Notes under the pieces: model-generated
Database searches by the model: none
Told to the model about the DNA's origin: nothing
The model's input: only the letters and a program-made list of their open reading frames with translations
Shown: one piece after another, positions 1 through 64,000 of the stretch
Position numbering within the stretch: the stretch's first letter is position 1
Layout: each line of letters opens with the position of its first letter
Assembly: GCF_019602855.1 (NCBI RefSeq)
Contig: NZ_CP080766.1
Location: forward strand, 1,054,001-1,118,000
DNA: 64,000 nt
Reading direction: 5' to 3'
Source of the DNA: Cupriavidus pinatubonensis
GTDB lineage: Bacteria > Pseudomonadota > Gammaproteobacteria > Burkholderiales > Burkholderiaceae
Position numbers and translations under genes: made by a program

Positions 1-105
1 ACGATACCGGCCAATGGCTTACGAAGCGCGAGTGGCCGACACGGGTCGTGGATTCAACCCGTCGATGCAACACTAGACGCTGCGTGAGCAGTGGAGGTGT
101 TGCAA

Positions 106-181
106 ATGAAACAGAGGCGCAGGATCTACTACACCGAGACTCAAAAGGCACTGATGTGGGAGCGGTGGCGAAGTAAAGGCG
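106..181 (+). mobile_element. IS30-family transposase, 5' fragment
   Basis: The first 25 codons after the ATG at 106 read MKQRRRIYYTETQKALMWER and continue with a Trp-Arg-Ser-Lys-Gly stretch. This resembles the N-terminus of IS30-type transposases, which start with a short basic segment before the helix-turn-helix. A purine-rich GGAGG lies just upstream. The resemblance stops near position 180, one base from the end of the converging LysR gene, and the HTH and DDE parts are absent. It is a dead fragment marking an old insertion boundary. Nothing is called in bases 1-105. Confidence 0.6.
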
Positions 182-1090
182 CTAGCGTAGCGTTTCCCTC
201 AGCGCAACCCGCAAAAATTCCCGCAGGCTTTGCGTCTGCGGGTCTGCTCCGGCATCGAGCCGCCAGATCAATCCGACGTCCATGGACGGCACCCTGTCAG
301 AAAGGCCGCGCCGCAGAATGCGCTGCCCTTCAAGCGACCAGGGTCGGTAAACGAGATCGGAGAGGATCGATACGCCGCGCCCCGACGCCACCAGACTGCG
401 CACGGCCTCGATCGAACAGCTTTGCAGCCGCACGCTGGGCGAAAGCCCGTACTGTCCCCAATACTTGATCACGGTGGCGATATGTTCGTCCATGTCCAGC
501 AAGATATAGTCGTGCTGCGCCACGTCGGACAGGCTTATCTCTTCCTGCTGCATCAGCGGATGGTCCGGATGCCCCCAGAGCTGACGCGCCGAGCGCAGCA
601 GCGTTTCGCAGCCAACGTGCTGCATTTCAGGCAGGTTGGAAACCAGTAGCAAAGCGAGGTCGAGCTTGCCTGTCTCGATATGCGCCTCGATATCGCCGCG
701 CGGTCGCTCCAATATCTGCAGTTCCAGTTGCGGAAACTTCTGTTCGAGGGCGGGCAACAGCTTGGGCAGAACGTATGCCGTGATGGTCTCTGTGACGCCG
801 AGGCGGACGACGCCTGTCAGCGTTGCAGGGGCGACCGCGGCCGCACTGACTGCCTCGCGCACGGCCACGTCGATCTGCTGCGCATGGCGCAAGAAGCGAA
901 TGCCCGCAGCAGTCAGCTTTACCCCGGCGGCGTGCCGCGAGAACAGCGGCGCGCCCACGACCTCCTCCAGCGCCTTGAGCGATGCCGTCATCGAGGACTG
1001 CGAAACGTGGCAGCGCTGTGCGGCGCGCGACACCTGTCCGGTCTCGGCAATGGCAACAAAGTGCTGTATCTGTTTCAGTGTCGGCAGCAT
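182..1090 (-). CDS. LysR-family transcriptional regulator
   Basis: This 302-residue protein has the LysR layout: an N-terminal winged HTH (about residues 1-60, with the typical pattern FVAIAETGQVSRAAQRCHVS followed by SQSSMTASLKALE) and a C-terminal periplasmic-binding-protein-like effector domain (about 90-295). It is transcribed away from the molybdoenzyme fusion at 1188, and the roughly 97-base gap contains a perfect 14-base palindrome. LysR proteins usually control the divergent operon in response to a pathway metabolite, so control of the 1188-7076 genes is inferred. The effector is unknown. The 3' end abuts an IS30 fragment, but the protein appears full length. Confidence 0.9.
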   Translation of the reverse strand: MLPTLKQIQHFVAIAETGQVSRAAQRCHVSQSSMTASLKALEEVVGAPLFSRHAAGVKLTAAGIRFLRHAQQIDVAVREAVSAAAVAPATLTGVVRLGVTETITAYVLPKLLPALEQKFPQLELQILERPRGDIEAHIETGKLDLALLLVSNLPEMQHVGCETLLRSARQLWGHPDHPLMQQEEISLSDVAQHDYILLDMDEHIATVIKYWGQYGLSPSVRLQSCSIEAVRSLVASGRGVSILSDLVYRPWSLEGQRILRRGLSDRVPSMDVGLIWRLDAGADPQTQSLREFLRVALRETLR

Positions 1091-1141
1091 CGATTTTTCC
1101 GATATTGCAATGTCAAAACTATGAATTAGCTATAACGCTCC

Positions 1142-1155
1142 ATGCTAGCTAGCAT
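1142..1155. promoter_or_regulatory. Perfect palindrome in LysR/operon gap
   Basis: ATGCTAGCTAGCAT is a perfect 14-base palindrome in the short gap between the divergent LysR gene and the molybdoenzyme fusion. Its position suggests an operator. It does not show an obvious T-N11-A LysR core, so the binding protein is uncertain. Confidence 0.4.
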
Positions 1156-1187
1156 CCAGCTCGAAGACAAGTTGCTGGGATCTGGCG

Positions 1188-4100
1188 ATGAGCGAAGTAG
1201 AAAAGAAGGGGTTCTGCACGTTGTGCCGTTCCCGTTGCGGTACGGTCAACGTCGTCGACGGCGAGACGCTGGTCGCGGTCCGCCCCGACGGCGATCACCC
1301 CACCGGCAAAGCGATGTGCCTGAAGGGCAAGGCTGCCCCGGAACTGGTGCACAGCGCCGATCGGATCCTGTACCCGATGCGCAGGACCCATCCGAAAGGG
1401 GCGGACGACCCGGGCTGGGTACGCATTTCCTGGGACGAGGCGCTCGATGAAATCGCCGCGCGCCTTCTGCACGCGCGCGCCACGCGCGGCGCCGAGTCCG
1501 TCGCGTTCGCGGTGACGACGCCTAGCGGTACAGCGCTGTCGGACAGCATCGACTGGATCGAGCGCTTTGTCCGCCTTTATGGCAGCCCGAACATCTGCTA
1601 CGCCACCGAGATCTGCAACTGGCACAAGGACTTCGCACACGCCTTCACCTTCGGCCGCGGGATGCCGACGGCGGACTACCGCAATGCCGGGCTAATCTTG
1701 CTGTGGGGGCACAATCCGACCAATACGTGGCTGTCGCAAGCCGAGGCAATCGGCGCCGGTCGGGCGGGCGGGGCCAGGCTTATCGTGGTGGACCCGCGGC
1801 AGACAGCCCTGGCGGAGGACGCCGACCAGTGGCTGCGCGTCAAGCCCGGCAGCGATGCTGCGCTGGCCATGGCGCTGGCCAACCTGATGATCGAAGCCAA
1901 TGCTTTCGATATCGATTTTGTCAGGCGCTGGACCAATGGCCCGTTGCTCGTGCGCCAGGACAACGGTGCCTTCCTCCGTGGGGGCGACATCGGCCTGGCG
2001 GATACGGATGCCCTGCTGGTCTGGGACGCACGCCAGCGCATGGCGGTGCCGGCCGGCAAAGGCGTCGATGACGCGCAGCATATCGCGCTGCGCGGTACCT
2101 TTGCCATCCCGCGGATCGGCGGCGGCGAGCGGAAGTCGCTGCTGTGCCAGCCGGCCTTCGACTTGTATGCCGCGGAGTGTGCACGCTATACGGTAGAGCG
2201 CGCGGCCGCGCTCACGTGGATCCCGGAGGGCGATATCCGGCATGCGGCGAGCCTGATCGGAGCGGCGGGCCGCATCGCGTATCACGCCTGGTCCGGGGTC
2301 GGTCAGCATGAGAACGCCACACAGACGGAGCGCGCCATTGCGTGCCTGTATGCGCTGACGGGCAGCTTCGATCGCCGCGGCGGCAACCGTGTCTATAGCA
2401 AGCCGCCGTTCAACGCGGTAAGCCGGTTCGACTTGCTGAGCCCGGATCAGGCGCACAAGGCGCTGGGGCTGGATGCGCGGCCGCTCGGTCCACCGGCGCA
2501 AGGCTGGGTCACGGCGCCGGACCTCTACCGCGCGATCACGCATCACGCACCTTATGCGGTCACGTCGCTGATTGCATTCGGCACAAATACGCTGTTGTCG
2601 CAGCCCGATGTGGCCAACGCAGAGCAGGCCCTGCGTGAGCTGGAGCTCTACGTGCATTGCGATCTCTTCGAGAACCCTAGCGCCCGGCACGCGGACATCC
2701 TGCTGCCAGTGAACACGCCCTGGGAACGCGAGGGCCTGCGAATCGGCTTCGAGGTGTCCGCCGACGCCGAGCAGCTCGTGCAGTTGCGCCAGCGCATGGT
2801 CGCGCCGCGCGGCGAATCCCGCTCGGACAACGACATCGTGTTTGCACTGGCTGCGCGCATCGGACTCGACGAAGCCTTCTTCGGCGGCAGCCTTGAAGCC
2901 GGCTGGAACCACATGCTGGCGCCGACGGGGCTGACCGTGGCGGCGCTGCGCGACGCCCCCGAAGGGATACGCGTGCTGGTCGAGGATGTGGAGATGAAGT
3001 ACGCGGCCGGCACCGACGGTCAGCCTTTCAACACGCCGACGGGGCTGGTCGAGCTCTACTCCGAGCGCCTGCTCCGTCATGGCTATCCACCGCTGCCCGG
3101 CCTGCCAGAATCGGCATGGAACGATGCAGGACAGACCAGTGCATCGTTTCCCTATCTGATGACGTCGGCGAAGAACGGCTACTACTGCCACAGCCAGCAA
3201 CGCGGCGTGGCGTCCTTGCGCCGCAAGGCATTGCTGCCGCAGCTCGATATCTCCAGCGACATCGCCGCGGCCAGGAACATCCGCACGGGAGATCCCGTCC
3301 GGGTGTCGACGCCGGCCGGCAGCGCGCGATTTACCGCGCGGGTCCAGCCAGGCCTGCACCCCGCCGTGGTGGTTGGGGAGTATGGATGGTGGCAAGGGTG
3401 CGACCCCATGGGGCAACAGCCCACCGCCGTGCTTGGCACGGACAGCGCAAACTTCAACGCACTGATCGATGCGACCCGGCAGGATCCGGTTAGCGGCTCC
3501 TCGCCGCTGCGATGCTGCCACTGCAACGTGGAACGCGACGCCACGCTCGACATACGACGCAGGCGCTGGGAAGGATATCGACCGTTCCGCATCGTCGGGC
3601 TGCGCAAGGAGGCAACCGATGTGACTGCGGTGGACCTGGAGCCGGCCGACGGCGGCCGGCTGCCGGACTACCTGCCAGGCCAACACGTGACCATCAGGCT
3701 CTGTGTTGACACGGGCCAACAGGAGGTGGTTCGCTCGTACTCGCTGACCGGGCCTGCTGTCGTCGCCGATCGCCGCCGCTATGCGATCGCCGTGCGGCAT
3801 GCGAGGGCGCGGCTCGCCAGCGGCGAGGTCGTGTCCGGCGTCGCCTCGTCCTTCATCAACACGCGACTGGCGATCGGCGACACGATCGAGCTGCGCGCAC
3901 CCGCTGGCACATTCGTCATGCCAACGCGTACAGCAAGACCGTTGGTCCTGCTTGCCGGCGGCATCGGCATCACCCCGTTCATCAATCTGCTGGAATCGCT
4001 CGTCGGTCAACAGGACCCGCCCCGGATGCTGTTGCTGTATGCGAACCAGAACGGCACCACGCACGCTTTCAGGGACCCGCTGCGCGAACTGGAAGCGCTG

Positions 4101-4616
4101 ATCCCCGCACTCAAGGTGATCAATTTCTATGACGCTCCCGCGGACGGCGACATCCTTGGCAGCGACTTCCAGGTGCATGGGCGCGTCACTGCGGCGGCTG
4201 TGCCGGACGCGCTGCTGGCCTCGCGTCCGCTGGTCTACATGTGCGGGCCCGACGCCATGATGACGGCGTTTGCCGCCGGGTTGGCCGCGAGAGGCGTGCC
4301 GCGCTTCGATATCCAGAAGGAAGTTTTCCGTTCGCCGACGGTGCGGCGAATCGAGGCGAGTCAGGCCTTCCAGGTTCAGTTCCGCAGGTCTGACATCACG
4401 CTTTCGTGGCGCTCCGAGCATGGCCCCCTGCTTGGCTTCGCCGAGGCGCTGGGCATTCGGCTGCCCAGTGGCTGCCGCGTCGGCCAGTGCGAGAGTTGCG
4501 CCGTCCGGATCGTATCCGGAACCGTACACCACTTGCATGGCGAGGCGCCCGATGACCCCGGCGTATGCCTGGCGTGCCAGGCGGTGCCTGCCAGCGACCT
4601 CGTCATTGACGCATGA
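1188..4616 (+). CDS. Molybdopterin oxidoreductase fused to flavin reductase and 2Fe-2S ferredoxin
   Basis: This 1142-residue protein has three modules. Residues 1 to about 760 form a molybdopterin (COG0243-type) oxidoreductase, with 4Fe-4S ligands C10, C13, C17 and C44 (CTLCRSRC ... AMC) and a probable Mo-ligand Cys near 143 in the segment ICNWHKDFAH. Residues about 780-1045 form a ferredoxin-NADP reductase-like module, with a flavin motif RSYSL near 849, a GGIGITPF nucleotide motif near 925 and YMCGPDAMM near 1016. The last 90 residues are a plant-type 2Fe-2S domain (GCRVGQCESC ... CLAC). The reductase and ferredoxin order matches class IA dioxygenase reductases such as phthalate dioxygenase reductase. 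The inferred electron path is NAD(P)H, flavin, 2Fe-2S, 4Fe-4S, Mo. No Tat signal is seen, so it is probably cytoplasmic. The substrate is unknown. It leads an apparent operon with the OCD-family gene (34-base gap) and the AtoE-type transporter. Confidence 0.9.
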   Translation: MSEVEKKGFCTLCRSRCGTVNVVDGETLVAVRPDGDHPTGKAMCLKGKAAPELVHSADRILYPMRRTHPKGADDPGWVRISWDEALDEIAARLLHARATRGAESVAFAVTTPSGTALSDSIDWIERFVRLYGSPNICYATEICNWHKDFAHAFTFGRGMPTADYRNAGLILLWGHNPTNTWLSQAEAIGAGRAGGARLIVVDPRQTALAEDADQWLRVKPGSDAALAMALANLMIEANAFDIDFVRRWTNGPLLVRQDNGAFLRGGDIGLADTDALLVWDARQRMAVPAGKGVDDAQHIALRGTFAIPRIGGGERKSLLCQPAFDLYAAECARYTVERAAALTWIPEGDIRHAASLIGAAGRIAYHAWSGVGQHENATQTERAIACLYALTGSFDRRGGNRVYSKPPFNAVSRFDLLSPDQAHKALGLDARPLGPPAQGWVTAPDLYRAITHHAPYAVTSLIAFGTNTLLSQPDVANAEQALRELELYVHCDLFENPSARHADILLPVNTPWEREGLRIGFEVSADAEQLVQLRQRMVAPRGESRSDNDIVFALAARIGLDEAFFGGSLEAGWNHMLAPTGLTVAALRDAPEGIRVLVEDVEMKYAAGTDGQPFNTPTGLVELYSERLLRHGYPPLPGLPESAWNDAGQTSASFPYLMTSAKNGYYCHSQQRGVASLRRKALLPQLDISSDIAAARNIRTGDPVRVSTPAGSARFTARVQPGLHPAVVVGEYGWWQGCDPMGQQPTAVLGTDSANFNALIDATRQDPVSGSSPLRCCHCNVERDATLDIRRRRWEGYRPFRIVGLRKEATDVTAVDLEPADGGRLPDYLPGQHVTIRLCVDTGQQEVVRSYSLTGPAVVADRRRYAIAVRHARARLASGEVVSGVASSFINTRLAIGDTIELRAPAGTFVMPTRTARPLVLLAGGIGITPFINLLESLVGQQDPPRMLLLYANQNGTTHAFRDPLRELEALIPALKVINFYDAPADGDILGSDFQVHGRVTAAAVPDALLASRPLVYMCGPDAMMTAFAAGLAARGVPRFDIQKEVFRSPTVRRIEASQAFQVQFRRSDITLSWRSEHGPLLGFAEALGIRLPSGCRVGQCESCAVRIVSGTVHHLHGEAPDDPGVCLACQAVPASDLVIDA

Positions 4617-4650
4617 ATCACCATTCCCATTTTCTTGAAGAGTTATCGCC

Positions 4651-5595
4651 ATGCTGAACATCGATGCGCCCACCACGCGGGCGTCCCTGCCATTCGACCG
4701 CCTTGTCGCAGCCCTGAAGGACGCGTTCGCATCGGGTTGCGAGGTGCCGCTTCGGCACAGCCATACGGTCACGGCCGCGCCGGGCGAGCCAGGCACGCTT
4801 TTGCTGATGCCTGCGTGGAATGCGGCAAGCGGGTACATGGGCGTCAAGACCGTGTGCGTTTATCCCGGCAACCACGGTCGCAAACTACCGGGGCTCTATT
4901 CGACCTACATCCTGTACCGTGCGGAGACAGGCAAGCCGCTGGCGTTGATCGACGGCAATGAGATTACCTCCCGACGGACGGCCGCGGCGTCGGCCCTCGC
5001 GGCGTCCTTCCTGTGCCGCGCGGATGCGAGTTCCATGCTGGTGCTTGGCGCCGGCCGCGTGGCCGGTCTGCTTCCTTATGCCTATCGCACCGTGCGCCAA
5101 ATCCGGCGCGTCGCGGTGTGGGATATCGACACGGACCAGGCCCATCGGCTCGTTGCCCGTCTGTGCGCCGACGGCTTTGATGCCGATGTGGTCGACCGGC
5201 TCGATATCGACACCTGTGCCGTCGATATCGTCAGCGCGGCAACGTTGTCCACCGAGCCGCTGATCCGCAGGGAATATCTGCGCCCCGGCACCCACGTCGA
5301 CCTGATCGGGGGCTTCACCCCTGCCATGCGAGAGGCCGATGACGCGTGCTTCGATGGCACGTCGGTGTTTGTTGATACGGACGAGGCCTTCCGCAAGGCC
5401 GGTGACTTGCTGTCGCCTGTCGCCAGCGGCGTGATCGGCCCCGAAGAGATTCTCAGCGACCTGGCCGGCCTGTGCAGGGCCGAGCATGCAGGAAGGCGCT
5501 CGGCGCAGGAGATCACGGTGTTCAAGGCGGTGGGGACCGCACTGGAAGACCTGGCCGCGGCCGCCATGTGTTTCGAAGCCGTGACGAACCATTAG
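4651..5595 (+). CDS. Ornithine cyclodeaminase/mu-crystallin family protein
   Basis: This 314-residue protein has the OCD/mu-crystallin fold. An N-terminal substrate part includes the conserved K-LPGLYSTYILY-type region (about residues 75-90), followed by a Rossmann domain with the motif VLGAGRVAG near 132. Family members include ornithine cyclodeaminase, ketimine reductases and pyrroline-2-carboxylate or alanine dehydrogenases, and sequence alone does not separate these activities. It lies 34 bases after the molybdoenzyme fusion and 32 bases before the transporter, so the three are probably co-transcribed. An NAD(P)H-dependent imine or keto-acid step after the Mo-enzyme reaction is inferred. 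Confidence 0.85.
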   Translation: MLNIDAPTTRASLPFDRLVAALKDAFASGCEVPLRHSHTVTAAPGEPGTLLLMPAWNAASGYMGVKTVCVYPGNHGRKLPGLYSTYILYRAETGKPLALIDGNEITSRRTAAASALAASFLCRADASSMLVLGAGRVAGLLPYAYRTVRQIRRVAVWDIDTDQAHRLVARLCADGFDADVVDRLDIDTCAVDIVSAATLSTEPLIRREYLRPGTHVDLIGGFTPAMREADDACFDGTSVFVDTDEAFRKAGDLLSPVASGVIGPEEILSDLAGLCRAEHAGRRSAQEITVFKAVGTALEDLAAAAMCFEAVTNH

Positions 5596-5627
5596 AACGA
5601 TATAGGAAACTGCCAAAGGAGTTCAGC

Positions 5628-7076
5628 ATGAAAGAGACAACAAGCATGGCATTCCCGGATGCCGGGAAGCTGCAACAAGGCGGACTGGAACGCCTTGCGA
5701 TACGGGTGACTGACTGGTCCGAGCGGTGGTTCCCGGACTCGTATATTTTTGCGGCCATCGCCGTGGTCGTGGTGGCGTTGGGCGCAATGTTGGTGGGCGC
5801 GCCAGCGCAGGCCGTGGCGAAGGCCTTTGGCGACGGCTTCTGGAGCCTGATCCCTTTCACCATGCAGATGGCAGTGGTCGCGATTGCCGGCTACGTGGTG
5901 GCGGTGTCGCCGCCGGCAGCCATGCTGATCAACCGTCTGGCAGCCTTGCCGCGGACAGCGCGCGGTGCCGTGGCTTTCGTCGCGCTCGTGAGCCTGTCGA
6001 CGTCGCTGCTCAACTGGGCAATCAGTTTGATCTTCAGTGGCTTGCTGGTACGCGCAATTGCCAGGCGGCGCGGCTTCCGTGTCGACTACAGGGCAGCCAG
6101 CGCGGCAGCCTACCTTGGCATGGGGGCAACCTGGGCACTGGGACTCAGCTCCTCCGCCGCGCAGCTACAGGCAAATGCCGCCAGCCTGCCCAAATCTCTG
6201 CTGGATATCACCGGGGTCATCCCGTTCTCCGATACGATCTTTCTTTGGCAATCCATGGCGATGACCGCCGTATTGATCGTCGTGTCCCTGGCGGTGGCGT
6301 ACTTCTCGGCCCCTACCGAGGCGCGTGCTCGCACGGCGGCCGATATGGGGGTTGACCTGAACGATGCCGATGAAGCGGTCGCGCGGCCATCTCGGCCAGG
6401 TGAATGGCTGGAATACAGTCCGATCCTGACGTTGGTTCTGGTCGCCATGGGCGCGAGCTGGCTCTATCAGGAGTTTTCGACCAAGAATCCGATTCTCGCC
6501 ATCTCCAACCTGAATACCTACAACTTCCTGTTCCTGCTGCTCGGCATGCTGCTGAACTGGCGTCCGAAGCGCTTTCTGCGCGCCGTCGCGAAGTCCGTGC
6601 CGTCCACGGCCGGCGTCCTGATCCAGTTTCCGCTGTATGGCGGCATTGCCTTTATCCTGACCAAGGCGACCGGCGGCAACGGCGCCCCGCTGTCGCACCA
6701 TCTGGCGTCAGCCTTTGTCTCCATGGCGACCACGGAGTCGTTCTCCGCGGTCATGGGAGTGTATTCCGCCGTGCTCGGCTTCTTCGTACCGTCCGGCGGC
6801 GGCAAATGGATCATCGAAGCTCCTTACGTGATGCAGGCCGCCAACGAACTAAAGGTACACCTTGGCTGGGCAGTACAGGTCTACAACGCCGCTGAAGCGC
6901 TGCCGAATTTGATCAATCCTTTTTGGATGCTGCCGTTGCTCGGTGTGCTCGGCATCCGGGCCAAGGACGTGGTCGGCTTCACCTTCACCCAGTTGCTGGT
7001 GCATACGCCGTTAGTTCTGCTCATGTTATGGGCTTTCGCCGCGACGCTTTCCTACCATCCTCCGGTGATGCCCTGA
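5628..7076 (+). CDS. Short-chain fatty acid transporter, AtoE-like
   Basis: This 482-residue polytopic membrane protein resembles the TIGR00366/AtoE family of short-chain fatty acid transporters. It is Ala/Leu/Val-rich, with about 10-12 hydrophobic helices and the conserved segment VPSGGGKWIIEAPY near residue 390. The ATG at 5628 was chosen over an upstream in-frame start at 5472, because AAGGAG lies about 9 bases before it and the longer form would overlap most of the preceding gene. As the last gene of the operon it probably imports the substrate or exports a product. A small carboxylate substrate fits the family but is inferred. Confidence 0.87.
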   Translation: MKETTSMAFPDAGKLQQGGLERLAIRVTDWSERWFPDSYIFAAIAVVVVALGAMLVGAPAQAVAKAFGDGFWSLIPFTMQMAVVAIAGYVVAVSPPAAMLINRLAALPRTARGAVAFVALVSLSTSLLNWAISLIFSGLLVRAIARRRGFRVDYRAASAAAYLGMGATWALGLSSSAAQLQANAASLPKSLLDITGVIPFSDTIFLWQSMAMTAVLIVVSLAVAYFSAPTEARARTAADMGVDLNDADEAVARPSRPGEWLEYSPILTLVLVAMGASWLYQEFSTKNPILAISNLNTYNFLFLLLGMLLNWRPKRFLRAVAKSVPSTAGVLIQFPLYGGIAFILTKATGGNGAPLSHHLASAFVSMATTESFSAVMGVYSAVLGFFVPSGGGKWIIEAPYVMQAANELKVHLGWAVQVYNAAEALPNLINPFWMLPLLGVLGIRAKDVVGFTFTQLLVHTPLVLLMLWAFAATLSYHPPVMP

Positions 7077-7168
7077 GGGCGCCCGGACCTGGCGAGCGCC
7101 GTGTGCGCGCGTCATGGCGCCCTCTGCCCTCGCTGATCTGGGACCGGGAAGATTTGTTGGCAGCGCGC

Positions 7169-8125
7169 TCACACGACCGCCTGATCCATTGTTGCGCGCA
7201 CGGCGGCTTCTGCTGCATCGCCGAAGGCGCCGATGAACACCAGCGCCGATTCGCTCATGCGATCGGTGCATGCCAGTCGGCCGATACGCAGACGTCCTCC
7301 GACCAGATGGACTTCGTGCAGACACACATCGCCGGCCAGCCGCACTACCCCTTTGGCGCGCAGCAGGCGCACTGGCAAGTTTTTGAGTGCCTGGCACAGG
7401 CGACTTTTGTCAAACACGCGGCCGGTGCGGTATGCGAGAGTGCGTATGCCAGCGTGCTGCGCCGCCCCGGACACGCTATGCCAGCCTTCTCGACCGTCTA
7501 GCAGTCCCGGTGAGACAGGCCGAGGCTCGGCCACGTCCGCAAAGACTTCCCACGGCACGTCGCCATGGTGTGCGACCAACACCGTCGCCTGCGGCGCGAT
7601 TTCCGCCATTAGCGCCCTCGCCCTTTCAAGGCCTGTCGGCCCAGCCAAATCCGCCTTGGTCAGCACTACCGCCGACGCCCCAGTGATCTGCCGCCGCACC
7701 ATGTCGCCTACGAGCGGATCGGCCAGACGCTCGAACACGCTTTCAGCGTCAACCGCCACCACGACGCCGTTGAGTCGAAGCGCTGCATCGAGCAATCCGA
7801 CCTGTGCAATCCGCTGCGGGTCGGAGACCCCGCTCGCCTCGATCACCAGCAAGTCAGGGCGCTTCTCGCGCTGGCCGATTTCGACCAGCGCGGCGGCCAG
7901 CCGTCCTCCAATCGAGCAGCAAATGCAACCGTTCTCCAACTGAATCACGTCGTCGCTGCGCGAGCGAACGAGTACGGCGTCGATATTGATCTCGCCAAAG
8001 TCGTTGACGAGCAACGTGATGCGCCGGCCCTCGCCGTTGGCCAGCAGACGGTTCAGCATTGTCGTCTTTCCCGCCCCAAGATAGCCGCCGACGACGACCA
8101 TCGGCACCGGCGCGCGCTTATTCAT
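7169..8125 (-). CDS. COG0523-family (CobW-like) metal-chaperone GTPase
   Basis: This 318-residue G3E-family GTPase has Walker A GYLGAGKTT near residue 13, the metal-binding CxCC motif in ENGCICCSIGGRL near 64-70, and a GTP-specificity segment LTKADL near 150. The C-terminal CobW domain is present. Its ATG at 8125 overlaps the TGA of the upstream amidohydrolase (ATGA, 8122-8125), so the two are translationally coupled. COG0523 proteins deliver or insert Zn, Co, Ni or Fe. Coupling to a metal-dependent amidohydrolase suggests metallation of that enzyme, which is inferred. A longer in-frame form starting at 8170 is unlikely because it would overlap the amidohydrolase by 49 bases. Confidence 0.88.
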   Translation of the reverse strand: MNKRAPVPMVVVGGYLGAGKTTMLNRLLANGEGRRITLLVNDFGEINIDAVLVRSRSDDVIQLENGCICCSIGGRLAAALVEIGQREKRPDLLVIEASGVSDPQRIAQVGLLDAALRLNGVVVAVDAESVFERLADPLVGDMVRRQITGASAVVLTKADLAGPTGLERARALMAEIAPQATVLVAHHGDVPWEVFADVAEPRPVSPGLLDGREGWHSVSGAAQHAGIRTLAYRTGRVFDKSRLCQALKNLPVRLLRAKGVVRLAGDVCLHEVHLVGGRLRIGRLACTDRMSESALVFIGAFGDAAEAAVRATMDQAVV

Positions 8126-9765
8126 CGCGTCGGCGCAGGGAAAATACGTCCCCCGAGCACTGTGCCCCACACGCGCGTATCCTTGAGCCGTTCGGCGCCA
8201 AGCGCAATCGGGTCGTCGTCGAGCACGGCAAAGTCGGCCAGCTTGCCCGGCTCGATGCTGCCGATCAGGCGGTCGAGCTTCAATGTGTATGCCGCGCCGA
8301 GCGTGACCGCGTGCAGTGCCTCCTCGAGGGACAGTCGTTCACCCTCGCCGAGCACGCGCCCCGCCGCCGACTGCCGCCACGCCGCGCACCACGCGGTAAA
8401 GAGCGGATTGAGCGGCGTGATCGGCGCGTCTGAATGCACCGACAGCGGGATCCCGAGCTTGCGTGCGGTACCGGCTGGGTTCATGCGCGCCGCGCGCTCG
8501 GGGCCGACGGTCTGCGTCGAGTGCGCCTCGCCCCAGTAATAGAGGTGGTTGGCGAAGAAATTGATGCACATGCCAAGGTCCGCGGCACGGCGGAGTTGCG
8601 CTTCGTCGGCCAGTTGGCAGTGCTGGAGCGTGTGGCGATGGTCAGCGCGCGGGTGGCGGGCGAGCAGCGTCTCGATGGCGTCGAGCACGACTTCGGTGGC
8701 TTCGTCGCCATTGGTATGAATATGAAGTTGCAGGCCGGCCCGGTGAAATGGCGTGAAGGTGTCGAGCAACTGGTCAGGCGGGATCAGCCACAGGCCGTTC
8801 TCCTGGCCGCCCGCGTAGCCGGGGGCGCGCAGTCGCGCGGTAAAGCCCTGGATCGAGCCGTCGACGATGAACTTGACAGGACCGAAGTGCAGCTTGTCTG
8901 AGCCCCCTTCCTGCGCCGCCGCCACGCGTGCGAGGCCGCCTTCCGGATTGCGCTGCGGCGCAAACGCGGGCACCACGCGCAATGGAAAGTTGTCGGAACT
9001 CGTGACTTCGCGCAGTGTGTGCAGACCAAGCGGCGACAGGTCGCTCACAAGGTCGGTCGCAGTCGTCACGCCTGCAAGTTGAGCCACGCGACCGAATCGG
9101 CGTACCGCTTCCGGGTCCTCTGCCGCCGCCAGCGACAGGCCCTTGCCGAGCACACGATGGACCGGAAACATGGCCGCAAACTCCTGCAATTCGCCCGTGG
9201 GCTGCCCGTCGGGAGCCCTGTGGATACCGTCGATGTCGGTGTCCTCGTTGATGCCGGCCAGATCCAGCATGGCCGAGTTGACGTTCATCAAGTGGACGCT
9301 CGCGTGCATCACCGCGATCGGTCGCGACGCCGACACGCGGTCCAATTCCCGCACCGACAGCCGATCGGTGCCGAAGTAGATCGGATCGAAGCCCCACGCG
9401 AGCAGCGGCTTGCTTGCCTCCTTCAATTGGCTTTCGGCGCCCGCCAGGCGGTCGATGACCTGGTCGAGCGTGCGCAGCCCGCGCCAGAGGCGTCCGTCCG
9501 GGTCGCGCCGGTCGAAATAGCCGACGTAGACCGCGTCCCACATCGCACCTTCCATCAGATGGCAGTGGGCTTCCACCAGGCCCGGCATGAGTACCTTGTC
9601 GCGGAACGTGTCGACCGGCTCGGCGTCGGGCCACGGGGCCATTTCGGCGGGGCCGCCGACCGCGAGGATTTTGCCGCCCCGCACAGCCACGTGGGTGGCC
9701 TCGCGCTGCGCGGGATTCATCGTAAGGATCTTGCGTGCTGCGAAGACCTGTGTAGTCGTAGTCAT
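8122..9765 (-). CDS. Amidohydrolase, YtcJ-like (amidohydrolase 3 family)
   Basis: This 547-residue protein matches the YtcJ-like metal-dependent amidohydrolases. It has an N-terminal beta-sandwich strand, the metal site VEAHCHL near residue 67, LHIHTNGDEA near 355, the HTLQHCQL segment near 385 and SVHSDAPITP near 445. The family hydrolyses N-substituted amides or cyclic compounds, with unknown substrates in most members. It lies 15 bases after the sodium:solute symporter gene on the same strand and overlaps the downstream COG0523 GTPase by 4 bases. The unit symporter-amidohydrolase-chaperone suggests uptake and hydrolysis of one compound. No signal peptide is evident. Confidence 0.88.
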   Translation of the reverse strand: MTTTTQVFAARKILTMNPAQREATHVAVRGGKILAVGGPAEMAPWPDAEPVDTFRDKVLMPGLVEAHCHLMEGAMWDAVYVGYFDRRDPDGRLWRGLRTLDQVIDRLAGAESQLKEASKPLLAWGFDPIYFGTDRLSVRELDRVSASRPIAVMHASVHLMNVNSAMLDLAGINEDTDIDGIHRAPDGQPTGELQEFAAMFPVHRVLGKGLSLAAAEDPEAVRRFGRVAQLAGVTTATDLVSDLSPLGLHTLREVTSSDNFPLRVVPAFAPQRNPEGGLARVAAAQEGGSDKLHFGPVKFIVDGSIQGFTARLRAPGYAGGQENGLWLIPPDQLLDTFTPFHRAGLQLHIHTNGDEATEVVLDAIETLLARHPRADHRHTLQHCQLADEAQLRRAADLGMCINFFANHLYYWGEAHSTQTVGPERAARMNPAGTARKLGIPLSVHSDAPITPLNPLFTAWCAAWRQSAAGRVLGEGERLSLEEALHAVTLGAAYTLKLDRLIGSIEPGKLADFAVLDDDPIALGAERLKDTRVWGTVLGGRIFPAPTR

Positions 9766-9780
9766 GATCGGTTCGATAAT

Positions 9781-11163
9781 TCAGGCGGCCTGCACGCGGG
9801 TGAGGCGCGGGGCGTAGTGGACGAAGGCGCTGACGAGCACGTTGACGGCGAGCGCGATGAGGCCGATGTTCACGCCGCCGAAGTCAGCCTGCTGCAGATA
9901 GAGCGCCATCGCCAGGATCTGGCCGGTCAGGATGCCCGCCCCGATGGCGAGCGGCCGGACGCGCAGACCGAAGAGAATCACGATCACGCCCGGGAAGAAC
10001 TGCGTCACGCCGTAATACGCGGTGTTGATCAGCGTGAGCATCAGGTTGGGCGTGGCGAGCGTCATGCCGATCGACAGCACCAGATACACCACAATTACCA
10101 CCTTCGCGCCCCGCTTCTGCTTGCTTTCTGGCATCCCCGGCAGCAGATTGCGCGTGACGATCGGACCGATTGCGAGGCAGATCCCAGCCAGCACCAGCAG
10201 CCCCGACAACGCTGCGCCCGCCCCCACCAGACCGAGCAGCCATCCCGGCAGCAGTCGCACCGCCGCCGCGAAGAACGCTTCGTTCGGCGACGCGAGGTGC
10301 AGGTTCTGGCTGATTGCGTAGTACGACGCCAGCACGAGGAACGGGTACATCAGCATGTACAGCGGCATGTAGATCTGCGTGCGGCGAATCGTGTCGGCAC
10401 TTTTCGCGGTGAAGAAGTTCTGCACCGCGAATGGCATCACGTAGAAGCCCATCGCCTGGAACAGCATGGTGCTCATCGAGAAGCGCAGTTGCGTGTCGGT
10501 CATCTGGTTGCTGACCTGCACGCTCGCCACGTGGAACACGTCTCCCACGCCCGCCTTCATGCCCACGGCCACGCCGGTGGCAACAATGGCCACCACCATC
10601 AGGATGTCCTTGAGGATGGCGATATAGGCCGACGCGCGCACGCCGGAGATGGCGATGTATGTGAACGCGAGCGCGGCCGAGATCATCACGAGATAGACCG
10701 GCGAGAACTCCCAGCCGAGGCCCTTGAGCGCCGCTACCAGGCCCGTAAATTGAAGTTGTCCCCAAGGCAGGAGAAACAGGATCGATGACCCTGCCACGAT
10801 CAGTTCGAGCGTACGGTTGCCATAGTGGCCCTTGAACAGATCGGCCATCGTGATCGCATTGAACTTTGCGCCTGCGCGCCAGATGCGCGGACCGAGAAAA
10901 TAGCCAAGCGGATACGCGAGCAGGATGTAGCCAAGGAACCAGACACCATAGGTCGGCCCCTTGGCGTAGATACCGCCCGGAAAGCCGACCATCGTGCCAA
11001 TGCTGTAGATCTCGCCGGCGGCGAGGAAGAACACAAGGAAGGCGCCGAACTGGCGCGATGCAACGAAGAAGTCGTGCATGCTCTGTGCGCCGTGGCCCTT
11101 CTTCGAGCGAATGGCAAGGTAGAGCGACAGGACGAGAAAGCCGAGGAATACCGCGCTGGTCAT
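9781..11163 (-). CDS. Sodium:solute symporter family protein
   Basis: This 460-residue membrane protein of the SSS family (LeuT fold) has about 12-13 hydrophobic helices and family-typical segments such as FFLAAGEIYSIGTMVGFPGG near 40-60. The ATG at 11163 is preceded by GAAGGAGCC and was preferred over an in-frame start 16 codons upstream. It follows a DUF3311 gene by 10 bases, a pairing seen for many SSS permeases. It likely imports the substrate of the adjacent amidohydrolase, which is inferred from context. Confidence 0.9.
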   Translation of the reverse strand: MTSAVFLGFLVLSLYLAIRSKKGHGAQSMHDFFVASRQFGAFLVFFLAAGEIYSIGTMVGFPGGIYAKGPTYGVWFLGYILLAYPLGYFLGPRIWRAGAKFNAITMADLFKGHYGNRTLELIVAGSSILFLLPWGQLQFTGLVAALKGLGWEFSPVYLVMISAALAFTYIAISGVRASAYIAILKDILMVVAIVATGVAVGMKAGVGDVFHVASVQVSNQMTDTQLRFSMSTMLFQAMGFYVMPFAVQNFFTAKSADTIRRTQIYMPLYMLMYPFLVLASYYAISQNLHLASPNEAFFAAAVRLLPGWLLGLVGAGAALSGLLVLAGICLAIGPIVTRNLLPGMPESKQKRGAKVVIVVYLVLSIGMTLATPNLMLTLINTAYYGVTQFFPGVIVILFGLRVRPLAIGAGILTGQILAMALYLQQADFGGVNIGLIALAVNVLVSAFVHYAPRLTRVQAA

Positions 11164-11173
11164 GTTGGCTCCT

Positions 11174-11401
11174 TCAGCAGGGGTCGGCCGCGGGCACGAC
11201 CTCGGTGTCAAGCGAATCGGCGCGTCGGTCGAACAACCACCAGCACGCGAGCATGCAGCCCGACGTCAGCACAAACCACAGGAAAATCCACGCATAGATG
11301 AAGGGCACCCCGAGCACGAAGCGCTCGACCGACGCTACCCACGGCAGCATGCCGATCACGCCGATGTACGGGATTCCCAAGCCTATGAACAGCTTGAGCA
11401 T
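11174..11401 (-). CDS. DUF3311 small membrane protein
   Basis: This 75-residue protein has two hydrophobic helices (about 1-20 and 32-58) and fits DUF3311, a small family usually encoded directly before sodium:solute symporters and presumed to be an accessory subunit. The start at 11401 was chosen because GGAG lies 6 bases before it; longer in-frame starts at 11413 and 11467 exist. It heads the operon running to 7169 and is divergent from a LysR gene. Confidence 0.82.
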   Translation of the reverse strand: MLKLFIGLGIPYIGVIGMLPWVASVERFVLGVPFIYAWIFLWFVLTSGCMLACWWLFDRRADSLDTEVVPAADPC

Positions 11402-11554
11402 GTCTGTCTCCATTTCGATGTTGAGGCGGCTGTCGGGAGTCCGGCGCCGTCCTTTCTTGGTTCTCATGTTCGATTTCTTGTTGTCTGGCCATCTTAGGGA
11501 GTCCAGAGGTATGATTCAAATGCAAATTAATAACGATTTCCATAACATCGACGC

Positions 11555-12472
11555 ATGGATACGCAAAAGCTGCTGCATCTGCTCGCGGTGGTCGAGCACG
11601 GGACGTTTTCCGAGGCCGCGCGAGCGGTCCACCTCACGCAACCGGCATTGAGCCGCAGCATCCGGTCGCTGGAAGACGAGGTGAAGGCCCCGCTATTCGA
11701 CCGCGGCGCGCGGCGTGCGCGGCTGACGGTATTTGGGGAACTGGTGGCCGAGCGTGCGCGGCGCATCCGGCTGGAGGAGCGCCAGTTGAAGCGCGACCTG
11801 GACCTGCTGCGTGGTGGCGAGGAAGGTTCGATCACGGTCGGCATGGCGCCTGCGCCGGCCGCGCTGCTGCTCACGCCATTCCTGATCCACATGGCGAGCA
11901 GCCACCCGCGCATCAAGGTGCGTATCGAGACAGGCGCCACCAGTGCGCTGCTCGACAGGCTGCGCAACGAGTCGATCGACGCCATCGTGGGGGACGCTTA
12001 CGTGTTGCGCGCCGCGGACGACATCGACATGGATCCGCTCGGCGACCTTCCCGCGGGCCTTGTCTGCCGCGCGGGCCATCCCATCCTGAACGAACCGATG
12101 CCCGACATCGCCACGATCGGCCGCTGGCCGGTGGCCACGACCACGCTAAGCGCGGTCATCAGCCGCCAGCTCGCCGATCTGTGGGGACCAGAGGTCAACC
12201 CCGACACGTTGTTCACACTGATCTGCGACAATCTCGACATGCTACGCAGCGTGACGCTCGCCACTGACACGCTGCTGTTCGGCGTATTGCCTATCACGCG
12301 CCATGAGCGCGCAACGGGGCAGATGGTTGAGGTGGCAATGCCTCCCGACCCCAGCCGTTGCGGACGGTATGCAGTGGCGCGGATGGGCGCAAGGTCGCTG
12401 TCACCAGCGCTCGCCGCGCTGTATGGCTTCACGCGCACGCACTGGCAGGAATTGTCGCAGGATCCCGCGTAA
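11555..12472 (+). CDS. LysR-family transcriptional regulator
   Basis: This 305-residue LysR protein has an N-terminal HTH (about residues 3-60, including TFSEAARAVHLTQPALSRSI) and an effector-binding domain (about 90-295). It is divergent from the DUF3311-symporter-amidohydrolase-GTPase operon across a roughly 153-base AT-richer gap that must contain both promoters. Control of that operon is inferred from arrangement. No deviation from the usual family length is seen. Confidence 0.9.
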   Translation: MDTQKLLHLLAVVEHGTFSEAARAVHLTQPALSRSIRSLEDEVKAPLFDRGARRARLTVFGELVAERARRIRLEERQLKRDLDLLRGGEEGSITVGMAPAPAALLLTPFLIHMASSHPRIKVRIETGATSALLDRLRNESIDAIVGDAYVLRAADDIDMDPLGDLPAGLVCRAGHPILNEPMPDIATIGRWPVATTTLSAVISRQLADLWGPEVNPDTLFTLICDNLDMLRSVTLATDTLLFGVLPITRHERATGQMVEVAMPPDPSRCGRYAVARMGARSLSPALAALYGFTRTHWQELSQDPA

Positions 12473-12592
12473 GCGGAAAAATGGACACTTTGTTTGCCAG
12501 CCGTCGCATAGCCGACCGGCGACATCAGCCGTATTATCCAGCCGGCGGGCATCGTAGTTGCGACGGCCAACGAGTCATCTGGCGTTGGCCTA

Positions 12593-12829
12593 TCAACGTG
12601 TAACCGGGTCGCGCCCACCAGTGCCGCCATGCCACTCGGGGCGGTTCTCACCGCCGATCTTGAAGGCGAATTTCTGGCTCAGGTGCCGGTACCGCCGGGT
12701 GTTGAGCAGATCGTAAAAGGGCGCGAGCCGGGGCCGCTGATCGGTCGGGTCGACCAGCATCGACAGGTTCTTGGCGTGACTGTCGTATAAAGCGCACGAC
12801 GAGACGCGCAAGCAATTCCGTGCCGCCAT
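12593..12829 (-). pseudogene. HipA-type kinase, C-terminal fragment
   Basis: About 75 codons resemble the C-terminal kinase lobe of HipA-type serine/threonine kinases. The catalytic-loop-like DSHAKNLSML and the following RLAPFYDLLNT, then KIGGENRPEW, are recognisable. The N-terminal half and the extreme C-terminus are missing, and no HipB-like antitoxin is adjacent. It is read as a decayed toxin gene. Confidence 0.6.
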
Positions 12830-12867
12830 GTGTCATGCACCGGAATGGCGACGCGCACAAGGGCTTC

Positions 12868-13119
12868 TTAATGCAGGGTGTAGAGAGTCTGCCGCCCCTC
12901 GACATAGAGGGCCATGGCGATCTTCAGGATCTCATTGCGATGCCGGTCGAAGGAGGCCAGCACCCCGGCTTCGTCAGAACCGAGAGCGGAGTCGAAATTC
13001 ATCAGTACGCGGTCTTCCACAAGGAAGGTAATTTCGCGTGCGTTGTCGTAACCCCAGAACCACACGCCATGCCTGGTTCCATCATAGCTGCGGCTGGGGT
13101 TGGGAAAACTGAGTGCCAT
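12868..13119 (-). CDS. DUF1488-family small protein
   Basis: This 83-residue protein begins MALSFPNPSRSYDGTRHGV, a pattern typical of DUF1488 proteins of proteobacteria. GGACGACAC precedes the start. It has no signal peptide or membrane segment and its function is unknown. It is one of a run of short minus-strand genes from 12.9 to 16.7 kb, many of them conserved hypotheticals. The length is normal for the family. Confidence 0.75.
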   Translation of the reverse strand: MALSFPNPSRSYDGTRHGVWFWGYDNAREITFLVEDRVLMNFDSALGSDEAGVLASFDRHRNEILKIAMALYVEGRQTLYTLH

Positions 13120-13188
13120 GTGTCGTCCTGCGTTCTACGCCTTTGATGGACCGGTTTGCACGCTCACTACCAACGCGAAGCGCTCCCG

Positions 13189-13506
13189 CTAATGCGTATC
13201 GCCTTTCATGCTCTCGGCTTCCATCGCGGCATGCAATTCCTCATACGCCTCGATTGGCTCCATGTCCTGATCGACGAACGCGGCTGCGCGCTCTGCGGCG
13301 GCCACCGCGTCGGGCGGGCTGTCGCTCTGGCTGTCGTCCTCGGTACTTGGCGGCAGCAGCATGTCCTCAAGCATCCCGCGTAGCTCCGGGGTATTCCATG
13401 GCTTGCCCAGCCTGGCCTTCCTGTTCAGGTAGTGACGGATTTCCGAGTCTTGCTCGGCGGTGAGCGGAAGCCCTCGGAAAGTGGGGTCCGTGTTGTGATG
13501 AATCAT
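13189..13506 (-). CDS. Conserved hypothetical acidic protein (copy 1 of duplicated pair)
   Basis: This 105-residue acidic protein has no recognised domain. It begins MIHHNTDPTFRGLPLTAEQ and contains an ELRGMLEDMLLPP segment. A close paralogue lies at 18244-18561, with matching ends, the same TFRGLPLTAEQDSE opening and the same ELRGMLEDMLLPP core. The shared N-terminus and a GGGAGG ribosome-binding site fix the start at 13506 rather than the longer in-frame 13620. In both places a small basic gene lies about 90-110 bases upstream on the same strand, so the two form a duplicated cassette. Confidence 0.75.
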   Translation of the reverse strand: MIHHNTDPTFRGLPLTAEQDSEIRHYLNRKARLGKPWNTPELRGMLEDMLLPPSTEDDSQSDSPPDAVAAAERAAAFVDQDMEPIEAYEELHAAMEAESMKGDTH

Positions 13507-13616
13507 GATGCGCCTCCCGATGCGGTCTGCGCTTTCAATGTAGAGATATCGATTCCCTGCGGTGAACGTTACAAGTTGCGTGTGATCACTGTGCCGCGTG
13601 TCCGCGGCCAACCGAT

Positions 13617-13754
13617 TCACGTCTTCTTCTTGGCGACACCTTCGTTCCCAACCCGCGAATGAGCCGTGCTGAACGGGGTTGCCGGCACTGACGGCTTCTT
13701 GGGCTGCTTGGGCTTTTTCGCTTCGCGAGTGCTGCGTAGTTGACTCTTGGCCAT
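13617..13754 (-). CDS. Small Lys-rich protein (copy 1 of duplicated pair)
   Basis: This 45-residue, strongly basic protein contains REAKKPKQPKKPSVPATPFS and a C-terminal KKKT. Its paralogue at 18649-18786 is the same length and nearly identical over most of it. The conservation of two separate copies, including the start and the gene order with the acidic partner, supports a real short gene. A nucleic-acid-binding role is possible from composition only. The function is not recognised. Confidence 0.7.
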   Translation of the reverse strand: MAKSQLRSTREAKKPKQPKKPSVPATPFSTAHSRVGNEGVAKKKT

Positions 13755-13825
13755 GGTGTTGCTCCTAGTGCGTTGCTTGCCAAGGTGGCAGTCCCAGCAT
13801 ACGCGCTTAGAAGCGCTAACAAAAT

Positions 13826-14175
13826 GACTTTCATGAGATGGCGCCAGCAGATGATGCAGCAAGCGATTTTCAGGAAGGCTTCATGTATGAGGGCGAGTCT
13901 CTCGAAGCGAACTCGCAGTCGAGTGAAATTGTGCAACCAGGCGATCGTTCGTTCCACAACCCAGCGGGTCTTGCCAAGGCCGCTGCCGTGCAGCTGGCCC
14001 CAGCGGGCGATCTCCGTGGCGATGCTGACGGCATGTAGGGGCTTGCGCTATTTGTCGTGGTGGTATCCGCGATCACTCTGCAAGATGCTGGGCTTGGATA
14101 GGGGACGACCACATTTGCCACGGTTCGGAGGAATGGCCTCGATCGGCGGCAGTCGGGTGACGTCGTTGCGGTTGG
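13826..14175 (-). mobile_element. IS5-family transposase, frameshifted 3' remnant
   Basis: Translated on the minus strand, the segment gives NRNDVTRLPPIEAIPP, GRPLSKPSILQSDRGYHHDK and, in another frame, LHGSGLGKTRWVVERTIAWL and RIRYER-like text ending HEAFLKIACCIICWRHL. These are hallmarks of the C-terminal half of IS5/IS427-type DDE transposases. At least one frameshift near 14045 separates the parts and the N-terminal half is absent, so it is not active. Confidence 0.8.
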
Positions 14176-14386
14176 CGCCCCAGTCAGGATCCTGACGGGC
14201 ATGCGTGGCAATTTGCCGATCGAACCAGGCGATTTCCTGGTTAAGCGCTTGCCACTGTGCCCAGGCACACATCATGTCCAACTGCAGGCCCGCGTCGGCT
14301 ACTACCAGGCCCTGGTCGCAGTAGCCAACAAGCACGCCAGCATTCTTTGGGCCATCCTCGCGAAAGGGGAAAAAATTCGAATCCAC
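14176..14386 (-). mobile_element. Probable IS110-family transposase remnant
   Basis: The upstream half of the same open frame reads WQALNQEIAWFDRQIATHAR, which resembles the helical linker of IS110-type transposases before the G-IGP-TA segment. It is fused without a stop to the IS5 remnant, so two elements collided here. The assignment rests on a short motif and could be wrong. Confidence 0.35.
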
Positions 14387-14886
14387 ATCCCTGGAATTGA
14401 CCTCGCCTCATCCGCTATCTTGAACCGAAGAGGAGGTGCTCATCATGCCCAAGAGCCTCCGCAGCGCGCTGGGCTATTGCTTGCCGCTTGTCTGCGAACA
14501 GCGTCAAGGCCGAAGCACAACGAAACGCGCTCGCCAGCGAGTTGTCCACCGCCGGACGGCGTCGTGGTCGGCAGCGGCGACCCCCCGCCCGCCCGCGGAC
14601 AACTCGCGCCACGCCACCACAAACCGATCTTGCTATAGGGCGAGGCTCCTTATAGGTGGATTGGCCCTGAACTCACCCTTTCTCAAGGAGCGCAAGCATT
14701 GATCGCATGATGGCTAACAGGTTGGACCGGGGCGAGGAAAACCCGATAGGGAAAGTGAGCAGCTTCATGCTCGGTAATCAGATGGGGACCTCGTCAGCGA
14801 ATTCCATATGGGCCAGCAGGCTAGATCCTTCATGCTGCCATGTATCGCAACCACGCACAGGTCACTTGCGTGGCGGCCGTAATGCG
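14387..14886. other. Stretch without a supported gene
   Basis: Five hundred bases with several overlapping frames, none of which shows a recognisable protein pattern. An AGGAGGTGCTCATCATG sequence at 14431-14448 looks like a translation start, but its frame (to 14702) is Arg-rich, low-complexity text without family features. Confidence 0.4.
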
Positions 14887-15129
14887 CTATTTCCCCTCGT
14901 CCGGCACGTTATACATCTCGCGTAGCCGGCTGGCGAACGGGCGGATCATCTCCAAACATGCGGCGCTGTTGCCGCCTTCCATGGTTGACAGACTCCAGTT
15001 GCAGCCCCCGGCATCTGCGGCATGCCAGAGCACGTCGCCAAAGCAAGCGCCCTCACATTCAGAAAATTTTGCCTGTTCCGCGCGAAGCATGGCGCGCAGT
15101 TCGGCCTTGTGCTTGAGCTGTCTCGACAT
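14887..15129 (-). CDS. Conserved hypothetical small protein
   Basis: This 80-residue protein starts MSRQLKHKAELRAMLRAEQ, with a charged helical N-terminus, and has two cysteines in ECEGACFGD plus one each in GGCNW and AACLEM. AGAGGGGAC lies before the ATG. It is not recognised as a named family. Position and composition fit the surrounding run of short genes. The cysteine spacing could allow a disulfide or metal site, but this is speculative. Confidence 0.55.
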   Translation of the reverse strand: MSRQLKHKAELRAMLRAEQAKFSECEGACFGDVLWHAADAGGCNWSLSTMEGGNSAACLEMIRPFASRLREMYNVPDEGK

Positions 15130-15184
15130 TATGTCCCCTCTTTCTCTCTCGATCGGAGCCTATGGCATGGCCGCCGGGACTACC

Positions 15185-15454
15185 TCACCTCGCCTTGACG
15201 AAGGTGGACATGCCGTCAATCGCATCCCTGGCCGACGACAAGGCCAGCGCGGTGGCAGCGTGCGGCGCACTGGCGAAATGCTGGATCACGGCTGGCAGCC
15301 GTCTGCGCGAACCCATTCCTGTACTCACTTGTGTAATCGTTACGGTAGCGAGGAAGCGCGACTGAACCCGGTCCCCGCCGGGGACTGCACCGGGTGCGTG
15401 ACGCACCCTCGCAGATACCCTGAAACCTTTGTAGATTGCGTTGTTCTGCGACAT
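15185..15454 (-). CDS. Conserved hypothetical protein (MSQNN family, copy 1)
   Basis: This 89-residue protein begins MSQNNAIYKGFRVSARVR and ends SSARDAIDGMSTFVKAR. A same-length paralogue on the opposite strand at 20113-20382 shares both ends and most of the middle. The RFLATVTITQV segment and an overall beta-rich, then helical, pattern are visible. The ATG is preceded by AAAGGAGACC. No family function is recognised. Two conserved copies 5 kb apart support a real gene. Confidence 0.75.
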   Translation of the reverse strand: MSQNNAIYKGFRVSARVRHAPGAVPGGDRVQSRFLATVTITQVSTGMGSRRRLPAVIQHFASAPHAATALALSSARDAIDGMSTFVKAR

Positions 15455-15469
15455 GTCGGTCTCCTTTCA

Positions 15470-15775
15470 TCACCGAGCATACGCGGATATGCCGGGATGT
15501 GTCCGATTTACTTTTGGCGACAAGGTGGCAATGTCATCGCGCGCCTTTGCCACTCCATGGTCAAGCGCCGCATCGGCGCTGCGAAAGTAGTCGGTGCCGT
15601 CAATGAGATCGTAGGAATGTACGCTGAGAAGATCGCCTCTGATGGGCCGGCAATCCGGACGGGCAATCGAGTAGCGTACTACGTAGCCAATCGCTCCGGC
15701 CAACTGGGTGGTACCGAGGTGTTGCTCAGCTTCGATCAACACTTCATATTCACCAATCGTGACGCGTCTTTGCAT
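15470..15775 (-). CDS. Conserved hypothetical protein
   Basis: This 101-residue protein begins MQRRVTIGEYEVLIEAEQHL, a compact beta-strand-rich opening, and has no signal or membrane segment. GGAGGT 5 bases before the ATG at 15775 decides this start over the in-frame 15805. It lies 15 bases upstream of the MSQNN-family gene on the same strand, so the two are probably co-transcribed. The function is unknown. Confidence 0.65.
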   Translation of the reverse strand: MQRRVTIGEYEVLIEAEQHLGTTQLAGAIGYVVRYSIARPDCRPIRGDLLSVHSYDLIDGTDYFRSADAALDHGVAKARDDIATLSPKVNRTHPGISAYAR

Positions 15776-15904
15776 ATCTGACCTCCGCACTGGGCCTCTG
15801 TTCATTCGTCCATTCCAGGAATAACGTCCACGGCCGCCTTATCGTTCAGGCTGCCTAACGTACGTTTCCGGGAGCGCATTGGCAAGGCCAATCCGAAGCG
15901 GCAG

Positions 15905-16423
15905 TCATTGCCATCTGAAATTCGGCATCAGGTCACTACGCTCGTCGACCCCGACCCCGCCCAGTTCGTTGATGAGCTGCTTCAGGGCTTCTTTCGATCG
16001 CGAATCGCAACTGACGATCATCAGCAATTGGCCCGGTGCGAGTTGCGCATTCCGCCGCCACAGTGCAAGGCGAACGATCTTGCCGCCGACCAATCCGCAG
16101 ACCCACCATCCGATCATCGCGCCAAGCATGACAGCACCAACATACGCAATAGCAGTGGCGCCGGCGCCGGCTGAAGCGCCGTATCTGAAGATGACAAGCG
16201 CTCCAACGAGCGCGCCGACGAAAATTCCTGTGATCGCCGCCTCTTCCCGGTACGTAGTCTGACCGACGTCGATCGTTGGCAATCCGTCGACGGGCTGATT
16301 GTCGCGCTGGACAAACCACGGCCCTGCGACGAGTGCCTGGGTACCGGCGAAATCGCCCAATCGCACTTTTGCCAGTCGCGCCGTGGCGGTGTCTCTCAGA
16401 CTAAAATACAGCAACGTACGCAT
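15905..16423 (-). CDS. Hypothetical membrane protein with glycine-rich helices
   Basis: This 172-residue protein has a soluble start (MRTLLYFSLRDTATARLAKV), two hydrophobic Gly/Ala-rich helices (about residues 66-115, including GIFVGALVGALVIF and GAMIGWWVCGLVGG), and a soluble C-terminal part. The layout resembles small inner-membrane proteins related to DUF1269, but the match is not firm. A glycine-zipper pattern suggests helix packing in the membrane. The role is unknown. Confidence 0.65.
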   Translation of the reverse strand: MRTLLYFSLRDTATARLAKVRLGDFAGTQALVAGPWFVQRDNQPVDGLPTIDVGQTTYREEAAITGIFVGALVGALVIFRYGASAGAGATAIAYVGAVMLGAMIGWWVCGLVGGKIVRLALWRRNAQLAPGQLLMIVSCDSRSKEALKQLINELGGVGVDERSDLMPNFRWQ

Positions 16424-16442
16424 GAAGTTACCTCACGCAATC

Positions 16443-16748
16443 TCAGTGCCCATTTCCGGCGAGCCGGCGGATGCTTGCTTGATGACTACGGCCGATGCTC
16501 CTCATGGCTCTGGTTCGGGTGCAGGACGGTGACCGCAGGTCTGGCCAGCCTTCGTTGACAGCACGATCCCAGTCAATCAGCAGCGTGATTGCCTGATGCC
16601 ACTGGGACGCTGCCAATCGCATGACTCCGAATCGCTGGGTATTTCCCTTCGACGGCCTGCCCACCTGGCGGTCGCGTAAAAGGCGCGTGACATGTATAAA
16701 CCGGTAAGTGGTCTCTGCAGATTCTTTCGGCACGATATCTTCCTTCAT
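16443..16748 (-). CDS. Hypothetical protein (weak)
   Basis: The frame starting at 16748 (MKEDIVPKESAETTYRFIHV) has a plausible amphipathic first half, then a low-complexity Arg/Ser tail. A GTG start at about 16733, preceded by GAAGGA, is an alternative. No paralogue or motif supports it, and it may be a spurious frame or a decayed gene. Confidence 0.3.
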   Translation of the reverse strand: MKEDIVPKESAETTYRFIHVTRLLRDRQVGRPSKGNTQRFGVMRLAASQWHQAITLLIDWDRAVNEGWPDLRSPSCTRTRAMRSIGRSHQASIRRLAGNGH

Positions 16749-16766
16749 CGCTTGCCACGCTGGCAT

Positions 16767-17379
16767 AGTGATGGCAGTGTTGAAAAATTGTCATCGTTGT
16801 GGGCACCGATCTTCCATTGCCAGCGGGTAATCATTTCCACCCATATCGCGTTGCTGGAGATCGTCACGGCATCTTCATCACGATGAGAGCACGGCTCCGC
16901 CAGCCCGAAACGCGGGAGAGCAGCCACGAAGGCGGAAGCCAACTTTGCAATCGGTCTTGCGGAGAAGCGTCTCCCTTGCCAGACATCGGTTGCATCGATC
17001 CCGGCGAAAGACTGACTTATTAATAACTGACGATTGGGGGGCTGGGCGAACGGCGGTCGCCGCGTGGCATCTTGCATGAATTTTCCAGGAGTCCCCATAA
17101 GTGACTTCAGGAGTCACCAGTCCTAAGACGTCATCGAGGGGGAAGGCCCGGAAACGAGTGATCGGCGGATCAGAGGCACTTGGCTTCCGAAACGCTACAA
17201 CTAGCAGTATAGGGGGCCGATGCACACCGTCCTATCTCCCTTACAAATTGGGCGCCGCGCAACTGCTGCCCAGCTAACGCGGACCGGTCGACCGCTTCTG
17301 GCGCTACACTGAATTAGAAGGTCCGATCCGTTCCTGCGGCCGACACCATCTCCCGCCTCCACATCGTACAAGGTCAGCA
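16767..17379. other. Stretch without a supported gene
   Basis: No frame of convincing protein character is seen on either strand. The stretch contains one member of a dispersed 63-65-base repeat (17064-17126), and the promoter of the transglutaminase-like gene must lie toward its right end. Confidence 0.4.
17064..17126. repeat. Dispersed repeat, copy A
   Basis: This segment aligns with 20420-20484. Shared blocks are GTGGCAT, TTGCATGRATTYTCC, CCCCRTARG and CTTCAGGAGTCACC followed by GTCCTAA. Copy A contains a small hairpin, GTGAC-TTCAGGA-GTCAC, at 17101-17117. It could be a short conserved non-coding element, an old insertion end, or the end of a decayed gene; minus-strand translations of both copies share VTPE..YG. 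Confidence 0.6.
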
Positions 17380-18237
17380 ATGAACCGCCTTCGGTACTCG
17401 GTGAACCTGTCCTACGAGATCTTGGATCCCACAGGAGACTTTCTGTTGATTGTCGAAGCTGCGAAGACCGCAAGACAGTCCGTTGTCTCCGAGCGTCTGG
17501 CACTCACGCCACCGGCTCACGCCGCTCGCTACACGGACCCACTCGGCAACCGGCTGCTCAGGATACGTGCGAATAAGGGCCCCTTGGCCATCCGCTATGA
17601 AGCTGTGGTGGACATCGATCATCGTCTGGACGATGGCATGTCGCTAACGGAGGTACCCGTCGCCGAACTCCCCTTCGATGTACTGTCGTACCTGGCGCCG
17701 AGCCGGTATTGCGAATCTGACCGCATGATGGAGTTCGCCATGCGCGAGTTTGGCAGCATGCGCCCCGGCTATTCGCGCGTGTATGCAATTCGGGAGTGGG
17801 TGCGCAACCATGTGCGCTTTCTTTCGCGATCCACCAATGAGCGCACCTCTGCGATCGATACGATTGTCGAGCGCACCGGCGTATGCCGGGATTTCTCCCA
17901 CCTGATGATCGCGATCTGCCGCGCCCTGAGTATTCCCGCCCGTATGTCCAGCAGCGTGGACTATGGCGCGGACCCCACCTTGGGCGCGCCGGACTTTCAT
18001 GCGGTCGTCGAGGTGTTCCTGTCAGGCGGATGGTACCTGCTCGACCCCTCAGGGGTATCCATTCCGACTGGCCTGCTGCGCATCGGCACCGGCCGGGACG
18101 CAGCCGACATTCCGTTTGCTGCCATATTTGGCAAGGTCGAGTCGAAGCGGCCCTTTATCGAGATCCAGCCAATAGCCGACCCGGTTGCCGGGATTGGCCT
18201 GCCGCTCGCAACGACAAGCGCCATCTCCACGTGGTAA
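17380..18237 (+). CDS. Transglutaminase-like domain protein
   Basis: This 285-residue protein has an N-terminal beta-sandwich-like region (residues 1 to about 110) and a transglutaminase-like cysteine-protease domain (about 130-225). The catalytic triad is visible as Cys in TGVCRDFSHL near 168, His in APDFHAVVEVF near 207 and Asp in YLLDPSG near 223. Bacterial members act as proteases or peptide-modifying enzymes; no signal peptide is seen, so the protein is probably cytoplasmic. AAGGTCAGCA precedes the ATG. Neighbours on both sides are short hypotheticals on the other strand, giving no pathway clue. Confidence 0.88.
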   Translation: MNRLRYSVNLSYEILDPTGDFLLIVEAAKTARQSVVSERLALTPPAHAARYTDPLGNRLLRIRANKGPLAIRYEAVVDIDHRLDDGMSLTEVPVAELPFDVLSYLAPSRYCESDRMMEFAMREFGSMRPGYSRVYAIREWVRNHVRFLSRSTNERTSAIDTIVERTGVCRDFSHLMIAICRALSIPARMSSSVDYGADPTLGAPDFHAVVEVFLSGGWYLLDPSGVSIPTGLLRIGTGRDAADIPFAAIFGKVESKRPFIEIQPIADPVAGIGLPLATTSAISTW

Positions 18238-18243
18238 CCAGCA

Positions 18244-18561
18244 TTAGCGCACTTCGCCTGTCATCCCCTCGATTTCCAAGGCGGCGTTCCAATCCTCATA
18301 TGCCGCAATCGGATCCATCGCCTCATCGACGAACGACGCCGCACGTTCCGCGGCAGCCGACCGCCCTAGGAGTACATCTTCCTGACCGCCCTCCTCGGCC
18401 TTCGGCGGCAGCAACATGTCTTCGAGCATCCCGCGTAATTCCGCGGTATCCCATGGCTTGCCAGGCCTCGTTTTTCTGCTCCGATAGTGGCGAACCTCCG
18501 AGTCTTGTTCGGCGGTTAGTGGCAGGCCTCGGAATGTAGCGCCTGTGTCAGGATGGATCAT
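18244..18561 (-). CDS. Conserved hypothetical acidic protein (copy 2)
   Basis: This 105-residue paralogue of the gene at 13189-13506 has the same length, the same TFRGLPLTAEQDSE opening and the same ELRGMLEDMLLPP core. The C-terminal thirds diverge more but keep the pattern AAERAA-FVD--M-PI-AYE. It converges on the transglutaminase-like gene with a 6-base gap and lies downstream of the small basic gene at 18649. The function is unknown. Confidence 0.75.
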   Translation of the reverse strand: MIHPDTGATFRGLPLTAEQDSEVRHYRSRKTRPGKPWDTAELRGMLEDMLLPPKAEEGGQEDVLLGRSAAAERAASFVDEAMDPIAAYEDWNAALEIEGMTGEVR

Positions 18562-18648
18562 GGTGCGCCCCCCTCAACGATCGGCATTCGTTGAATGAAG
18601 AGGTATCGCCCAGCGGCGATATCGCGCCTTGCCTGGCATTTGCCCGGC

Positions 18649-18786
18649 TTACGACTTCCTCTTGGCGAGACCATCGTTCCGAACCCGCGACTGAACTGTG
18701 CTGAACGGGGTTGCCGGTACGGAAAGCTTCTTGGGTTGCTTTGGCTTTTTCGCTTCTCGGTTGCCGCGTAGTTGGCTTTTTGCCAT
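18649..18786 (-). CDS. Small Lys-rich protein (copy 2)
   Basis: This 45-residue basic protein is nearly identical to that at 13617-13754 (REAKKPKQPKKLSVPATPFS). It starts MAKSQLRGN. A GCAGGAGTTCTC sequence lies before the ATG. With the acidic partner at 18244 it forms the second copy of a two-gene cassette. Confidence 0.7.
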   Translation of the reverse strand: MAKSQLRGNREAKKPKQPKKLSVPATPFSTVQSRVRNDGLAKRKS

Positions 18787-19371
18787 GAGAACTCCTGCTG
18801 CATTGCTTGCCGGTTGGCAACCCCAGCATACGCGCTGAAGCTTCGGCAAAGGAATTTTTTCGTCCAACCCATGACTTTGTCGCGACTGAACCCTTCCGCC
18901 TCGCGGCCCGCCGCCAACTCAGTCAGATTCAGGTTATAGCGATGCAACACACTACGGCGGCGTGAATTGGGTACATCGCAAGCAGAGATATCCAAAAGTG
19001 GTATCATCCAATTTCGTCGATACCCATCGACGCCAAATGCGCTGTCCGCAAGACATTATCATTAGAAGAGTATCAGCGGCAGCACGGGCGTACACCCGAA
19101 TCTTTCGCGGCAACAACCGGCCGCAACCTTTTCCGACCCGCGGCACGTCCGCTCCGCAGCCACTGCGCATGTACCAGGCGCGCTCGCTGATGCAAGAACG
19201 GTCAATTTCACACCAGTTTCTCCACCTGCACTAGAGCGCGGGACTCGACACTGATTTTTCCAATGGCAACCGATTGCGGGGACCACGCGCGCACCGCTCC
19301 CACAAGGGAACACCAGACGCCCCCCCCCCGAAACGAGCGCCTTCCGAACAGGCAACAGTTTGAATCACAGC
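18787..19371. other. Stretch without a supported gene
   Basis: No convincing frame or RNA gene is seen. The segment contains a run of ten C at 19320-19329, just before the hypothetical gene at 19372. Its function is unknown, and homopolymer length here is prone to sequencing error. Confidence 0.4.
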
Positions 19372-19635
19372 ATGACCCCGTTCACCGTTTCGGTGTACCC
19401 CATCCAACAAGAGCCCGGCGTATGGTTCGCGAATTACATGATCTCCGAGTACAAAGACGGCGCTGAACGCATCGTCGCCAACGTCTCGATGCGCCATGCC
19501 ACACATCACACCGAAACCAAAGCGCGGCAAGCCGCCCGTCGCGCAGGGGAAAGCGCAGTCGCGCGCATACGGTTGCAACCATCCGCGCATCGGCATACGG
19601 CACTCGCTTCCACGTTGCCGCGTGGCATTCGATAA
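19372..19635 (+). CDS. Conserved hypothetical protein upstream of infA
   Basis: This 87-residue protein begins [20 protein letters not shown], with a beta-strand-rich first half and an Ala/Arg-rich helix ([18 protein letters not shown]). It looks like a small soluble protein of unknown function. It ends 17 bases before the TTG start of infA, so the two are probably co-transcribed. The in-frame start at 19360 is possible, but neither start has a strong ribosome-binding site. Confidence 0.6.
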
Positions 19636-19652
19636 AACTTAAAGGAGCATCC

Positions 19653-19874
19653 TTGGCAAAAGAAGAACTGGTGGAGTTTGGCGGAAGGGTCTCCGAAGTC
19701 CTCCCGGATAGCCGTTTTCGCGTCACCCTGGAGAATGGCTTCGAAGTCTGGGCCTATTCGTCCGGGCGGCTTAAGAAGAATCGCATACGAATTCTCGCCG
19801 GAGATCGCGTCACGCTCGAGATGTCGCCATACGATCTGACAAAGGGTCGCATCAACTATCGTCACAAGGTCTGA
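19653..19874 (+). CDS. infA: Translation initiation factor IF-1
   Basis: This 73-residue protein is IF-1, an S1-like OB-fold protein that binds the 30S A site. Conserved segments include [40 protein letters not shown] and the C-terminal GRINYRHK. The start is TTG with AAAGGAG 9 bases upstream. Betaproteobacteria commonly carry an infA in the ribosomal-protein cluster; this isolated copy next to hypotheticals is probably an extra paralogue, which is inferred because no ribosomal operon surrounds it. Confidence 0.93.
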
Positions 19875-20112
19875 GCGAACGCTGTTGCCGTATTCCTAAT
19901 CTGAGCTGGCATGGTGCAGAGGTTCCTCCAGACAGACACCATGCGAGCGCGCGGCTTCCCGACGCACCGTCGCTCGCTATCCCGCATCCCCAATACCATC
20001 GCGTTTTTGCAAGCCAATTTCGGGGCTTATGGGACGCTTTGACTTCGTAGCCGAAAGTAAATCGGACACGCCGCTGTCGTGAGCGTATGCTCGGTGATGA
20101 AAGGAGACCAAC

Positions 20113-20382
20113 ATGTCTCAGAACAACAGCATCTACAAAGGCTTCAGGCTATCTGCGAGCGTACGTCGTGCCTCCAGTGGCATCCCCGGTGGCGACTCGG
20201 TTCAGCCGCGCTTCCTCGCTACCGTAACCATCATGCAAGTCTGTTCAGGAATGGGTTCCCGAAGACAGCTGCCACCGTTGCTCCAGCATTTCGCAAACGC
20301 GCCGCACGCTGCGATCACGCTGGCCCTCTCGTCCGCCAGGGACGCGATCGATGGCCTGTCTACCTTCGTCAAGGCGAGGTAA
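20113..20382 (+). CDS. Conserved hypothetical protein (MSQNN family, copy 2)
   Basis: This 89-residue paralogue of 15185-15454 has the same start (MSQNNSIYKGFR) and end (SSARDAIDGLSTFVKAR) and lies on the opposite strand. The ATG is preceded by AAAGGAGACCAAC, similar to the other copy, so the duplicated block includes the leader: both copies share an upstream GCGTATGCTCGGTGATGAAAG-like stretch. The function is unknown. Confidence 0.75.
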   Translation: MSQNNSIYKGFRLSASVRRASSGIPGGDSVQPRFLATVTIMQVCSGMGSRRQLPPLLQHFANAPHAAITLALSSARDAIDGLSTFVKAR

Positions 20383-20419
20383 TCCGTCGGCCATGTCGCG
20401 GGCTTAGATTAAAAGTGTG

Positions 20420-20484
20420 GTGGCATGACATTTTGCATGGATTCTCCGCGGCCCCGTAGGCGTCTTCAGGAGTCACCGTCCTAA
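20420..20484. repeat. Dispersed repeat, copy B
   Basis: This is the second copy of the repeat at 17064-17126, starting 38 bases after the MSQNN-family copy 2. Conserved blocks are TTGCATGGATTCTCC, CCCCGTAGG and CTTCAGGAGTCACC-GTCCTAA. The hairpin arm of copy A is less perfect here. Confidence 0.6.
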
Positions 20485-20843
20485 CGCCTTGTGACTGTCG
20501 CCGTTGTCTCCCGGCCTGGCGAGGCGTCACGCCCCCCCTATGCCGGGAGTCTTGACAAGCCGTACCAGTCTGCGGTTGACGTTTCGTGTACCTCGCGATG
20601 GAAGGGGACAAGGCGGGACAGAGACCGCTGGCGGTCGGATGGCGCAGACGCCGAAGTCCCGGACAGCAAGTGGGACGAATTGCGTCATGACGAGATTGCA
20701 CCGGATAGAGGAGATGATTTTTGTCGTGAGACTACACCAGCATGTCTCGGGACGGTGCCACGCCGTCAAAGGATTAACACAATCCGTTTCTCAGCGGCGG
20801 GCCGGATCGCGCGTTGTGTGCCACGCCTTGCGGCGCTGAGGAT
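20485..20843. other. Stretch without a supported gene
   Basis: Overlapping frames on both strands are short and low in protein character. Nothing is called here. Confidence 0.35.
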
Positions 20844-21089
20844 ATGTCCCGAAAAACGATCGCACCCCTACCGAGCGGCCACTACTGGGCCACGCCCCAC
20901 GCGCCCTTTGCGCTGGACGGTCCGAACGGCCACGACGAAGTGTTTCCTGGCGCCCACTGCGTCAGCGACGGCAAATGGGTCACCTTCTATAAGAACGGGG
21001 AAGAGGTATGGGCGTGCAATGCCATGTATGCTGCCGCCCATTTCGACGTTCCGCCCCTTTCCAGTGCCTGCGCGTCGACGGCCGACTGA
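20844..21089 (+). CDS. Hypothetical small protein
   Basis: This 81-residue frame starts MSRKTIAPLPSGHYWATPHA and contains the protein-like segment SDGKWVTFYKNGEEVWACNA. A GAGG sits very close to the ATG, and an in-frame ATG at 20814 is an alternative. No family is recognised. The composition is more protein-like than the competing frames. Confidence 0.45.
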   Translation: MSRKTIAPLPSGHYWATPHAPFALDGPNGHDEVFPGAHCVSDGKWVTFYKNGEEVWACNAMYAAAHFDVPPLSSACASTAD

Positions 21090-21191
21090 GGGGCGCACGA
21101 CTCCGACCGGCAGGGATACCCGCCGCATCTGACATAAGCGCCGCCCAACAGCAATTGCGCGATAGCAATTTCTTTCTGATCGGGTGTGTGG

Positions 21192-21556
21192 TGGATGGCT
21201 TGCCATCGACGCTGCCCCATGTGAAAGTGGAAAGCTGAAGCCGCTTGCCGTCACCAGTGCGAAGCGCATTTCCGTCTTGCCCGGACGTTCCGACGGTCGC
21301 GGAGTCGGGATTGACCGGTTTCGAGATGGTTTCCTGGTATGGCTTGTAGGGGCCGGCGAGAATGCCCGCAGAACTGACTCAACGTATTAGGAATGAAGTC
21401 GCGAAGGCGTTGGCTTCGGAAAAAGCCATCAAGGTATTGGGCGATTATGGATTCAGCTCCACCGCTTCCGAGCCGGCGGACTTCACCACATACATCAAGC
21501 AGGAGAAGGCCAGATTCAGCACCCTGATCAGGGAGGCAAATATCACGCTCGACTGA
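21192..21556 (+). pseudogene. TctC/Bug-family substrate-binding protein, C-terminal remnant
   Basis: The segment translates in shifting frames to LPSTLPHVK, KLKPLAVTSAKRISVLP, and then in one frame to PAELTQRIRNEVAKALASEK and EPADFTTYIKQEKARFSTLI. This is the C-terminal third of a Bug/TctC periplasmic receptor of tripartite tricarboxylate transporters. At least two frameshifts and loss of the N-terminal two thirds make it non-functional. Pieces of tctB and an intact tctA lie 4.3 kb downstream. Confidence 0.85.
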
Positions 21557-21576
21557 GCGGCACTTGGAGGGCCACG

Positions 21577-21948
21577 ATGAGCACATTTACCGCACGCGAC
21601 CGAGCCAGCGCGGTGGAACGCATCCATGGTCGCGCTGCCGGCACGCTTGAGTTGGACTACGAGAACGCTTGGCAGGATGCGGTTGAGCTTGAGCAACTCG
21701 GCCGACAATTCGGTGTCGACGTCCAGTACCGCGCCGTCGAGCATGTCTCCGTGGCATCCCCCGAAGCATTGGTGCGCGGCCTGCGCATGGAAAAGGCCAC
21801 ATTCAGGCAGCGCTACCTCTACTGCAGGTTTGACATGGCCGCGCTGTCTGAGGATACGCTGCGCGATCTGGAAGATCTTGCCATTGAACACGGCGACTAC
21901 CTCATGCCCGCTAACCTCTTTACGGAGGCAACGCTGACTTGGATGTGA
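21577..21948 (+). CDS. Conserved hypothetical protein
   Basis: This 123-residue acidic protein begins MSTFTARDRASAVERIHGRA. CTTGGAGGG precedes the ATG. It appears mostly helical with no membrane segment. It starts 20 bases after the tctC remnant, so that decayed receptor may have supplied a promoter in the past. The function is not recognised. Confidence 0.6.
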   Translation: MSTFTARDRASAVERIHGRAAGTLELDYENAWQDAVELEQLGRQFGVDVQYRAVEHVSVASPEALVRGLRMEKATFRQRYLYCRFDMAALSEDTLRDLEDLAIEHGDYLMPANLFTEATLTWM

Positions 21949-22318
21949 GCGGCCAGTGGCGCTTGAGGATGAGCTGACACGGATACTACATTTTCCTAAC
22001 GGATCAATACCTTTCAGCGGCGCATATGTCGCATAAGGCATATCTCGATCGAAGGCCGCGTTTTGAGGCTCGGCTGGAATTCGTGAAATTTTCGCCAAAT
22101 ATGGAGGACGCTGCCCCTCCCGAACGGCACAGGCGAGCGCCCAACGCCATCGCCCGCGACAAGAGAAAACGGAGGTCAGAGACGAATCTTCCTTGTCCCG
22201 CCTGCACGTCCCATGTACCGTGGAAGCGAGCTTTTTAGCAGGTACCACAAGGCGCGTCCGCATCCGGTATCCGTGCAGGCGGCCGCGCGCCCGCGAAGGC
22301 CCGCAAACAGGAGCTGCC
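21949..22318. other. Stretch without a supported gene
   Basis: No frame with family features is seen. A 70-codon frame at 22026-22238 has mixed composition and no clear ribosome-binding site, so it is not called. The ribosome-binding site AGGAGCTGCC of the next gene is at the right end. Confidence 0.35.
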
Positions 22319-22711
22319 ATGATCGAAATCCTGGAAGGCTTCCCCGGCAACGTCGTCGCGGTGCGTGCGTCCGGCGAAGTCACACGAGATGATTACGAGC
22401 GGGTTCTGATTCCTGCCGTGGACGCCGCGATGAAGGGGCACGACAAGATTCGCGTCTACTATGAGCTCGGGCCCGGTTTCACGCGGATGTCCGCGGGTGC
22501 GGCATGGGATGACCTGAAACTTGGGGTTGCCCATTACTGGCATTGGGAAGCCGTAGCCGTGGTGACGGATCATGACTGGATCCGCCGCGCTATCGATGTC
22601 TTCCGCTTCGTGGTGCCGGCCCACGTCAGAACTTTCCCGGACGATCAGGCGGCCGAGGCGCGGGACTGGATCGTGAGCGCTCTCGACAAGCCCACGACTC
22701 GCCCGAGCTGA
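22319..22711 (+). CDS. SpoIIAA/STAS-like protein
   Basis: This 130-residue protein matches the SpoIIAA-like (pfam11964) family: MIEILEGFPGNVVAVRASGE, then TRDDYERVLIPAVD, KIRVYYELGPGF and a C-terminal AEARDWIVSAL. The family adopts a STAS-like fold of unknown role. It lacks the phospho-acceptor context of sporulation anti-anti-sigma factors. AGGAG lies 6 bases before the ATG at 22319, which was chosen over an in-frame start at 22193. Confidence 0.82.
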   Translation: MIEILEGFPGNVVAVRASGEVTRDDYERVLIPAVDAAMKGHDKIRVYYELGPGFTRMSAGAAWDDLKLGVAHYWHWEAVAVVTDHDWIRRAIDVFRFVVPAHVRTFPDDQAAEARDWIVSALDKPTTRPS

Positions 22712-22833
22712 CCAGGCCGCGACGGCAAATCAGGCCGCACTGGCGCGCCGAGGCGTATGAAGGACTGACACTGGGCGATTATGCTAAGCGATGGGTGTCC
22801 ACAGGTCTGGATCTAGCAGTAAAGAGGGGCAAC

Positions 22834-23283
22834 GTGTCAGAAGATCTCAATCAGGAGAAGCTGCGCCAGCTCGCTGCCACCGTAGCCACCCAGATCGCCG
22901 AAGAGGACCGGTCCGCTGTCCTCGCATTAATGCGTCAGCTCTTAGTGATCCGCGACAGCGCACTGCCCCGGTATGAACAGGCGCGCGCGGCTTACCGAGC
23001 GACTGCGCAAAGTGGCGGAGCCTGGGCTCTCGCGAAGATGGCGGCTGGGGCTCTCAAGGAATACGCCTGGGACAGCCGTAGCACGTCCACTCGGCTTGGG
23101 CTTTCAGGTCTCGCCATCGTCGCGGCCGCGTTCGCCCGTCGAGGCTTAGGAATTGCGGCGGTGGGGGCGTTATTTGGCGTCCCCCTCTGGATCGTGTTCG
23201 GCGCCGGCGGCCAGTTCCCTGACCTACTGATTGAGGAACTCTCTAAGATGGAAAAGCCAAACGGCAGGGACGACGCGCAATAA
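22834..23283 (+). CDS. Hypothetical protein with C-terminal membrane helices
   Basis: This 149-residue frame starts at a GTG preceded by GAGGGGCAAC; another in-frame GTG at 22795 lacks a good site. The N-terminal half is charged and helical (SEDLNQEKLRQLAATVATQI). Residues about 85-130 form one or two hydrophobic helices (LSGLAIVAAAFARR, GIAAVGALFGVPLWIVFGAG). No family is recognised. Confidence 0.5.
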   Translation: MSEDLNQEKLRQLAATVATQIAEEDRSAVLALMRQLLVIRDSALPRYEQARAAYRATAQSGGAWALAKMAAGALKEYAWDSRSTSTRLGLSGLAIVAAAFARRGLGIAAVGALFGVPLWIVFGAGGQFPDLLIEELSKMEKPNGRDDAQ

Positions 23284-23602
23284 ACAATATCCTGCATATC
23301 GCTGCCCTGGTTCTTATCAGTACCGCTGTCGAGATTCACGTAACTCTGAACTTTGTTCGCTCAACTCTGAACTCTAGCGGCGCACGTACGTACCGGTCGT
23401 GGTGGGCGAGCCGGTTCGGTAACGTTCCGGACGGGCTGCAGCCACTCGAGGTCGCGGAGAGGACGACCATGTAGCAGTCTTGCTCGCGCGGTTGTCGAAC
23501 GGCTGAGCTTGGACTCCCGATCCTGACCCTGAGCCTGCGGAAAGGTGGCAGCGGTCAGGCTTCAATGAAGGAAAGCGAGGGGGGGCTATAGAGAACGTGA
23601 AA
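23284..23602. other. Stretch without a supported gene
   Basis: No supported gene is seen. A short direct repeat, AACTCTGAACT, occurs twice at about 23341-23377, which could be a vestige of an element end, but no inverted partner was found. Confidence 0.35.
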
Positions 23603-23959
23603 TTATGGCTCCCAGCCGTATTTTCGCATAGCGATCTCCCGTAGATGCTGAAAGTGGATGGAGTCGCGCCGCCGGCCCCTGGCATTGGCCGCGATGGCAC
23701 GACGCAGGAGAAACTCAACGCTTGCGTGGACGATCGGGGCGTGGGGATCGCCTTCGTATTCCTCTAGCATCGCGGCGAGGTAGAGCATCGCCAGCGCCTG
23801 TGGCGCGAGTTCGCCTCGGGCCTGAACGCTGAGGCACATCAGCCGGTGGTGGATCTCGTCTGTGATCCGGAGAGCATAGTATTTCCAGAGGAGGTCTGCT
23901 GCTTTCGCGCTTCGACGGTAGATGACATACGCGCGAAGGTAGTCAACCAACCTGCCCAT
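23603..23959 (-). CDS. Hypothetical helical protein
   Basis: This 118-residue frame begins MGRLVDYLRAYVIYRRSAKA and is rich in Leu, Ala and Tyr in an all-helical pattern. It includes LAMLYLAAMLEEYEGD and FLLRRAIAANARGRRR. Its composition is protein-like over the whole length. No motif or family is recognised, and no ribosome-binding site is obvious. Confidence 0.45.
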   Translation of the reverse strand: MGRLVDYLRAYVIYRRSAKAADLLWKYYALRITDEIHHRLMCLSVQARGELAPQALAMLYLAAMLEEYEGDPHAPIVHASVEFLLRRAIAANARGRRRDSIHFQHLREIAMRKYGWEP

Positions 23960-24516
23960 ATCGTCCCCGCCGCGAATTGTGAGCGAAATTTATCTGGTAA
24001 CACCCGGCAGCGGGGAGAGGCGCAAGGTGGAGATCTGTGGGTTTCCGAACAGGATTCTGGCGTGAGCCAGGTATCGCAGGGCATCGATGGATTCACTCAG
24101 ATCATCCTTCCTATGTTGTCCTTGCCGGTTAGTCGGCGCCCGTTTTTTGCGCGGTCTCCCGGCCTTGCAGCAACACGGCTTGAGGGAAATTGCGAATCTC
24201 AGCTGTGGCGCGGAATAACGCGCACTGCAAGCGCGTGATCGGTCTGCTCCGGCGAGATCGTGCTGGCCGTGGCGATCACCGAGCTGGGCAGCGGCTCTGA
24301 CACGAAGGCCTGCCGCCAATGCCGTCAGCCCACCACTGGTCCTGGCGCGGGAGGCAGCCTTCTCCAGGAGGCGCGCGCTGTGGCGCGGAACTGCTCGTGA
24401 TCCTACCGGCTCGAAACGTGCCGGAATCGAAATCGCAATCAATGCTGCCCCTACGGTAAAGCGTGTCGCGCAAGAACTCGGGGGGATGTGCCCGTATCTG
24501 GCACCGGTGGGGCTAT

Positions 24517-24606
24517 CCGACCCGGAAAACCCCCACACTCGGCCCCGCATTGACCGTCCGCCGCAGCCACGAGGGCATTTCTCCCTGCCCGTCACTAAGG
24601 CACGTG
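24517..24606 (-). pseudogene. H-NS-like C-terminal fragment (copy 1)
   Basis: The minus strand encodes SDGQGEMPSWLRRTVNAGPS followed by VGVFRVG and a stop. This resembles the DNA-binding tail of H-NS-type proteins (W-G-G--P-WL pattern), although the key Trp is lost. A closely similar tail lies at 32047-32166. No intact N-terminal oligomerisation domain is attached; the 23960-24516 stretch holds only low-quality frames. Confidence 0.5.
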
Positions 24607-24677
24607 CCTTTGCGCGTCCGAATGTGCGCGCAGCGACCAGGATCGAGCCGATCTGATCGTCGCGACGCAAGTTGAGT

Positions 24678-24703
24678 AAAACTCCGCAATGCGGAGCTTT
24701 TTA
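24678..24703. terminator. Rho-independent terminator-like hairpin
   Basis: CTCCGC-AAT-GCGGAG followed by CTTTTTA on the plus strand, with AAAA on the other side, forms a compact stem with T-runs on both strands. No intact gene ends directly before it on the plus strand, so it may be a leftover of a lost gene or a bidirectional barrier. Confidence 0.6.
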
Positions 24704-24804
24704 CAGGCGCGATTGTCGCCTCCAGTGAAATAAGGACGGCCCTGGCCTCACAAGAGGAGTAGAGTGGGGCATGGAAAGCAAACCGCAAAAGCCCAGAGCA
24801 AGTC

Positions 24805-25089
24805 ATGGATACTTACCCGAGTGCCACTTACAAGGGGTATGACCTTTACCCTCTGGTGTACAGGGATACTGTGGAGCGTGCTTGGCGCGAGCCTAGGCCT
24901 GACCGGTCCTTCAAGGCCGCAGTGGTGATCTGCCGTGAAGGCGGACGTCCCGAAGGCGAGCAGGCACGCACCTTTCGTCTCAACGCAACGCCCTGGGACA
25001 ATGTGGGCGAAGCACGGCGCGCCGTGCTTCGCTACGCCGAGGACATCATCAACGGACTGGTCGCGGGCGAATCCGTGGTTTTGCTCTAG
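24805..25089 (+). CDS. Conserved hypothetical protein (DUF6566-like)
   Basis: This 94-residue protein begins MDTYPSATYKGYDLYPLVYR, with a beta-rich first half and a C-terminal helix (GEARRAVLRYAEDIINGLV). The pattern is like small Burkholderiales proteins of the DUF6566 type, but the family name is tentative. It is followed 56 bases later by another short gene on the same strand, probably co-transcribed. Confidence 0.6.
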   Translation: MDTYPSATYKGYDLYPLVYRDTVERAWREPRPDRSFKAAVVICREGGRPEGEQARTFRLNATPWDNVGEARRAVLRYAEDIINGLVAGESVVLL

Positions 25090-25145
25090 CACCATATGCT
25101 CGTATCCGGGCGGACCATCATCTGTAGCTTGCTAGGGGTTCAGGC

Positions 25146-25520
25146 ATGAGCAGCGTCGACGCGTCATCCAGTTTCCTGTGCACGCTGCCCGGCGTAGACA
25201 AGGGGATTGCCTACCATGTTGCCGTCCTCTTTGTCGATGCGGCCCACCCGAAGGGCGTCAGGTTCACCAGCTTTGTCGGCGGCGGCAGGCGTTCATTCGA
25301 GGTACTGACCGAGGTAGCTTCGCTTCAGGGTGCGATTGCCTCAAGCTGTGAGGGACTGTGTCGCCTTGCGATCGGGCAGGCGATCCGGGACCACCTCTAC
25401 GAGAAAACCAGAGAAGGCGACTATTTGCTGGATCCGGATGCCGCACCCTGGGAGGGCGAACTCAGACCGGTCGGAGTGGGAGCCACGCCACGCCGACCAC
25501 GACAGCACTTCCCAGGCTGA
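25146..25520 (+). CDS. Conserved hypothetical protein
   Basis: This 124-residue protein begins MSSVDASSSFLCTLPGVDKG. The middle (SFEVLTEVASLQGAIASSCE) appears helical and the end is Pro/Arg-rich. It lacks membrane or signal segments. The last 20 residues may be altered, because an IS630 remnant starts 45 bases downstream. The function is unknown. Confidence 0.5.
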   Translation: MSSVDASSSFLCTLPGVDKGIAYHVAVLFVDAAHPKGVRFTSFVGGGRRSFEVLTEVASLQGAIASSCEGLCRLAIGQAIRDHLYEKTREGDYLLDPDAAPWEGELRPVGVGATPRRPRQHFPG

Positions 25521-25565
25521 GTCCATGCTCTGCCGTAGCTATTGCGGCACGGCGTGGAGAGGGCG

Positions 25566-25855
25566 AGTGCGAGTTGCCCAAGAGATCATGTTGACCGACG
25601 AGGAGCGAACCAGGTTGACGAAGCTGGTTCGGTCGAAGCTCACGAGCGTGAGGCGGGCGCAGCGTGTGCGTATCGTGCTGCTGGCCGGTATCGAACGCGA
25701 CTTGCCGCGCGGTGCGCCGCCGTTGAAGGTGGACACGGCGCGGCTGGTGGAGCTGACCACGCAAGGCAAGCCCGTTGCGGCCACGCACTGGAGCACGCGC
25801 AAGCTCGCCGCCGAGTTGGGCGTGAGCGCCAACACCGTCATGCGCCCATTGGCAC
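25566..25855 (+). mobile_element. IS630-family transposase, internally deleted remnant
   Basis: The frame from a GTG at 25566 reads LTDEERTRLTKLVRSKLTSV and RRAQRVRIVLLAG, then jumps to IERDLPRGAPPLKVDTARLV and THWSTRKLAAELGVSANTVM. This is the N-terminal HTH region of IS630-type transposases with an internal deletion of the usual first HTH. The DDE domain is absent, and the frame runs directly into tctB-derived sequence at about 25860. Confidence 0.75.
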
Positions 25856-25861
25856 GCCCAT

Positions 25862-26048
25862 CCACCCAAGCCGCTCGGCATGGTGTTGTCGGTATTTGCG
25901 CTGGTATTGGTGTCGATGGCCAGCCACGAGTTCATCTGGAAGGGTGCGCTTCTGAACGGCGTGGAGCCCGTGCGGATCAGCACGGGCTCCCTTCGTCTAC
26001 GGCATCAATCTTCAGATGCCGGTTTGGCCGGCCTTTATCGCAGGCTAA
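25862..26048 (+). pseudogene. TctB-like small membrane subunit, C-terminal remnant
   Basis: The sequence encodes GMVLSVFALVLVSMASHEF and WKGALL, then, after a frameshift, FVYGINLQMPVWPAFIAG and TAA, 12 bases before tctA. This matches the last part of TctB, the small membrane subunit of tripartite tricarboxylate transporters. The 5' part was lost to the IS630 remnant, and a perfect inverted repeat interrupts the coding region. Confidence 0.75.
25964..25989. repeat. Perfect 10-bp inverted repeat inside tctB remnant
   Basis: GAGCCCGTGC-GGATCA-GCACGGGCTC is a perfect stem-loop at the exact point where the tctB reading frame breaks. It has no T-run on the plus strand. It may be a vestige of the insertion or deletion that broke tctB. 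Confidence 0.6.
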
Positions 26049-26060
26049 GGAGACCGCCAC

Positions 26061-27563
26061 ATGGAACTGCTATCCAACCTGGGCTTAGGCTTCGCGACTG
26101 CCCTGTCCTTCCAGAACCTGGCTTATGCCTTCCTCGGCTGCGTGCTCGGCACGCTGATCGGCGTGCTGCCGGGTATTGGGCCGCTGGCCACCATCGCCAT
26201 GCTGTTGCCGGTGACCTACACGCTGCCGCCGGTGGCCGCACTGATCATGCTGGCCGGTATCTACTACGGCGCGCAGTACGGCGGCTCGACCACCGCGATT
26301 CTGGTGAACCTGCCGGGCGAATCGTCCTCGGTGGTGACCACCATCGACGGCTACCAGATGGCGCGGCGCGGCCGCGCCGGAGTGGCGCTGGCCACCGCCG
26401 GCCTGGGCTCCTTCTTCGCCGGCTGCGTGTCCACGCTGATTCTGGCCGCCTTCGCCGGGCCGCTGTCGGAACTAGCATTCAAGTTCGGTCCCGCCGAGTA
26501 CTTCTCGCTGATGTGCCTAGGCCTGATCGGCGCCGTGGTGCTGGCCTCGGGGTCCTTGATCAAAGCCATTGCCATGATCGTGCTGGGCCTGCTGCTGGGC
26601 CTGGTCGGCACCGACGTGAACTCGGGCGCCGCGCGCTTCTCCTTCGATGTGCCTGAGCTGACCGACGGCCTGAACTTCGTCTCGGTGGCCATGGGCGTGT
26701 TCGGCTTTGCTGAAATCATCGCCAACCTGGAGCAAAAGGAACATCGCGAGACCTTCACTGACCACATCACGAGCCTGTGGCCGAGCAAGGCGGACTTCAA
26801 GCGCATGGCCCCGGCCGTGCTGCGCGGCACGATATTGGGTTCGGCGCTGGGCATCCTGCCGGGCGGCGGTGCTGCACTGGCGTCGTTCGCGGCCTATTCG
26901 CTGGAAAAGAAGACCTCCAAGTACTCGCATGAGTTCGGCAAGGGCGCCATCGAGGGCGTGGCGGGTCCGGAGTCGGCCAACAACGCGGCGGCGCAGACCT
27001 CCTTCATTCCGCTCCTGACGCTGGGCATCCCGCCCAATGCGGTGATGGCGCTGATGGTGGGTGCGATGACCATTCACAACATCCAGCCCGGCCCGCAGGT
27101 GATGACCAGCAACCCGGCGCTGTTCTGGGGCCTGATCGCGTCTATGTGGATCGGCAACCTGATGCTGATCATCCTGAACCTGCCGCTAATCGGGGTGTGG
27201 GTGAAGCTGCTCAAGGTGCCCTACCGTTACCTGTTCCCGGCCATCCTGGTGTTCTGCTGCATCGGCGTGTACTCGGTGGGCAATACCACATTCGACGTGT
27301 TTCAGACCGCCGTCTTCGGTGCGATCGGCTACCTCTTCATCAAGATCAAGTGCGAACCGGCGCCGCTGCTGCTGGGGTTCGTGCTGGGGCCGATGATGGA
27401 GGAAAACTTCCGCCGTGCCCTGTTGCTCTCGCGTGGTAACTTCAGCGTGTTCGTGACCCGTCCGCTGTCGCTGGGCCTGCTGATTGCCGCGGCAGCACTA
27501 GTGCTGATCGTGGCGATGCCGACGATTAAGAACAAGCGCGAGGAAGCGTTCCAGGAAGAATAA
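26061..27563 (+). CDS. tctA: Tripartite tricarboxylate transporter, large permease subunit TctA
   Basis: This 500-residue membrane protein is a TctA-family permease, with about 10-12 helices and the conserved segments [20 protein letters not shown] near 40, [18 protein letters not shown] near 80 and [14 protein letters not shown] near 270. AAGGAGACCGCCAC precedes the ATG. TctA needs the small subunit TctB and a periplasmic Bug receptor. Here tctB is a remnant 12 bases upstream and the only nearby receptor is a remnant at 21192. The gene is intact but probably depends on other TctB and Bug proteins, or is on its way to loss. Confidence 0.92.
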
Positions 27564-27891
27564 GCAAAACAAGAGCGCCGGCCGCAGGGCGGCCGCGCAA
27601 CGCCAGTTCATAGGGGCAGCCGGCACCCTTTTTTACGGTTGACATCGACAACGCCCCGCAGACGCCGACGGAAATCGAATGGCTGACGGATAATGGCACA
27701 AGGTGCTTGCCGGTTGAGGTGCACGAGAGCGAGGCGGACCCACTCGAGCATTATTGAGCGGGGCGTCAGCCCCCCCCCCCCGCAGAGGATCCAGTGACCG
27801 GCGGCGAGCGGTCATTCAAGCGAAGGTCCGCGGTCCGTGGTCGGCCATAGCAGTCCTACGATTTCCGTGATCGCTTTAACCGCCTGGATAA
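27564..27891. other. Gap with poly-C tract and IS3-like scrap
   Basis: The plus strand at about 27652-27700 reads TPTEIEWLTDNGT, which resembles the second catalytic segment of IS3-family OrfB transposases; it continues to a stop at 27763 without further similarity. A run of 12 C occupies 27770-27781. A GCCGGCCGC/GCGGCCGC stem follows tctA at 27577-27597 without a T-run. Confidence 0.4.
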
Positions 27892-28170
27892 TCAGTGCTT
27901 GTGCAGGTCGGTGTACGGCAGCAGCGCGAGGAAACGCGCGCGCTTGATGGCCGTATTGAGCTGACGCTGATAGTGCGCCTTGGTGCCGGTCAGGCGAGCC
28001 GGCGTGATCTTGCCGTTGTCGCCGATGAAGTCCTTCAGGGTGTCCAGATCCTTGTAGTCGATCTGTTCTACACCAGCCACGGTGAAGCGGCAATAGCGCT
28101 TGCGCTTGAAAAGAGAGCTTTCCTTTTTGAAAGGCTTCTTCTTTTTGTCGCTACGTTTGATGAATGCCAT
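27892..28170 (-). CDS. rpsR: 30S ribosomal protein S18 (probable extra copy)
   Basis: This 92-residue protein is bS18, with [39 protein letters not shown] and the C-terminal [19 protein letters not shown]. bS18 binds S6 on the 30S platform. In most bacteria rpsR sits in rpsF-priB-rpsR-rplI. Here it stands alone among hypotheticals and mobile-element scraps, so it is probably a second paralogue. The N-terminus ([17 protein letters not shown]) is unusually Lys-rich. ATCCGCAAGGGATCG precedes the start. Confidence 0.93.
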
Positions 28171-28539
28171 GATTCGATCCCTTGCGGATACAGTGGGGAT
28201 AGCGTATTTGCATGGAGCCTCCTGCCAGAGTCAACAGTATCGGCAGCAGCCCTCGTCGTCGAAATTTTCTGTGCTCAGGGGTCGCTACCCCCGCGGTCAC
28301 AATTCTGGGTGCTCGCAGGGTTGCGGATCCAGGGCCTCTGCGCACCAAGAGCGAGCCGACGCCCTTACCGATGCCACACGCCATCTCATACGGCGCTCAC
28401 GATCCTCGGCGGATAGCGGCATCGGAGGGCGCACGGGACACCGTCCATCCCCCCAGCCGGCGTTGCGAAGCCGCCGGGATGATCGCCCGGCCCACCTATC
28501 CTTGTTACGTGACTACTGATGCCACGAAAGGAGCGAGCC
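28171..28539. other. Stretch without a supported gene
   Basis: This stretch holds the upstream region of rpsR and the leader of the truncated host-attachment gene. No other gene or RNA is supported. Confidence 0.4.
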
Positions 28540-28722
28540 GTGACGACCATCTGGACGCTAGCCGCAGATGGCACCCATGCGCGGATCTTCCAGATGCACG
28601 GGATGGAAAGGAATATGGAAGAGATCCAGGACGTTGTCAATCCGGTTGGTCGGGCCAAGGATGGCGAACTGCGCGACGACGCGCAGGAGCGCTTTGCCGG
28701 CAAGGGCGAGCCCATGCCGCGG
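28540..28722 (+). pseudogene. Host-attachment-type protein, truncated
   Basis: From a GTG with AAAGGAGCGAGCC upstream, the frame reads TTIWTLAADGTHARIFQMHG and then EEIQDVVNPVGRAKDGELRD. This resembles the N-terminal half of pfam10116 proteins, named for attachment to host cells. After about 60 codons it enters ISKra4-like sequence at 28723, and the C-terminal half is missing. Confidence 0.7.
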
Positions 28723-28800
28723 CGATGGAGGGATACCATCGTTCAACGTACGACCGGAGCTGGTCATTGAGCACGGCCGTGGAAGCCCAGTATTCACATT
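28723..28800 (-). mobile_element. ISKra4-like transposase, 3' scrap (copy 1)
   Basis: The minus strand reads AVLNDQLRSYVERWYPS, a pattern seen at the C-terminus of ISKra4-type transposases. The same 50-base sequence recurs at 30094-30147 with two mismatches. Only the tail remains. Confidence 0.6.
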
Positions 28801-29052
28801 CCGCGCGCGGCGTGCCGGTTGATGCTGGAAGTGGCCGACGTAAGCGTGGAGCGGCTGCAGGTCATCAGCGAGGCTGATGTTCAGGCGGAAAGCGCTATTT
28901 GTCGGCCTTTGCCTCCGATGAGGTTCAACTTGCACGGTTGCGATCCAGACGATGCATCCATGCGCTCCCGTTACATCCACTTGTGGACTCATCAACGGCG
29001 CCGATTCATGGAAGGCCAACCCGTGGGTGTGGGTGGTGGAGTTCCGAAGGGT

Positions 29053-29256
29053 TCAGCGTTGATCCTCGACCCACGCTTTCGCCCATGCGATGCCTGCCGC
29101 GACGGCAAGGTCGAACGTTGGGTAGTAGCCCAAAGGCTCAGACGCCTCCAGAACGAGATGGTCCTTTTGCACGGTGCCAAAGGCTTCGAACGAACCATCG
29201 CCCATTTGCTTCGCAAAGCCACGAACTGTGTAGTCCTGGTAGCTCTCAATGCCCAT
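29053..29256 (-). CDS. Conserved hypothetical small protein
   Basis: This 67-residue protein begins MGIESYQDYTVRGFAKQMGD and includes LVLEASEPLGYYPTFDLAVA. AGGGAGG lies 7 bases before the ATG, one of the best ribosome-binding sites in this area. It appears to be a small alpha/beta domain of unknown function and is intact although surrounded by remnants. Confidence 0.65.
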   Translation of the reverse strand: MGIESYQDYTVRGFAKQMGDGSFEAFGTVQKDHLVLEASEPLGYYPTFDLAVAAGIAWAKAWVEDQR

Positions 29257-29391
29257 GGTGGTACCTCCCTGTTTTGGAGGATCGTAGCATGACCAAAGAA
29301 CACGCTATCCTCTTCAGTGGTGCCATGGTGCGCGCCATCCTGGACGGCGGGAAGTCATCGACTCAGCGCCTGGGACGCCTGCAAAACAGCC

Positions 29392-29601
29392 GAGAGTCAT
29401 GTTCATCAGCGCAGGAGAAACGATACCGCCTTGCGGTGTACCAGCCTGCGTTGAGTGAAGAACACGGTTATGAAGGTAGCCTGCCTTCAACCATTTTTGC
29501 AGTATCGCATTGTCCGTAGGGATGTTGGCGACAAGCCAGTCGTGCGAAATTTCGTCAAAACAGCTGCGGATATCAGCCTCAAGCATAGCGCATGCTCGCA
29601 C
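29392..29601 (-). mobile_element. Group II intron reverse transcriptase fragment
   Basis: The minus strand encodes LEADIRSCFDEISHDWLVAN and AGTPQGGIVSPALMNMTL, typical of RT blocks 2-4 of group II intron-encoded proteins (LtrA type). The catalytic YADD block, maturase and endonuclease domains are absent. It is bounded on the right by the initiator tRNA terminator, suggesting insertion near that terminator followed by deletion. Confidence 0.85.
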
Positions 29602-29651
29602 TAGGACTCCGCAAAACAGGAAGCAGATCAGGAACAAGGCCGGGCCCCAAA

Positions 29652-29692
29652 ATAAAAAAAAAGCCCGCGCGGCGTAAACCGGGCGGGCTTTC
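29652..29692 (-). terminator. Terminator of initiator tRNA
   Basis: On the minus strand, AAAGCCCGCCCGG-TTTACG-CCGCGCGGGCTT is followed by a long T-run, directly after the CCA end of the tRNA. It is a strong intrinsic terminator. Confidence 0.85.
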
Positions 29693-29697
29693 GAATC

Positions 29698-29773
29698 TGG
29701 TTGCGGGGGCAGGACTTGAACCTGCGACCTTCGGGTTATGAGCCCGACGAGCTGCCAACTGCTCCACCCCGCG
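29698..29773 (-). tRNA. Initiator tRNA-fMet(CAT)
   Basis: This 76-base cloverleaf has anticodon CAT in the loop CTCATAA, flanked by GGG/CCC anticodon-stem pairs, T-arm CAGG-TTCAAGT-CCTG and an encoded ACCA end. The C1:A72 mismatch at the end of the acceptor stem and the three G:C pairs are the initiator hallmarks, so this is tRNA-fMet rather than elongator tRNA-Met. Confidence 0.95.
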
Positions 29774-29821
29774 GGCCGCACTATACGCGGATTGGCAAAA
29801 CATTGATACAGCTAAATGCAG

Positions 29822-29853
29822 AAAGCCCCGCCGGCGTGATCCGGGCGGGGCTT
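29822..29853 (-). terminator. Second terminator-like hairpin upstream of tRNA
   Basis: AAGCCCCGCCCGG-ATCA-CGCCGGCGGGGCTTT on the minus strand resembles the tRNA terminator 160 bases away. It may belong to a lost upstream gene, possibly a former tandem tRNA copy. The T-run is short. Confidence 0.5.
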
Positions 29854-30093
29854 GGCTGAGCCTTGGTGAAATCGCACGCTGTATTGGGGGGCGGCAACGC
29901 CGTGGCCTCGTTTTGTCCGGGCTTCGTGGAACGCATTGTCTACCTGCTGGTGGAGAAAGTCGTGCGCGGCCAGTACTGCCGCAGCGCGGCCGGCGGCGAC
30001 CCGATGCCTGGATACGTGAGCGAGCCAGGCATCCGAGAGCGCGCCAAAGCGGGGGCTGATAATGCGGCAAGGCGGCGATCTTCATCTCACAGC

Positions 30094-30405
30094 GACGGAG
30101 GGATACCATCGTTCAACGTACGACTGGAGCTGGTCATTGAGCAAGGCGGTCCGGATTTGTAGGAGGTTGTGCGCATGCCGGGGCCGCCAGGCCATCTGCT
30201 GCGCTTGACGAACCGCTTGCTGACCACCTGGTTGACGGCTGACTCGACGAACCCTGATGCAATGGGCTCCCCATGTCGATAGCTGTCACCGTTCACGATG
30301 CAGCTCCCAGTTGTTGTCCAGGTAGACGATGAACGCTTCGAGTTTGCCGAGCACCGGCACTCTGCCTGCGCCATCGTGTCGTATGGACGGGAGGATCAGA
30401 TCGAG
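30094..30405 (-). mobile_element. ISKra4-like transposase, 3' remnant (copy 2)
   Basis: The minus strand encodes LGKLEAFIVYLDNNWELH, YRHGEPIASGFVESAVNQVV, SKRFVKR and, after a frame change, LLNDQLQSYVERWYPS. This is the C-terminal end of an ISKra4-type transposase with frameshifts. It begins 7 bases after the 3' end of lpxL, showing insertion downstream of that gene. Confidence 0.75.
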
Positions 30406-30411
30406 CGCGGC

Positions 30412-31293
30412 TCAATAGATCGCCGGTTCCCCCGAGGGCCGATTCTTGAACCGGCGATGCACCCAATAGTACTGCTCGGGAATTCGCAGGATTTGCGCTT
30501 CGAGAAACGCGTTCATCTGTGCCGCGTCTGCCGTTACGCAGGCCGACGGAAAGCCTGGTAGCGGCTTGAACACCCGGAGTTGGTAGCCGCGATAGTCGGG
30601 CAAAACCTCGGTTGTAAAAGGCACGACCTGGGCACCTGTGAGCCTGGCGAGGCGGGACACGGAGATCAGTGTGCAGGCCGCGACGCCGAAGAACGGAACG
30701 AATACGGAGTCTTTCAGGCCGAAGTCCATGTCGGCGGCAAGCATGACCGGTACACCCTTGCGCAATGACTGAATGACCTGCCTTGCGCTTTCGTTACGCG
30801 GCACCATGATCGCGCCAAATCGCTCGCGCTGCGTTCTGGCAATGGTTTCGAGCGCCCGGTTCGACATTCTGGTGTAAAGCGACGTTACCGGGCTGCCGGC
30901 CATCGAATAGAACATGCAGCCGGCTTCGATGGCGACGAAGTGGAAGCCGAGAAAAATCGTCGGAGTACGCGAGCACGACGACAGGTCTATCTCGGATTCC
31001 AATCGCAGCAGGCCATTGAGGCGATCGCGGTCGCCGAACCATTGCACGCCTCGCTCGACGTAGCTGCGCATGACGTGGCGAAAATGCAGCCGTGCCAGGT
31101 CGCGCCGTGCAGCATCGGACAGATCGGGGAAACACAGCGACAGGTTGGTATGGACAATGTTCCGCCTGCGACTCGGGATGCTGTAAAGCAGCGCGCCAAG
31201 TGCTGCGCCAATGTGGGCGGACCATCGATACGGCAGCGCGGCGAAGGCCTTGAGCAGCAGGGTGAGCAGTGCCGCGATGAGGCTGTCGATCAT
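30412..31293 (-). CDS. lpxL: Lipid A biosynthesis lauroyl acyltransferase
   Basis: This 293-residue protein belongs to the LpxL/HtrB family, which transfers an acyl chain to Kdo2-lipid IVA at the inner membrane. It has an N-terminal hydrophobic anchor (residues 1-22), the catalytic H-x4-E in FHFVAIEAG near 127, a PLYTRMSNRALE-like region and LAADMDFGLKDSVFVPFFG near 205. The length is normal. In related genomes lpxL neighbours metK; here the upstream side is occupied by a DUF1016 scrap and the tmRNA locus instead. Confidence 0.92.
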   Translation of the reverse strand: MIDSLIAALLTLLLKAFAALPYRWSAHIGAALGALLYSIPSRRRNIVHTNLSLCFPDLSDAARRDLARLHFRHVMRSYVERGVQWFGDRDRLNGLLRLESEIDLSSCSRTPTIFLGFHFVAIEAGCMFYSMAGSPVTSLYTRMSNRALETIARTQRERFGAIMVPRNESARQVIQSLRKGVPVMLAADMDFGLKDSVFVPFFGVAACTLISVSRLARLTGAQVVPFTTEVLPDYRGYQLRVFKPLPGFPSACVTADAAQMNAFLEAQILRIPEQYYWVHRRFKNRPSGEPAIY

Positions 31294-31394
31294 GTGGGGG
31301 GGATAGCGGAAGTCGCTGGCACATTGGCCCGACGACTAGCATTGATGTACCTGCACTGTAGCACGCCGGCCCGATTCCCTGCGGCGGGACATAG

Positions 31395-31513
31395 GCGAAG
31401 CCGGCACCAAACTCAAGCAGGATACTCATGATGTGATTGACCAGTGCTACCTCCAGGTCCTGCTCACTCGACCACTGCCCAATTCCAGCTGTCAACGGCG
31501 TGCGCTTCGGCAC
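31395..31513 (-). pseudogene. DUF1016/YhcG-type nuclease fragment
   Basis: The short frame reads WSSEQDLEVALVNHIMSILL and EFGAGFAYV, resembling the start of the PDDEXK domain in DUF1016 (YhcG) proteins. The catalytic core is not present. It is one more broken accessory gene at this locus. Confidence 0.45.
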
Positions 31514-31685
31514 TTGGGGATTGAGCTAACCTCCCCAGGATTCATTTGCAACATTGAGTCTCCAAACTCAGTTCTTCAATAAGGGCCGGCCGGGATACGC
31601 CCCCTCGAGCAGGCTACCATTTGCCGTCGTGATCGAGCATTCCCAAGTATTCGCATGCTGGCATCGATGCCAAGCTCTCAAATGA

Positions 31686-31711
31686 ACAAGGGCCCCCGAA
31701 GGAGCCCTTGT
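31686..31711 (-). terminator. Terminator of tmRNA coding piece
   Basis: ACAAGGGC-TCCTTCGGGG-GCCCTTGT followed by TCATTT on the minus strand closes the ssrA locus. The T-run is imperfect. Confidence 0.7.
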
Positions 31712-31872
31712 CAGTAACTTTTCTGTTTCGAGGTCAGTTACAACCCAAGGCGGCTGTTAGGCGGCCAATGCGAACTTTTCGTCGTTAGCATTTACTTCGA
31801 TTTAGTTTTAACGTCTTCTCTGACGAGTTGCCTCACGACCCTATCTCCCCCTGTCGAAACCAGGTCAGGCCC

Positions 31873-31904
31873 ATCAGAAGTGCACTGCCCGTGCAATGTG
31901 CTTC
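31873..31904 (-). other. Intervening segment between tmRNA pieces
   Basis: The 32-base spacer between the acceptor CCA end and the coding piece contains complementary GAAGCAC and GTGCACTTC arms. It would fold as a hairpin joining the two mature ends and is expected to be removed by processing. Confidence 0.75.
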
Positions 31905-32000
31905 TGGTGGACCTGGGCGGAATCGAACCGCCGTCCAGAAGGCCTTCAAGAAGAAGGTTCACAACCATTATCGGGAACCTTGCAGCCCCCGACGGTCCAG

Positions 32001-32028
32001 ATTCTACGCGTCCTGCCGGCAGCGTCAA
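32001..32028 (-). promoter_or_regulatory. ssrA promoter
   Basis: On the minus strand, TTGACG (32028-32023), a 16-base spacer and TAGAAT (32006-32001) form a strong sigma-70-type promoter placed to start transcription near 31994, just before the acceptor piece. Confidence 0.8.
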
Positions 32029-32046
32029 GGCAGTTTGCGTGGGGCT

Positions 32047-32166
32047 TTACAAGGACCCGACCCGGTAAAACTCCACGCTCTGCCCCGCATTGACTGCCCG
32101 CTTGAGCCACGACGGCATCTCGCCCTGCCCGTCCCAGGTCAGCCCGTCCGCGTTGCGGTAGCAGAA
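32047..32166 (-). pseudogene. H-NS-like C-terminal fragment (copy 2)
   Basis: The minus strand encodes FCYRNADGLTWDGQGEMPSW, then LKRAVNAGQSVEFYRVGSL and TAA. The LTW-GQG-MPSWL core is the H-NS-type DNA-binding loop pattern. No start codon or N-terminal domain is joined in frame, so it is a 3' remnant ending about 20 bases before the ssrA promoter. It resembles 24517-24606, and tail duplication may reflect recombination. Confidence 0.6.
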
Positions 32167-32302
32167 CTACCAGCGGGGGTAGGGGCCTTCCAGTCGATGA
32201 CCCCATTCAGCGCTTTCCCGTAATGCCTTTCCCCAAGTGCTACTGATTGCAGTTGTACCCATACTGGGGACTCGCCTTTTCGCGTGGCGATCACTTTTAC
32301 CC

Positions 32303-32530
32303 ATGGAATCTGCCGCCATGCTTGCAATTGTTGCCTGGATCACCTGCTCCTTCGCGGTTGGCCTTTTCGCCAACGCCCTGGAACGCTCCGGCGCCACATG
32401 GATTATCTTCTCATTGATCCTGAGCCCGTCGCTTGGGCTGATGGTCGTCGCCGTGCTCGAGAAGATGTGGACCAGGTCAGCTCGCGTGGTGACTGCCATT
32501 GCACCTGCAGCGGTGTCAGTGCCCGTATAG
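32303..32530 (+). CDS. Small two-helix membrane protein
   Basis: This 75-residue frame has two hydrophobic helices (about residues 5-22 and 29-52) separated by ALERSGATW, resembling small inner-membrane proteins with a short loop. The start codon has no clear ribosome-binding site, and an in-frame ATG at 32237 would add a third hydrophobic segment. The function is unknown. It may be a genuine short gene in this remnant-rich area. Confidence 0.4.
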   Translation: MESAAMLAIVAWITCSFAVGLFANALERSGATWIIFSLILSPSLGLMVVAVLEKMWTRSARVVTAIAPAAVSVPV

Positions 32531-32660
32531 TCGGCCGACAGGACCTTTTCGGGATCATCGCTGACCCTACACTCCGGAAAATGTAGGGTTCGTCAGAATC
32601 TGAAGATCCACCTAAAGCGGGCCTTCGGCGTGTGGTGCGGCCGCTGGAAGCCGCCCGCCC

Positions 32661-32811
32661 TTACATCAGCGTCTTCAACCGGTTGTTCGCCGCATGCCCG
32701 CCTTCGGTAACGGGATACTTGGCCACGACCTGTTCCAGCGTTTTGCGTGCGGCCGCCTTCTGGCCGGACTCGAGCTGATTATTGGCAACCGCGATCATGG
32801 CGTCCGGCACC
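32661..32811 (-). pseudogene. CpoB/YbgF C-terminal remnant
   Basis: The minus strand encodes VPDAMIAVANNQLESGQKAA and ARKTLEQVVAKYPVTEG and ends LKTLM. This is the last TPR repeat of the Tol-Pal-associated protein YbgF (CpoB). The rest was replaced by an IS3 fragment at 32812. A functional copy is expected elsewhere next to pal, which cannot be seen here. Confidence 0.75.
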
Positions 32812-33110
32812 TCAAGCGCGTGGCTCGCCTGATGCGTGAAGCGGGCCTGCGCGGCGTAAGCCGGCGCCGCTGGGTAAAGACCACGCGGCGAGCACCTGGC
32901 GCACGACCGGCTCCGGATCTGGTGCAGCGCCACTTCCAAGCTGACGCACCGAACCGTCTGTGGGTCGCCGATGCGACCTACATTCCAACCGCAGCGGGCT
33001 TCTTCTACCTCGCGGTGGTGTTGGATGTGTTCAGCCGCCGGATTGTTGGCTGGGCCATGGGCAGCCATCTGCGTACCGAGTTGATGCTGCAGGCGCTGGA
33101 TATGGCGCTC
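32812..33110 (+). mobile_element. IS3-family transposase OrfB fragment
   Basis: The plus strand encodes HLKRVARLMREAGLRGVSRR, then RLWVADATYIPTAAGFFYLA and VVLDVFSRRIVGWAM. These are the linker and the first catalytic Asp region of IS3-type OrfB (DDE). The upstream HTH, the third catalytic segment and both ends are missing. Confidence 0.85.
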
Positions 33111-33446
33111 GCACAGCGCAACAGCTTCTTCAAGACCGTCTCACATCCAGTGACCGTAAGCGTGCTATAGGCGACATCTCCCAAGGTATTCGCGAGCTGC
33201 TGCCAAGGGTCGGGTAGCGCCGACCGGCGCCCTCCCCCCGGACACCTGAAGTCAGCATCGACCACTGACCAGCGCATTCAAGATGGATGCGCGATTACCG
33301 GCCCGCACCTTCAAGCGCATGATCAGCATGCCGGCGGCCCAGGTCAGCGTCCTGCGCAACTCGTCGTTATTCAGCCGATTCGTTCAAGCTTCCAGCAATC
33401 AGCGGCCCTACACTGGCGTCTCGTTTCAACCGAAAGGAGAGCCACC
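33111..33446. other. Stretch without a supported gene
   Basis: No complete gene is supported. The right end holds the promoter and the AAGGAGAGCCACC ribosome-binding site of the Cys-rich gene. Confidence 0.4.
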
Positions 33447-33620
33447 ATGAATACCGCCACCCAATCTACGTGCAACTGTGTTGTTTGCCCCGGTGCAGGC
33501 TGTGCCTGCGGCTGCCAGGGAACTGCGGAGCAAAGAGCGTGTGCCTGTGGCCCGCAATGCCCCTATGGACCGCGATGCGCCTGCGGGCCACAATGCCAGT
33601 GCGGCGCTGAATCCACCTGA
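33447..33620 (+). CDS. Cys-rich metallothionein-like peptide
   Basis: This 57-codon gene begins with AAGGAG 7 bases before the ATG. The product has 13 Cys, arranged as CNCVVC, CACGC, then CACGPQC, CACGPQC and QCG, with no His-rich tail and almost no hydrophobic residues. Repeated C-x-C and CGPQC units are typical of metal-thiolate cluster proteins. It does not match the SmtA/BmtA zinc-finger metallothionein pattern that I know, so the family is uncertain. Binding of Cu, Zn or Cd is inferred from composition. It is 27 bases upstream of an SRPBCC-family gene and probably co-transcribed with it. Confidence 0.75.
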   Translation: MNTATQSTCNCVVCPGAGCACGCQGTAEQRACACGPQCPYGPRCACGPQCQCGAEST

Positions 33621-33647
33621 CATAGAAAAACGGCAGGAACAAAGTCG

Positions 33648-34187
33648 ATGGGGTCTCGAGCAAAAAAGAACGCCGGCCACTCTAAGAATGGAGGCAGCTT
33701 GCGGACAGTCGAATACCACTTTTCGACCATTTGGCGCATCGATGCGCCAGTGCAGGAAGTATGGGCAGCAATCCAGGATTCGGCGCGCTGGCCCGAGTGG
33801 TGGATTAACGTCGAGCGAGTGGACCAGCTAGAGGCCGGTTCCGATCAGGGCGTGGGCGCCATACAACGCTATACGTGGAAAGGCTGGTTGCCCTATCGAC
33901 TCGTGTTCGATATGCGGGTAACGCGCATCGATCCGTTGGTCGCGCTGGAGGGGGAAGCTAGTGGCGACGTCGAAGGCGCCGGTCGATGGAGCTTTTCGAG
34001 CGACGGACGCAACCTTACCGTGGTCCGCTATGACTGGTGCGTGCATACGAACCGCGGATGGATGAATGCATTGGCGCCGTTGTTGCGACCGGTTTTTCAG
34101 TGGAACCACGATGCAGTGATGCGCGAAGGTGGCGCGGCGCTAGCGCGGCGGCTAGACGCGCGCCTGCTCGGCATCGAGCATGGATGA
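33648..34187 (+). CDS. SRPBCC-family protein (polyketide cyclase-like)
   Basis: This 179-residue protein has a basic N-terminal extension (residues 1-20, GSRAKKNAGHSKNGG) and then an SRPBCC/START-like hydrophobic-ligand fold: YHFSTIWRIDAPVQEVWAAI, RWPEWWINVERV, then RYTWKGWLPYRLVFDMRV, with a long C-terminal helix near 145-175. Family members bind lipids, aromatic compounds or polyketides; the ligand here is unknown. It follows the Cys-rich gene by 27 bases, and co-transcription is likely. The ATG at 33648 is supported only by position; a start after the basic segment is possible. Confidence 0.8.
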   Translation: MGSRAKKNAGHSKNGGSLRTVEYHFSTIWRIDAPVQEVWAAIQDSARWPEWWINVERVDQLEAGSDQGVGAIQRYTWKGWLPYRLVFDMRVTRIDPLVALEGEASGDVEGAGRWSFSSDGRNLTVVRYDWCVHTNRGWMNALAPLLRPVFQWNHDAVMREGGAALARRLDARLLGIEHG

Positions 34188-34752
34188 AGCGTACCCGGCA
34201 ACGGATTGAACGCTCTGCAACGTCTCCCCCTTTACCTCGGTTGTTTCTCTTGGCATCGAGGCAGGTGATGGGCATGAGATGGTGGAGCACACTGAAGTCG
34301 GGTTCCACCGGATGGCGATCCATCATTCGTCCCTGAGCGGCCAGAAGCAGACTATCGACCACGGTATCAAGCTAATATGTGGACGACGCAACTACATCAA
34401 TACCGGCCATTTGGAACTCACTCGTCTCCCTCGACGTGGGAGAGGATTCGATGCGGTAGTCGTAAGTGCCGCCGATCAATCAAAGCGTTTTCAACGCCTC
34501 GCCAGACCTGAAACATTGACGCTTGAGAACTTACTAACAATCTCCCTCGCCCATGTGAACTTTTCCTTATGGGGCATAAAGTGTTTGCCATGCTTTTGCA
34601 CGGCGTCTTCAATATCGAAGAGGAGGACCGCAGTGGATTGGGCAAGGCCGTATGCATTTTTGTTGATCTTCTGAGGTGCCCTGGTTGCCTGGCAGCCAGC
34701 ACTACTGCTTCCTTCAACTCTGATCACATCGACCGCGGGAATCCCCAGCTAT
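34188..34752. other. Stretch without a recognised gene
   Basis: Several frames of 65-130 codons exist on both strands. The minus frame at 34491-34727 contains LFDIEDAVQKHGKHFMPHKE, which looks protein-like but is not recognised. It may be a decayed gene; no call is made. Confidence 0.35.
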
Positions 34753-36222
34753 TCATTCAACAGCCTTGACCATGTCCTCGACCACCTTCTTGGCGTCGCC
34801 GAACACCATCATGGTCTTGTCCATGTAGAACAGCTCGTTGTCGAGGCCGGCGTAGCCGGCCGCCATCGAACGCTTGTTCACGATGATGGTCTTGGCCTTG
34901 TACGCCTCCAGGATCGGCATGCCGGCGATCGGTGATTTCGGATCGGTCTTGGCCGACGGGTTCACCACGTCGTTCGCGCCGAGCACCAGCACCACGTCGG
35001 CCTGGCCGAACTCGCTGTTGATGTCTTCCATCTCGAAGACCTGGTCGTAGGGCACCTCGGCCTCGGCCAGCAGCACGTTCATGTGGCCCGGCATGCGGCC
35101 CGCCACCGGGTGGATCGCGTACTTCACGGTCACGCCCTTCTCGGTCAGCTTTTCGGTCAGTTCCTTGAGTGCGTGCTGGGCGCGCGCCACTGCCAGGCCG
35201 TAACCCGGCACGATGATCACGGTCTCGGCATTGCCCATCAGGAACGAGGCGTCATCGGCGGAGCCCGACTTTACGTTGCGCTGCACTTGCGAACCGCCTG
35301 CTGCGCTCGCTCCCGCATCGCTGCCGAAGCCGCCGAGGATCACGTTGAAGAACGAACGGTTCATCGCCTTGCACATGATGTACGAGAGGATGGCACCGGA
35401 CGAACCCACCAGCGAACCGGCAATGATCAGCATCGGGTTGTTCAGCGAGAAGCCGATACCGGCGGCCGCCCAGCCCGAGTACGAGTTCAGCATCGACACC
35501 ACCACCGGCATGTCGGCGCCGCCGATCGGGATGATGATCAGCACGCCGAGCACGAAGGCGATGGCCAGCATGACGAGGAACGGCGTCCACTCCTGCGTCA
35601 TGAAGAACGCAATGCCGAAGCCGACCATGGCGACGGCCAGCGCCAGGTTCAGCATGTGCTGGCCCGCGAACACAACGGGGGCACCCTGGAACAGGCGGAA
35701 CTTGTAGCGACCTGCCAGCTTGCCGAAGGCGATCACGGAACCGGAGAACGTGATGGCACCGACGAAGCAGCCGATGAACAGTTCGATGCGGTTGCCCATC
35801 GGAATCTCATGCGAGCCCGCCGGCGCAATACCAAAGGCGGAAGGTTCCGCCACCGCGGCCACCGCAATGCACACCGCCGCGAGACCGATCAGCGAGTGCA
35901 TCGCCGCGACCAGTTCGGGCATCTTGGTCATCTCGACCTTCTTTGCCACGTAGGCGCCGATGCCGCCGCCGACGACCAGGCCAGCCAGGATCAGCGCAAG
36001 GCCAGACCCGGCTGTCGTGCCGCTACCGGCAGCGAGGAACTCGTTCTTGAGCTTGAGGATCAGCGCCACCGTGGTGAGTGCCGCCACCGCCATGCCGATC
36101 ATGCCGAAGGCATTGCCCTTGCGGGCCGAAGCCGGGTGCGAAAGCCCTTTGAGGGCCTGGATAAAGCAGACCGACGCGCCCAGGTAGAACAGCGTCACGG
36201 TATTCATGGACAGTCCGTTCAT
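34753..36222 (-). CDS. pntB: NAD(P) transhydrogenase subunit beta
   Basis: This 489-residue protein is PntB. The first 265 residues or so form about 9 membrane helices (domain II part), and the C-terminal domain III binds NADP(H), with the GYGLAVARAQ motif near 335, HPVAGRMPGHMNVLLAEA and LVLGANDVVNP near 410. The enzyme couples proton re-entry to NADPH formation. Its ATG overlaps the TGA of pntAb by 4 bases (36219-36222) with GGAG upstream, so translational coupling supports this start over the in-frame ATG at 36207. Confidence 0.96.
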   Translation of the reverse strand: MNGLSMNTVTLFYLGASVCFIQALKGLSHPASARKGNAFGMIGMAVAALTTVALILKLKNEFLAAGSGTTAGSGLALILAGLVVGGGIGAYVAKKVEMTKMPELVAAMHSLIGLAAVCIAVAAVAEPSAFGIAPAGSHEIPMGNRIELFIGCFVGAITFSGSVIAFGKLAGRYKFRLFQGAPVVFAGQHMLNLALAVAMVGFGIAFFMTQEWTPFLVMLAIAFVLGVLIIIPIGGADMPVVVSMLNSYSGWAAAGIGFSLNNPMLIIAGSLVGSSGAILSYIMCKAMNRSFFNVILGGFGSDAGASAAGGSQVQRNVKSGSADDASFLMGNAETVIIVPGYGLAVARAQHALKELTEKLTEKGVTVKYAIHPVAGRMPGHMNVLLAEAEVPYDQVFEMEDINSEFGQADVVLVLGANDVVNPSAKTDPKSPIAGMPILEAYKAKTIIVNKRSMAAGYAGLDNELFYMDKTMMVFGDAKKVVEDMVKAVE

Positions 36223-36584
36223 CGCGGCATCTCCACCAGTTCTCCGCCGGCGTGCGCGGGCGTCTTTGCGGGCTGCGCCTCGGCCTTCACCTTCGGCGCC
36301 TTCTTGCGGAACATCTCTAGCATGCGTTGCGTGACGAGGAAGCCGCCGAACACGTTGACCGCAGCCAGTGCCACCGCAAGCGTGCCCATCGCGCGGCCCA
36401 CGCCGCCTTCAGTCAGGCCAGCGGCCAGCATCGCACCGACGATGATGATGGCCGAGATCGCATTGGTTACCGCCATCAGCGGCGTGTGCAGCGCGGGCGT
36501 GACCGTCCACACCACGTGGTAGCCCACGTAGATCGCCAGCACGAAGATGATCAGGTTGATCACCGTGTGGTTCACCATTTCCAT
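36219..36584 (-). CDS. pntAb: NAD(P) transhydrogenase subunit alpha, part 2 (membrane)
   Basis: This 121-residue protein forms the membrane part of the alpha subunit, with about three helices (VINLIIFVLAIYVGYHVVW, the LMAVTNAISAIIIVGAML region, AVALAAVNVFGGFLV). In enterobacteria it is fused to PntAa. The split three-gene form seen here is common in many proteobacteria. The C-terminal tail is Lys/Pro-rich. It is coupled to pntB by a 4-base overlap and lies 10 bases after pntAa. Confidence 0.95.
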   Translation of the reverse strand: MEMVNHTVINLIIFVLAIYVGYHVVWTVTPALHTPLMAVTNAISAIIIVGAMLAAGLTEGGVGRAMGTLAVALAAVNVFGGFLVTQRMLEMFRKKAPKVKAEAQPAKTPAHAGGELVEMPR

Positions 36585-36594
36585 GGTTGTCTCC

Positions 36595-37713
36595 TTAACC
36601 GGCCAGCGCCGCTTCTTCGCGCCGCGTCATCAGGCAAGCCGCGACGATGTCATCTTCGAGGTTCAGCGTGAACTGGCCCTCCTTGTCGATGACCAGCTTG
36701 AGAAAGTCCAGCACGTTGCGGGCATAGAGCGCCGAGGCGTCGGCCGCGACCATGCTGGCCAGGTTGGTGTGACCGACGAAGGTCACCCCATGGCGCTCGA
36801 CCACTTCATCGGCCACGGTCAGCGGGCAGTTGCCGCCTTGCGCGGCCGCGAGATCCACCACCACCGAGCCCGGTTTCATCTCCCGCACGGTCGCTTCCTG
36901 CAGCAGCACGGGTGCCTGGCGACCGGGGATCAGCGCGGTGGTGATGATGATGTCGGCCTGCCTGGCGCGCTCGTGCACCAATTCGGCCTGGCGGCGCATC
37001 CAGTCCGGCGGCATCGGCCGGGCATAGCCGCCCACGCCCTGCGCGATTTCGCGCTCTTCATCGGTGATGAACGGCACGTCCAGGAACTTGCCGCCGAGCG
37101 ATTCGATCTGCTCCTTCACCGCCGGGCGCACGTCGGACGCCTCGATCACCGCGCCCAGGCGTTTGGCCGTGGCGATCGCCTGCAAGCCCGCCACGCCGGC
37201 GCCGAGGATCAGCACGCGCGCCGCCTTGACGGTGCCCGCGGCGGTCATCAGCATCGGCATGAAGCGCTGGTAGTAGTGCGCGGCCACAAGCACGGCCTTG
37301 TAGCCGGCGATGTTCGCCTGCGAGGACAGCACGTCCATGCTCTGCGCACGCGTGGTGCGCGGTGCCGCTTCGAGCGCGAAGGCGGTGATGCCGGCGGCGG
37401 TCATGCGCGCGTTGTTCTCGGTATCGAACGGGTTGAGCATGCCCACCAGCACGGCGCCGGACTTCATCTGCGCCAGTTCGGCGCTCTCAGGTGCGCGCAC
37501 CTTGAGCACGAGCGGCGCGCCGAGCGCGTCGGCGGCGGTGCCGATCGTCGCACCGGCCGCCTCATAGGCGCTATCGGGCTGGCTGGCACGCAAGCCCGCG
37601 CCTGCCTGCACCACGACCTTGTGGCCTTGTGCGACGTATTTCTTGACTGTCTCCGGCGTAGCGGCGACGCGTGATTCGCACGCATGCGTTTCTACGGGCA
37701 CTCCGATATTCAT
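36595..37713 (-). CDS. pntAa: NAD(P) transhydrogenase subunit alpha, part 1 (NAD-binding)
   Basis: This 372-residue protein is the NAD(H)-binding domain I of transhydrogenase, related to alanine dehydrogenase. It starts MNIGVPVETHACESRVAATP, has QSMDVLSSQANIAGYKAVL near 125, the Rossmann motif LILGAGVAGLQAIATAKRLG near 170 and TALIPGRQAPVL near 265. It is the first gene of pntAa-pntAb-pntB. The operon likely starts just upstream of 37713; no unusual feature is seen. Confidence 0.96.
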   Translation of the reverse strand: MNIGVPVETHACESRVAATPETVKKYVAQGHKVVVQAGAGLRASQPDSAYEAAGATIGTAADALGAPLVLKVRAPESAELAQMKSGAVLVGMLNPFDTENNARMTAAGITAFALEAAPRTTRAQSMDVLSSQANIAGYKAVLVAAHYYQRFMPMLMTAAGTVKAARVLILGAGVAGLQAIATAKRLGAVIEASDVRPAVKEQIESLGGKFLDVPFITDEEREIAQGVGGYARPMPPDWMRRQAELVHERARQADIIITTALIPGRQAPVLLQEATVREMKPGSVVVDLAAAQGGNCPLTVADEVVERHGVTFVGHTNLASMVAADASALYARNVLDFLKLVIDKEGQFTLNLEDDIVAACLMTRREEAALAG

Positions 37714-37820
37714 TTGCGCTTAATTCTTGAAGTTGTTCATGGTCGTCGTGACTCCCTGACAGCGCGGCGCTTACTTAGCATCACGGCCTCACCCGCGCAA
37801 CAGCGGACCTTTTCGCCGCC

Positions 37821-38585
37821 TCAGATTGTCAGGCCACCGTCGACTACAATGCATTCGCCATTGGTATAGCTCGAAGCATCCGACACAAGATAGAGCACCG
37901 TGCCGGCCATTTCGCGGGGCTCCGCGTGACGACGCAGCGGGATCTCGGCGAGCCATCGCTCATAGATTGCCGGGTCCTCGAACAGCGCACCCGAAAATTT
38001 TGTCCTTGTGAGGCCAGGAAGCAGCGCGTTCACCCTGATGCCGAGCGGCCCGCACTCCTTCGCGAACGCCTTCGTCATGTTGACGACCGCGGCCTTCGTG
38101 ATTGAGTAGATGCCCTGCTTTTCGCCTGGCTGCAGCGCGTTCACCGACGCGGTATTGACGATCGCGCCGCCGCCTTGCGCCTTCATCATCCTGCCGGCTT
38201 CGACTGACATGAAGAAGTAGCCGCGCACGTTCACTTCGACCGTCTTCTCGTAGGCGCCAAGATCGGTGTCGAGGATGTGGCCAAAATAGGGATTCGCCGC
38301 CGCGTTGTTAACGAGGATGTCGAGACGGTCGTGCTTGCTGCGGATATGCTCGAACACCGCGGCAACATCCTCCATCCGCCCGACATGGCACGCCAACGCC
38401 TCCGCCTGGCCGCCCGCCTTGACAATCTCGTCGGCGACAGCCTGACAGTCATCAAGCTTTCGGCTCGACACGATCACGTACGCGCCCTGCTCAGCGAGCA
38501 GCTTCGCAATTTCCTCGCCTATGCCTCGGCTCGCGCCGGTCACGAGGGCGGTCTTTCCGGTCAAGTCGAACAGATTCGTTGCCAT
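37821..38585 (-). CDS. Short-chain dehydrogenase/reductase
   Basis: This 254-residue classical SDR has the cofactor motif TGASRGIG near residues 14-21, LVNNAAANP near 88-96, and the catalytic Ser-Tyr-Lys as NTASVNAL and YSITKAA near 155-160. The length is standard. The ATG at 38585, with GGAGG 8 bases upstream, was preferred to an ATG five codons earlier. It lies 77 bases downstream of a phosphotransferase gene on the same strand, a pairing often seen with acyl-CoA dehydrogenases. The substrate is unknown. Confidence 0.92.
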   Translation of the reverse strand: MATNLFDLTGKTALVTGASRGIGEEIAKLLAEQGAYVIVSSRKLDDCQAVADEIVKAGGQAEALACHVGRMEDVAAVFEHIRSKHDRLDILVNNAAANPYFGHILDTDLGAYEKTVEVNVRGYFFMSVEAGRMMKAQGGGAIVNTASVNALQPGEKQGIYSITKAAVVNMTKAFAKECGPLGIRVNALLPGLTRTKFSGALFEDPAIYERWLAEIPLRRHAEPREMAGTVLYLVSDASSYTNGECIVVDGGLTI

Positions 38586-38662
38586 AAATTGTTCCTCCAA
38601 TTGGTTCGAGATTCGATGAACTGCGTCGATACCGATCGCGGAGGTCGTGAGCGACCTGCATG

Positions 38663-39694
38663 TCAGCCTCGCGCATCGATCACGCGCACGGCCTCTTCGG
38701 CCAGCATGCCCGCCATTTCACCGACTTGCAGGGCAGCCGTGCTGGACGCATTGCCCTTCAGCGCGCGAGCCTTCACACCCTGCGCGATCGCAGCGAGCCT
38801 GAAAAAGCTGAACGCAATATAGAAATGCCAGTCGCGGATTGGTTCGATGCCGCGCAGCTCGCAATAGCGCGCGACAATTTGCGTTTCCTGCGGCACGCCG
38901 AGCTCAACGCGATCCCTACCCGCAAGTCCGGGGACGCGGCCGTCGGACGGCAGCCGCAGGCACATGCAGAAGTACGCGAGATCGGCGAGCGGATTGCCCA
39001 GCGTCGACAGTTCCCAGTCGAGGACCGCCTTCACGCGGTAGCTATCGCGCTCGAACATTACGTTATCCATCCGGTAGTCGCCATGCACAAGCGTCGGCGG
39101 ACCAGCGTCTTCGGGGCACGCACTTGGCAGCCAGTCGATTAGGGTTTCCATCGCGTCGAGCCGCTCGGTCTCTGCCGCTCGGTACTGTTTCGTCCAGACG
39201 CCGATCTGGCGCTCGAAGTAATTGCCATGCCGTCCGAAGTCAGCAAGTCCGACGGCTTCAATGTCGATGTCATGGAGCACGGCCATTGTTCGCAAAACTG
39301 CGTCGTAGCAGGCGGCGCGATCCTGCTGCGGCAACTCAGGCAGGGACGGATTCCAGAAGATCCGCCCATCCTCGAAGCTCATCACATAGAACATGCTGCC
39401 AATTACGTCGCAGTCCACGCAAAGGTGATACGGGTGCGCGACAGGGACCTTGGTCCTGGACAGGGCGGTCAGGACTCGAAACTCACGATCGACAGCGTGG
39501 GCGGACTTCAGCAGTTCGCCAGGAGGCTGCCGCCTGAGCACATATCGACCGCTGCGCGCTTGCAGCAGAAAGGTAGGATTCGACTGGCCGCCGGCGAACT
39601 TCTCAGCGTGCACAGGTCCGTCGAAACCAGGCAGGTGGTCTTCGAGATAGCGCGCCAGAATTGCGGTATCGAGTGGATCGGAGATCTTCTTCAT
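38663..39694 (-). CDS. Phosphotransferase (APH family, ACAD10/11-like)
   Basis: This 343-residue protein has the aminoglycoside-phosphotransferase/choline-kinase fold. It shows a nucleotide-binding start (KFAGGQSNPTFLLQ and YVLRRQPPGELL near 30-60), the catalytic loop LVHGDYRMDNVMF near 202, and the metal-binding segment AVLDWELSTLGNPLADL near 225. This subtype resembles the kinase domain fused to acyl-CoA dehydrogenase in ACAD10/11, which phosphorylates hydroxyacyl-CoA compounds. Here it stands as a separate gene before an SDR, so a role in hydroxy-acid or lipid breakdown is inferred. Confidence 0.88.
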   Translation of the reverse strand: MKKISDPLDTAILARYLEDHLPGFDGPVHAEKFAGGQSNPTFLLQARSGRYVLRRQPPGELLKSAHAVDREFRVLTALSRTKVPVAHPYHLCVDCDVIGSMFYVMSFEDGRIFWNPSLPELPQQDRAACYDAVLRTMAVLHDIDIEAVGLADFGRHGNYFERQIGVWTKQYRAAETERLDAMETLIDWLPSACPEDAGPPTLVHGDYRMDNVMFERDSYRVKAVLDWELSTLGNPLADLAYFCMCLRLPSDGRVPGLAGRDRVELGVPQETQIVARYCELRGIEPIRDWHFYIAFSFFRLAAIAQGVKARALKGNASSTAALQVGEMAGMLAEEAVRVIDARG

Positions 39695-39827
39695 CGTTTC
39701 TTTCCATTTTCCATGCCGTAGCGCTGCCGCGAATGGTAGTCAGTATGACAAACGCGCACCTTTGGGCTGAGCAGTCATTGCCAAGAGTGGTGGATCAACG
39801 TGGTGCCAAAGGGCGACTCGGCAATGA

Positions 39828-42134
39828 TCACCTGACGATCTCCGGTGGCTCGAAGCAGGTTGTCGTCGGTAGAACCCCGGCATAGCGCTCGATCTGGACA
39901 AGGCATGAATTCGCTGCGCTGCCCTGCGCGATTTCCGATGTGCCAACATCGCGCGTCAACACATTGGGGTTGCCATGCTTATCCAAAGGTGGACCATCTC
40001 CATCACCAAAGGCCAGGTCCAGCCAAGCGCCTGTGGCCATTTGCACCACCCCAGGAATCACGTCATCGGACACCACCACACCCGCGAGACAACTGCCTCG
40101 CGCATTGAATACGCGAACGATCATTCCGTGTTCAATGTTTCGGCTCGATGCATCGATTGGGTGAATGCGTATTGGCTCCCTGTCAGAGATCTTCAATTTC
40201 CTGCTGTGCGGCGCATGGTCATATTGGCTGTGCAGCTTGGATGCTGGCTGGTTCGAGAGTAGATGCAAAGGAAACTCGAGCACCTTAGGAGACCCCAGCC
40301 ACTCCTCGGGCTCGATCCACACCGGATGCCCGGGCTGGGCCTTGATCCCGAAGTCGTGAATGGTCTGTGAAAAGATCTCAATTCGACCAGACGGCGTCTG
40401 CAAGGGCTCTCCCACCGGATCACGGATGAACTCCGAGAAAACGGTGTGGGATTCTCTCGTCGGAGCCTCAATCATTCCCTTCGCCCAGAATTCATCGAAG
40501 TGCGGGAAGCTCAGGCCCTGTTCGTCGCCCTGCTCTTTGATCCGTGCATAGAAAGATCGCAGCCAATCCTCCTCGCTCTTTCCTTCCGTGAACTTCTTCA
40601 CAAATCCAAGTCGGGCGGCGAGCTCGGAAAAAACCTCATAATCATTACGCGCGTTGGCATGCGGTTTCACATGTGCTGCTGACGCGATAATGAAAGGGTC
40701 TGTACTGGTGCCAGCGATATCGTTTCGCTCGTAAGCGACTGTCGTAGGGAACACGATGTCCGCGTGCTTTGCGGTTGCTGTCCACCAGGGCTCATTGACG
40801 ATGATGGTTTCTGGCACCGCCCATGCCTTTCGGAGTCGGTTCAGATCTTGATGGTGATGAAACGGGTTGCCCCCGGCCCAATAGATGAGCCGTATGTCGG
40901 GATAGGTCAGGGTCTCGCCGTTGTAACGGTAGGATTGCCCCTTGTTGAGTAGCATGTCCGAAATGCGCGCCACGGGAATAAACGAATCCACATGGTTCTT
41001 GCCCTGCGGCAGCGCGGGGATCTTCACCGTGATAGAGTCAAGCCCGATACCGTTGATGGCGGCATAGCCGAACCCAAATCCGCCGCCATCCAGGCCAATC
41101 TGGCCGATCATCGATGCAAGGGCCACTGTCATCCAATACGGTTGCTCGCCATTCTCGGCCCGCTGCAGCGACCATGACATGGTGATCATGGTCCGTTGCT
41201 GTGCCATATCACGCGCGAGATGCGTGATGCCCTGTGCGGAAATGCGGCATATGGACGATGCCCACTGCGGCGTCTTTGGCACACCGTCGGACTCGCCCAA
41301 CAGGTAATGCCGGAAGCGGTCGTATCCGACCGTGTAGCGGTCCAGGAAGGCGCGGTTGACCAGGTTCTCGGCTTCCAGAACATAGGCCAGGCCAAGCATG
41401 AGGGCTACATCAGTCTGCGGACGTATGGGAATCCATTCGCATGGTGCGCTGGTGTCATCCTGGATCGGGCTGATAGATACCAGGCGCACTCCTGCCTGTG
41501 CGAGTTGCCCGAGTGTGTCGCGGTAGTGATGGCGTGTCACGCCACCGGAATTCATCTGAGCATTCTTTTCCGGCAATCCCCCAAACGCCACCAACAGTCG
41601 AGTACTTCGAACCATGGATTTCAGCGAGGTGTGCCTGTCCGCCAAGCTATGCATGGAGCCCACCACTCGGGGAATGATCACCTCCCCTGCGCCATAGCTA
41701 TATGAATTGACCGACCGCGTATAGCCGCCCAGAAGGTTCAGAAAGCGGTGAATCTGGCTTTGCGCGTGATTGAATCGCCCGGCGCTCGCCCATCCATAAG
41801 AGCCACCGAAAATCGCCGAGTTACCGTACGATGAGCAGACTCGCTGTAACTGCCCGGCGGCCATATCAAGGGCGGTATTCCAATCCACCTCGACAAATGG
41901 CTCGCGCCCTCGGCCCTCACCACTTGCCCGATGCTGCTTGTCGAGAAACGACTTTCGTATGGCAGGTGAGGCAACCCTCAACTTGGTGTGAGATCCATCG
42001 AGCTGCTCCCAGATGGGGGCCGGAGCAGGGTCGCCAGGCCAGGATCGAATGTTGGACACACGGCCTTGGTCCACGGTGACGTTGTAGGTGCCCCAATGCG
42101 TGGAGACCCACCGATTTTCTTGAACGGGCAACAT
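39828..42134 (-). CDS. Biotin-sulfoxide-reductase-like molybdoenzyme (BisC/DMSO reductase family)
   Basis: This 768-residue protein of the DMSO-reductase family is of the single-subunit BisC/TorA/DorA type. It lacks the N-terminal 4Fe-4S cysteines, has WGTYNVTVDQGRVSNIRSWP near 14-33, GGSYGWASAGRFNHAQS near 110-126 and the Mo-ligand region VNSYSYGAGEVIIPRVVG, with Ser near 146 as the probable ligand. Conserved MGD-binding segments (GGNPFHHHQDLNR near 425, VNEPWWTATAKHADIVFPTT near 450) are present. No Tat signal is seen, so it is cytoplasmic like BisC. It should reduce an S-oxide or N-oxide. It is the last gene of the operon with the MFS transporter, two PhyH dioxygenases and RidA. Confidence 0.92.
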   Translation of the reverse strand: MLPVQENRWVSTHWGTYNVTVDQGRVSNIRSWPGDPAPAPIWEQLDGSHTKLRVASPAIRKSFLDKQHRASGEGRGREPFVEVDWNTALDMAAGQLQRVCSSYGNSAIFGGSYGWASAGRFNHAQSQIHRFLNLLGGYTRSVNSYSYGAGEVIIPRVVGSMHSLADRHTSLKSMVRSTRLLVAFGGLPEKNAQMNSGGVTRHHYRDTLGQLAQAGVRLVSISPIQDDTSAPCEWIPIRPQTDVALMLGLAYVLEAENLVNRAFLDRYTVGYDRFRHYLLGESDGVPKTPQWASSICRISAQGITHLARDMAQQRTMITMSWSLQRAENGEQPYWMTVALASMIGQIGLDGGGFGFGYAAINGIGLDSITVKIPALPQGKNHVDSFIPVARISDMLLNKGQSYRYNGETLTYPDIRLIYWAGGNPFHHHQDLNRLRKAWAVPETIIVNEPWWTATAKHADIVFPTTVAYERNDIAGTSTDPFIIASAAHVKPHANARNDYEVFSELAARLGFVKKFTEGKSEEDWLRSFYARIKEQGDEQGLSFPHFDEFWAKGMIEAPTRESHTVFSEFIRDPVGEPLQTPSGRIEIFSQTIHDFGIKAQPGHPVWIEPEEWLGSPKVLEFPLHLLSNQPASKLHSQYDHAPHSRKLKISDREPIRIHPIDASSRNIEHGMIVRVFNARGSCLAGVVVSDDVIPGVVQMATGAWLDLAFGDGDGPPLDKHGNPNVLTRDVGTSEIAQGSAANSCLVQIERYAGVLPTTTCFEPPEIVR

Positions 42135-42170
42135 GGAAGACTCCTTACTGCAGGGCAGGTGAAAGCTGAT

Positions 42171-43619
42171 TCATGCGGCAGCGTGCGCGCCTGACTTGGT
42201 GGGGTCGCCTGACGTCCCAAGGCCCAATTCTTCGTCGGCTACTGCTTCCAGCGAACGGTTGGTGGTGCGCGGGCCGAAGATAAGCACGGGGATGGCGAAG
42301 GCGATGTAGATGGCGGCGGCGGTCCACGTTACGTACTTCAGGCCACCCGCAGTGACCAGCGCCGCGCCCATCACGCCGGACACCACGCCGCCGACCCGCG
42401 CACCCGACATCACGATGCCATTGCCCAAGGCACGCAACTGCGTTGGCATTGTCTCGGGGATATATGTGTAGTAGGCGTTGAGTACGAAGCCACTGAAGAT
42501 GGCGAGCGCCCCGCCGATAACGGCCACGGCCCAATAGCTGGTTGAGAGGCCCAGCACAACCAACGCGAGCGCGCAGAACACCGACATGCAGAGGATGGTG
42601 TTCTTGCGTTCCCACCGATCCAGCAGTCGCATGGCAATGAAAGGCATTACACCGTAGACCACGACCCAGATGAACATGATGAAATATGCGTCCTTCTGGG
42701 GGTATTTGAGACCATACACCAGCGCGTAGATGCTCCAGTTGATCCAAGTGTAGTACGCCAGGTACACCCCGAAATAGGACACAAACAGAACGATCAGGTT
42801 GCGCAAGACCCCCTTGTTCCGCAGCAGGTCCCGCAAGGTGGCATTCGCTGCGCCGCCTTGCGCTGCCAGCGGATTGGGGTCGTCGAGCGGCCCCTTGCGC
42901 GACGCGCGCGCTTCCAGGCTGGCGACAATCTGCGCTGCGTGCTCGAGCTTCCCGCGAGAGACGCACCAGCGCACTGACTCCGGCAGATAAAAATACACGA
43001 GGGGCGCAATCAGCAAGCCGATGCCGCCGGCCAAGAACAGGTACCGCCAGGTGTTCGGTCCGCCCGTAGGCAGGTAAAACATGGCCAATGCCGCCGCAAT
43101 CACTGCCGAGGCTGTGTAGCCCATCGTCACGAGCGAGAGAAAACGTCCGCGTGCATGGCGTGGGAACATCTCGGCGACGTAGACGAGCAGCACCGACGTG
43201 GCCGCCTGCACGCCCAGTCCAGTCACGAAGCGGGAGGTCAGGATCATCTCGTACCCTGGGACGAACGCCGTCACGATCACGCCGAGCGAGTACATGACCG
43301 TGCCCCACACCAGCACTGGACGACGCCCCACCCTGTCGGAGAGCCAACCGCCGGCCAGCGCGCCAATCACCATCCCCACGTAGAGGGCGCTGCTGATAAC
43401 CCCGATCTGCTCGGTACTCATGCCCGTGTGCGCCTTGATGGTCGGCGCAGCGTACGAAAAGATGGCGTTGTCGTAATACTCCAGCATCAAGTTGATTGCC
43501 AGCAATGCCGCCCAGGCGTAATGCGTGCTCATGGTTGGCAAGCGGTCGAACCGCGCCAACAGATGGGAGGAGCGGGAGTTACTGTCTGAGAATGACTTCG
43601 TTCCGTCGATGTGACTCAC
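42171..43619 (-). CDS. MFS transporter
   Basis: This 482-residue protein of the major facilitator superfamily has 12 predicted helices. The loop 2-3 motif GGWLSDRVGRRPVLVWG is near residues 94-110, RFVTGLGVQAATSVLLVYVA near 140 and the second-half repeat is near 310. It resembles the metabolite:H+ symporter (sugar-porter/AAHS-like) group. It lies 36 bases upstream of the molybdoenzyme and 115 bases downstream of the second PhyH gene, so it is part of the same operon. It likely imports the operon's substrate. Confidence 0.92.
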   Translation of the reverse strand: MSHIDGTKSFSDSNSRSSHLLARFDRLPTMSTHYAWAALLAINLMLEYYDNAIFSYAAPTIKAHTGMSTEQIGVISSALYVGMVIGALAGGWLSDRVGRRPVLVWGTVMYSLGVIVTAFVPGYEMILTSRFVTGLGVQAATSVLLVYVAEMFPRHARGRFLSLVTMGYTASAVIAAALAMFYLPTGGPNTWRYLFLAGGIGLLIAPLVYFYLPESVRWCVSRGKLEHAAQIVASLEARASRKGPLDDPNPLAAQGGAANATLRDLLRNKGVLRNLIVLFVSYFGVYLAYYTWINWSIYALVYGLKYPQKDAYFIMFIWVVVYGVMPFIAMRLLDRWERKNTILCMSVFCALALVVLGLSTSYWAVAVIGGALAIFSGFVLNAYYTYIPETMPTQLRALGNGIVMSGARVGGVVSGVMGAALVTAGGLKYVTWTAAAIYIAFAIPVLIFGPRTTNRSLEAVADEELGLGTSGDPTKSGAHAAA

Positions 43620-43734
43620 GGTGTGTCTCCGGTTGGCGCTGTCGCCGTTATTGGTCTTCGGTACTTCAGTGATGCGGCCACCTCCACGCGGAATGCGGAC
43701 ACAACCGCCCTCCTCCCATCAAACGATCCTGGTA

Positions 43735-44565
43735 TCAACGCAGTTGTGTGCACCATGCGGCGCGAAACGGCTCACCTGGCATCAGCGAGGGATCATTGAG
43801 CGCGCTGATGTCGTAGGGGTAGTTGCAGCCCCCGGTCGGCAGCGGCCGGTAGAAGAGCTTGTCGCCGAAGAACCGGTAGACGAGTGTGTGGCGATCGGGG
43901 CAGTCCGCGCTGACGGGGGCGCCGCCGTGCAGCGCACCGGAGTGGAATACCAATGCGTCGCCCAATTCCAGGTCCCATGAAAGAACATCCCACGAGTTCG
44001 GATCTTTCGCCCGTTCCGCCTCGATATCCGGAAGATCCGGCCAGTCGGTGTTGAGCCACAACGGCTTAGTGGGCTTTCCCGGGTCTGTATAAGAGTTGCC
44101 GTTGTACTGAATGCCGAGATGCGAGCCGCGCACGACTTCGAGCGCGTTCTTGCGAGGTATCCGTTCAAAACAGGTCCAGATGTTGAGCATCTGCGGCCCG
44201 CTTACTGGTGTGTACGAGTTGTCCTGATGCCACGGCGATCGCCCGGCCTTCCCGCCCTTTTTTATGAAGATCTCCTCGCCTTTGAACCATACATGCTGGG
44301 AGTCCCATAGCGACGCCACGAATTCATCAAGCACCAGTGCCTTGATCGTCGCGATATGCACATCGCGGTTGGCAATGTTGCCGTAGTCGTTGAAATGCTC
44401 GTCCGGCGTGCCTTTGAAGATGTAGCCGTGCTGCGGACTCGGGTGTTCAATCCCATAATCGAAAGCCTCGCGCATCCGCTTGAGCCCTTCAGGAGAAAAC
44501 AAGCCTCGTGCAACGAAGGCGCCGTCCCGTGCCAGGTCCAGCTTCATTTGTTCAGTCACCTGCAT
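43735..44565 (-). CDS. Phytanoyl-CoA dioxygenase (PhyH) family oxygenase 2
   Basis: This 276-residue Fe(II)/2-oxoglutarate-dependent oxygenase of the PhyH family has the iron-binding HxD in PWHQDNSYTPVSG near 122 and the distal His in GALHGGAPVSADCPDRHTLV near 215-235, where the nearby Arg would bind 2-oxoglutarate. The start at 44565 has GGGGAGG 6 bases upstream. It is a paralogue of the other PhyH gene in the operon, sharing KKNSLEIVRGSHLGIQY-like text. The two presumably hydroxylate related positions or successive products. Confidence 0.9.
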   Translation of the reverse strand: MQVTEQMKLDLARDGAFVARGLFSPEGLKRMREAFDYGIEHPSPQHGYIFKGTPDEHFNDYGNIANRDVHIATIKALVLDEFVASLWDSQHVWFKGEEIFIKKGGKAGRSPWHQDNSYTPVSGPQMLNIWTCFERIPRKNALEVVRGSHLGIQYNGNSYTDPGKPTKPLWLNTDWPDLPDIEAERAKDPNSWDVLSWDLELGDALVFHSGALHGGAPVSADCPDRHTLVYRFFGDKLFYRPLPTGGCNYPYDISALNDPSLMPGEPFRAAWCTQLR

Positions 44566-44579
44566 GTGAGCCTCCCCAG

Positions 44580-44990
44580 TCAATCGGCACCGCAGCCGGC
44601 CACCGCGACGGCGCGAACTTCGACAAGAAACGCCGGATTCGCCAGTTGGGTCACGCCTACCGCAGTCCAGGAGGGGTAGCGCTCAGGCAGGAACTCGTCC
44701 TTCGCCCTCACGAACGCTTGAATGTCCGGGCCATGCAGGTCGATGTGGAAAGTCACGATCTCGACGATGTCCGCCATCGTCGCACCCGCCTCCTCCAGCA
44801 CGCACTTCAGGTTGTTGAAGGCCAGTCGAGCCTGCTCGGCCATGCCCTCGCCCGGCTTGCCAGTGGCCACATCAAGGCCCACCTGACCCGACACCCAGAT
44901 CATGTCGCCGACACGGGTGGCGGACGAGAAATGCAGTTGGTCGTAATGCCGCTCCTTGAATGGCGCGGGGCTAATCATTTTTCGCTTCAC
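44580..44990 (-). CDS. RidA-family protein
   Basis: This 136-residue protein is a Rid (YjgF/YER057c/UK114) family member: FSSATRVGDMIWVSGQVGLD near 21-40, VTFHIDLHGPDIQAF near 85 and a C-terminal AFLVEVRAVAVAG. The substrate-binding Arg, usually near 105 in R-A-V-V motifs, is represented by EVRAVAVAG near 127. RidA proteins hydrolyse reactive imines or enamines. Its place between two PhyH oxygenases (23- and 14-base gaps) suggests a nitrogen-containing substrate whose oxidation gives an imine. Confidence 0.9.
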   Translation of the reverse strand: MKRKMISPAPFKERHYDQLHFSSATRVGDMIWVSGQVGLDVATGKPGEGMAEQARLAFNNLKCVLEEAGATMADIVEIVTFHIDLHGPDIQAFVRAKDEFLPERYPSWTAVGVTQLANPAFLVEVRAVAVAGCGAD

Positions 44991-45013
44991 GATGTTGGTA
45001 CTCCGTAGTGATA

Positions 45014-45859
45014 TCAGACCCCGGCAACCTGGCGGAAGACCGGCGAGCGGAACGCATCGCCCTGATTGAGCTTGGCCATTTCTTTCTGGAAGAGCGGGCC
45101 GTTGCGGGCGTACTTGGGGTTGCAGGTGGGCAACTCGCGAAAGGTGGCGTCGTCACCGAAGAAGCGCAGCACCAGTGTGTGGCGGGTCGGGCAGTCGGCA
45201 TCGACCTGTGCACCGCCATGCAGAGAGCGCGGGTGCAGCAAGACGATGTCGCCAGGATTGATGTCAAAGGAGACGATGTCCCAGGAATTGGGATCCCGAG
45301 CAAGCTCGTTGTCGATGTGCGGGAGACGAGGATAGGTGCCATCGCCATAGAGCGGATCGGTCGGATCCTCGGCACTATCAAAGCTAGCGCCGTCGTACTG
45401 GATACCCAGATGTGAACCGCGCACGATCTCCAGCGAATTCTTCTTGGGCAGCTTCTGGAAACTGATCCAGGCATTGCCCCAATGGCGGCCGGCCCACGGC
45501 AGGTTCGCTGTGTCCTGGTGCCAGGGGCCTCGGCCGCTTTTTCCCCCTTCCTTGGCGAAGATCTCCTCAGCGAAGTACCAGACGTTTTTCGAGCCCCACA
45601 ATTCCTGGAAGATCTGGCCGAAAGGCAATGCGGCCGCCAGGTCATCCAGCTCGGACTTGGCTTCGGGGTTAGCAATGTCGATGTGGGTGTGCAACGTGGT
45701 GCCGATGAGGCCGCCCTTGTAGACGTGCGGGCCGGGGTTAGCCATGTCCCACTTGAAGCCGTCGTAGCACCGGGCCAGTTGCGCTTCGTTGAGGCAGTTC
45801 CTGAAGATAGTGACACCGTCGTTGCGGAACTGCTCGCGCATCTCGGGGGTGGTCAGCAT
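45014..45859 (-). CDS. Phytanoyl-CoA dioxygenase (PhyH) family oxygenase 1
   Basis: This 281-residue PhyH-family Fe(II)/2-oxoglutarate oxygenase has HxD in WHQDTANLPWAGRH near 130 and SLHGGAQVDADCPTRHTLVL near 230-250. The ATG at 45859 follows AAGGAGCTTCACT and was preferred to the in-frame 45889. It is the first gene of the five-gene minus-strand operon, facing three AAC-N4-GTT inverted repeats in the divergent region with the porin. Substrates in the family range from phytanoyl-CoA to small amines and ectoine, so none is assigned. Confidence 0.9.
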   Translation of the reverse strand: MLTTPEMREQFRNDGVTIFRNCLNEAQLARCYDGFKWDMANPGPHVYKGGLIGTTLHTHIDIANPEAKSELDDLAAALPFGQIFQELWGSKNVWYFAEEIFAKEGGKSGRGPWHQDTANLPWAGRHWGNAWISFQKLPKKNSLEIVRGSHLGIQYDGASFDSAEDPTDPLYGDGTYPRLPHIDNELARDPNSWDIVSFDINPGDIVLLHPRSLHGGAQVDADCPTRHTLVLRFFGDDATFRELPTCNPKYARNGPLFQKEMAKLNQGDAFRSPVFRQVAGV

Positions 45860-45938
45860 AGTGAAGCTCCTTGGTGGCTTGGACGGCACACACTCCCGTC
45901 TCTAAGATGATTCACTTTAGTCCTCGCCCGAGGTTAAC

Positions 45939-45954
45939 ACAACAGCCGTTTTGT
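45939..45954. promoter_or_regulatory. Operator-like inverted repeat 1
   Basis: ACAACAGCCGTTTTGT contains the inverted core AAC-N4-GTT with extended arms (ACACAAC and GTTTTGT). It lies 80 bases upstream of the first PhyH gene and shares the core with the two repeats to the right. Confidence 0.55.
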
Positions 45955-45974
45955 AAATACATTCCCATATTTGC

Positions 45975-45990
45975 ACAACATACGTTTTGT
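45975..45990. promoter_or_regulatory. Operator-like inverted repeat 2
   Basis: ACAACATACGTTTTGT is near identical to repeat 1, 36 bases away, sharing ACAACA and CGTTTTGT. The AAC-ATAC-GTT core is conserved. A pair at this spacing fits repressor binding at two sites. Confidence 0.55.
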
Positions 45991-46121
45991 GATATCGATT
46001 GTCATTGAGCGGCGGGCTAATGGGAAGTACTGGGCGCGTGCGGGAAGCCGCGTTTGCAACATCGCGCACTGCCATGCTGACGAAGAGCCTCCGCAGGGAA
46101 TACCCTCATTCTTCGTTAAAC

Positions 46122-46135
46122 ATAACGACTGTTAT
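46122..46135. promoter_or_regulatory. Operator-like inverted repeat 3
   Basis: ATAACGACTGTTAT is a perfect inverted repeat, ATAAC-N4-GTTAT, with the same AAC-N4-GTT core as the two repeats nearer the PhyH gene. The TetR protein encoded at 48071 is the nearest candidate binder. Confidence 0.45.
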
Positions 46136-46248
46136 TCTAAATTAGCGTTCGCTTCCGGACTACCTGTCAGGGGACGTCGACAGGGATGCGGCCGTGCGGG
46201 AGTGCTGTGACGGCTACGCAACTGCCCGGATCAGAGGATCAACCGTGC

Positions 46249-46407
46249 ATGAGTGCAAGCGCGAAGCTTTTCCCGCGGATCGAGAACCTGTCATTGACGA
46301 CTGTCTCAACCAAGGAAGCGCTGGCGCTGTGCAAAGTGGCGGCGTTCAGTCCAGGTATCGAAGTTCGTGCAGTGGCGGCGGCCGGCTTCGGCAAGACCGT
46401 CGAGTAA
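46249..46407 (+). CDS. Short frame before porin, RidA-tail-like
   Basis: This 52-codon frame ends SPGIEVRAVAAAGFGKTVE, recalling the RidA C-terminus encoded at 44580 (VEVRAVAVAG). It may be a decayed fragment of a Rid gene or a chance frame. It has no strong ribosome-binding site. Confidence 0.25.
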   Translation: MSASAKLFPRIENLSLTTVSTKEALALCKVAAFSPGIEVRAVAAAGFGKTVE

Positions 46408-46496
46408 AGGCAGTCTCGGTTCACATGACGCTATGTGCGCGCGACGGAGGCTCTTGCGCGCACCGGGCCCAATCCTATTTGAACGGAACATCGAGC

Positions 46497-47633
46497 ATGA
46501 AGAAGAAATGGCTGATCGCGCTAACCACACTTGGCACCGTAGCAGGCGTAGCCCAAGCTCAGTCCAGCGTCACGTTGTACGGCGTGCTGGACACGAACGT
46601 CGAAGTCGCCACGAATATGAAGGCGCCGAGCGGTGGCTCGGGTACCCGCTACGCGCTGAATGGCGGCGGCCTGTCCAGTTCGCGCTGGGGGCTGCGTGGG
46701 AACGAAGACCTGGGCGGCGGTCTGAGCGGTATCTTTGTTCTGGAAAGCGGCTTCAGCGCGGACGACGGCAAATCTCTGCAAGGCGGTCGTCTGTTCGGCC
46801 GTCAGGCATTCGTCGGCCTGCAGAACGCAACCTTTGGCAAGGTCACCTTCGGCCGCCAGTACACGTCGATGCTGGATGCATTGGCCCCCTTTTCGCCCGC
46901 TGCGCTGGCAGTCTTGTATGAGCCAGTCATCGCCCTGTTTGGCGCCGCCTACCGGCAAGACAATACGGTCAAGTACACCGGAACATTTGGGCCGCTTATG
47001 GTAGGTGCCCACTGGTCATTCGGTATTGGGCCCACCTTCAGCAGCCCGGGCGGCGTCAACATCAGTGGCAGCGGGGAGGTTCCGGGCCAGATTCGCCGCG
47101 ATAGCGGCTTCGGTGGCCAGACAACTTATCGTGCGGGCTCGTTCGGCGCCACGTTGTCCTATGATCAGGTCAATCCGAGCATTACCCGTAACGGTGCGCT
47201 CCTTGATATCGCCACCAGCAAAAAGGCTGCCGCCGCGGCCAGCTACGCCCTTGGCCCTATCCAAATCATGGGCGGCTATCGTTGGGGCAAAGCAGTCGCG
47301 TCCGGGCAGACGCTGGTGCGTGACGACTTGTATTGGGCAGGGGTTTCCTATGAGGCGGCACGTTCTCTCAGCTTGACGCTGGATTACTACTACCAAGCTT
47401 TCCACTCTTCGACAACGCCCGCATTGAAGCCGCCAGGCAACCCTTGGCAAGTCGCGTTCATCGTCGACTATAACTTGTCCAAGCGTACGGACCTATACTG
47501 GACCACGGTGTACGCCAAGAATTCCGGCCTGTGCCTGGATACCGCCTCCATTGGTTACGCTAATGGGTATCAGCCGGGAGGCACCAGGAACAATATGTTG
47601 GGGGCTGCTGTGGGCCTCCGCCATAAGTTCTGA
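46497..47633 (+). CDS. Gram-negative porin
   Basis: This 378-residue outer-membrane porin of the Burkholderiales type (OmpC/Omp32-like) has a signal peptide MKKKWLIALTTLGTVAGVAQA, then QSSVTLYGVLDTNVEV, the conserved SRWGLRGNEDLGGGLSGIF near 60 and a C-terminal strand ending GLRHKF with terminal Phe. The start at 46497 was chosen because the frame upstream lacks a signal peptide. It is divergent from the PhyH-RidA-MFS-molybdoenzyme operon and shares its regulatory region, so it likely admits that operon's substrate. An intrinsic terminator follows. Confidence 0.95.
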   Translation: MKKKWLIALTTLGTVAGVAQAQSSVTLYGVLDTNVEVATNMKAPSGGSGTRYALNGGGLSSSRWGLRGNEDLGGGLSGIFVLESGFSADDGKSLQGGRLFGRQAFVGLQNATFGKVTFGRQYTSMLDALAPFSPAALAVLYEPVIALFGAAYRQDNTVKYTGTFGPLMVGAHWSFGIGPTFSSPGGVNISGSGEVPGQIRRDSGFGGQTTYRAGSFGATLSYDQVNPSITRNGALLDIATSKKAAAAASYALGPIQIMGGYRWGKAVASGQTLVRDDLYWAGVSYEAARSLSLTLDYYYQAFHSSTTPALKPPGNPWQVAFIVDYNLSKRTDLYWTTVYAKNSGLCLDTASIGYANGYQPGGTRNNMLGAAVGLRHKF

Positions 47634-47664
47634 AAATAACTGAAGCACGGATGCCATCTTACTC

Positions 47665-47687
47665 GGGCACGTATGTGCCCTTTTCTT
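47665..47687 (+). terminator. Porin terminator
   Basis: GGGCAC-GTAT-GTGCCC followed by TTTTCTT, 32 bases after the porin stop, is a compact intrinsic terminator. Confidence 0.8.
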
Positions 47688-48070
47688 ACAAGCAGCAGAG
47701 GTCCCCTTATCGCAGATCCGTTGCTCGGCCACTGCGACTTGGCAATCGCGTAGGCTCCGCTACATTGCACCGATCGCTGCGGGAGTTCCAGTTTGCGAGG
47801 GACCCTTTTCCCATTGGAGGCTGGTTCATGGCAAAATTGACCGTCTGCCACAAGGCCGTGCTGATATCTCCTGTGCCATGCATCTGCAAACGCCTATCGA
47901 CTCATTGTCGATGACATGTCTTGTCGCTCTAGAGTCGGCGCAGTCCTTTCCTCAGTGCCCCATTGACGTGCCGGCTTTCCCGCAATGCGCGCAATGACGG
48001 CGTATTGATGAAACGAATGGTCAGAAGGAATGAGTACGCACGCGCCCCGTTGTTTGTGGATTCCCGACAG

Positions 48071-48745
48071 ATGCCAGAGAGAAAAATCAAGCCAAAACAC
48101 GACGATAGTCGGACCGATCAAGTCACGACCCGTGGCCGCCCTGCCGGTGACCGTGAAGCGAAGCGCCAGGAACTGCTGAAAGCCGCAGCATTGGTGATAG
48201 CGCGGGAGGGGTATGCAAAAGGATCATTGCGCTCAGTGGCACAACAAGCGGGTCATACGACCGGCGCCGTGACGTACTATTTTGCAAATAAGGAAGAACT
48301 CGTCGTTGCTCTACTAGAAAGCGCATTTGATCGCTACGATGCCATGCTCGAATCCGTTCGGCAAAGCGGCGATATTCATTCGCTTCTGGGTTGCTGGCTG
48401 CGACTGAATCAGCGCAGCGAAAGTTTCTTGCCTGAACTCTCCGAGTTGCTTGCGCAAGGCCGGTATGAGCCCGTCTTTGCTGACGTCATTGCCAGACGCT
48501 ACGCGCACTATCGACGAGTCTACGCGTCGATCCTCAAGACCGCACAGGAGCAAGGGACCGTTCGCCGCGATATTTCGGCTGACGTGCTGGCCGATCAACT
48601 GTGCGCCATGGGTGATGGCTGGATCCTAATGTACCCGGTCGAGCCAAAGCGATTCACACCCAAGCGTATCCAAGCGTTGATCGAAGCCTTAGGTGCCCTG
48701 ATCGCCCCCCCTTTCGCTCACCAGCCTCCCGCGAATGGCAGCTAG
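48071..48745 (+). CDS. TetR-family transcriptional regulator
   Basis: This 224-residue TetR protein has an N-terminal HTH (LLKAAALVIAREGYAKGSLR, SVAQQAGHTTGAVTYYFANK near 38-75) after a basic, disordered start (MPERKIKPKHDD), and a helical ligand-binding domain (about 90-210). The start at 48071 is uncertain; an ATG at 48008 would add 21 residues. It sits after the porin in the same direction, and the three AAC-N4-GTT repeats upstream are its best candidate sites. Repression relieved by the operon substrate is inferred. Confidence 0.88.
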   Translation: MPERKIKPKHDDSRTDQVTTRGRPAGDREAKRQELLKAAALVIAREGYAKGSLRSVAQQAGHTTGAVTYYFANKEELVVALLESAFDRYDAMLESVRQSGDIHSLLGCWLRLNQRSESFLPELSELLAQGRYEPVFADVIARRYAHYRRVYASILKTAQEQGTVRRDISADVLADQLCAMGDGWILMYPVEPKRFTPKRIQALIEALGALIAPPFAHQPPANGS

Positions 48746-48860
48746 TCAGCGAGGTACTTAGATCAGCACTATATCGGCGCAAGTAGTCGAACTGCCTGGG
48801 CTGTACGGTGACGGTCGTTCCAGCGCGAAGGAACTACGCCAGCCGTCGGCTTCCAAGGCG

Positions 48861-49100
48861 ATGCAAACCTGTAAGGCCTTCTCGTCTGATAACCGGATCG
48901 AAGAATTGCCAGCGCGCTGGGGGTTATGTTTGATGGGTACGCAGCATTGTCCGCATCAAGTAGCGCTGCGCGCACCGGGGTATGTGGATGTGCAACGAGG
49001 GCAACGGCGCCCACAACGCCCGACCTGGATGCTCTGTGCGGAATGCATTCCGAGCTATGCAGGTTTCCGAGTCCGCATTCGTTCCAAGGCAAAGGCATAG
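48861..49100 (+). CDS. Hypothetical Cys-containing small protein (weak)
   Basis: This 79-codon frame has CxxC-like pairs (CLMGTQHC and [11 protein letters not shown]) that could form a small metal site, and a basic C-terminal end. There is no good ribosome-binding site and no known family. The remaining sequence between 48746 and 49426 shows nothing else. Confidence 0.3.
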
Positions 49101-49426
49101 ATCGCCCAATGAAGGTTGCAGGCACGCACGCTCCTTCGCGGGCGGAGTGCTATCTGAACGTCCAAAACGGACTAGGGGCCAGCTTACCCACTCGGCGTGC
49201 CCTCCTACCCCAACCAGCCGCCCGCGTCACCAGCAATCGGCCAACAGGAGCCACGTGGGAGCGGCCCTCGCTCCGGCGAACGGCCGCGGGGATGCACCCG
49301 ACTTGGCGCGGTACCGAAACGTCACGGCCTCGCAAGTCGTACGACGCACTTCTGCAAAGTGGCCGCGCTATACTTCGCAGCGATGCGTCCAGCGCACCCC
49401 CACCCCGCACCGCGAGAACCCACCCC

Positions 49427-50227
49427 ATGACCGAAGCCACCGCCCTGACGCCCGGCGAACTCCAGGAGCTTGACGATCTGCTGGACGACCTGCGCCAGCG
49501 CACTGAGGAAATCCCGCAATGGGAGTTCTGCGACGGCTTTCTCACGGCCCTGGTCTGCACGCGCCGCCGCATCCCGGCTGCCGACTACCTGCCCATGCTA
49601 CTGGGCGACGGCGCGGCGCTCGACGTGGCCGAGGGCAGCCCGCTGCCGTTGCTGCCCGCGTTCCATGAAGCGGCCCAGCAGACCCGCTTCATGGAGCTGT
49701 GGCAGCGTCGATGGAACGAGGTGGAGCATCAGCTCGACCAGCCCGTGGAGACGCTGGAGGACGAACGCACCTTCCATCCCGAAGCCATGGACATGCGCGG
49801 CGCCATCTTGAGCCTGCCCGAGGAAGAGCGCGCGGAGATTGACGGGCGGGAAATCCCGTCGTTTGGCCAGGTGTGGGCGCTGGGCTTCATGTTCGCGGTA
49901 GAGAACTGGCCCGAGGAATGGGCCTCCCCACGCGACAAGGAAGCCGCCCAGTGGCTGGACGACGCGCTCGACGCCATTGTCGCCCTGACCGAGGACGACA
50001 CCGGCCAGCCCGAGGTCTGCATGTACAGCGAGGATGGCCCGCCCAGCACCAGCCAGGCGCGCGTGGAAACCTTCGGCGAGGCGATCTGGGCTGTCTACGA
50101 CCTGCGCCAGATCTGGAAGAGCCTGGGCCCGCGCGTGGAGGCCGTGGTGAGGGGCGACCAGCCCGGTCGCAACGACCCGTGCCCTTGCGGCAGCGGCAAG
50201 AAGTTCAAGAAGTGCCACGGGAGATAA
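49427..50227 (+). CDS. UPF0149/YecA family protein with SEC-C motif
   Basis: This 266-residue protein has an N-terminal UPF0149 (YecA/YgfB) domain (about residues 5-180, including [11 protein letters not shown] near 35 and [17 protein letters not shown] near 145) and a C-terminal SEC-C zinc motif, [18 protein letters not shown], at the end. Such YecA-like proteins associate with the SecA/ribosome pathway; the SEC-C motif binds zinc. The ATG at 49427 begins MTEATAL and was chosen over a long upstream frame with non-protein composition. Confidence 0.9.
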
Positions 50228-50462
50228 GGGATTCAGCCAGAATTGGCCGATTGTCTGCCCGAATTTCTCAGGCGAGTCGACATGAGGGTGGCTGGTCGCC
50301 GCCGCCCAAAGTCGAGCAGCCGGCGACTTGCTCGCAGGGGCCGTGTCCGGCCCAGAAGGAGACGTTGAACTGACCCGTCCAAATCGACGGCAATCGCGCC
50401 TCCGCAGACTCGCCCAAGCTCGCCCGCTTTGACGTCTCACCTGGCATACGCCGGGGGCCGCC

Positions 50463-50888
50463 TTAAATCCACTGGTCGTTCTCAACAGTACGCTCGCCCG
50501 TCGCGCCGTCGCCCGTGTTCACCACGCCTCGCGGCTCGATCAGCAGCAGCTTCACTTCTGCGCTTGCACAGGGCTTGTGCTCGACGCCCTTCGGTACCAC
50601 CGCCATCTGACCGGCACGCAGCATGATCGAACCGTCGCCGGAAGGCCCCGCGCGAAAATCGATACGCAACTCGCCTTCGAGCACGATGAATGTTTCGTCG
50701 GTACCGGCATGTCGGTGCCACTGGAACTCGCCTTCGACCTTTACGACCTTAAACTGATAATCGTTCATTTCAGCGACAACGCGCGGTTGCCAGTGACCGT
50801 CGATCTGCGCGATCTTGCCGGCCAGGTCGATGGCCTGGCACTGGCCGCGCTCGGCCGGCGCGATGGTGTGGTTCGAGGATTGAGACAT
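50463..50888 (-). CDS. Cupin-domain protein
   Basis: This 141-residue single-domain cupin has motif 1, HRHAGTDETFIVLEGEL near 58-75, with metal-binding His58 and His60 and Glu, and motif 2, GQMAVVPKGVEHKP near 100-112. Small cupins of this type occur as isomerases, dioxygenases or binding proteins; no partner genes indicate its role. It is followed by the AraC remnant upstream on the same strand. The length is typical. Confidence 0.85.
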   Translation of the reverse strand: MSQSSNHTIAPAERGQCQAIDLAGKIAQIDGHWQPRVVAEMNDYQFKVVKVEGEFQWHRHAGTDETFIVLEGELRIDFRAGPSGDGSIMLRAGQMAVVPKGVEHKPCASAEVKLLLIEPRGVVNTGDGATGERTVENDQWI

Positions 50889-50964
50889 CGTTCTCTCCGT
50901 TCAAAGGTCAATGCGTCGAGGATACGCACGCGCCCTGCGGCCGTATTGAACGATCGTGGGAGTT

Positions 50965-51260
50965 TCAGCCGCGCTGGGAGCGGTTCGCGACCTGGAGCCA
51001 GCGCCCCGGCGTCAGCCCGAATGTCCCTGAAAAGTGGCGCGTCATGTGACTCTGATCAACAAAACCCGCGGCGGTAGCGGCGTGAGCGAGCGAGGTGCCA
51101 GTGAGCAGCATGCGGCGCACCGCATCGAGGCGCCGCATCAACCCTTGCCGACTCGACATTCCCGGCTGCATCGCTAAGAAAGACAGCGGCCGACCATCGG
51201 CCGGCAGCCAGTCCGAAGCTGGCGGGCCATGCCAGTGCGGCGGTCGGCCGCATCAATTTC
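50965..51260 (-). pseudogene. AraC-family regulator, C-terminal remnant
   Basis: The minus strand encodes LDAVRRMLLTGTSLAHAATA, then AGFVDQSHMTRHFSGTFGLT and PGRW, the second HTH of AraC-type regulators. The effector domain and first HTH are missing, and the upstream segment is out of frame. It is non-functional. Confidence 0.75.
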
Positions 51261-51269
51261 GGAACCAAG

Positions 51270-51803
51270 TCATCCGGTGAAGCCGGCCCCGCTTGGGCTC
51301 TCGATCTTGTTATCGATCTTCCTCTCCAGTTTCAGGTACGCATCGGCCGCGACCAAGCCAAACACCACATGTGCCAGGAAGCTCAGCGCGCCTCGCGCTT
51401 CGACAAACCACGGGAAGACCTGGGTCATGCCATAGAAGTTGATCCAATACACGGCGACGCCGAACACAGCGCCGGCAAGCGATGCCATCCCCACACTCGA
51501 ATCGAAGCTAAACGGTGCCATGATCACCGCCAGGATCAAGCCGAGCACGATGGACAGCGCGAAATGCACGACCAGCCCGACAAGCATGATGCCAGCGCCC
51601 GGCGCGGCTTGAGACACCACGCTTGGCCCCATGACGATTGCGCCGATCATCCGCGGCAGCCCCCAGGGGCTCTCGCCCATCAGCCACAGTACGACCATTT
51701 CGACCACCAGAAAGACCACTCCGGCGGCAAAGCCGGCCATCGCGGCGGCACGCCAGTCAGGCATTCGCCGCGTAAAGTGGTGCGAGTGCATATGAAGTTC
51801 CAT
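51270..51803 (-). CDS. Conserved membrane protein
   Basis: This 177-residue protein has a His-rich N-terminus (MELHMHSHHFTRR) and about four hydrophobic helices (AAMAGFAAGVVFLVVEMVVL, AGIMLVGLVVHFALSIVLGL, GAVFGVAVYWINFYGM, LSFLAHVVFGLVAADAYL). It looks like a small inner-membrane protein of unknown function. The start at 51803 has AGGAGGG 4 bases upstream; a much longer in-frame opening to 52247 has non-protein composition. Confidence 0.75.
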   Translation of the reverse strand: MELHMHSHHFTRRMPDWRAAAMAGFAAGVVFLVVEMVVLWLMGESPWGLPRMIGAIVMGPSVVSQAAPGAGIMLVGLVVHFALSIVLGLILAVIMAPFSFDSSVGMASLAGAVFGVAVYWINFYGMTQVFPWFVEARGALSFLAHVVFGLVAADAYLKLERKIDNKIESPSGAGFTG

Positions 51804-52485
51804 AGTGCCCTCCTGTAGATGCGGCCTGATTGGGCCGCTTCCGAGAAACATTTTAGGAAATGTGCCACCAGGTGCAACCCGGCCCCGACTCGCTGAGGCA
51901 GCCAAGGTTGCAACGTAACATGGCTGTTCACGCGGAAGCAGGGACATGAGCCGGCTCATGCACATGGGAGCGGCCTCTGACACTCTTGGCTGTGGGACTT
52001 CGTCGCGATACTTTAGACAACCCGTGAGGAAGGCCGCGCCGGCCCTCGATGGTGTGATCCTCCGGTTTGCGTAGACGAGTTCGATCGCTCGTTGTATCTC
52101 GTCGCGCGCATCCACATCCGGCGGCGCGTTCACCTGTGCATCGACCGGTTGAATCCGCAGTCGACCAGCGACGGCCGCAGCTTGGCGGTGGGCAGTCGGC
52201 AGAGACCGGCCATGAAGCGACTTTCGCCCCATACGTCGGCGAGGCATTCAAATGGCAACTTCACTCTGTAAGGAGTCGTTCGCCGAAAAGCGGCGTCGCG
52301 TTACGGCACCCCCCGTCGAAACTGCTCGTAAGATGTCACCTCTCGCGACCGCCGGACTTCGGCAACCAGCCGCATTCGGGAATGCCTCGAGCGAGTCTCC
52401 AATGCTCTTCCCTCCCAAAACGTCGCCATGACCGTCGAACTCGAAGTGAAAAATGCGGGAGCTACGTTGACATACGTAGATTGAG
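51804..52485. other. Stretch without a supported gene
   Basis: Long open frames exist on both strands because of GC bias, but none shows a family pattern. The left end carries the ribosome-binding site of the membrane protein. No RNA gene is recognised. Confidence 0.4.
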
Positions 52486-53382
52486 CTATAAAGAAGATTG
52501 CAACGCCTCTACAAATACTCGCACAGCTATCGTCTGTTCACGACCTTTTAGCAACGCCAGCGAGAATTCGGCGCTATGGCTTAGAAACGCGGGATGTATC
52601 GCTCGCATCAGGTCTTGCTTGACCCACTGCAAGGCATAATGCTCCGGAAGGAACCCGATAAAGTTGCCTGACAAAACGAGGGTCGCGACCGCTTCCATGT
52701 GATGGACGGTGGCCGCTACTTTAAAGTTGCTAGCGTCGCTCAGCTCCCTGGATTCGCGCATATAACCCCGCGCAACGTAATCCAGCTTCTGCAAATCCTC
52801 TGTGTTGATGTCATTCGGAGCCGAATTGAAAAGAGGGTGGAGGTGGCTGCAGTAAAGACGTAGATTCTCTGTATAAAGTGGCAGGTACTTCAAACCTGGA
52901 TGCATAATTCGGAAGGGTCCAATGCCAACATGTATTCTCCGCTCAAGCACCGCAGCCTCGATCTCGTCTGGGGATTTGATTTCCATTTTCAAAAAGAGAT
53001 CACCCCCTTTTTTCTTGACGGCGCGGATCGCATCCGTAATTTTGGCCTGCACGTCGGTGATGGTGTTATCTACAACGCCAATTGCCAACTCGCCGCTAAT
53101 CTCATGACGTATGGCCCCGATGTCCGCCCGGAATTCTTCCACTGAGTTCAGCAAGCTCTCGGCCGCCTGATAAACAGAATAGCCCTCTTCGGTCAGATGG
53201 AAGCCCCGCCGACCGCGCTCGCATAGCCTTAGGCCCAGTCGCTTTTCGAGATCCGTCATGTGGGAGCTTATGGTGGACAGATTCATATTGAGCGCAGATT
53301 CCGCTGCTGAAAGACCTTTCAAGTCAGCAACCGTTTTGAATATGCGCAACAACCGTAGATCGACGTCGGTCATTCTGATCAT
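52486..53382 (-). CDS. LysR-family transcriptional regulator
   Basis: This 298-residue LysR protein has an N-terminal HTH (DLRLLRIFKTVADLKGLSAA then STISSHMTDLEKRLG) and an effector domain (about 95-290). It is divergent from the ureohydrolase-permease pair across a 260-base gap. Its base composition is lower in GC than that of most neighbours, with many AT-ending codons, which suggests acquisition from elsewhere. It probably activates the divergent genes in response to a guanidino compound, which is inferred. Confidence 0.9.
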   Translation of the reverse strand: MIRMTDVDLRLLRIFKTVADLKGLSAAESALNMNLSTISSHMTDLEKRLGLRLCERGRRGFHLTEEGYSVYQAAESLLNSVEEFRADIGAIRHEISGELAIGVVDNTITDVQAKITDAIRAVKKKGGDLFLKMEIKSPDEIEAAVLERRIHVGIGPFRIMHPGLKYLPLYTENLRLYCSHLHPLFNSAPNDINTEDLQKLDYVARGYMRESRELSDASNFKVAATVHHMEAVATLVLSGNFIGFLPEHYALQWVKQDLMRAIHPAFLSHSAEFSLALLKGREQTIAVRVFVEALQSSL

Positions 53383-53646
53383 ACTGATACTCCTCCATCC
53401 GCTGTCCGTGGGCTTGCACTAGTGGCTCCTACAGCTTACGTCGCATCGCCCCATGGACAGCCTAGCACGGCCGCCGACGTTGAATGGCAGATTGGAAAGG
53501 TTCGAGGAATCCAAAACTAAAGTTCGAGAAGTTCTGATTCAACATGTGTCACTCGCGTGCAAGACTAAATGGACGCCTATGGCGGATGGCCGGACCACAG
53601 CATCGGAGCGCCGGTTCCAATCGGACTAACTGCGAGGACCTTACTC

Positions 53647-54621
53647 ATGGAAGAAAAAATGTTTGCGCCGGTCACCGGTACAGTGACGCCACGTTATGCC
53701 GGTTTGGCTACATTGATGCGGCTGCCGCACATCGAACTGATGAGCGAGAACATTCCAGATGTGGATATCGGGTTGATTGGGGTGCCATGGGATGGTGGCA
53801 CCACCAATCGTCCGGGCGCCCGACATGGCCCTCGTCAGGTGCGTGATATCTCGACGATGGTGCGCAATGTCAACCGAAGCAGCGGTATCAAACCATTTGA
53901 GATCTGCAATTGCGCGGACCTAGGGGATACGCCTGTCAATCCGGTGGATTTGATCGATTCGATGAATCGCATCACCGCGTTCTACGACGCAGTGTGCAGG
54001 GCTAATATAGCGCCACTATCGGTGGGTGGAGATCACCTGGTAACGTTGCCGATCTTGCGGGCGCTTGCAACGGACGGGCCCGTTGGTATGGTTCACTTTG
54101 ACGCGCATACAGATACGTGGAATCGCTATTTTGGCGATAACCTTTACACACATGGCACCCCCTTTCGGCGAGCGATCGAAGAGGGATTGCTGGATCCGAA
54201 ACGGACCATACAAATCGGTATTCGCGGGGCGTTGTACAACGACAGTGAGAATGATTGGGGAGAACGTCAGGGCATTCGAGTCATCGACATGGATGAATTT
54301 CGGTCGATGGGTGTCGAAGCCGTGATCCAGGAAGCCTGGCGTGTAGTTGGAAACGGCCGCACGTATGTGACCTTCGATGTCGATGCACTGGATCCCGTAT
54401 ACGCCCCCGGCACTGGCACACCGGAAATCGGTGGGCTGACAACGATCGAGGCCCAGCACATGATTCGTGGACTACGGGGCCTGAATCTCATCGGAGGTGA
54501 CGTGGTTGAAGTGTCGCCGCCGTTTGATCCAACTGGCAATACGGCATTGGTCGCTGCCACGTTGATGTTCGAGATTCTATGTGTTCTAGCTGCCAACATC
54601 AGCAAGCAAAAACGCCGCTAG
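53647..54621 (+). CDS. Ureohydrolase (agmatinase/guanidinobutyrase type)
   Basis: This 324-residue protein of the arginase/agmatinase superfamily has all manganese-binding motifs: GGDH near 127, FDAHTDT near 151-157, TFDVDALDP near 240-248 and a Glu in GDVVEVSPPFD near 288. The ATG at 53647 gives the usual family length; an in-frame ATG at 53569 would add 26 residues. Specificity among agmatine, guanidinobutyrate and guanidinopropionate cannot be read from the motifs. It is followed 91 bases later by an NCS1-type permease, and the LysR gene is divergent. Confidence 0.92.
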   Translation: MEEKMFAPVTGTVTPRYAGLATLMRLPHIELMSENIPDVDIGLIGVPWDGGTTNRPGARHGPRQVRDISTMVRNVNRSSGIKPFEICNCADLGDTPVNPVDLIDSMNRITAFYDAVCRANIAPLSVGGDHLVTLPILRALATDGPVGMVHFDAHTDTWNRYFGDNLYTHGTPFRRAIEEGLLDPKRTIQIGIRGALYNDSENDWGERQGIRVIDMDEFRSMGVEAVIQEAWRVVGNGRTYVTFDVDALDPVYAPGTGTPEIGGLTTIEAQHMIRGLRGLNLIGGDVVEVSPPFDPTGNTALVAATLMFEILCVLAANISKQKRR

Positions 54622-54712
54622 CCTCCGAACATCTAGTCAGCGCCCAAAGAAATAGACTGCCAGCCGTCGACTGAGATCGACAGCTAGGTAAGCCTCTACG
54701 CAGGAGACAAAA

Positions 54713-56185
54713 ATGGACACTTCGAAATTCGGCACAGAATCCTCGGCAATCTCACCTTCAGGGCCGAACCTAACCTCAGGTCAGATCTCCTCCCGGCTCA
54801 TTGAACGCCGCTCGATTGACTTTATCCCAGAATCGGAAAGGCATGGCAGCCTGGCCAGTCAGTTTACTTTATGGCTTGGCGCCAATCTTCAGATCACCGC
54901 TGTGGTAACGGGTGCACTGGCAGTGGTGCTTGGCGGCGACGTGTTCTGGTCCCTCATCGGCCTCCTGATTGGCCAGATCCTAGGTGGTGCAGTCATGGCG
55001 CTCCATGGCGCGCAAGGACCTCAGCTCGGGCTCCCGCAGATGATCTCCAGTCGAGTCCAGTTTGGCGTCTACGGTGCGATTGTGCCCCTGGTGCTTGTCT
55101 GTATCATGTACGTGGGATTCTCTGCGGGGGGCATGGTTCTGTCCGGCCAAGCGCTCAGCCATCTGATGGGCATAAGCAACGCCAGCTCGATTCTACTGTT
55201 CTCGGGCCTGGTGATCATGCTCGCGACATTCGGCTATCGCACCATTCATTTCATGGGGCGAGTCTCCAGCGTGATTGGCGTTGTGGCGTTCCTGTACCTG
55301 TTCGCCAGCCTACTCAAAGGGCAGGACGTTGGCGCGTTGCTGCAGAATCGCAGCTTCGATGTGGGGCACTTCCTGCTGGCCGTTTCCCTTTCCGCCTCAT
55401 GGCAGATTGCCTACGGGCCATATGTCGCCGACTACTCGCGCTATCTGCCTCGCTCGACCTCGGCTTTCAAGACATTCCTCGCAGTGGGCATTGGTTCGGT
55501 GCTGGGTTCGCAGATCTCCATGGTCTTCGGAGTCTTTGCCGCAGCGTTGGCGGGCAACCAGTTCGCCGGACATGAGGTGAGCTTCATCGTCGACTTGGGC
55601 GCGACTGGGGTAGCTGCCATTTTGCTCTACCTGACGATCGTCTTGGGCAAACTCACGATCACCACGTTGAATGCCTATGGGAGCGTCATGTCGGTCGCCG
55701 CCATCCTGACCGGACTTGGTGGGCAACGGACCATCTCCGGCCGTACGAAATTCTTCTTCGTCGTGGTCATGGTTGGGTTTTCGACCGGGCTCGCTTTGGC
55801 GGCCGGGGAGCATGATTTTCTCAAGAAGTTCTCAGCCTTCCTGTTGTTCCTGCTTGCGTTCCTGACTCCTTGGAGCGCCATCAACCTCGTCGACTACTAC
55901 TTTGTCACCAAGGAGCGCTACGACGTGCCAGCGCTCTTCAACCCCAACGGCCGCTATGGTCGCTGGAATGCCAGGGGCATGACGGTCTATGTGTTGGGTG
56001 TAGCGGTGCAAATGCCCTTCATTGCTACCAGTTTCTACACCGGTGCATGGGTGGAGGCGCTCGGTGGTGTCGACATATCCTGGATTGTAGGTCTGGTTGT
56101 TCCAGCCGTGATTTACTACCACTTTGCCAGTAAAGCGAACGTGCCGCAGGCTCTGATCCTGCCAGCCGACCACGCCGAGTCGTAG
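54713..56185 (+). CDS. NCS1-family cytosine/purine-type permease
   Basis: This 490-residue membrane protein with 12 helices belongs to the NCS1 family (purine/cytosine/allantoin permeases). Motifs include RRSIDFIPESERHGS near 32-46, QFTLWLGANLQITAVVTGAL near 50, GPQLGLPQMISSRVQFGVYG near 100 and ADYSRYLPRSTS near 240. It follows the ureohydrolase and likely imports a guanidino compound for it, a specificity inferred from context. GCAGGAGAC precedes the ATG. Confidence 0.92.
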   Translation: MDTSKFGTESSAISPSGPNLTSGQISSRLIERRSIDFIPESERHGSLASQFTLWLGANLQITAVVTGALAVVLGGDVFWSLIGLLIGQILGGAVMALHGAQGPQLGLPQMISSRVQFGVYGAIVPLVLVCIMYVGFSAGGMVLSGQALSHLMGISNASSILLFSGLVIMLATFGYRTIHFMGRVSSVIGVVAFLYLFASLLKGQDVGALLQNRSFDVGHFLLAVSLSASWQIAYGPYVADYSRYLPRSTSAFKTFLAVGIGSVLGSQISMVFGVFAAALAGNQFAGHEVSFIVDLGATGVAAILLYLTIVLGKLTITTLNAYGSVMSVAAILTGLGGQRTISGRTKFFFVVVMVGFSTGLALAAGEHDFLKKFSAFLLFLLAFLTPWSAINLVDYYFVTKERYDVPALFNPNGRYGRWNARGMTVYVLGVAVQMPFIATSFYTGAWVEALGGVDISWIVGLVVPAVIYYHFASKANVPQALILPADHAES

Positions 56186-56386
56186 TCCGGCCAATCCGGC
56201 CTGCACCCGCGCGGTATCGGGTCGGTGCGCCTAGGTTACCCCCATCATGTCCGGAATGCCCTCGAGAGCCCCGATTGCTACCGCGCTACTCTGACCAAGT
56301 ACCGACAAGGGCTTCCTGGCAGTTTGGCATCGCGAATTCAAAAGACGCATTCCGCTGCGTTATGCCCTTTGCCGCGATTTCAATTG

Positions 56387-57044
56387 TCATGGGCATAGCG
56401 GATTCGTAGTCTTCGACTCGGCAAAGCAACGGGTATCACCACGGTAGTTGATGTGGCCACCAGCCGCTGCGGCCATCATTGAAGTTCGCAATCGCTCAAC
56501 GCCTTTGGGTACCAACACGATTTTGCCTGTAACACTCTGCTCTCCAAGCAATTCATGCGCCTGTCTTGCCTCAGCCAGTGAAAACCTTGCGGCGATCAGC
56601 GTCTTGATTTTCTTCTGTTGAAGCAAATCCAACAAGGCGATCAGGTCGTGGCGAAACAATGCTGGCCGCATCCGCTTGAGCCACTGGAGCCTCGGCAGCG
56701 TCCAATCCGAAAGGCATGGGAACAAGCTCACACTGCGGCAGACAGACGAACTCGGAATACGCACCGGTGATGGATAGTGCGGCGACCAACTGACCTGAAT
56801 CCACTTCGGCAACTCCGGCACCAACTCGATCCACCAGTCCAATCAGGTCCCACCCCGGTGTGAAAGGCAAACGAGGCGTTTCAGGATGAAAGCCTTCGCG
56901 CATCATCAGGTCGGTCTGGCGCACACCGGCTGCCAGCACCCTTACCCGCACCTCTCCGTTCTTTGGCCCGGGACACTCTTCATCTATTACCTGAAGCGAA
57001 TCCGGACCGCCGTAATGCGTGACGATGACTCGCGTGTTTCTCAT
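56387..57044 (-). pseudogene. Zinc-type MDR alcohol dehydrogenase/quinone reductase, internally deleted
   Basis: The N-terminal GroES-like part is clear (MRNTRVIVTHYGGPDSLQVI, VRVRVLAAGVRQTDLMMREG, LPFTPGWDLIGLVDRVGAGV), and the C-terminal part appears in another frame (RHDLIALLDLLQQKKIKTLI, FSLAEARQAHELLGEQ). The central Rossmann domain with the NAD(P) glycine motif is missing between about 56680 and 56650. A deletion with a frameshift inactivates it. Confidence 0.8.
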
Positions 57045-57095
57045 CTGACGAGCTGTCTCGGTTGCAGAACCGCCTGGCGGATTACCGACGAACAT

Positions 57096-57548
57096 TTAGC
57101 ACACGACCAGGTCCGTGTGTCCGAAACCTTTCGAGTAGTCGAGGACGGAAATGACCGTGGGCGTCACGCGAAATATCCTCACGTCGTTCCGGGTAGGCAT
57201 CGATACTGGCAACGTGGATTGCTGCGGATACTTGAGGGGAAGCATGTGCAGGACCTCGTCCTCCTCGACCGGGTCGAGGACGAGCTTCGCGCGCGCTGCC
57301 ATAGACAGCCCAGTGATCGCCATCAGATCAGAGGCGTCGTCATCAATGGTTAGGGATACCCGGTCATCCTGAGCCAGGTTAGCTGCTTTCTGGCTGTTCA
57401 GGCCACACAGAAAATAGAGCACAAGGCCTTTGCTGACGTAGCCCACAGTGGTCGCCTGTGGCCAGCCATCCGGCCGGATCGTGGCGATCGTCATGATCCG
57501 GTGTTGATCCAGTAACGTCAGGATCTTCTTCCTGATCTCGTCATCCAT
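57096..57548 (-). CDS. Pyridoxamine 5'-phosphate oxidase-family protein
   Basis: This 150-residue split-barrel flavin-binding protein begins with a helical segment (DDEIRKKILTLLDQHRIMTI), followed by ATIRPDGWPQATTVGYVSKG and YFLCGLNSQKAANLAQDDRV near 46-65, typical of PNPOx-like or F420/FMN proteins. The C-terminal catalytic residues of true PdxH are not present, so vitamin B6 synthesis is unlikely. It ends 51 bases before the MDR remnant. The ligand is unknown. Confidence 0.85.
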   Translation of the reverse strand: MDDEIRKKILTLLDQHRIMTIATIRPDGWPQATTVGYVSKGLVLYFLCGLNSQKAANLAQDDRVSLTIDDDASDLMAITGLSMAARAKLVLDPVEEDEVLHMLPLKYPQQSTLPVSMPTRNDVRIFRVTPTVISVLDYSKGFGHTDLVVC

Positions 57549-57842
57549 GATGACTCTCCCTTTCAGTCAGGAAAGAGGGTACCCCTCGCCAACCCATGGA
57601 AGACGCCTCAAGGCAGGCCGGGGCCACCAGTCCGATGGCACCCCGCATGCAACGGCATGCCTGCGGTCGCGTGACGCCGCAGCCACCGATCCTTAGTTCA
57701 GGATAGAAACAGCAGATCCCTTGCCTGTTGACTTGCATCAATCAAGTCCTGTATCGGTCCGGGGCTCATGAGGTGAGATTGAGCAGCTTCCGATTCCTGC
57801 GGCCGTTGCTAGGCAGCGAGACCAGGGATCGTCACTTCCAGG

Positions 57843-58013
57843 TCAGCGGCCGTGCCGGGTCGCATAGTCCACGCCGTGCTCTTCGAGGTACTCGCGTATC
57901 AGGCGGCGCACCACCTGCGACGGCGTCTGATCTTGCGCCGCACACAGCGCCTCAAAAGCCTTCTTTTTTTCCGGATCAATCAACAGGGTGAGCCGGGCGG
58001 TCTTGGATTCCAT
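57843..58013 (-). CDS. Ribbon-helix-helix (CopG-type) regulator
   Basis: This 56-residue protein has a beta-strand TARLTLLIDPEKKKAFEALC followed by the helix-turn-helix QTPSQVVRRLIREYLEEHG, the RHH/CopG/Arc layout. The ATG at 58013 was chosen because the strand starts at residue 4; an upstream in-frame ATG at 58061 would read through operator-like repeats. Two ATGATCAT palindromes lie just upstream, so it probably autoregulates. No toxin partner is adjacent. Confidence 0.82.
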   Translation of the reverse strand: MESKTARLTLLIDPEKKKAFEALCAAQDQTPSQVVRRLIREYLEEHGVDYATRHGR

Positions 58014-58022
58014 ACGCTCTGT

Positions 58023-58052
58023 ATGATCATCATATGTTAATATAATGATCAT
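58023..58052. promoter_or_regulatory. Twin ATGATCAT operator-like palindromes
   Basis: ATGATCAT at 58023-58030 and again at 58045-58052, 22 bases start to start (two helical turns), sit in an AT-rich spot directly before the RHH gene. This spacing suits cooperative binding of RHH dimers. Confidence 0.6.
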
Positions 58053-58243
58053 TGTATACAACTAGTAGTCATCATCCGAAGTTCGTTGGCACAAGCCGAT
58101 TTGGACGATCCGGAGTCTCGCTCACGAGTACAGTCGTGGCAGTTCCGGCCTCACCAGAGTGGCAGGCAGACAGCCGCGGCGCGCCTGGCCGTCCTCAATC
58201 GCGGGTGCCAGGATCGTCTGACGTGAATTCACTTGAAGGTGCG

Positions 58244-58495
58244 GTGGAAACAAGAACAGTTGAAATGGCCAGCCGCGTCGGCCTGCAGGGCAGCGGCTCC
58301 GCGCGAGTTGCGCTTGCCGCCAGCCAATTCCACAGCGAGATCCTGCTGGTCTGTCACGATTGCAGCGCAGATGCCAAGGATGTCATGGCGGTGATGCGGC
58401 TTTCCGCACGGGCCGGTACCAAAGTAACGATCCAGGCAGCCGGCCCCGACGAGGTGGCTGCGGTGCAAGCACTTGCCGCGCTCCTGGCAGCGTGA
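58244..58495 (+). CDS. HPr-like protein lacking the phosphorylation histidine
   Basis: This 83-residue product (GTG start at 58244, GAAGG 5 bases upstream) has the HPr fold: RTVEMASRVGLQGSGSARVA, LAASQFHSEILLVC, MAVMRLSARAGTKVTIQAAG and DEVAAVQALAALL. In the usual GLHARPA active site the phospho-His is replaced by Gln and the Arg is lost (GLQGSGS), so it cannot act as a PTS phosphocarrier. It lies 13 bases before the spermidine-synthase-like gene. A regulatory or structural role is inferred. The in-frame ATG at 58265 is an alternative start. Confidence 0.75.
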   Translation: METRTVEMASRVGLQGSGSARVALAASQFHSEILLVCHDCSADAKDVMAVMRLSARAGTKVTIQAAGPDEVAAVQALAALLAA

Positions 58496-58508
58496 CACTT
58501 TCTTGCGC

Positions 58509-59345
58509 ATGTTTGATGGAACCCGGCTGATGAATTCCTCCCGCGCCTCCTTCGAAGCCTATTTAAACTTTCTCGCCGAGGCGACAGGCGACGGGTCACC
58601 CGTGTTGCTGGAAACTGAGCATGCGCTGTCGCTGCACTTTGACGTCCATGCGACCCAAAGCCTGATGTCCAGGCGCGATCCCAATAAGCTCGTACTCGGG
58701 TACACCCGGACGATGATGAGCTTCCTGCTGTTGCAGCCAGCTCCCACCCGAATATCTATGATTGGCCTGGGCGGCGGCTCCCTGCCCAAATATTGTTACC
58801 ACCATCTCCCCCACACCAAGGTGGTGGCCATCGAGATCGATCCGGCAGTCATCGCCCTGCGTGAGACGTTCCTGATTCCGCCGGATGACGAACGCTTCGA
58901 AGTCATCTGTGCGGATGGTGCCGAGTACGTGAAAGGCCAGGATGCCCGGCCTGATGTGATTCTTGTCGACGGGTTCCTGGCCTATGGCATGCCGTCCCAA
59001 CTTGGCACGGCGGACTTTTATGCCGCCTGTCATACGCGGCTCGCCGACAACGGCGTCCTGGTCGCCAACTTTCTCGAGAGCGACCAGGACATCCCGTTCT
59101 ACTTGGAAGAGGTGCGCTCGGTGTTCGGAGAATCGTTCTCCATTTCCCTGTCCGAGGATAGCTGCAACTACACGCTGTTCGCCTGGAAGGGAACGTGGAA
59201 GCTGCCATCGCTGGACACGCTGCTCGCGCGAGCGCGCATTCTGGAAACCGCACACCCGCTGAAGCTACGCACGGCGGCGCGCCGGCTTAAGCAGGGCAAG
59301 CGGCTCGCGTCGGACCGCAAGTTCTGGCAAAGGCTGACGGGCTGA
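58509..59345 (+). CDS. Spermidine-synthase-like protein
   Basis: This 278-residue Rossmann-fold protein is related to SpeE. The nucleotide motif IGLGGGSLPKYCYHHLP is near 80, VVAIEIDPAVIALRETF near 100, ICADGAEYV near 130 and a VILVDGFLAYG motif near 150. In true spermidine synthases the last motif is D-x-x-D-P with a DSTDP core; LVDGF lacks the second Asp, so aminopropyl transfer is doubtful. It may be a SpeE-like methyltransferase. It follows the HPr-like gene and precedes a DUF1275-DUF1232 membrane gene by 49 bases. Confidence 0.82.
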   Translation: MFDGTRLMNSSRASFEAYLNFLAEATGDGSPVLLETEHALSLHFDVHATQSLMSRRDPNKLVLGYTRTMMSFLLLQPAPTRISMIGLGGGSLPKYCYHHLPHTKVVAIEIDPAVIALRETFLIPPDDERFEVICADGAEYVKGQDARPDVILVDGFLAYGMPSQLGTADFYAACHTRLADNGVLVANFLESDQDIPFYLEEVRSVFGESFSISLSEDSCNYTLFAWKGTWKLPSLDTLLARARILETAHPLKLRTAARRLKQGKRLASDRKFWQRLTG

Positions 59346-59394
59346 CCAGGCCACACATCGACGCTGCCAGCCAAGACAATTACCGCACGCGACC

Positions 59395-60555
59395 ATGCCC
59401 ATCTCGTACCTGCGCCAGTTGACCGGTAAGGAACGCAGTCCTGAGGCCAACCGGGAACTGGCTTGCTATTTGTCCTTTGTCGCGGGCGCTGCCAACGCCG
59501 GGGGCTTTCTAGCCGTGCGGCAGTACACGTCGCATATGTCAGGCATCATTTCGGCCATGGCCGATAACCTGGCGCTAGGCAGCATGGGGCTTTTGCTGGA
59601 CAGCCTCGGTGCTCTGCTGTCTTTCCTTGTCGGCGCCGCCTGTTCGGCCGTGCTCATCAACTGGGGCCGGCGGGAAAACTTGCAGAGCGAATACGCGCTC
59701 CCGTTGATGGTGGAAGCCGGACTCCTGCTCTGCTTCGGGCTGCTCGGCGGCAATCTGGAACATCACGAATGGTTATTCGTGCCGGCAACCGTGATGGTGC
59801 TTTGCTTCATCATGGGATTGCAGAACGCCATGGTAACGAAGGTTTCCAACGCGGAGATTCGCACGACGCACGTGACCGGCATGGTGACCGATATCGGCAT
59901 CGAGCTTGGGAAACTCCTCTACTGGAACCTGTCGAGAACCCATGCCACCAAGCCGATGGTTCTGGCCAACCGTCACAAGCTGCGAGTGCTGACTCACCTG
60001 GTTGGGCTCTTCTTCCTCGGCGGTGTGGCGGGTGCGTTGGGTTTCAAACATATCGGGTTCAGTGCCACGCTGCCATTGGCCGCCCTGCTCCTTGCGCTTG
60101 CGGCGGTTCCGGTGCTTGACGACATGCGACTGCGCGTCTGGCGCCGGGATTTCTTGCCACACCTCGCCGAGCGCGGTCGTCGATGGGCCCGCGCGGTCAA
60201 GGCGGATGACCACGCGATCTGGCTCGCCACGCATGACGCGCGCACGCCCTGGTACGCGAAAGCACTGGGTCGGGTGGTTGCCGCATACGCGTTGTCTCCC
60301 ATTGGTCTCATTCCGGATTTCATCCCGGTGCTCGGTTATCTGGACAAAGTCGTGCTGGTCCCGCTGGGTATCTTGCTGGTGGCCCGTCTGATTCCGGGCG
60401 AGGTCATGGAACAACACCGGGTGGCAGCCCGGCGAGCCGAGTGCCGGCCCAACAACTGGATAACGGCGGGGATCATCGTGGGAATCTGGATTTTCGCGTT
60501 GTCCGGGTTCGCACTCTGGTTCCCGCGGCTTGCAGGCTGGTCTTTGCACTCATGA
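59395..60555 (+). CDS. DUF1275-DUF1232 fusion membrane protein
   Basis: This 386-residue protein combines an N-terminal DUF1275 (YoaK-like) membrane domain (about residues 18-240, including YLSFVAGAANAGGFLAVRQY, TSHMSGIISAMAD and GLQNAMVTKVSNAEIRTTHV) with a DUF1232 domain near 285-335 (YALSPIGLIPDFIPVLGYLD). A final hydrophobic helix is near 360-380. Both domains usually occur alone, so the fusion is notable. The function of either domain is unknown. It is the third gene of a plus-strand set with the HPr-like and SpeE-like genes. Confidence 0.85.
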   Translation: MPISYLRQLTGKERSPEANRELACYLSFVAGAANAGGFLAVRQYTSHMSGIISAMADNLALGSMGLLLDSLGALLSFLVGAACSAVLINWGRRENLQSEYALPLMVEAGLLLCFGLLGGNLEHHEWLFVPATVMVLCFIMGLQNAMVTKVSNAEIRTTHVTGMVTDIGIELGKLLYWNLSRTHATKPMVLANRHKLRVLTHLVGLFFLGGVAGALGFKHIGFSATLPLAALLLALAAVPVLDDMRLRVWRRDFLPHLAERGRRWARAVKADDHAIWLATHDARTPWYAKALGRVVAAYALSPIGLIPDFIPVLGYLDKVVLVPLGILLVARLIPGEVMEQHRVAARRAECRPNNWITAGIIVGIWIFALSGFALWFPRLAGWSLHS

Positions 60556-60942
60556 ACGAGACTCAGCGCCCCTGGTCGCGCTAATCCAGTAGCACTGCTT
60601 GGCCGGAACCGGCCATAGAAAGACGCTCGCCCGAAGTGTTGTCGAGACCCCGCGGGCGCTGACGCACCCGCAGCATGGCCAAGTGGCGGTTGGTGGACGC
60701 CGCGATGCTGCTCGACCGCGTCAGGCTGACAACCGACTGGGCAGCAATGCGCAAACTCTTCATCATCAACAATCTGTGCTTCACGTTCGTGCCGTCCATA
60801 GCGGTCGCCCGAACTTGGGCGGCCGTTCAACGCCCCTGAACTGGCTTAGAGCGGAAACCGAGGACTGCGGAGCGCTTCATGTTTGGTTTGATCCGGGCGC
60901 AGCCGTGACGACAGCCTTCCGACCCGGATCATGACAGCTCCC
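60556..60942. other. Stretch without a supported gene
   Basis: No family pattern is seen on either strand. It separates the DUF1275-DUF1232 gene from the porin remnant. Confidence 0.35.
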
Positions 60943-61375
60943 TTAGAAAATGAGGCGGCCCCCCCACTGCGACGGCGGTCATCCCGCGTTGTCCCGGTGT
61001 CGGAAAGTAGCCGGTCGCAAAGCCCGTATTCGACGAATCGAAGTTCACGCCGGCATTGCGGGCGTACGCCGTCGTCAGGTAGACGTCCGTGCGCTTCGAG
61101 AACGCGTAGTCCGCCACGAATGCGACTTCCCACGGATTTGCCGGATTGCCTTCAGTAGCAGTTGCACCGAGTCGTAGAGACTTGATGTTCCAGTAGTAGT
61201 AGCCAAGTTGGAAATTCAGCGCAGTGGTAGCCTGATAGCTGCCGCCCGCCCACCAGAAGTCGTCGCGCGACAGCGTTGCTCCGTTCGCGAACTCAGTGAA
61301 ACCCCAGCGGTAGCCTCCCATCACGCTGGCTGGCCCAATGCTATAACGGAGAGCGGCTGCCGCCTTCCTTTGCAC
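60943..61375 (-). pseudogene. Porin, C-terminal remnant with frameshift
   Basis: The minus strand encodes the last 140 residues of a Burkholderiales porin (YSIGPASVMGGYRWGF, GATLSRDDFWWAGGSYQA, PANPWEVAFVADYAFSKRTD). No signal peptide or N-terminal strands are present. Near the end, a run of seven G shifts the frame; with one G fewer, the frame would end GGRLIF and TAA at 60943, restoring the terminal Phe. It is a double-damaged remnant, or the last frameshift is a sequencing error. Confidence 0.85.
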
Positions 61376-61384
61376 ACCGTGAAC

Positions 61385-61777
61385 TCAATCCAACGGTAAC
61401 GCGATCCCTTTCTCGGCGAATACCTCCCGTACGACGGACAGTCCGTTCAACGCTGCCGGAAATCCTGCATAGACCGCCATCTGCATTACCGCTTCCACGA
61501 CCTCCGCCGGCTTGCAACCGACATGCAATGCGGCATGGACATGCACACGAAGCTGCGGTAACGCATTGCCTAGCGCGCAAAGCGCCGCGACGGTAGCCAA
61601 CTCCCTTTCCCGCAAGCCGAGCCCACCCCGGGAGTAGATGTCGCCAAACGGAAACTCGACCACATACCGTGCAAAGACCGGAAACGATTTTGCCAGCGTT
61701 TCGACGACCTCGATGCCCGTCTCACCATCGACGGCAGCCAGCATCCGCAAACCTTGCTTGTAACGTTCGGCGCTCAT
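61385..61777 (-). CDS. Carboxymuconolactone decarboxylase-family protein
   Basis: This 130-residue protein of the CMD/AhpD superfamily has LRERELATVAALCALGNALP near 55-75, HVHAALHVGCKPAEVVEAVM near 78-98 and YAGFPAALNGL near 101. The AhpD peroxidase CxxC is absent, so it is closer to 4-carboxymuconolactone decarboxylase. The protein is divergent from a LysR gene across an 85-base gap, a common arrangement for aromatic catabolism. No other pathway genes lie beside it. Confidence 0.85.
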   Translation of the reverse strand: MSAERYKQGLRMLAAVDGETGIEVVETLAKSFPVFARYVVEFPFGDIYSRGGLGLRERELATVAALCALGNALPQLRVHVHAALHVGCKPAEVVEAVMQMAVYAGFPAALNGLSVVREVFAEKGIALPLD

Positions 61778-61837
61778 AGTTTTTCTCCAGAAGTGTTGGT
61801 ACGACGACTGTATGGCACGCTTCGAACGTGCGGAATG

Positions 61838-61862
61838 ATCAATATCGTGATACCTTTTTGAT
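61838..61862. promoter_or_regulatory. Possible LysR operator
   Basis: ATCAA-N15-TTGAT forms an inverted repeat ending directly at the LysR start codon, in the gap to the divergent CMD gene. It contains a T-N11-A-like spacing. This is a candidate autoregulatory site. Confidence 0.4.
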
Positions 61863-62753
61863 ATGTCAGAACGCCTCGATTCCCGATCTCTTTCCCTGTT
61901 CCTTGCGGTTGCGGAGGCACTTAGCTTCCGCCAGGCAGCGGAGCGGCTCCATCTTTCTCAGCCGCCGCTGAGTCGGGCGATTCGGGAACTCGAAGAGCGA
62001 TTGGGGACGCGCCTGTTTGACAGAAACACGAAGGGCGTCACACTTACCGCGGCGGGAGAGAAGCTCGTGCCTTACGCGCGCAAGGTCGCCAAAATACTTC
62101 GCGAGGCCGAAATCTCGATCGCGGACGAAGGGGAGCCGGCCAACCTCAGGGTCGGCGTCACAAGCGCCGTGGAGCCGGCCTGGCTTCTCGGTCTGGCTCA
62201 ACGCGTGCAAGCCACTCACCCTGAAATGGTCGTTTCGATGTTCTCCGATACATCGCCACGACTCATACGTCAGCTTCGCGCGGGCAAACTGGACGCCGCC
62301 TTCATCGCGCTGCCGACGGAAGCGCAGGGGCTGGACGTCCAGGAACTCGACCGACTGCCAATGATCGTCGCGATCCCTTCAACGCATCCTCTGGCGAAGC
62401 GCAGGATCGTTGGCCTCGCGGACCTGGAGCGTGAAAAGGTCTTCTGGTTCGAGCGCGCACGGCAGCCGGCTTTCTATGATCACTGCCAAGCGGTTTTTTC
62501 GCGCCATGGGTTCACTCCGTCAAAACTGAGGGAGCCAGCGGACCACCACGTCCTGCTGGGCGAGGTCGCGAATGGGCGAGGTATCGCGCTGTTGCCAAAA
62601 TCGTTCACCGCATTGAGGCGGGCAGGCGTCGTCTACAGGACGCTGGCCGAAGGCGAGCAACTATCGGTTGGCATCGGGCTCGCTTCGCACACGGACCGGC
62701 CAGGCGTGCGGGACATACTGGCAACAGCTGCTGAAGTGAACCGACATACCTGA
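61863..62753 (+). CDS. LysR-family transcriptional regulator
   Basis: This 296-residue LysR protein has an N-terminal HTH (SLFLAVAEALSFRQAAERLH then LSQPPLSRAIRELEERLG) and an effector domain (about 90-290). It resembles the CatM/BenM-type group of aromatic-catabolism regulators in general layout, but the ligand is not predictable. It is divergent from the CMD-like gene, which it probably controls. The start codon lies within an inverted repeat and no ribosome-binding site is obvious. Confidence 0.9.
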   Translation: MSERLDSRSLSLFLAVAEALSFRQAAERLHLSQPPLSRAIRELEERLGTRLFDRNTKGVTLTAAGEKLVPYARKVAKILREAEISIADEGEPANLRVGVTSAVEPAWLLGLAQRVQATHPEMVVSMFSDTSPRLIRQLRAGKLDAAFIALPTEAQGLDVQELDRLPMIVAIPSTHPLAKRRIVGLADLEREKVFWFERARQPAFYDHCQAVFSRHGFTPSKLREPADHHVLLGEVANGRGIALLPKSFTALRRAGVVYRTLAEGEQLSVGIGLASHTDRPGVRDILATAAEVNRHT

Positions 62754-63137
62754 GATTCCGAACTTGGCGTGGATCACGACTGGCGAGTTTTGTAGAACGA
62801 CGGTCTTCTGCAAGCAGATCTAATCGGACCCGTGTTTCTCCAGTCCCCTCCTGACAAGGAGGGGTGAGGACTCGCCGGCGCCATTCGGCCGTGTGCGGCC
62901 GCTCGACGGCATGGCCGAGTTACCCACCACGTCGCCCGCCCACCGGCTACACTGCACTTTCTGAGTGCGGAGGAATCTCAGATACTCAGAAGAGTCATCG
63001 TAATGAATCCTTTGTCCGTCGCACTCCTCATGCTGTCGCTCAAGAAGGGGGAGCGCGCCCGCCATTGAGCCGCTCGCCATGCATGAACGCCGTTCTACCG
63101 CCCAAAATCTCAGTCAGTGCAAAGTCAGGAGAACACC
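62754..63137. other. Stretch without a supported gene
   Basis: One open minus-strand frame at 62820-63080 shows no family features. The right end carries the AGTCAGGAGAACACC ribosome-binding site of the EthD-like gene. Confidence 0.4.
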
Positions 63138-63464
63138 ATGATCAAGGTCAACGTGATGTATCCGTACACCGAAGGCGCGCGCTTCGACCACGCCTACTAT
63201 TGCGACCGGCACATGCCGATGGTGAAGGCGAGGCTGGGTAGTGCCTGCGCCTACTACACGGTTGAAAAGGGTCTGGCCGGCAGTGCATCAGGTGCACCTC
63301 CCGCCTTCGTGGCGATGTGCGCGTTCATCTGTGATTCAGCCGAAAACTTCCAGGCCGCCATGCAGGAGCACGGCGCCGAGATCCTGGGCGACATCGCCAA
63401 CTACACTGACATCGCACCGGTGCTGCAGATCAGCGAGGTCGTCGTCGAACGGTCGGATCGTTGA
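63138..63464 (+). CDS. EthD-family reductase/dimeric alpha-beta barrel protein
   Basis: This 108-residue protein starts MIKVNVMYPYTEGARFDHAY and has YYCDRHMPMVKARLG near 20-34, the D-x-x-Y-x-x-x-H-M-P pattern typical of EthD proteins. CAGGAGAACACC precedes the ATG. EthD-like proteins are small dimeric alpha-beta barrels found in ether and aromatic degradation; the exact role is uncertain. No cluster partners are visible in the window. Confidence 0.85.
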   Translation: MIKVNVMYPYTEGARFDHAYYCDRHMPMVKARLGSACAYYTVEKGLAGSASGAPPAFVAMCAFICDSAENFQAAMQEHGAEILGDIANYTDIAPVLQISEVVVERSDR

Positions 63465-63625
63465 ACGCACCGGATCGGAACTGACGACACCCGGACACTT
63501 GGTATCGGCCATAAGCGGTCCTTTGCAGGCATCGGCTTTTGCCTTCGGAGATCCCTTCAAGAAGCGTTGTCCGAGCACATCCGATAGTCGCCTCCACATC
63601 GGCTTCCGCCCGTTCGCCACGGCAC

Positions 63626-63817
63626 CTAGCGCCCAAGGTCTTTTGCCGACTCGCCGGCAATTCCCCAGTTTTCCTTTGGTACATCGTGGATCCAGACGCG
63701 TACATTTTCCTTTGGCGCTCCCGTCGCCTCCACCAAGGCAGAGGTGACTTTCTGTATAACGGCACGCTTCTGTTCCACCGTGCGGCCTTCAATCATGTAG
63801 ATCTGCGCAAACGGCAT
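63626..63817 (-). CDS. 4-oxalocrotonate tautomerase-like protein
   Basis: This 63-residue protein begins MPFAQIYMIEGRTVEQKRAV, so Pro2 becomes the N-terminal catalytic base after Met removal, as in the tautomerase superfamily. The segment VRVWIHDVPKENWGIAGES contains the usual PKENWG motif. TTGGAGGAATACG precedes the ATG. It likely tautomerises or dehalogenates a small keto acid; the substrate is not known. The length is standard for the family. Confidence 0.9.
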   Translation of the reverse strand: MPFAQIYMIEGRTVEQKRAVIQKVTSALVEATGAPKENVRVWIHDVPKENWGIAGESAKDLGR

Positions 63818-64000
63818 CGTATTCCTCCAAAAAAATTCCATTAGTGAACAGGTTCCACTTACGCTCCATGCTCGCGGACCATCTTGAGCGCCGTGCTCGA
63901 TCACTCGGGCACGCGACACCTCTCGCCGGCGCCATGCCGATGACAGGCAATAGTCAGCCGACATCGTGGCTCGCTTGGATCTCGCGGCAACGGACACTCA
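63818..64000. other. Right edge, no call
   Basis: The remaining bases hold the leader of the tautomerase gene and an open minus frame that runs off the edge without family features. Confidence 0.35.

Follow-up and report, generated by a model that had tools for sequence, protein, structure and literature searches.

Arg105 (E. coli RidA numbering) is essential for imine hydrolysis by Rid proteins, and in TdcF it touches the substrate carboxylate; tryptophan in its place, with the glutamate kept, constitutes the Rid4/Rid7 pattern (PMC4433059). The functions of Rid4-Rid7 were termed completely unknown in 2015 (PMC4433059), and the members assayed in the two reports show no deaminase activity, which was still absent from the proteins tested in 2022 (PMC9714295, PMC4433059). 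The nicotine cluster of Agrobacterium tumefaciens S33 encodes 6-hydroxynicotine oxidase, 6-hydroxypseudooxynicotine dehydrogenase, Rid6, an MFS transporter, and a TetR regulator (PMC7688666, PMC8552603); Rid6, from a subfamily with a variable residue 105, is predicted there to remove the enamine/imine (PMC7688666). MysH, a PhyH-family enzyme of mycosporine biosynthesis, is predicted to hydroxylate and destabilise the glycine side chain (PMC10510106). In Burkholderia sp. 383, the predicted AphR genes include DUF1302, PF07044, COG1033, COG4447, and an operon with PhyH (PMC6449761).

The locus described here lies in a 64-kb stretch of DNA (the window), in which the open reading frame (ORF) list and a Pfam search confirm, with the expected families, all seven genes recognised in an earlier note on this DNA. 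These genes and their neighbours are as follows:

45014..45859 (ORF possibly up to 45889), minus strand: PhyH1, Fe(II)/2-oxoglutarate oxygenase, the operon's first gene (Pfam PF05721, E 4.7e-12)
44580..44978 (ORF 44580-44990), minus strand: Rid, L-PSP/Rid family, Trp type (Pfam PF01042, E 2.5e-24)
43735..44565 (ORF 43735-44583), minus strand: PhyH2, second oxygenase, of a separate subfamily (Pfam PF05721)
42171..43619, minus strand: MFS transporter, aromatic acid/metabolite:H+ symporter-like (Pfam MFS_1, E 3.2e-55)
39828..42134, minus strand: BisC/DMSO-reductase-like molybdoenzyme with no evident leader peptide (Pfam PF00384, PF01568)
38663..39694, minus strand: APH-type phosphotransferase, probable further cluster member (Pfam APH)
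37821..38585, minus strand: SDR oxidoreductase, probable further cluster member (NF005446, above cut-off)
34753..37713, minus strand: transhydrogenase genes, possibly just neighbours, which we take from the sequence to be pntAA-pntAB-pntB
46497..47633, plus strand: Gram-negative porin, divergent from the operon (Pfam Porin_4, E 1.3e-44)
48071..48745, plus strand: TetR regulator with a BetI-type C-terminal domain (Pfam TetR_N, TetR_C_6)

The likelier starts were picked from the sequence (ATG at 45859 for PhyH1, 44978 for Rid, 44565 for PhyH2, 46497 for the porin, and 48071 for TetR); AAGGAG closely precedes the ATG of PhyH1. With these starts, the intergenic gaps are 35, 14, 115, and 36 bases, matching the 14-115 bases given before. 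The five genes from PhyH1 to the BisC-like gene are contiguous on the minus strand, as the proposed five-gene unit had it; its left limit was drawn too early, since the same-strand run continues through APH, SDR, and pntAA-pntAB-pntB to 34753. Terminator-like sites between 39000 and 46500 (four against a shuffle mean of 5.4, no excess) neither prove nor exclude a single transcript, and a promoter scan gave no excess over shuffles. APH homologues (86%) occur in two of 35 further genomes searched from the genus, adjoining PhyH clusters in both, and SDR homologues (82-92%) in the PhyH-cluster loci L041, L042, L059, L060, and L094 (L041 and L094 being from one genome). Homologues of the last pnt gene are found in stretches L005, L006, L035, L036, L037, L042, and L062 (L006 and L037 being one locus); as four further full-length pntB-like genes are encoded elsewhere in the window genome, pnt was set aside as a pathway-specific gene.

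The core of the cluster is PhyH1-Rid: outside the window, 85 of 93 distinct PhyH1-type genes are followed immediately by a Rid gene, in a count that leaves out identical copies and hits spanning less than 60% of the query. Loci were selected by PhyH alone, except for plasmid loci, which came from a whole-operon search; the contig search for PhyH1 relatives kept the best 80 of 101 (78 loci), so that it does not reach relatives below about 51% identity. Genes in the relatives were called by our own codon score, which called none in the AT-rich L060 and missed others, and the family counts are therefore lower bounds. The cluster occurs in Pseudomonadota and Actinomycetota. Of 101 Variovorax genomes, two encode PhyH1 at E<=1e-90, and copies at least 70% identical occur in four of 35 further genomes from the window's genus; because of this sporadic distribution, the operon appears to have spread horizontally. 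Porin homologues (65-68% identical) adjoin PhyH1-Rid in Cupriavidus loci, and TetR homologues (65-69%) occur in PhyH1-Rid loci. The window operon represents one form of a widespread, apparently mobile accessory gene set for catabolism.

His124, Asp126, His224, and Arg236 (numbering of the 291-residue PhyH1 ORF) are invariant in all 101 aligned PhyH proteins, both window copies included. We take these to be the HxD...H metal ligands and the 2-oxoglutarate arginine of PhyH. The AlphaFold model of PhyH1 (pLDDT 94.5) has MysH as its top fold match, and MysH is also the nearest solved relative by sequence. PhyH2 (40% identical to PhyH1 in the alignment) sits in a four-member clade, drawn from the PhyH relatives gathered for PhyH1; the other three members come from genomes of the window's genus, in other clusters. 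Two Variovorax genomes (L048/L049), with PhyH1 proteins identical to each other, repeat the order PhyH1-Rid-MFS-BisC, and PhyH2 is absent from their operons. The expected linkage of five genes in other genomes accordingly holds for four. PhyH2 is a local addition to the operon, and the two successive oxygenases that had been proposed do not form a conserved sequence, because Variovorax lacks PhyH2 and its close relatives stand in other clusters.

The position of Arg105 is occupied by tryptophan in all 93 aligned cluster Rids (Trp104 in the window's Rid), and that of Glu120 by glutamate in all 93. This alignment contains duplicates; among its 84 distinct sequences the Glu120 position, His16, His78, and Lys93 are invariant. 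The cluster Rids thus show the Rid4/Rid7 pattern. Of the features of RidA-type imine deaminases, the window's Rid has Glu120 and the L-PSP family domain; it lacks Arg105, and its TIGR00004 score of 61.3 bits lies below the cut-off of 106.25. The only solved structure matching it at E<=1e-12 is YjgH (1pf5). The reading of the protein as a RidA that removes imines, made from its family, is unsafe because of the tryptophan where RidA needs Arg105 for hydrolysis; tryptophan throughout the cluster Rids fits a substrate without that carboxylate.

The same residue bears on the linear route of the earlier note, in which the BisC-like enzyme deoxygenates the substrate, the two PhyH enzymes carry out successive hydroxylations, and Rid is an ordinary RidA-type imine deaminase. 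All genes lie in a single run, and the Pseudomonas loci L053/L098, L054/L089, and L055/L107 carry two PhyH1-type genes per contig, each with a Rid gene; however, the missing Arg105, the low TIGR00004 score, and the absence of PhyH2, with its separate clade, from the Variovorax operons make this route unlikely. Alternatively, Rid might be not a pathway enzyme but a partner of PhyH1 that acts as a chaperone, an RNA-binding protein, or a regulator, in keeping with the lack of deaminase activity in the Rid4-Rid7 proteins assayed (PMC9714295) and the chaperone annotation of E. coli RidA. Strict invariance at the Glu120 position, His16, His78, and Lys93 is, however, more usual for a binding site, and we consider such a role somewhat unlikely. 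Tentatively, PhyH and the Trp-type Rid may form a two-enzyme oxygenative unit that cleaves C-N bonds, in which Rid would resolve carboxylate-free imines, enamines, or hemiaminals.

Regulation is suggested by three copies of an operator-like palindrome:

45939..45954, minus strand: ACAAAACGGCTGTTGT, no mismatches to ACANAACRNNTGTTGT
45975..45990, minus strand: ACAAAACGTATGTTGT, no mismatches to ACANAACRNNTGTTGT
46120..46135, plus strand: ACATAACGACTGTTAT, one mismatch to ACANAACRNNTGTTGT

The shared inverted repeats reported in the earlier note are real; they are restricted to the PhyH1-porin intergenic region, which is the divergent promoter region, and the final pattern finds none upstream of TetR (47634-48100, up to two mismatches) and no further copy in the 64-kb window at up to one mismatch. 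The palindromes were spotted by eye and then checked in relatives; inverted- and direct-repeat finders did not report them, the exact shared stretches of two copies being shorter than the seed length. Allowing one mismatch, the palindrome is found upstream of 32 of 92 PhyH genes, in both phyla, and is missing upstream of 60, among them those of L053, L055, and L057, close loci from Pseudomonas. Its density upstream of PhyH is about 75 times that elsewhere, a value raised by counting overlapping reads of one palindrome separately, which leaves the 32/92 count unaffected. The first pattern was derived from the window alone, whereas the loci contributed to the final one; the test with the first pattern is less circular, and its 36 hand-picked loci include duplicates, with L065 and L066 counted twice. 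The TetR regulator has a TetR_N domain, and the palindrome recurs in relatives; the regulator may bind this candidate operator. Accessory regions do mix genes, and the genome carries further close relatives of pntB, as would suit chance neighbours with no common role; against the PhyH1-Rid pairing, the Variovorax operons, and the palindrome density, even as inflated by overlapping reads, such an explanation is extremely improbable.

Flavin amine/amino-acid oxidase families are called near PhyH1-Rid in 76 of 86 loci, and none of the three oxidase families in the other 10; the count leaves out duplicate PhyH proteins (L049 being a duplicate of L048), PhyH2 loci, the window, and L060. For this reason the substrate is likely a nitrogen-containing compound. 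An amine is more likely than an amino acid. With the pairing and the Variovorax gene order, these families support that part of the earlier proposal in which linked genes form a route dedicated to a nitrogenous compound. The window genome itself does encode diverged oxidase relatives elsewhere: an amine oxidase on another contig (38% identical) and, in a search for the DAO type within that genome, two proteins (29% and 26%). Neighbouring genes in the relatives (a DUF1329/DUF1302/RND set, acyl-CoA ligases, thiolases, an acyl-CoA dehydrogenase, and a secretory lipase) suggest a hydrophobic skeleton and nothing further; gene content did not suffice to name the substrate, and no pyridine-pathway genes were seen among the annotated neighbours. 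A recurring protein near the cluster (c7) has no Pfam match.

In the Variovorax operon loci bearing the BisC-like gene, none of the three oxidase families is called. The Variovorax BisC-like protein is 84% identical to that of the window, and orthologues at this level were found, among the sets searched, only in Variovorax, within an operon of the same order (one of the searches scored at most three candidates per genome). The BisC-like molybdoenzyme is the mark of this operon variant. Its best PDB matches are DMSO reductases; in the alignment with 1eu1, SYGW and the aligned serine are retained, which we take to be the motif and the Mo-binding residue of the DMSO reductase family. Its TIGR00509 score is 965.3 bits (947.4 for the Variovorax orthologue), below the cut-off of 1017.55. 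The MFS protein likewise scores below the cut-off of its best NCBIfam match (TIGR00895, 180.9 against 418.55). BisC-type enzymes reduce sulfoxides, and with the DMSO reductase matches this could indicate a module for a sulfur compound or for sulfoxide or biotin/methionine oxide repair, the oxygenase pair being separate. As close BisC orthologues are confined, among the sets searched, to this operon type, and its relatives are rich in amine/amino-acid oxidase families, this assignment is quite unlikely.

With moderate confidence, we interpret the locus as a catabolic operon, under TetR control and spread horizontally, that degrades a nitrogen-containing compound by a route from the BisC-like enzyme through PhyH1 to Rid; the substrate, the order of steps, and the Rid chemistry are what we infer. 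The porin and the MFS carrier would import the compound. The BisC-like enzyme may act first, reducing an N-oxide (or S-oxide) to the free amine or thioether, and would take the place held by flavin oxidases in most relatives. PhyH1 would then hydroxylate the carbon adjoining the nitrogen, and the Trp-type Rid would hasten the collapse of the hemiaminal, imine, or enamine thus formed, with cleavage of the C-N bond and release of a carbonyl compound. PhyH2, APH, SDR, and perhaps the transhydrogenase might work on compounds of this substrate family, or later on the carbon skeleton. Against this catabolic reading, the BisC linkage comprises three loci in two genera, with identical PhyH1 proteins in the two Variovorax, and the molybdoenzyme could perform S-oxide repair unrelated to amines; the lack of deaminase activity in the Rid4-Rid7 proteins assayed, the 10 loci with none of the oxidase families, the diverged oxidase relatives elsewhere in the window genome, and the absence of the palindrome upstream of 60 PhyH genes also count against it.

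The pairing with an iron oxygenase offers a direct way to the job of Trp-type Rids, whose function becomes testable with a conserved partner enzyme, a likely substrate class, and a recurring regulatory site. If the interpretation is true, the C-N cleaving unit gives these Rids a function and the window variant adds a molybdoenzyme entry for N-oxides. The cluster would represent a sporadically distributed amine-catabolism module of soil bacteria and Actinomycetota; the literature matches listed for PhyH with Rid, amine oxidase, or DUF1329/DUF1302 contain no description of it.

Among the known systems, the AphR genes resemble in their families the DUF1329/DUF1302/RND/YCF48 clusters found here, whereas the account of them predicts a possible role in coping with toxic aromatics and with solvent stress and does not name a PhyH-Rid pair (PMC6449761). 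The Rid4/Rid7 (YjgH-like) proteins share the tryptophan for Arg105 and the retained Glu120 (PMC4433059); unlike them, the cluster Rid adjoins a PhyH oxygenase, and the word dioxygenase is absent from the main text of that work. E. coli YjgH also has tryptophan at this position, and the cluster Rids are about 32-44% identical to it, but they carry His at position 16 (84/84) and Trp at position 28 (83/84) where YjgH has Arg and Phe. MysH is the closest solved structure to PhyH1 in sequence and fold, yet it is about 20% identical in the structural alignment and biosynthetic. The window's molybdoenzyme matches the TorA/BisC/DMSO reductase family over its full length and retains SYGW and the aligned serine, whereas the score under the bisC_fam cut-off and the 84% subgroup, seen in this operon type only, set the enzyme apart. 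The nicotine dehydrogenase of strain S33 is a molybdenum enzyme. The S33 nicotine cluster, its Rid being compared by description, likewise places a Rid outside the Arg105 group beside amine-oxidising flavoenzymes, MFS, and TetR (PMC7688666, PMC8552603); the present cluster differs in being built around a PhyH oxygenase and in having a molybdoenzyme of the oxide-reductase type.

The contiguous minus-strand unit of five genes, with its divergent porin and TetR gene, stands as the earlier note observed it. Cupriavidus is the probable host genus, since genomes of the window's genus encode PhyH proteins identical to those of Cupriavidus numazuensis and C. lacunae. In this genome (7.55 Mb, 4 contigs), the relevant stretches are:

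39828-45889, minus strand: five genes, PhyH1, Rid, PhyH2, MFS and the BisC-like molybdoenzyme
34753-37713, minus strand: pntAA-AB-B

The gaps along the five-gene run are 35, 14, 115 and 36 bases (start codons chosen by the analyst); the porin faces the run and the TetR gene lies after the porin. The same-strand run extends past the BisC-like gene through APH, SDR and pntAA-AB-B to 34753. A search of 35 further genomes of the genus found 86% homologues of APH in two, in each case adjoining a PhyH cluster, so APH and SDR probably belong to the cluster; a third genome of the genus encodes a 76% homologue. The pnt genes may be mere neighbours, since the same genome contains four more full-length relatives of pntB besides a single partial match, and 2.9 kb of the pnt stretch (34763-37671) has another chromosomal copy at 97.4% identity. 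Beyond them lies an integrase-core (rve) ORF (32694-33170), perhaps the trace of an insertion element. Elsewhere in the window, 52486-56185 groups an arginase-family hydrolase with a permease of the cytosine/purine type and a LysR gene, perhaps a cassette for guanidino compounds or ureides.

A scan for PhyH1 relatives, selected on PhyH alone, gave 78 loci (from the best 80 of 101 relatives) in Pseudomonadota and Actinomycetota; the set was enlarged with plasmid records matched by operon DNA and sister-genome stretches matched by PhyH1. Outside the window, 93 distinct genes of the PhyH1 type were compared, and 85 of them are followed directly by a Rid gene on the same strand. The other eight are found in loci L059, L062, L065, L066, L073, L087 and L097 (two genes): Rid is located about 2 kb upstream on the opposite strand in L059 and L062 and two genes further on in L087, while L065 and L066 contain another PhyH1-type gene with its own Rid. 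No Rid match is present in the ~3.7-kb stretches around six PhyH genes of other subfamilies from the window's genus (L001, L002, L021, L022, L028, and L032).

Some Pseudomonas contigs (locus pairs L053/L098, L054/L089, and L055/L107) carry two PhyH1-type genes of differing clades, ~13-16 kb apart judging by contig ranges, each with its own Trp-type Rid and with MAO and cytochrome c genes nearby; L089 and L098 also contain a chemoreceptor-type gene. Variovorax boronicumulans (L048) and Alkalilimnicola ehrlichii (L056) share a three-gene set near PhyH1-Rid (protein clusters c95-c97, the last protein of ~1,030-1,040 residues), perhaps an RND-type efflux system. On contig C182 of genome G019, near 247945 (L027, L045), a ~58-residue PhyH1 fragment (84% identity) lies beside an MFS match (38%), and the wider stretch holds TetR and NicA2-like genes and a partial porin; this is apparently a decayed cluster copy.

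In the PhyH1-porin intergenic region a palindrome occurs three times, two of the copies being perfect and the third nearly so. In 36 related loci selected by the analyst, a pattern built from the window alone has a density of 1.19 sites per kb upstream of PhyH versus 0.017 per kb elsewhere in these loci. The corresponding densities of a refined pattern, shaped in part on these loci, are 1.24 versus 0.016 per kb (for both patterns, the separate counting of overlapping reads raises the densities); the refined pattern precedes 32 of 92 distinct PhyH genes, and 20 sets of mononucleotide shuffles contain no match to it. Sites are present in loci from Proteobacteria, Nocardia, Rhodococcus, Tsukamurella, Saccharopolyspora, Streptomyces, and Pseudonocardia. 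Counting against the pattern, no site precedes 60 of the 92 genes, those of the close Pseudomonas relatives L053, L055, and L057 included. A TetR from the cluster family of the window TetR was called in 49 of 86 loci (family counts are lower bounds), and we infer that it binds these sites. PhyH1 is found at E≤1e-90 in 2 of 101 Variovorax genomes, and four of the 35 other genomes examined from the window's genus carry a copy at least 70% identical; this sporadic distribution fits horizontal spread of the cluster.

Every one of the 101 aligned PhyH sequences, including both window copies, retains the metal ligands and the 2-oxoglutarate arginine. The predicted PhyH1 structure is confident (pLDDT 94.5, 45-row alignment), and MysH is its nearest solved structure by sequence, profile, and fold. 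In the tree, PhyH1 clusters with two Variovorax proteins (support 100/100), and PhyH2 belongs to a clade of four, the other three being from genomes of the window's genus. Given the settings of its relatives, after a YCF48-like gene (L043, L044) or between SDR and APH (L042), PhyH2 seems to have been drawn into the operon from a related cluster type. It is no conserved operon member.

Three flavoprotein families (MAO-like amine oxidase, in 50 loci; DAO-type oxidase, in 39; NicA2-like amine oxidase, in 17) were called, singly or together, in 76 of 86 loci, and a cytochrome c family in 46. Because of these oxidases, the substrate is likely an amine or related nitrogen compound, and the general idea that the operon encodes a route dedicated to a nitrogenous compound is strongly supported. 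Acyl-CoA ligases (16/86 loci), thiolases, and acyl-CoA dehydrogenase in relatives suggest later degradation of the carbon skeleton.

The BisC-like protein is full-length and of DMSO-reductase type; it keeps SYGW and the serine aligned to the molybdenum ligand, but its score (965.3) is below the curated bisC_fam cut-off (1017.55). Close orthologues (84% identity) were seen only in V. boronicumulans and Variovorax sp. 679, where the order is PhyH1-Rid-MFS-BisC and identities to the window reach 85% (PhyH1), 80% (Rid), and 79% (MFS). Among 300 genomes sampled from the order, nine, the window genome included, have matches at E≤1e-250, with none above 53% in the other eight (up to three candidates scored per genome). 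All 146 plasmid records matching at E≤1e-200 stay under 60%. Matches at E≤1e-150 occur in 5 of 16 genomes with related PhyH1, the 84% type in the two Variovorax only. At the Variovorax loci and in the window, no member of the three oxidase families was called; searched at E≤1e-20 for both amine-oxidase types, the two Variovorax genomes yielded nothing (one search without positive control). The window genome encodes one diverged amine oxidase (38% identity, contig C3) and two DAO-type relatives (29% and 26%). The molybdoenzyme thus takes the position that flavin oxidases have in most relatives and presumably replaces them functionally. Contig C3 (238 kb) holds, at 1025-13211 of locus L129 (130500-150400), a possible second catabolic cluster, in which a DUF1329-DUF1302-RND-YCF48 set adjoins genes for a sulfatase, a formylglycine-generating enzyme, a NicA2-like amine oxidase, and a regulator of AraC type.

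The position of E. coli RidA Arg105 is Trp in 93/93 cluster Rids (84 distinct), and Glu120 is retained (alignment with E. coli RidA and YjgH); His16, His78, Lys93, Trp104, and Glu120 are among the residues invariant in all 84. According to PMC4433059, imine hydrolysis requires Arg there, Rid4 and Rid7 have Trp, the residue varies in Rid5 and Rid6, and Rid4-Rid7 functions are "completely unknown". PMC5619798, PMC8113886, and PMC9714295 uphold the rule, the last (2022) reporting Rid4-7 proteins assayed to date to be without deaminase activity. Because Trp replaces Arg against this published rule, the RidA name implies a function without sequence support, and the imine-removing role given to Rid in the earlier note is not backed by family rules. 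Loss of the carboxylate-binding Arg would point to substrates without that carboxylate.

There is an even chance that the operon encodes a TetR-controlled route in which BisC reduces an oxide, PhyH1 oxidises the carbon beside nitrogen, and the Trp-type Rid completes C-N cleavage. More tentatively, at about one chance in three, PhyH and Trp-type Rid could form an oxygenative C-N cleaving unit, with Rid resolving carboxylate-free imines, enamines, and hemiaminals. A search of open-licence PMC papers found no description of the cluster. Among known systems, YjgH differs from the cluster Rids in having Arg at position 16 instead of His. In the Agrobacterium S33 nicotine cluster, Rid6 is predicted to clear an enamine/imine (PMC7688666), and Rid boosts the S33 dehydrogenase reaction, according to the title of a later paper cited in PMC8552603.
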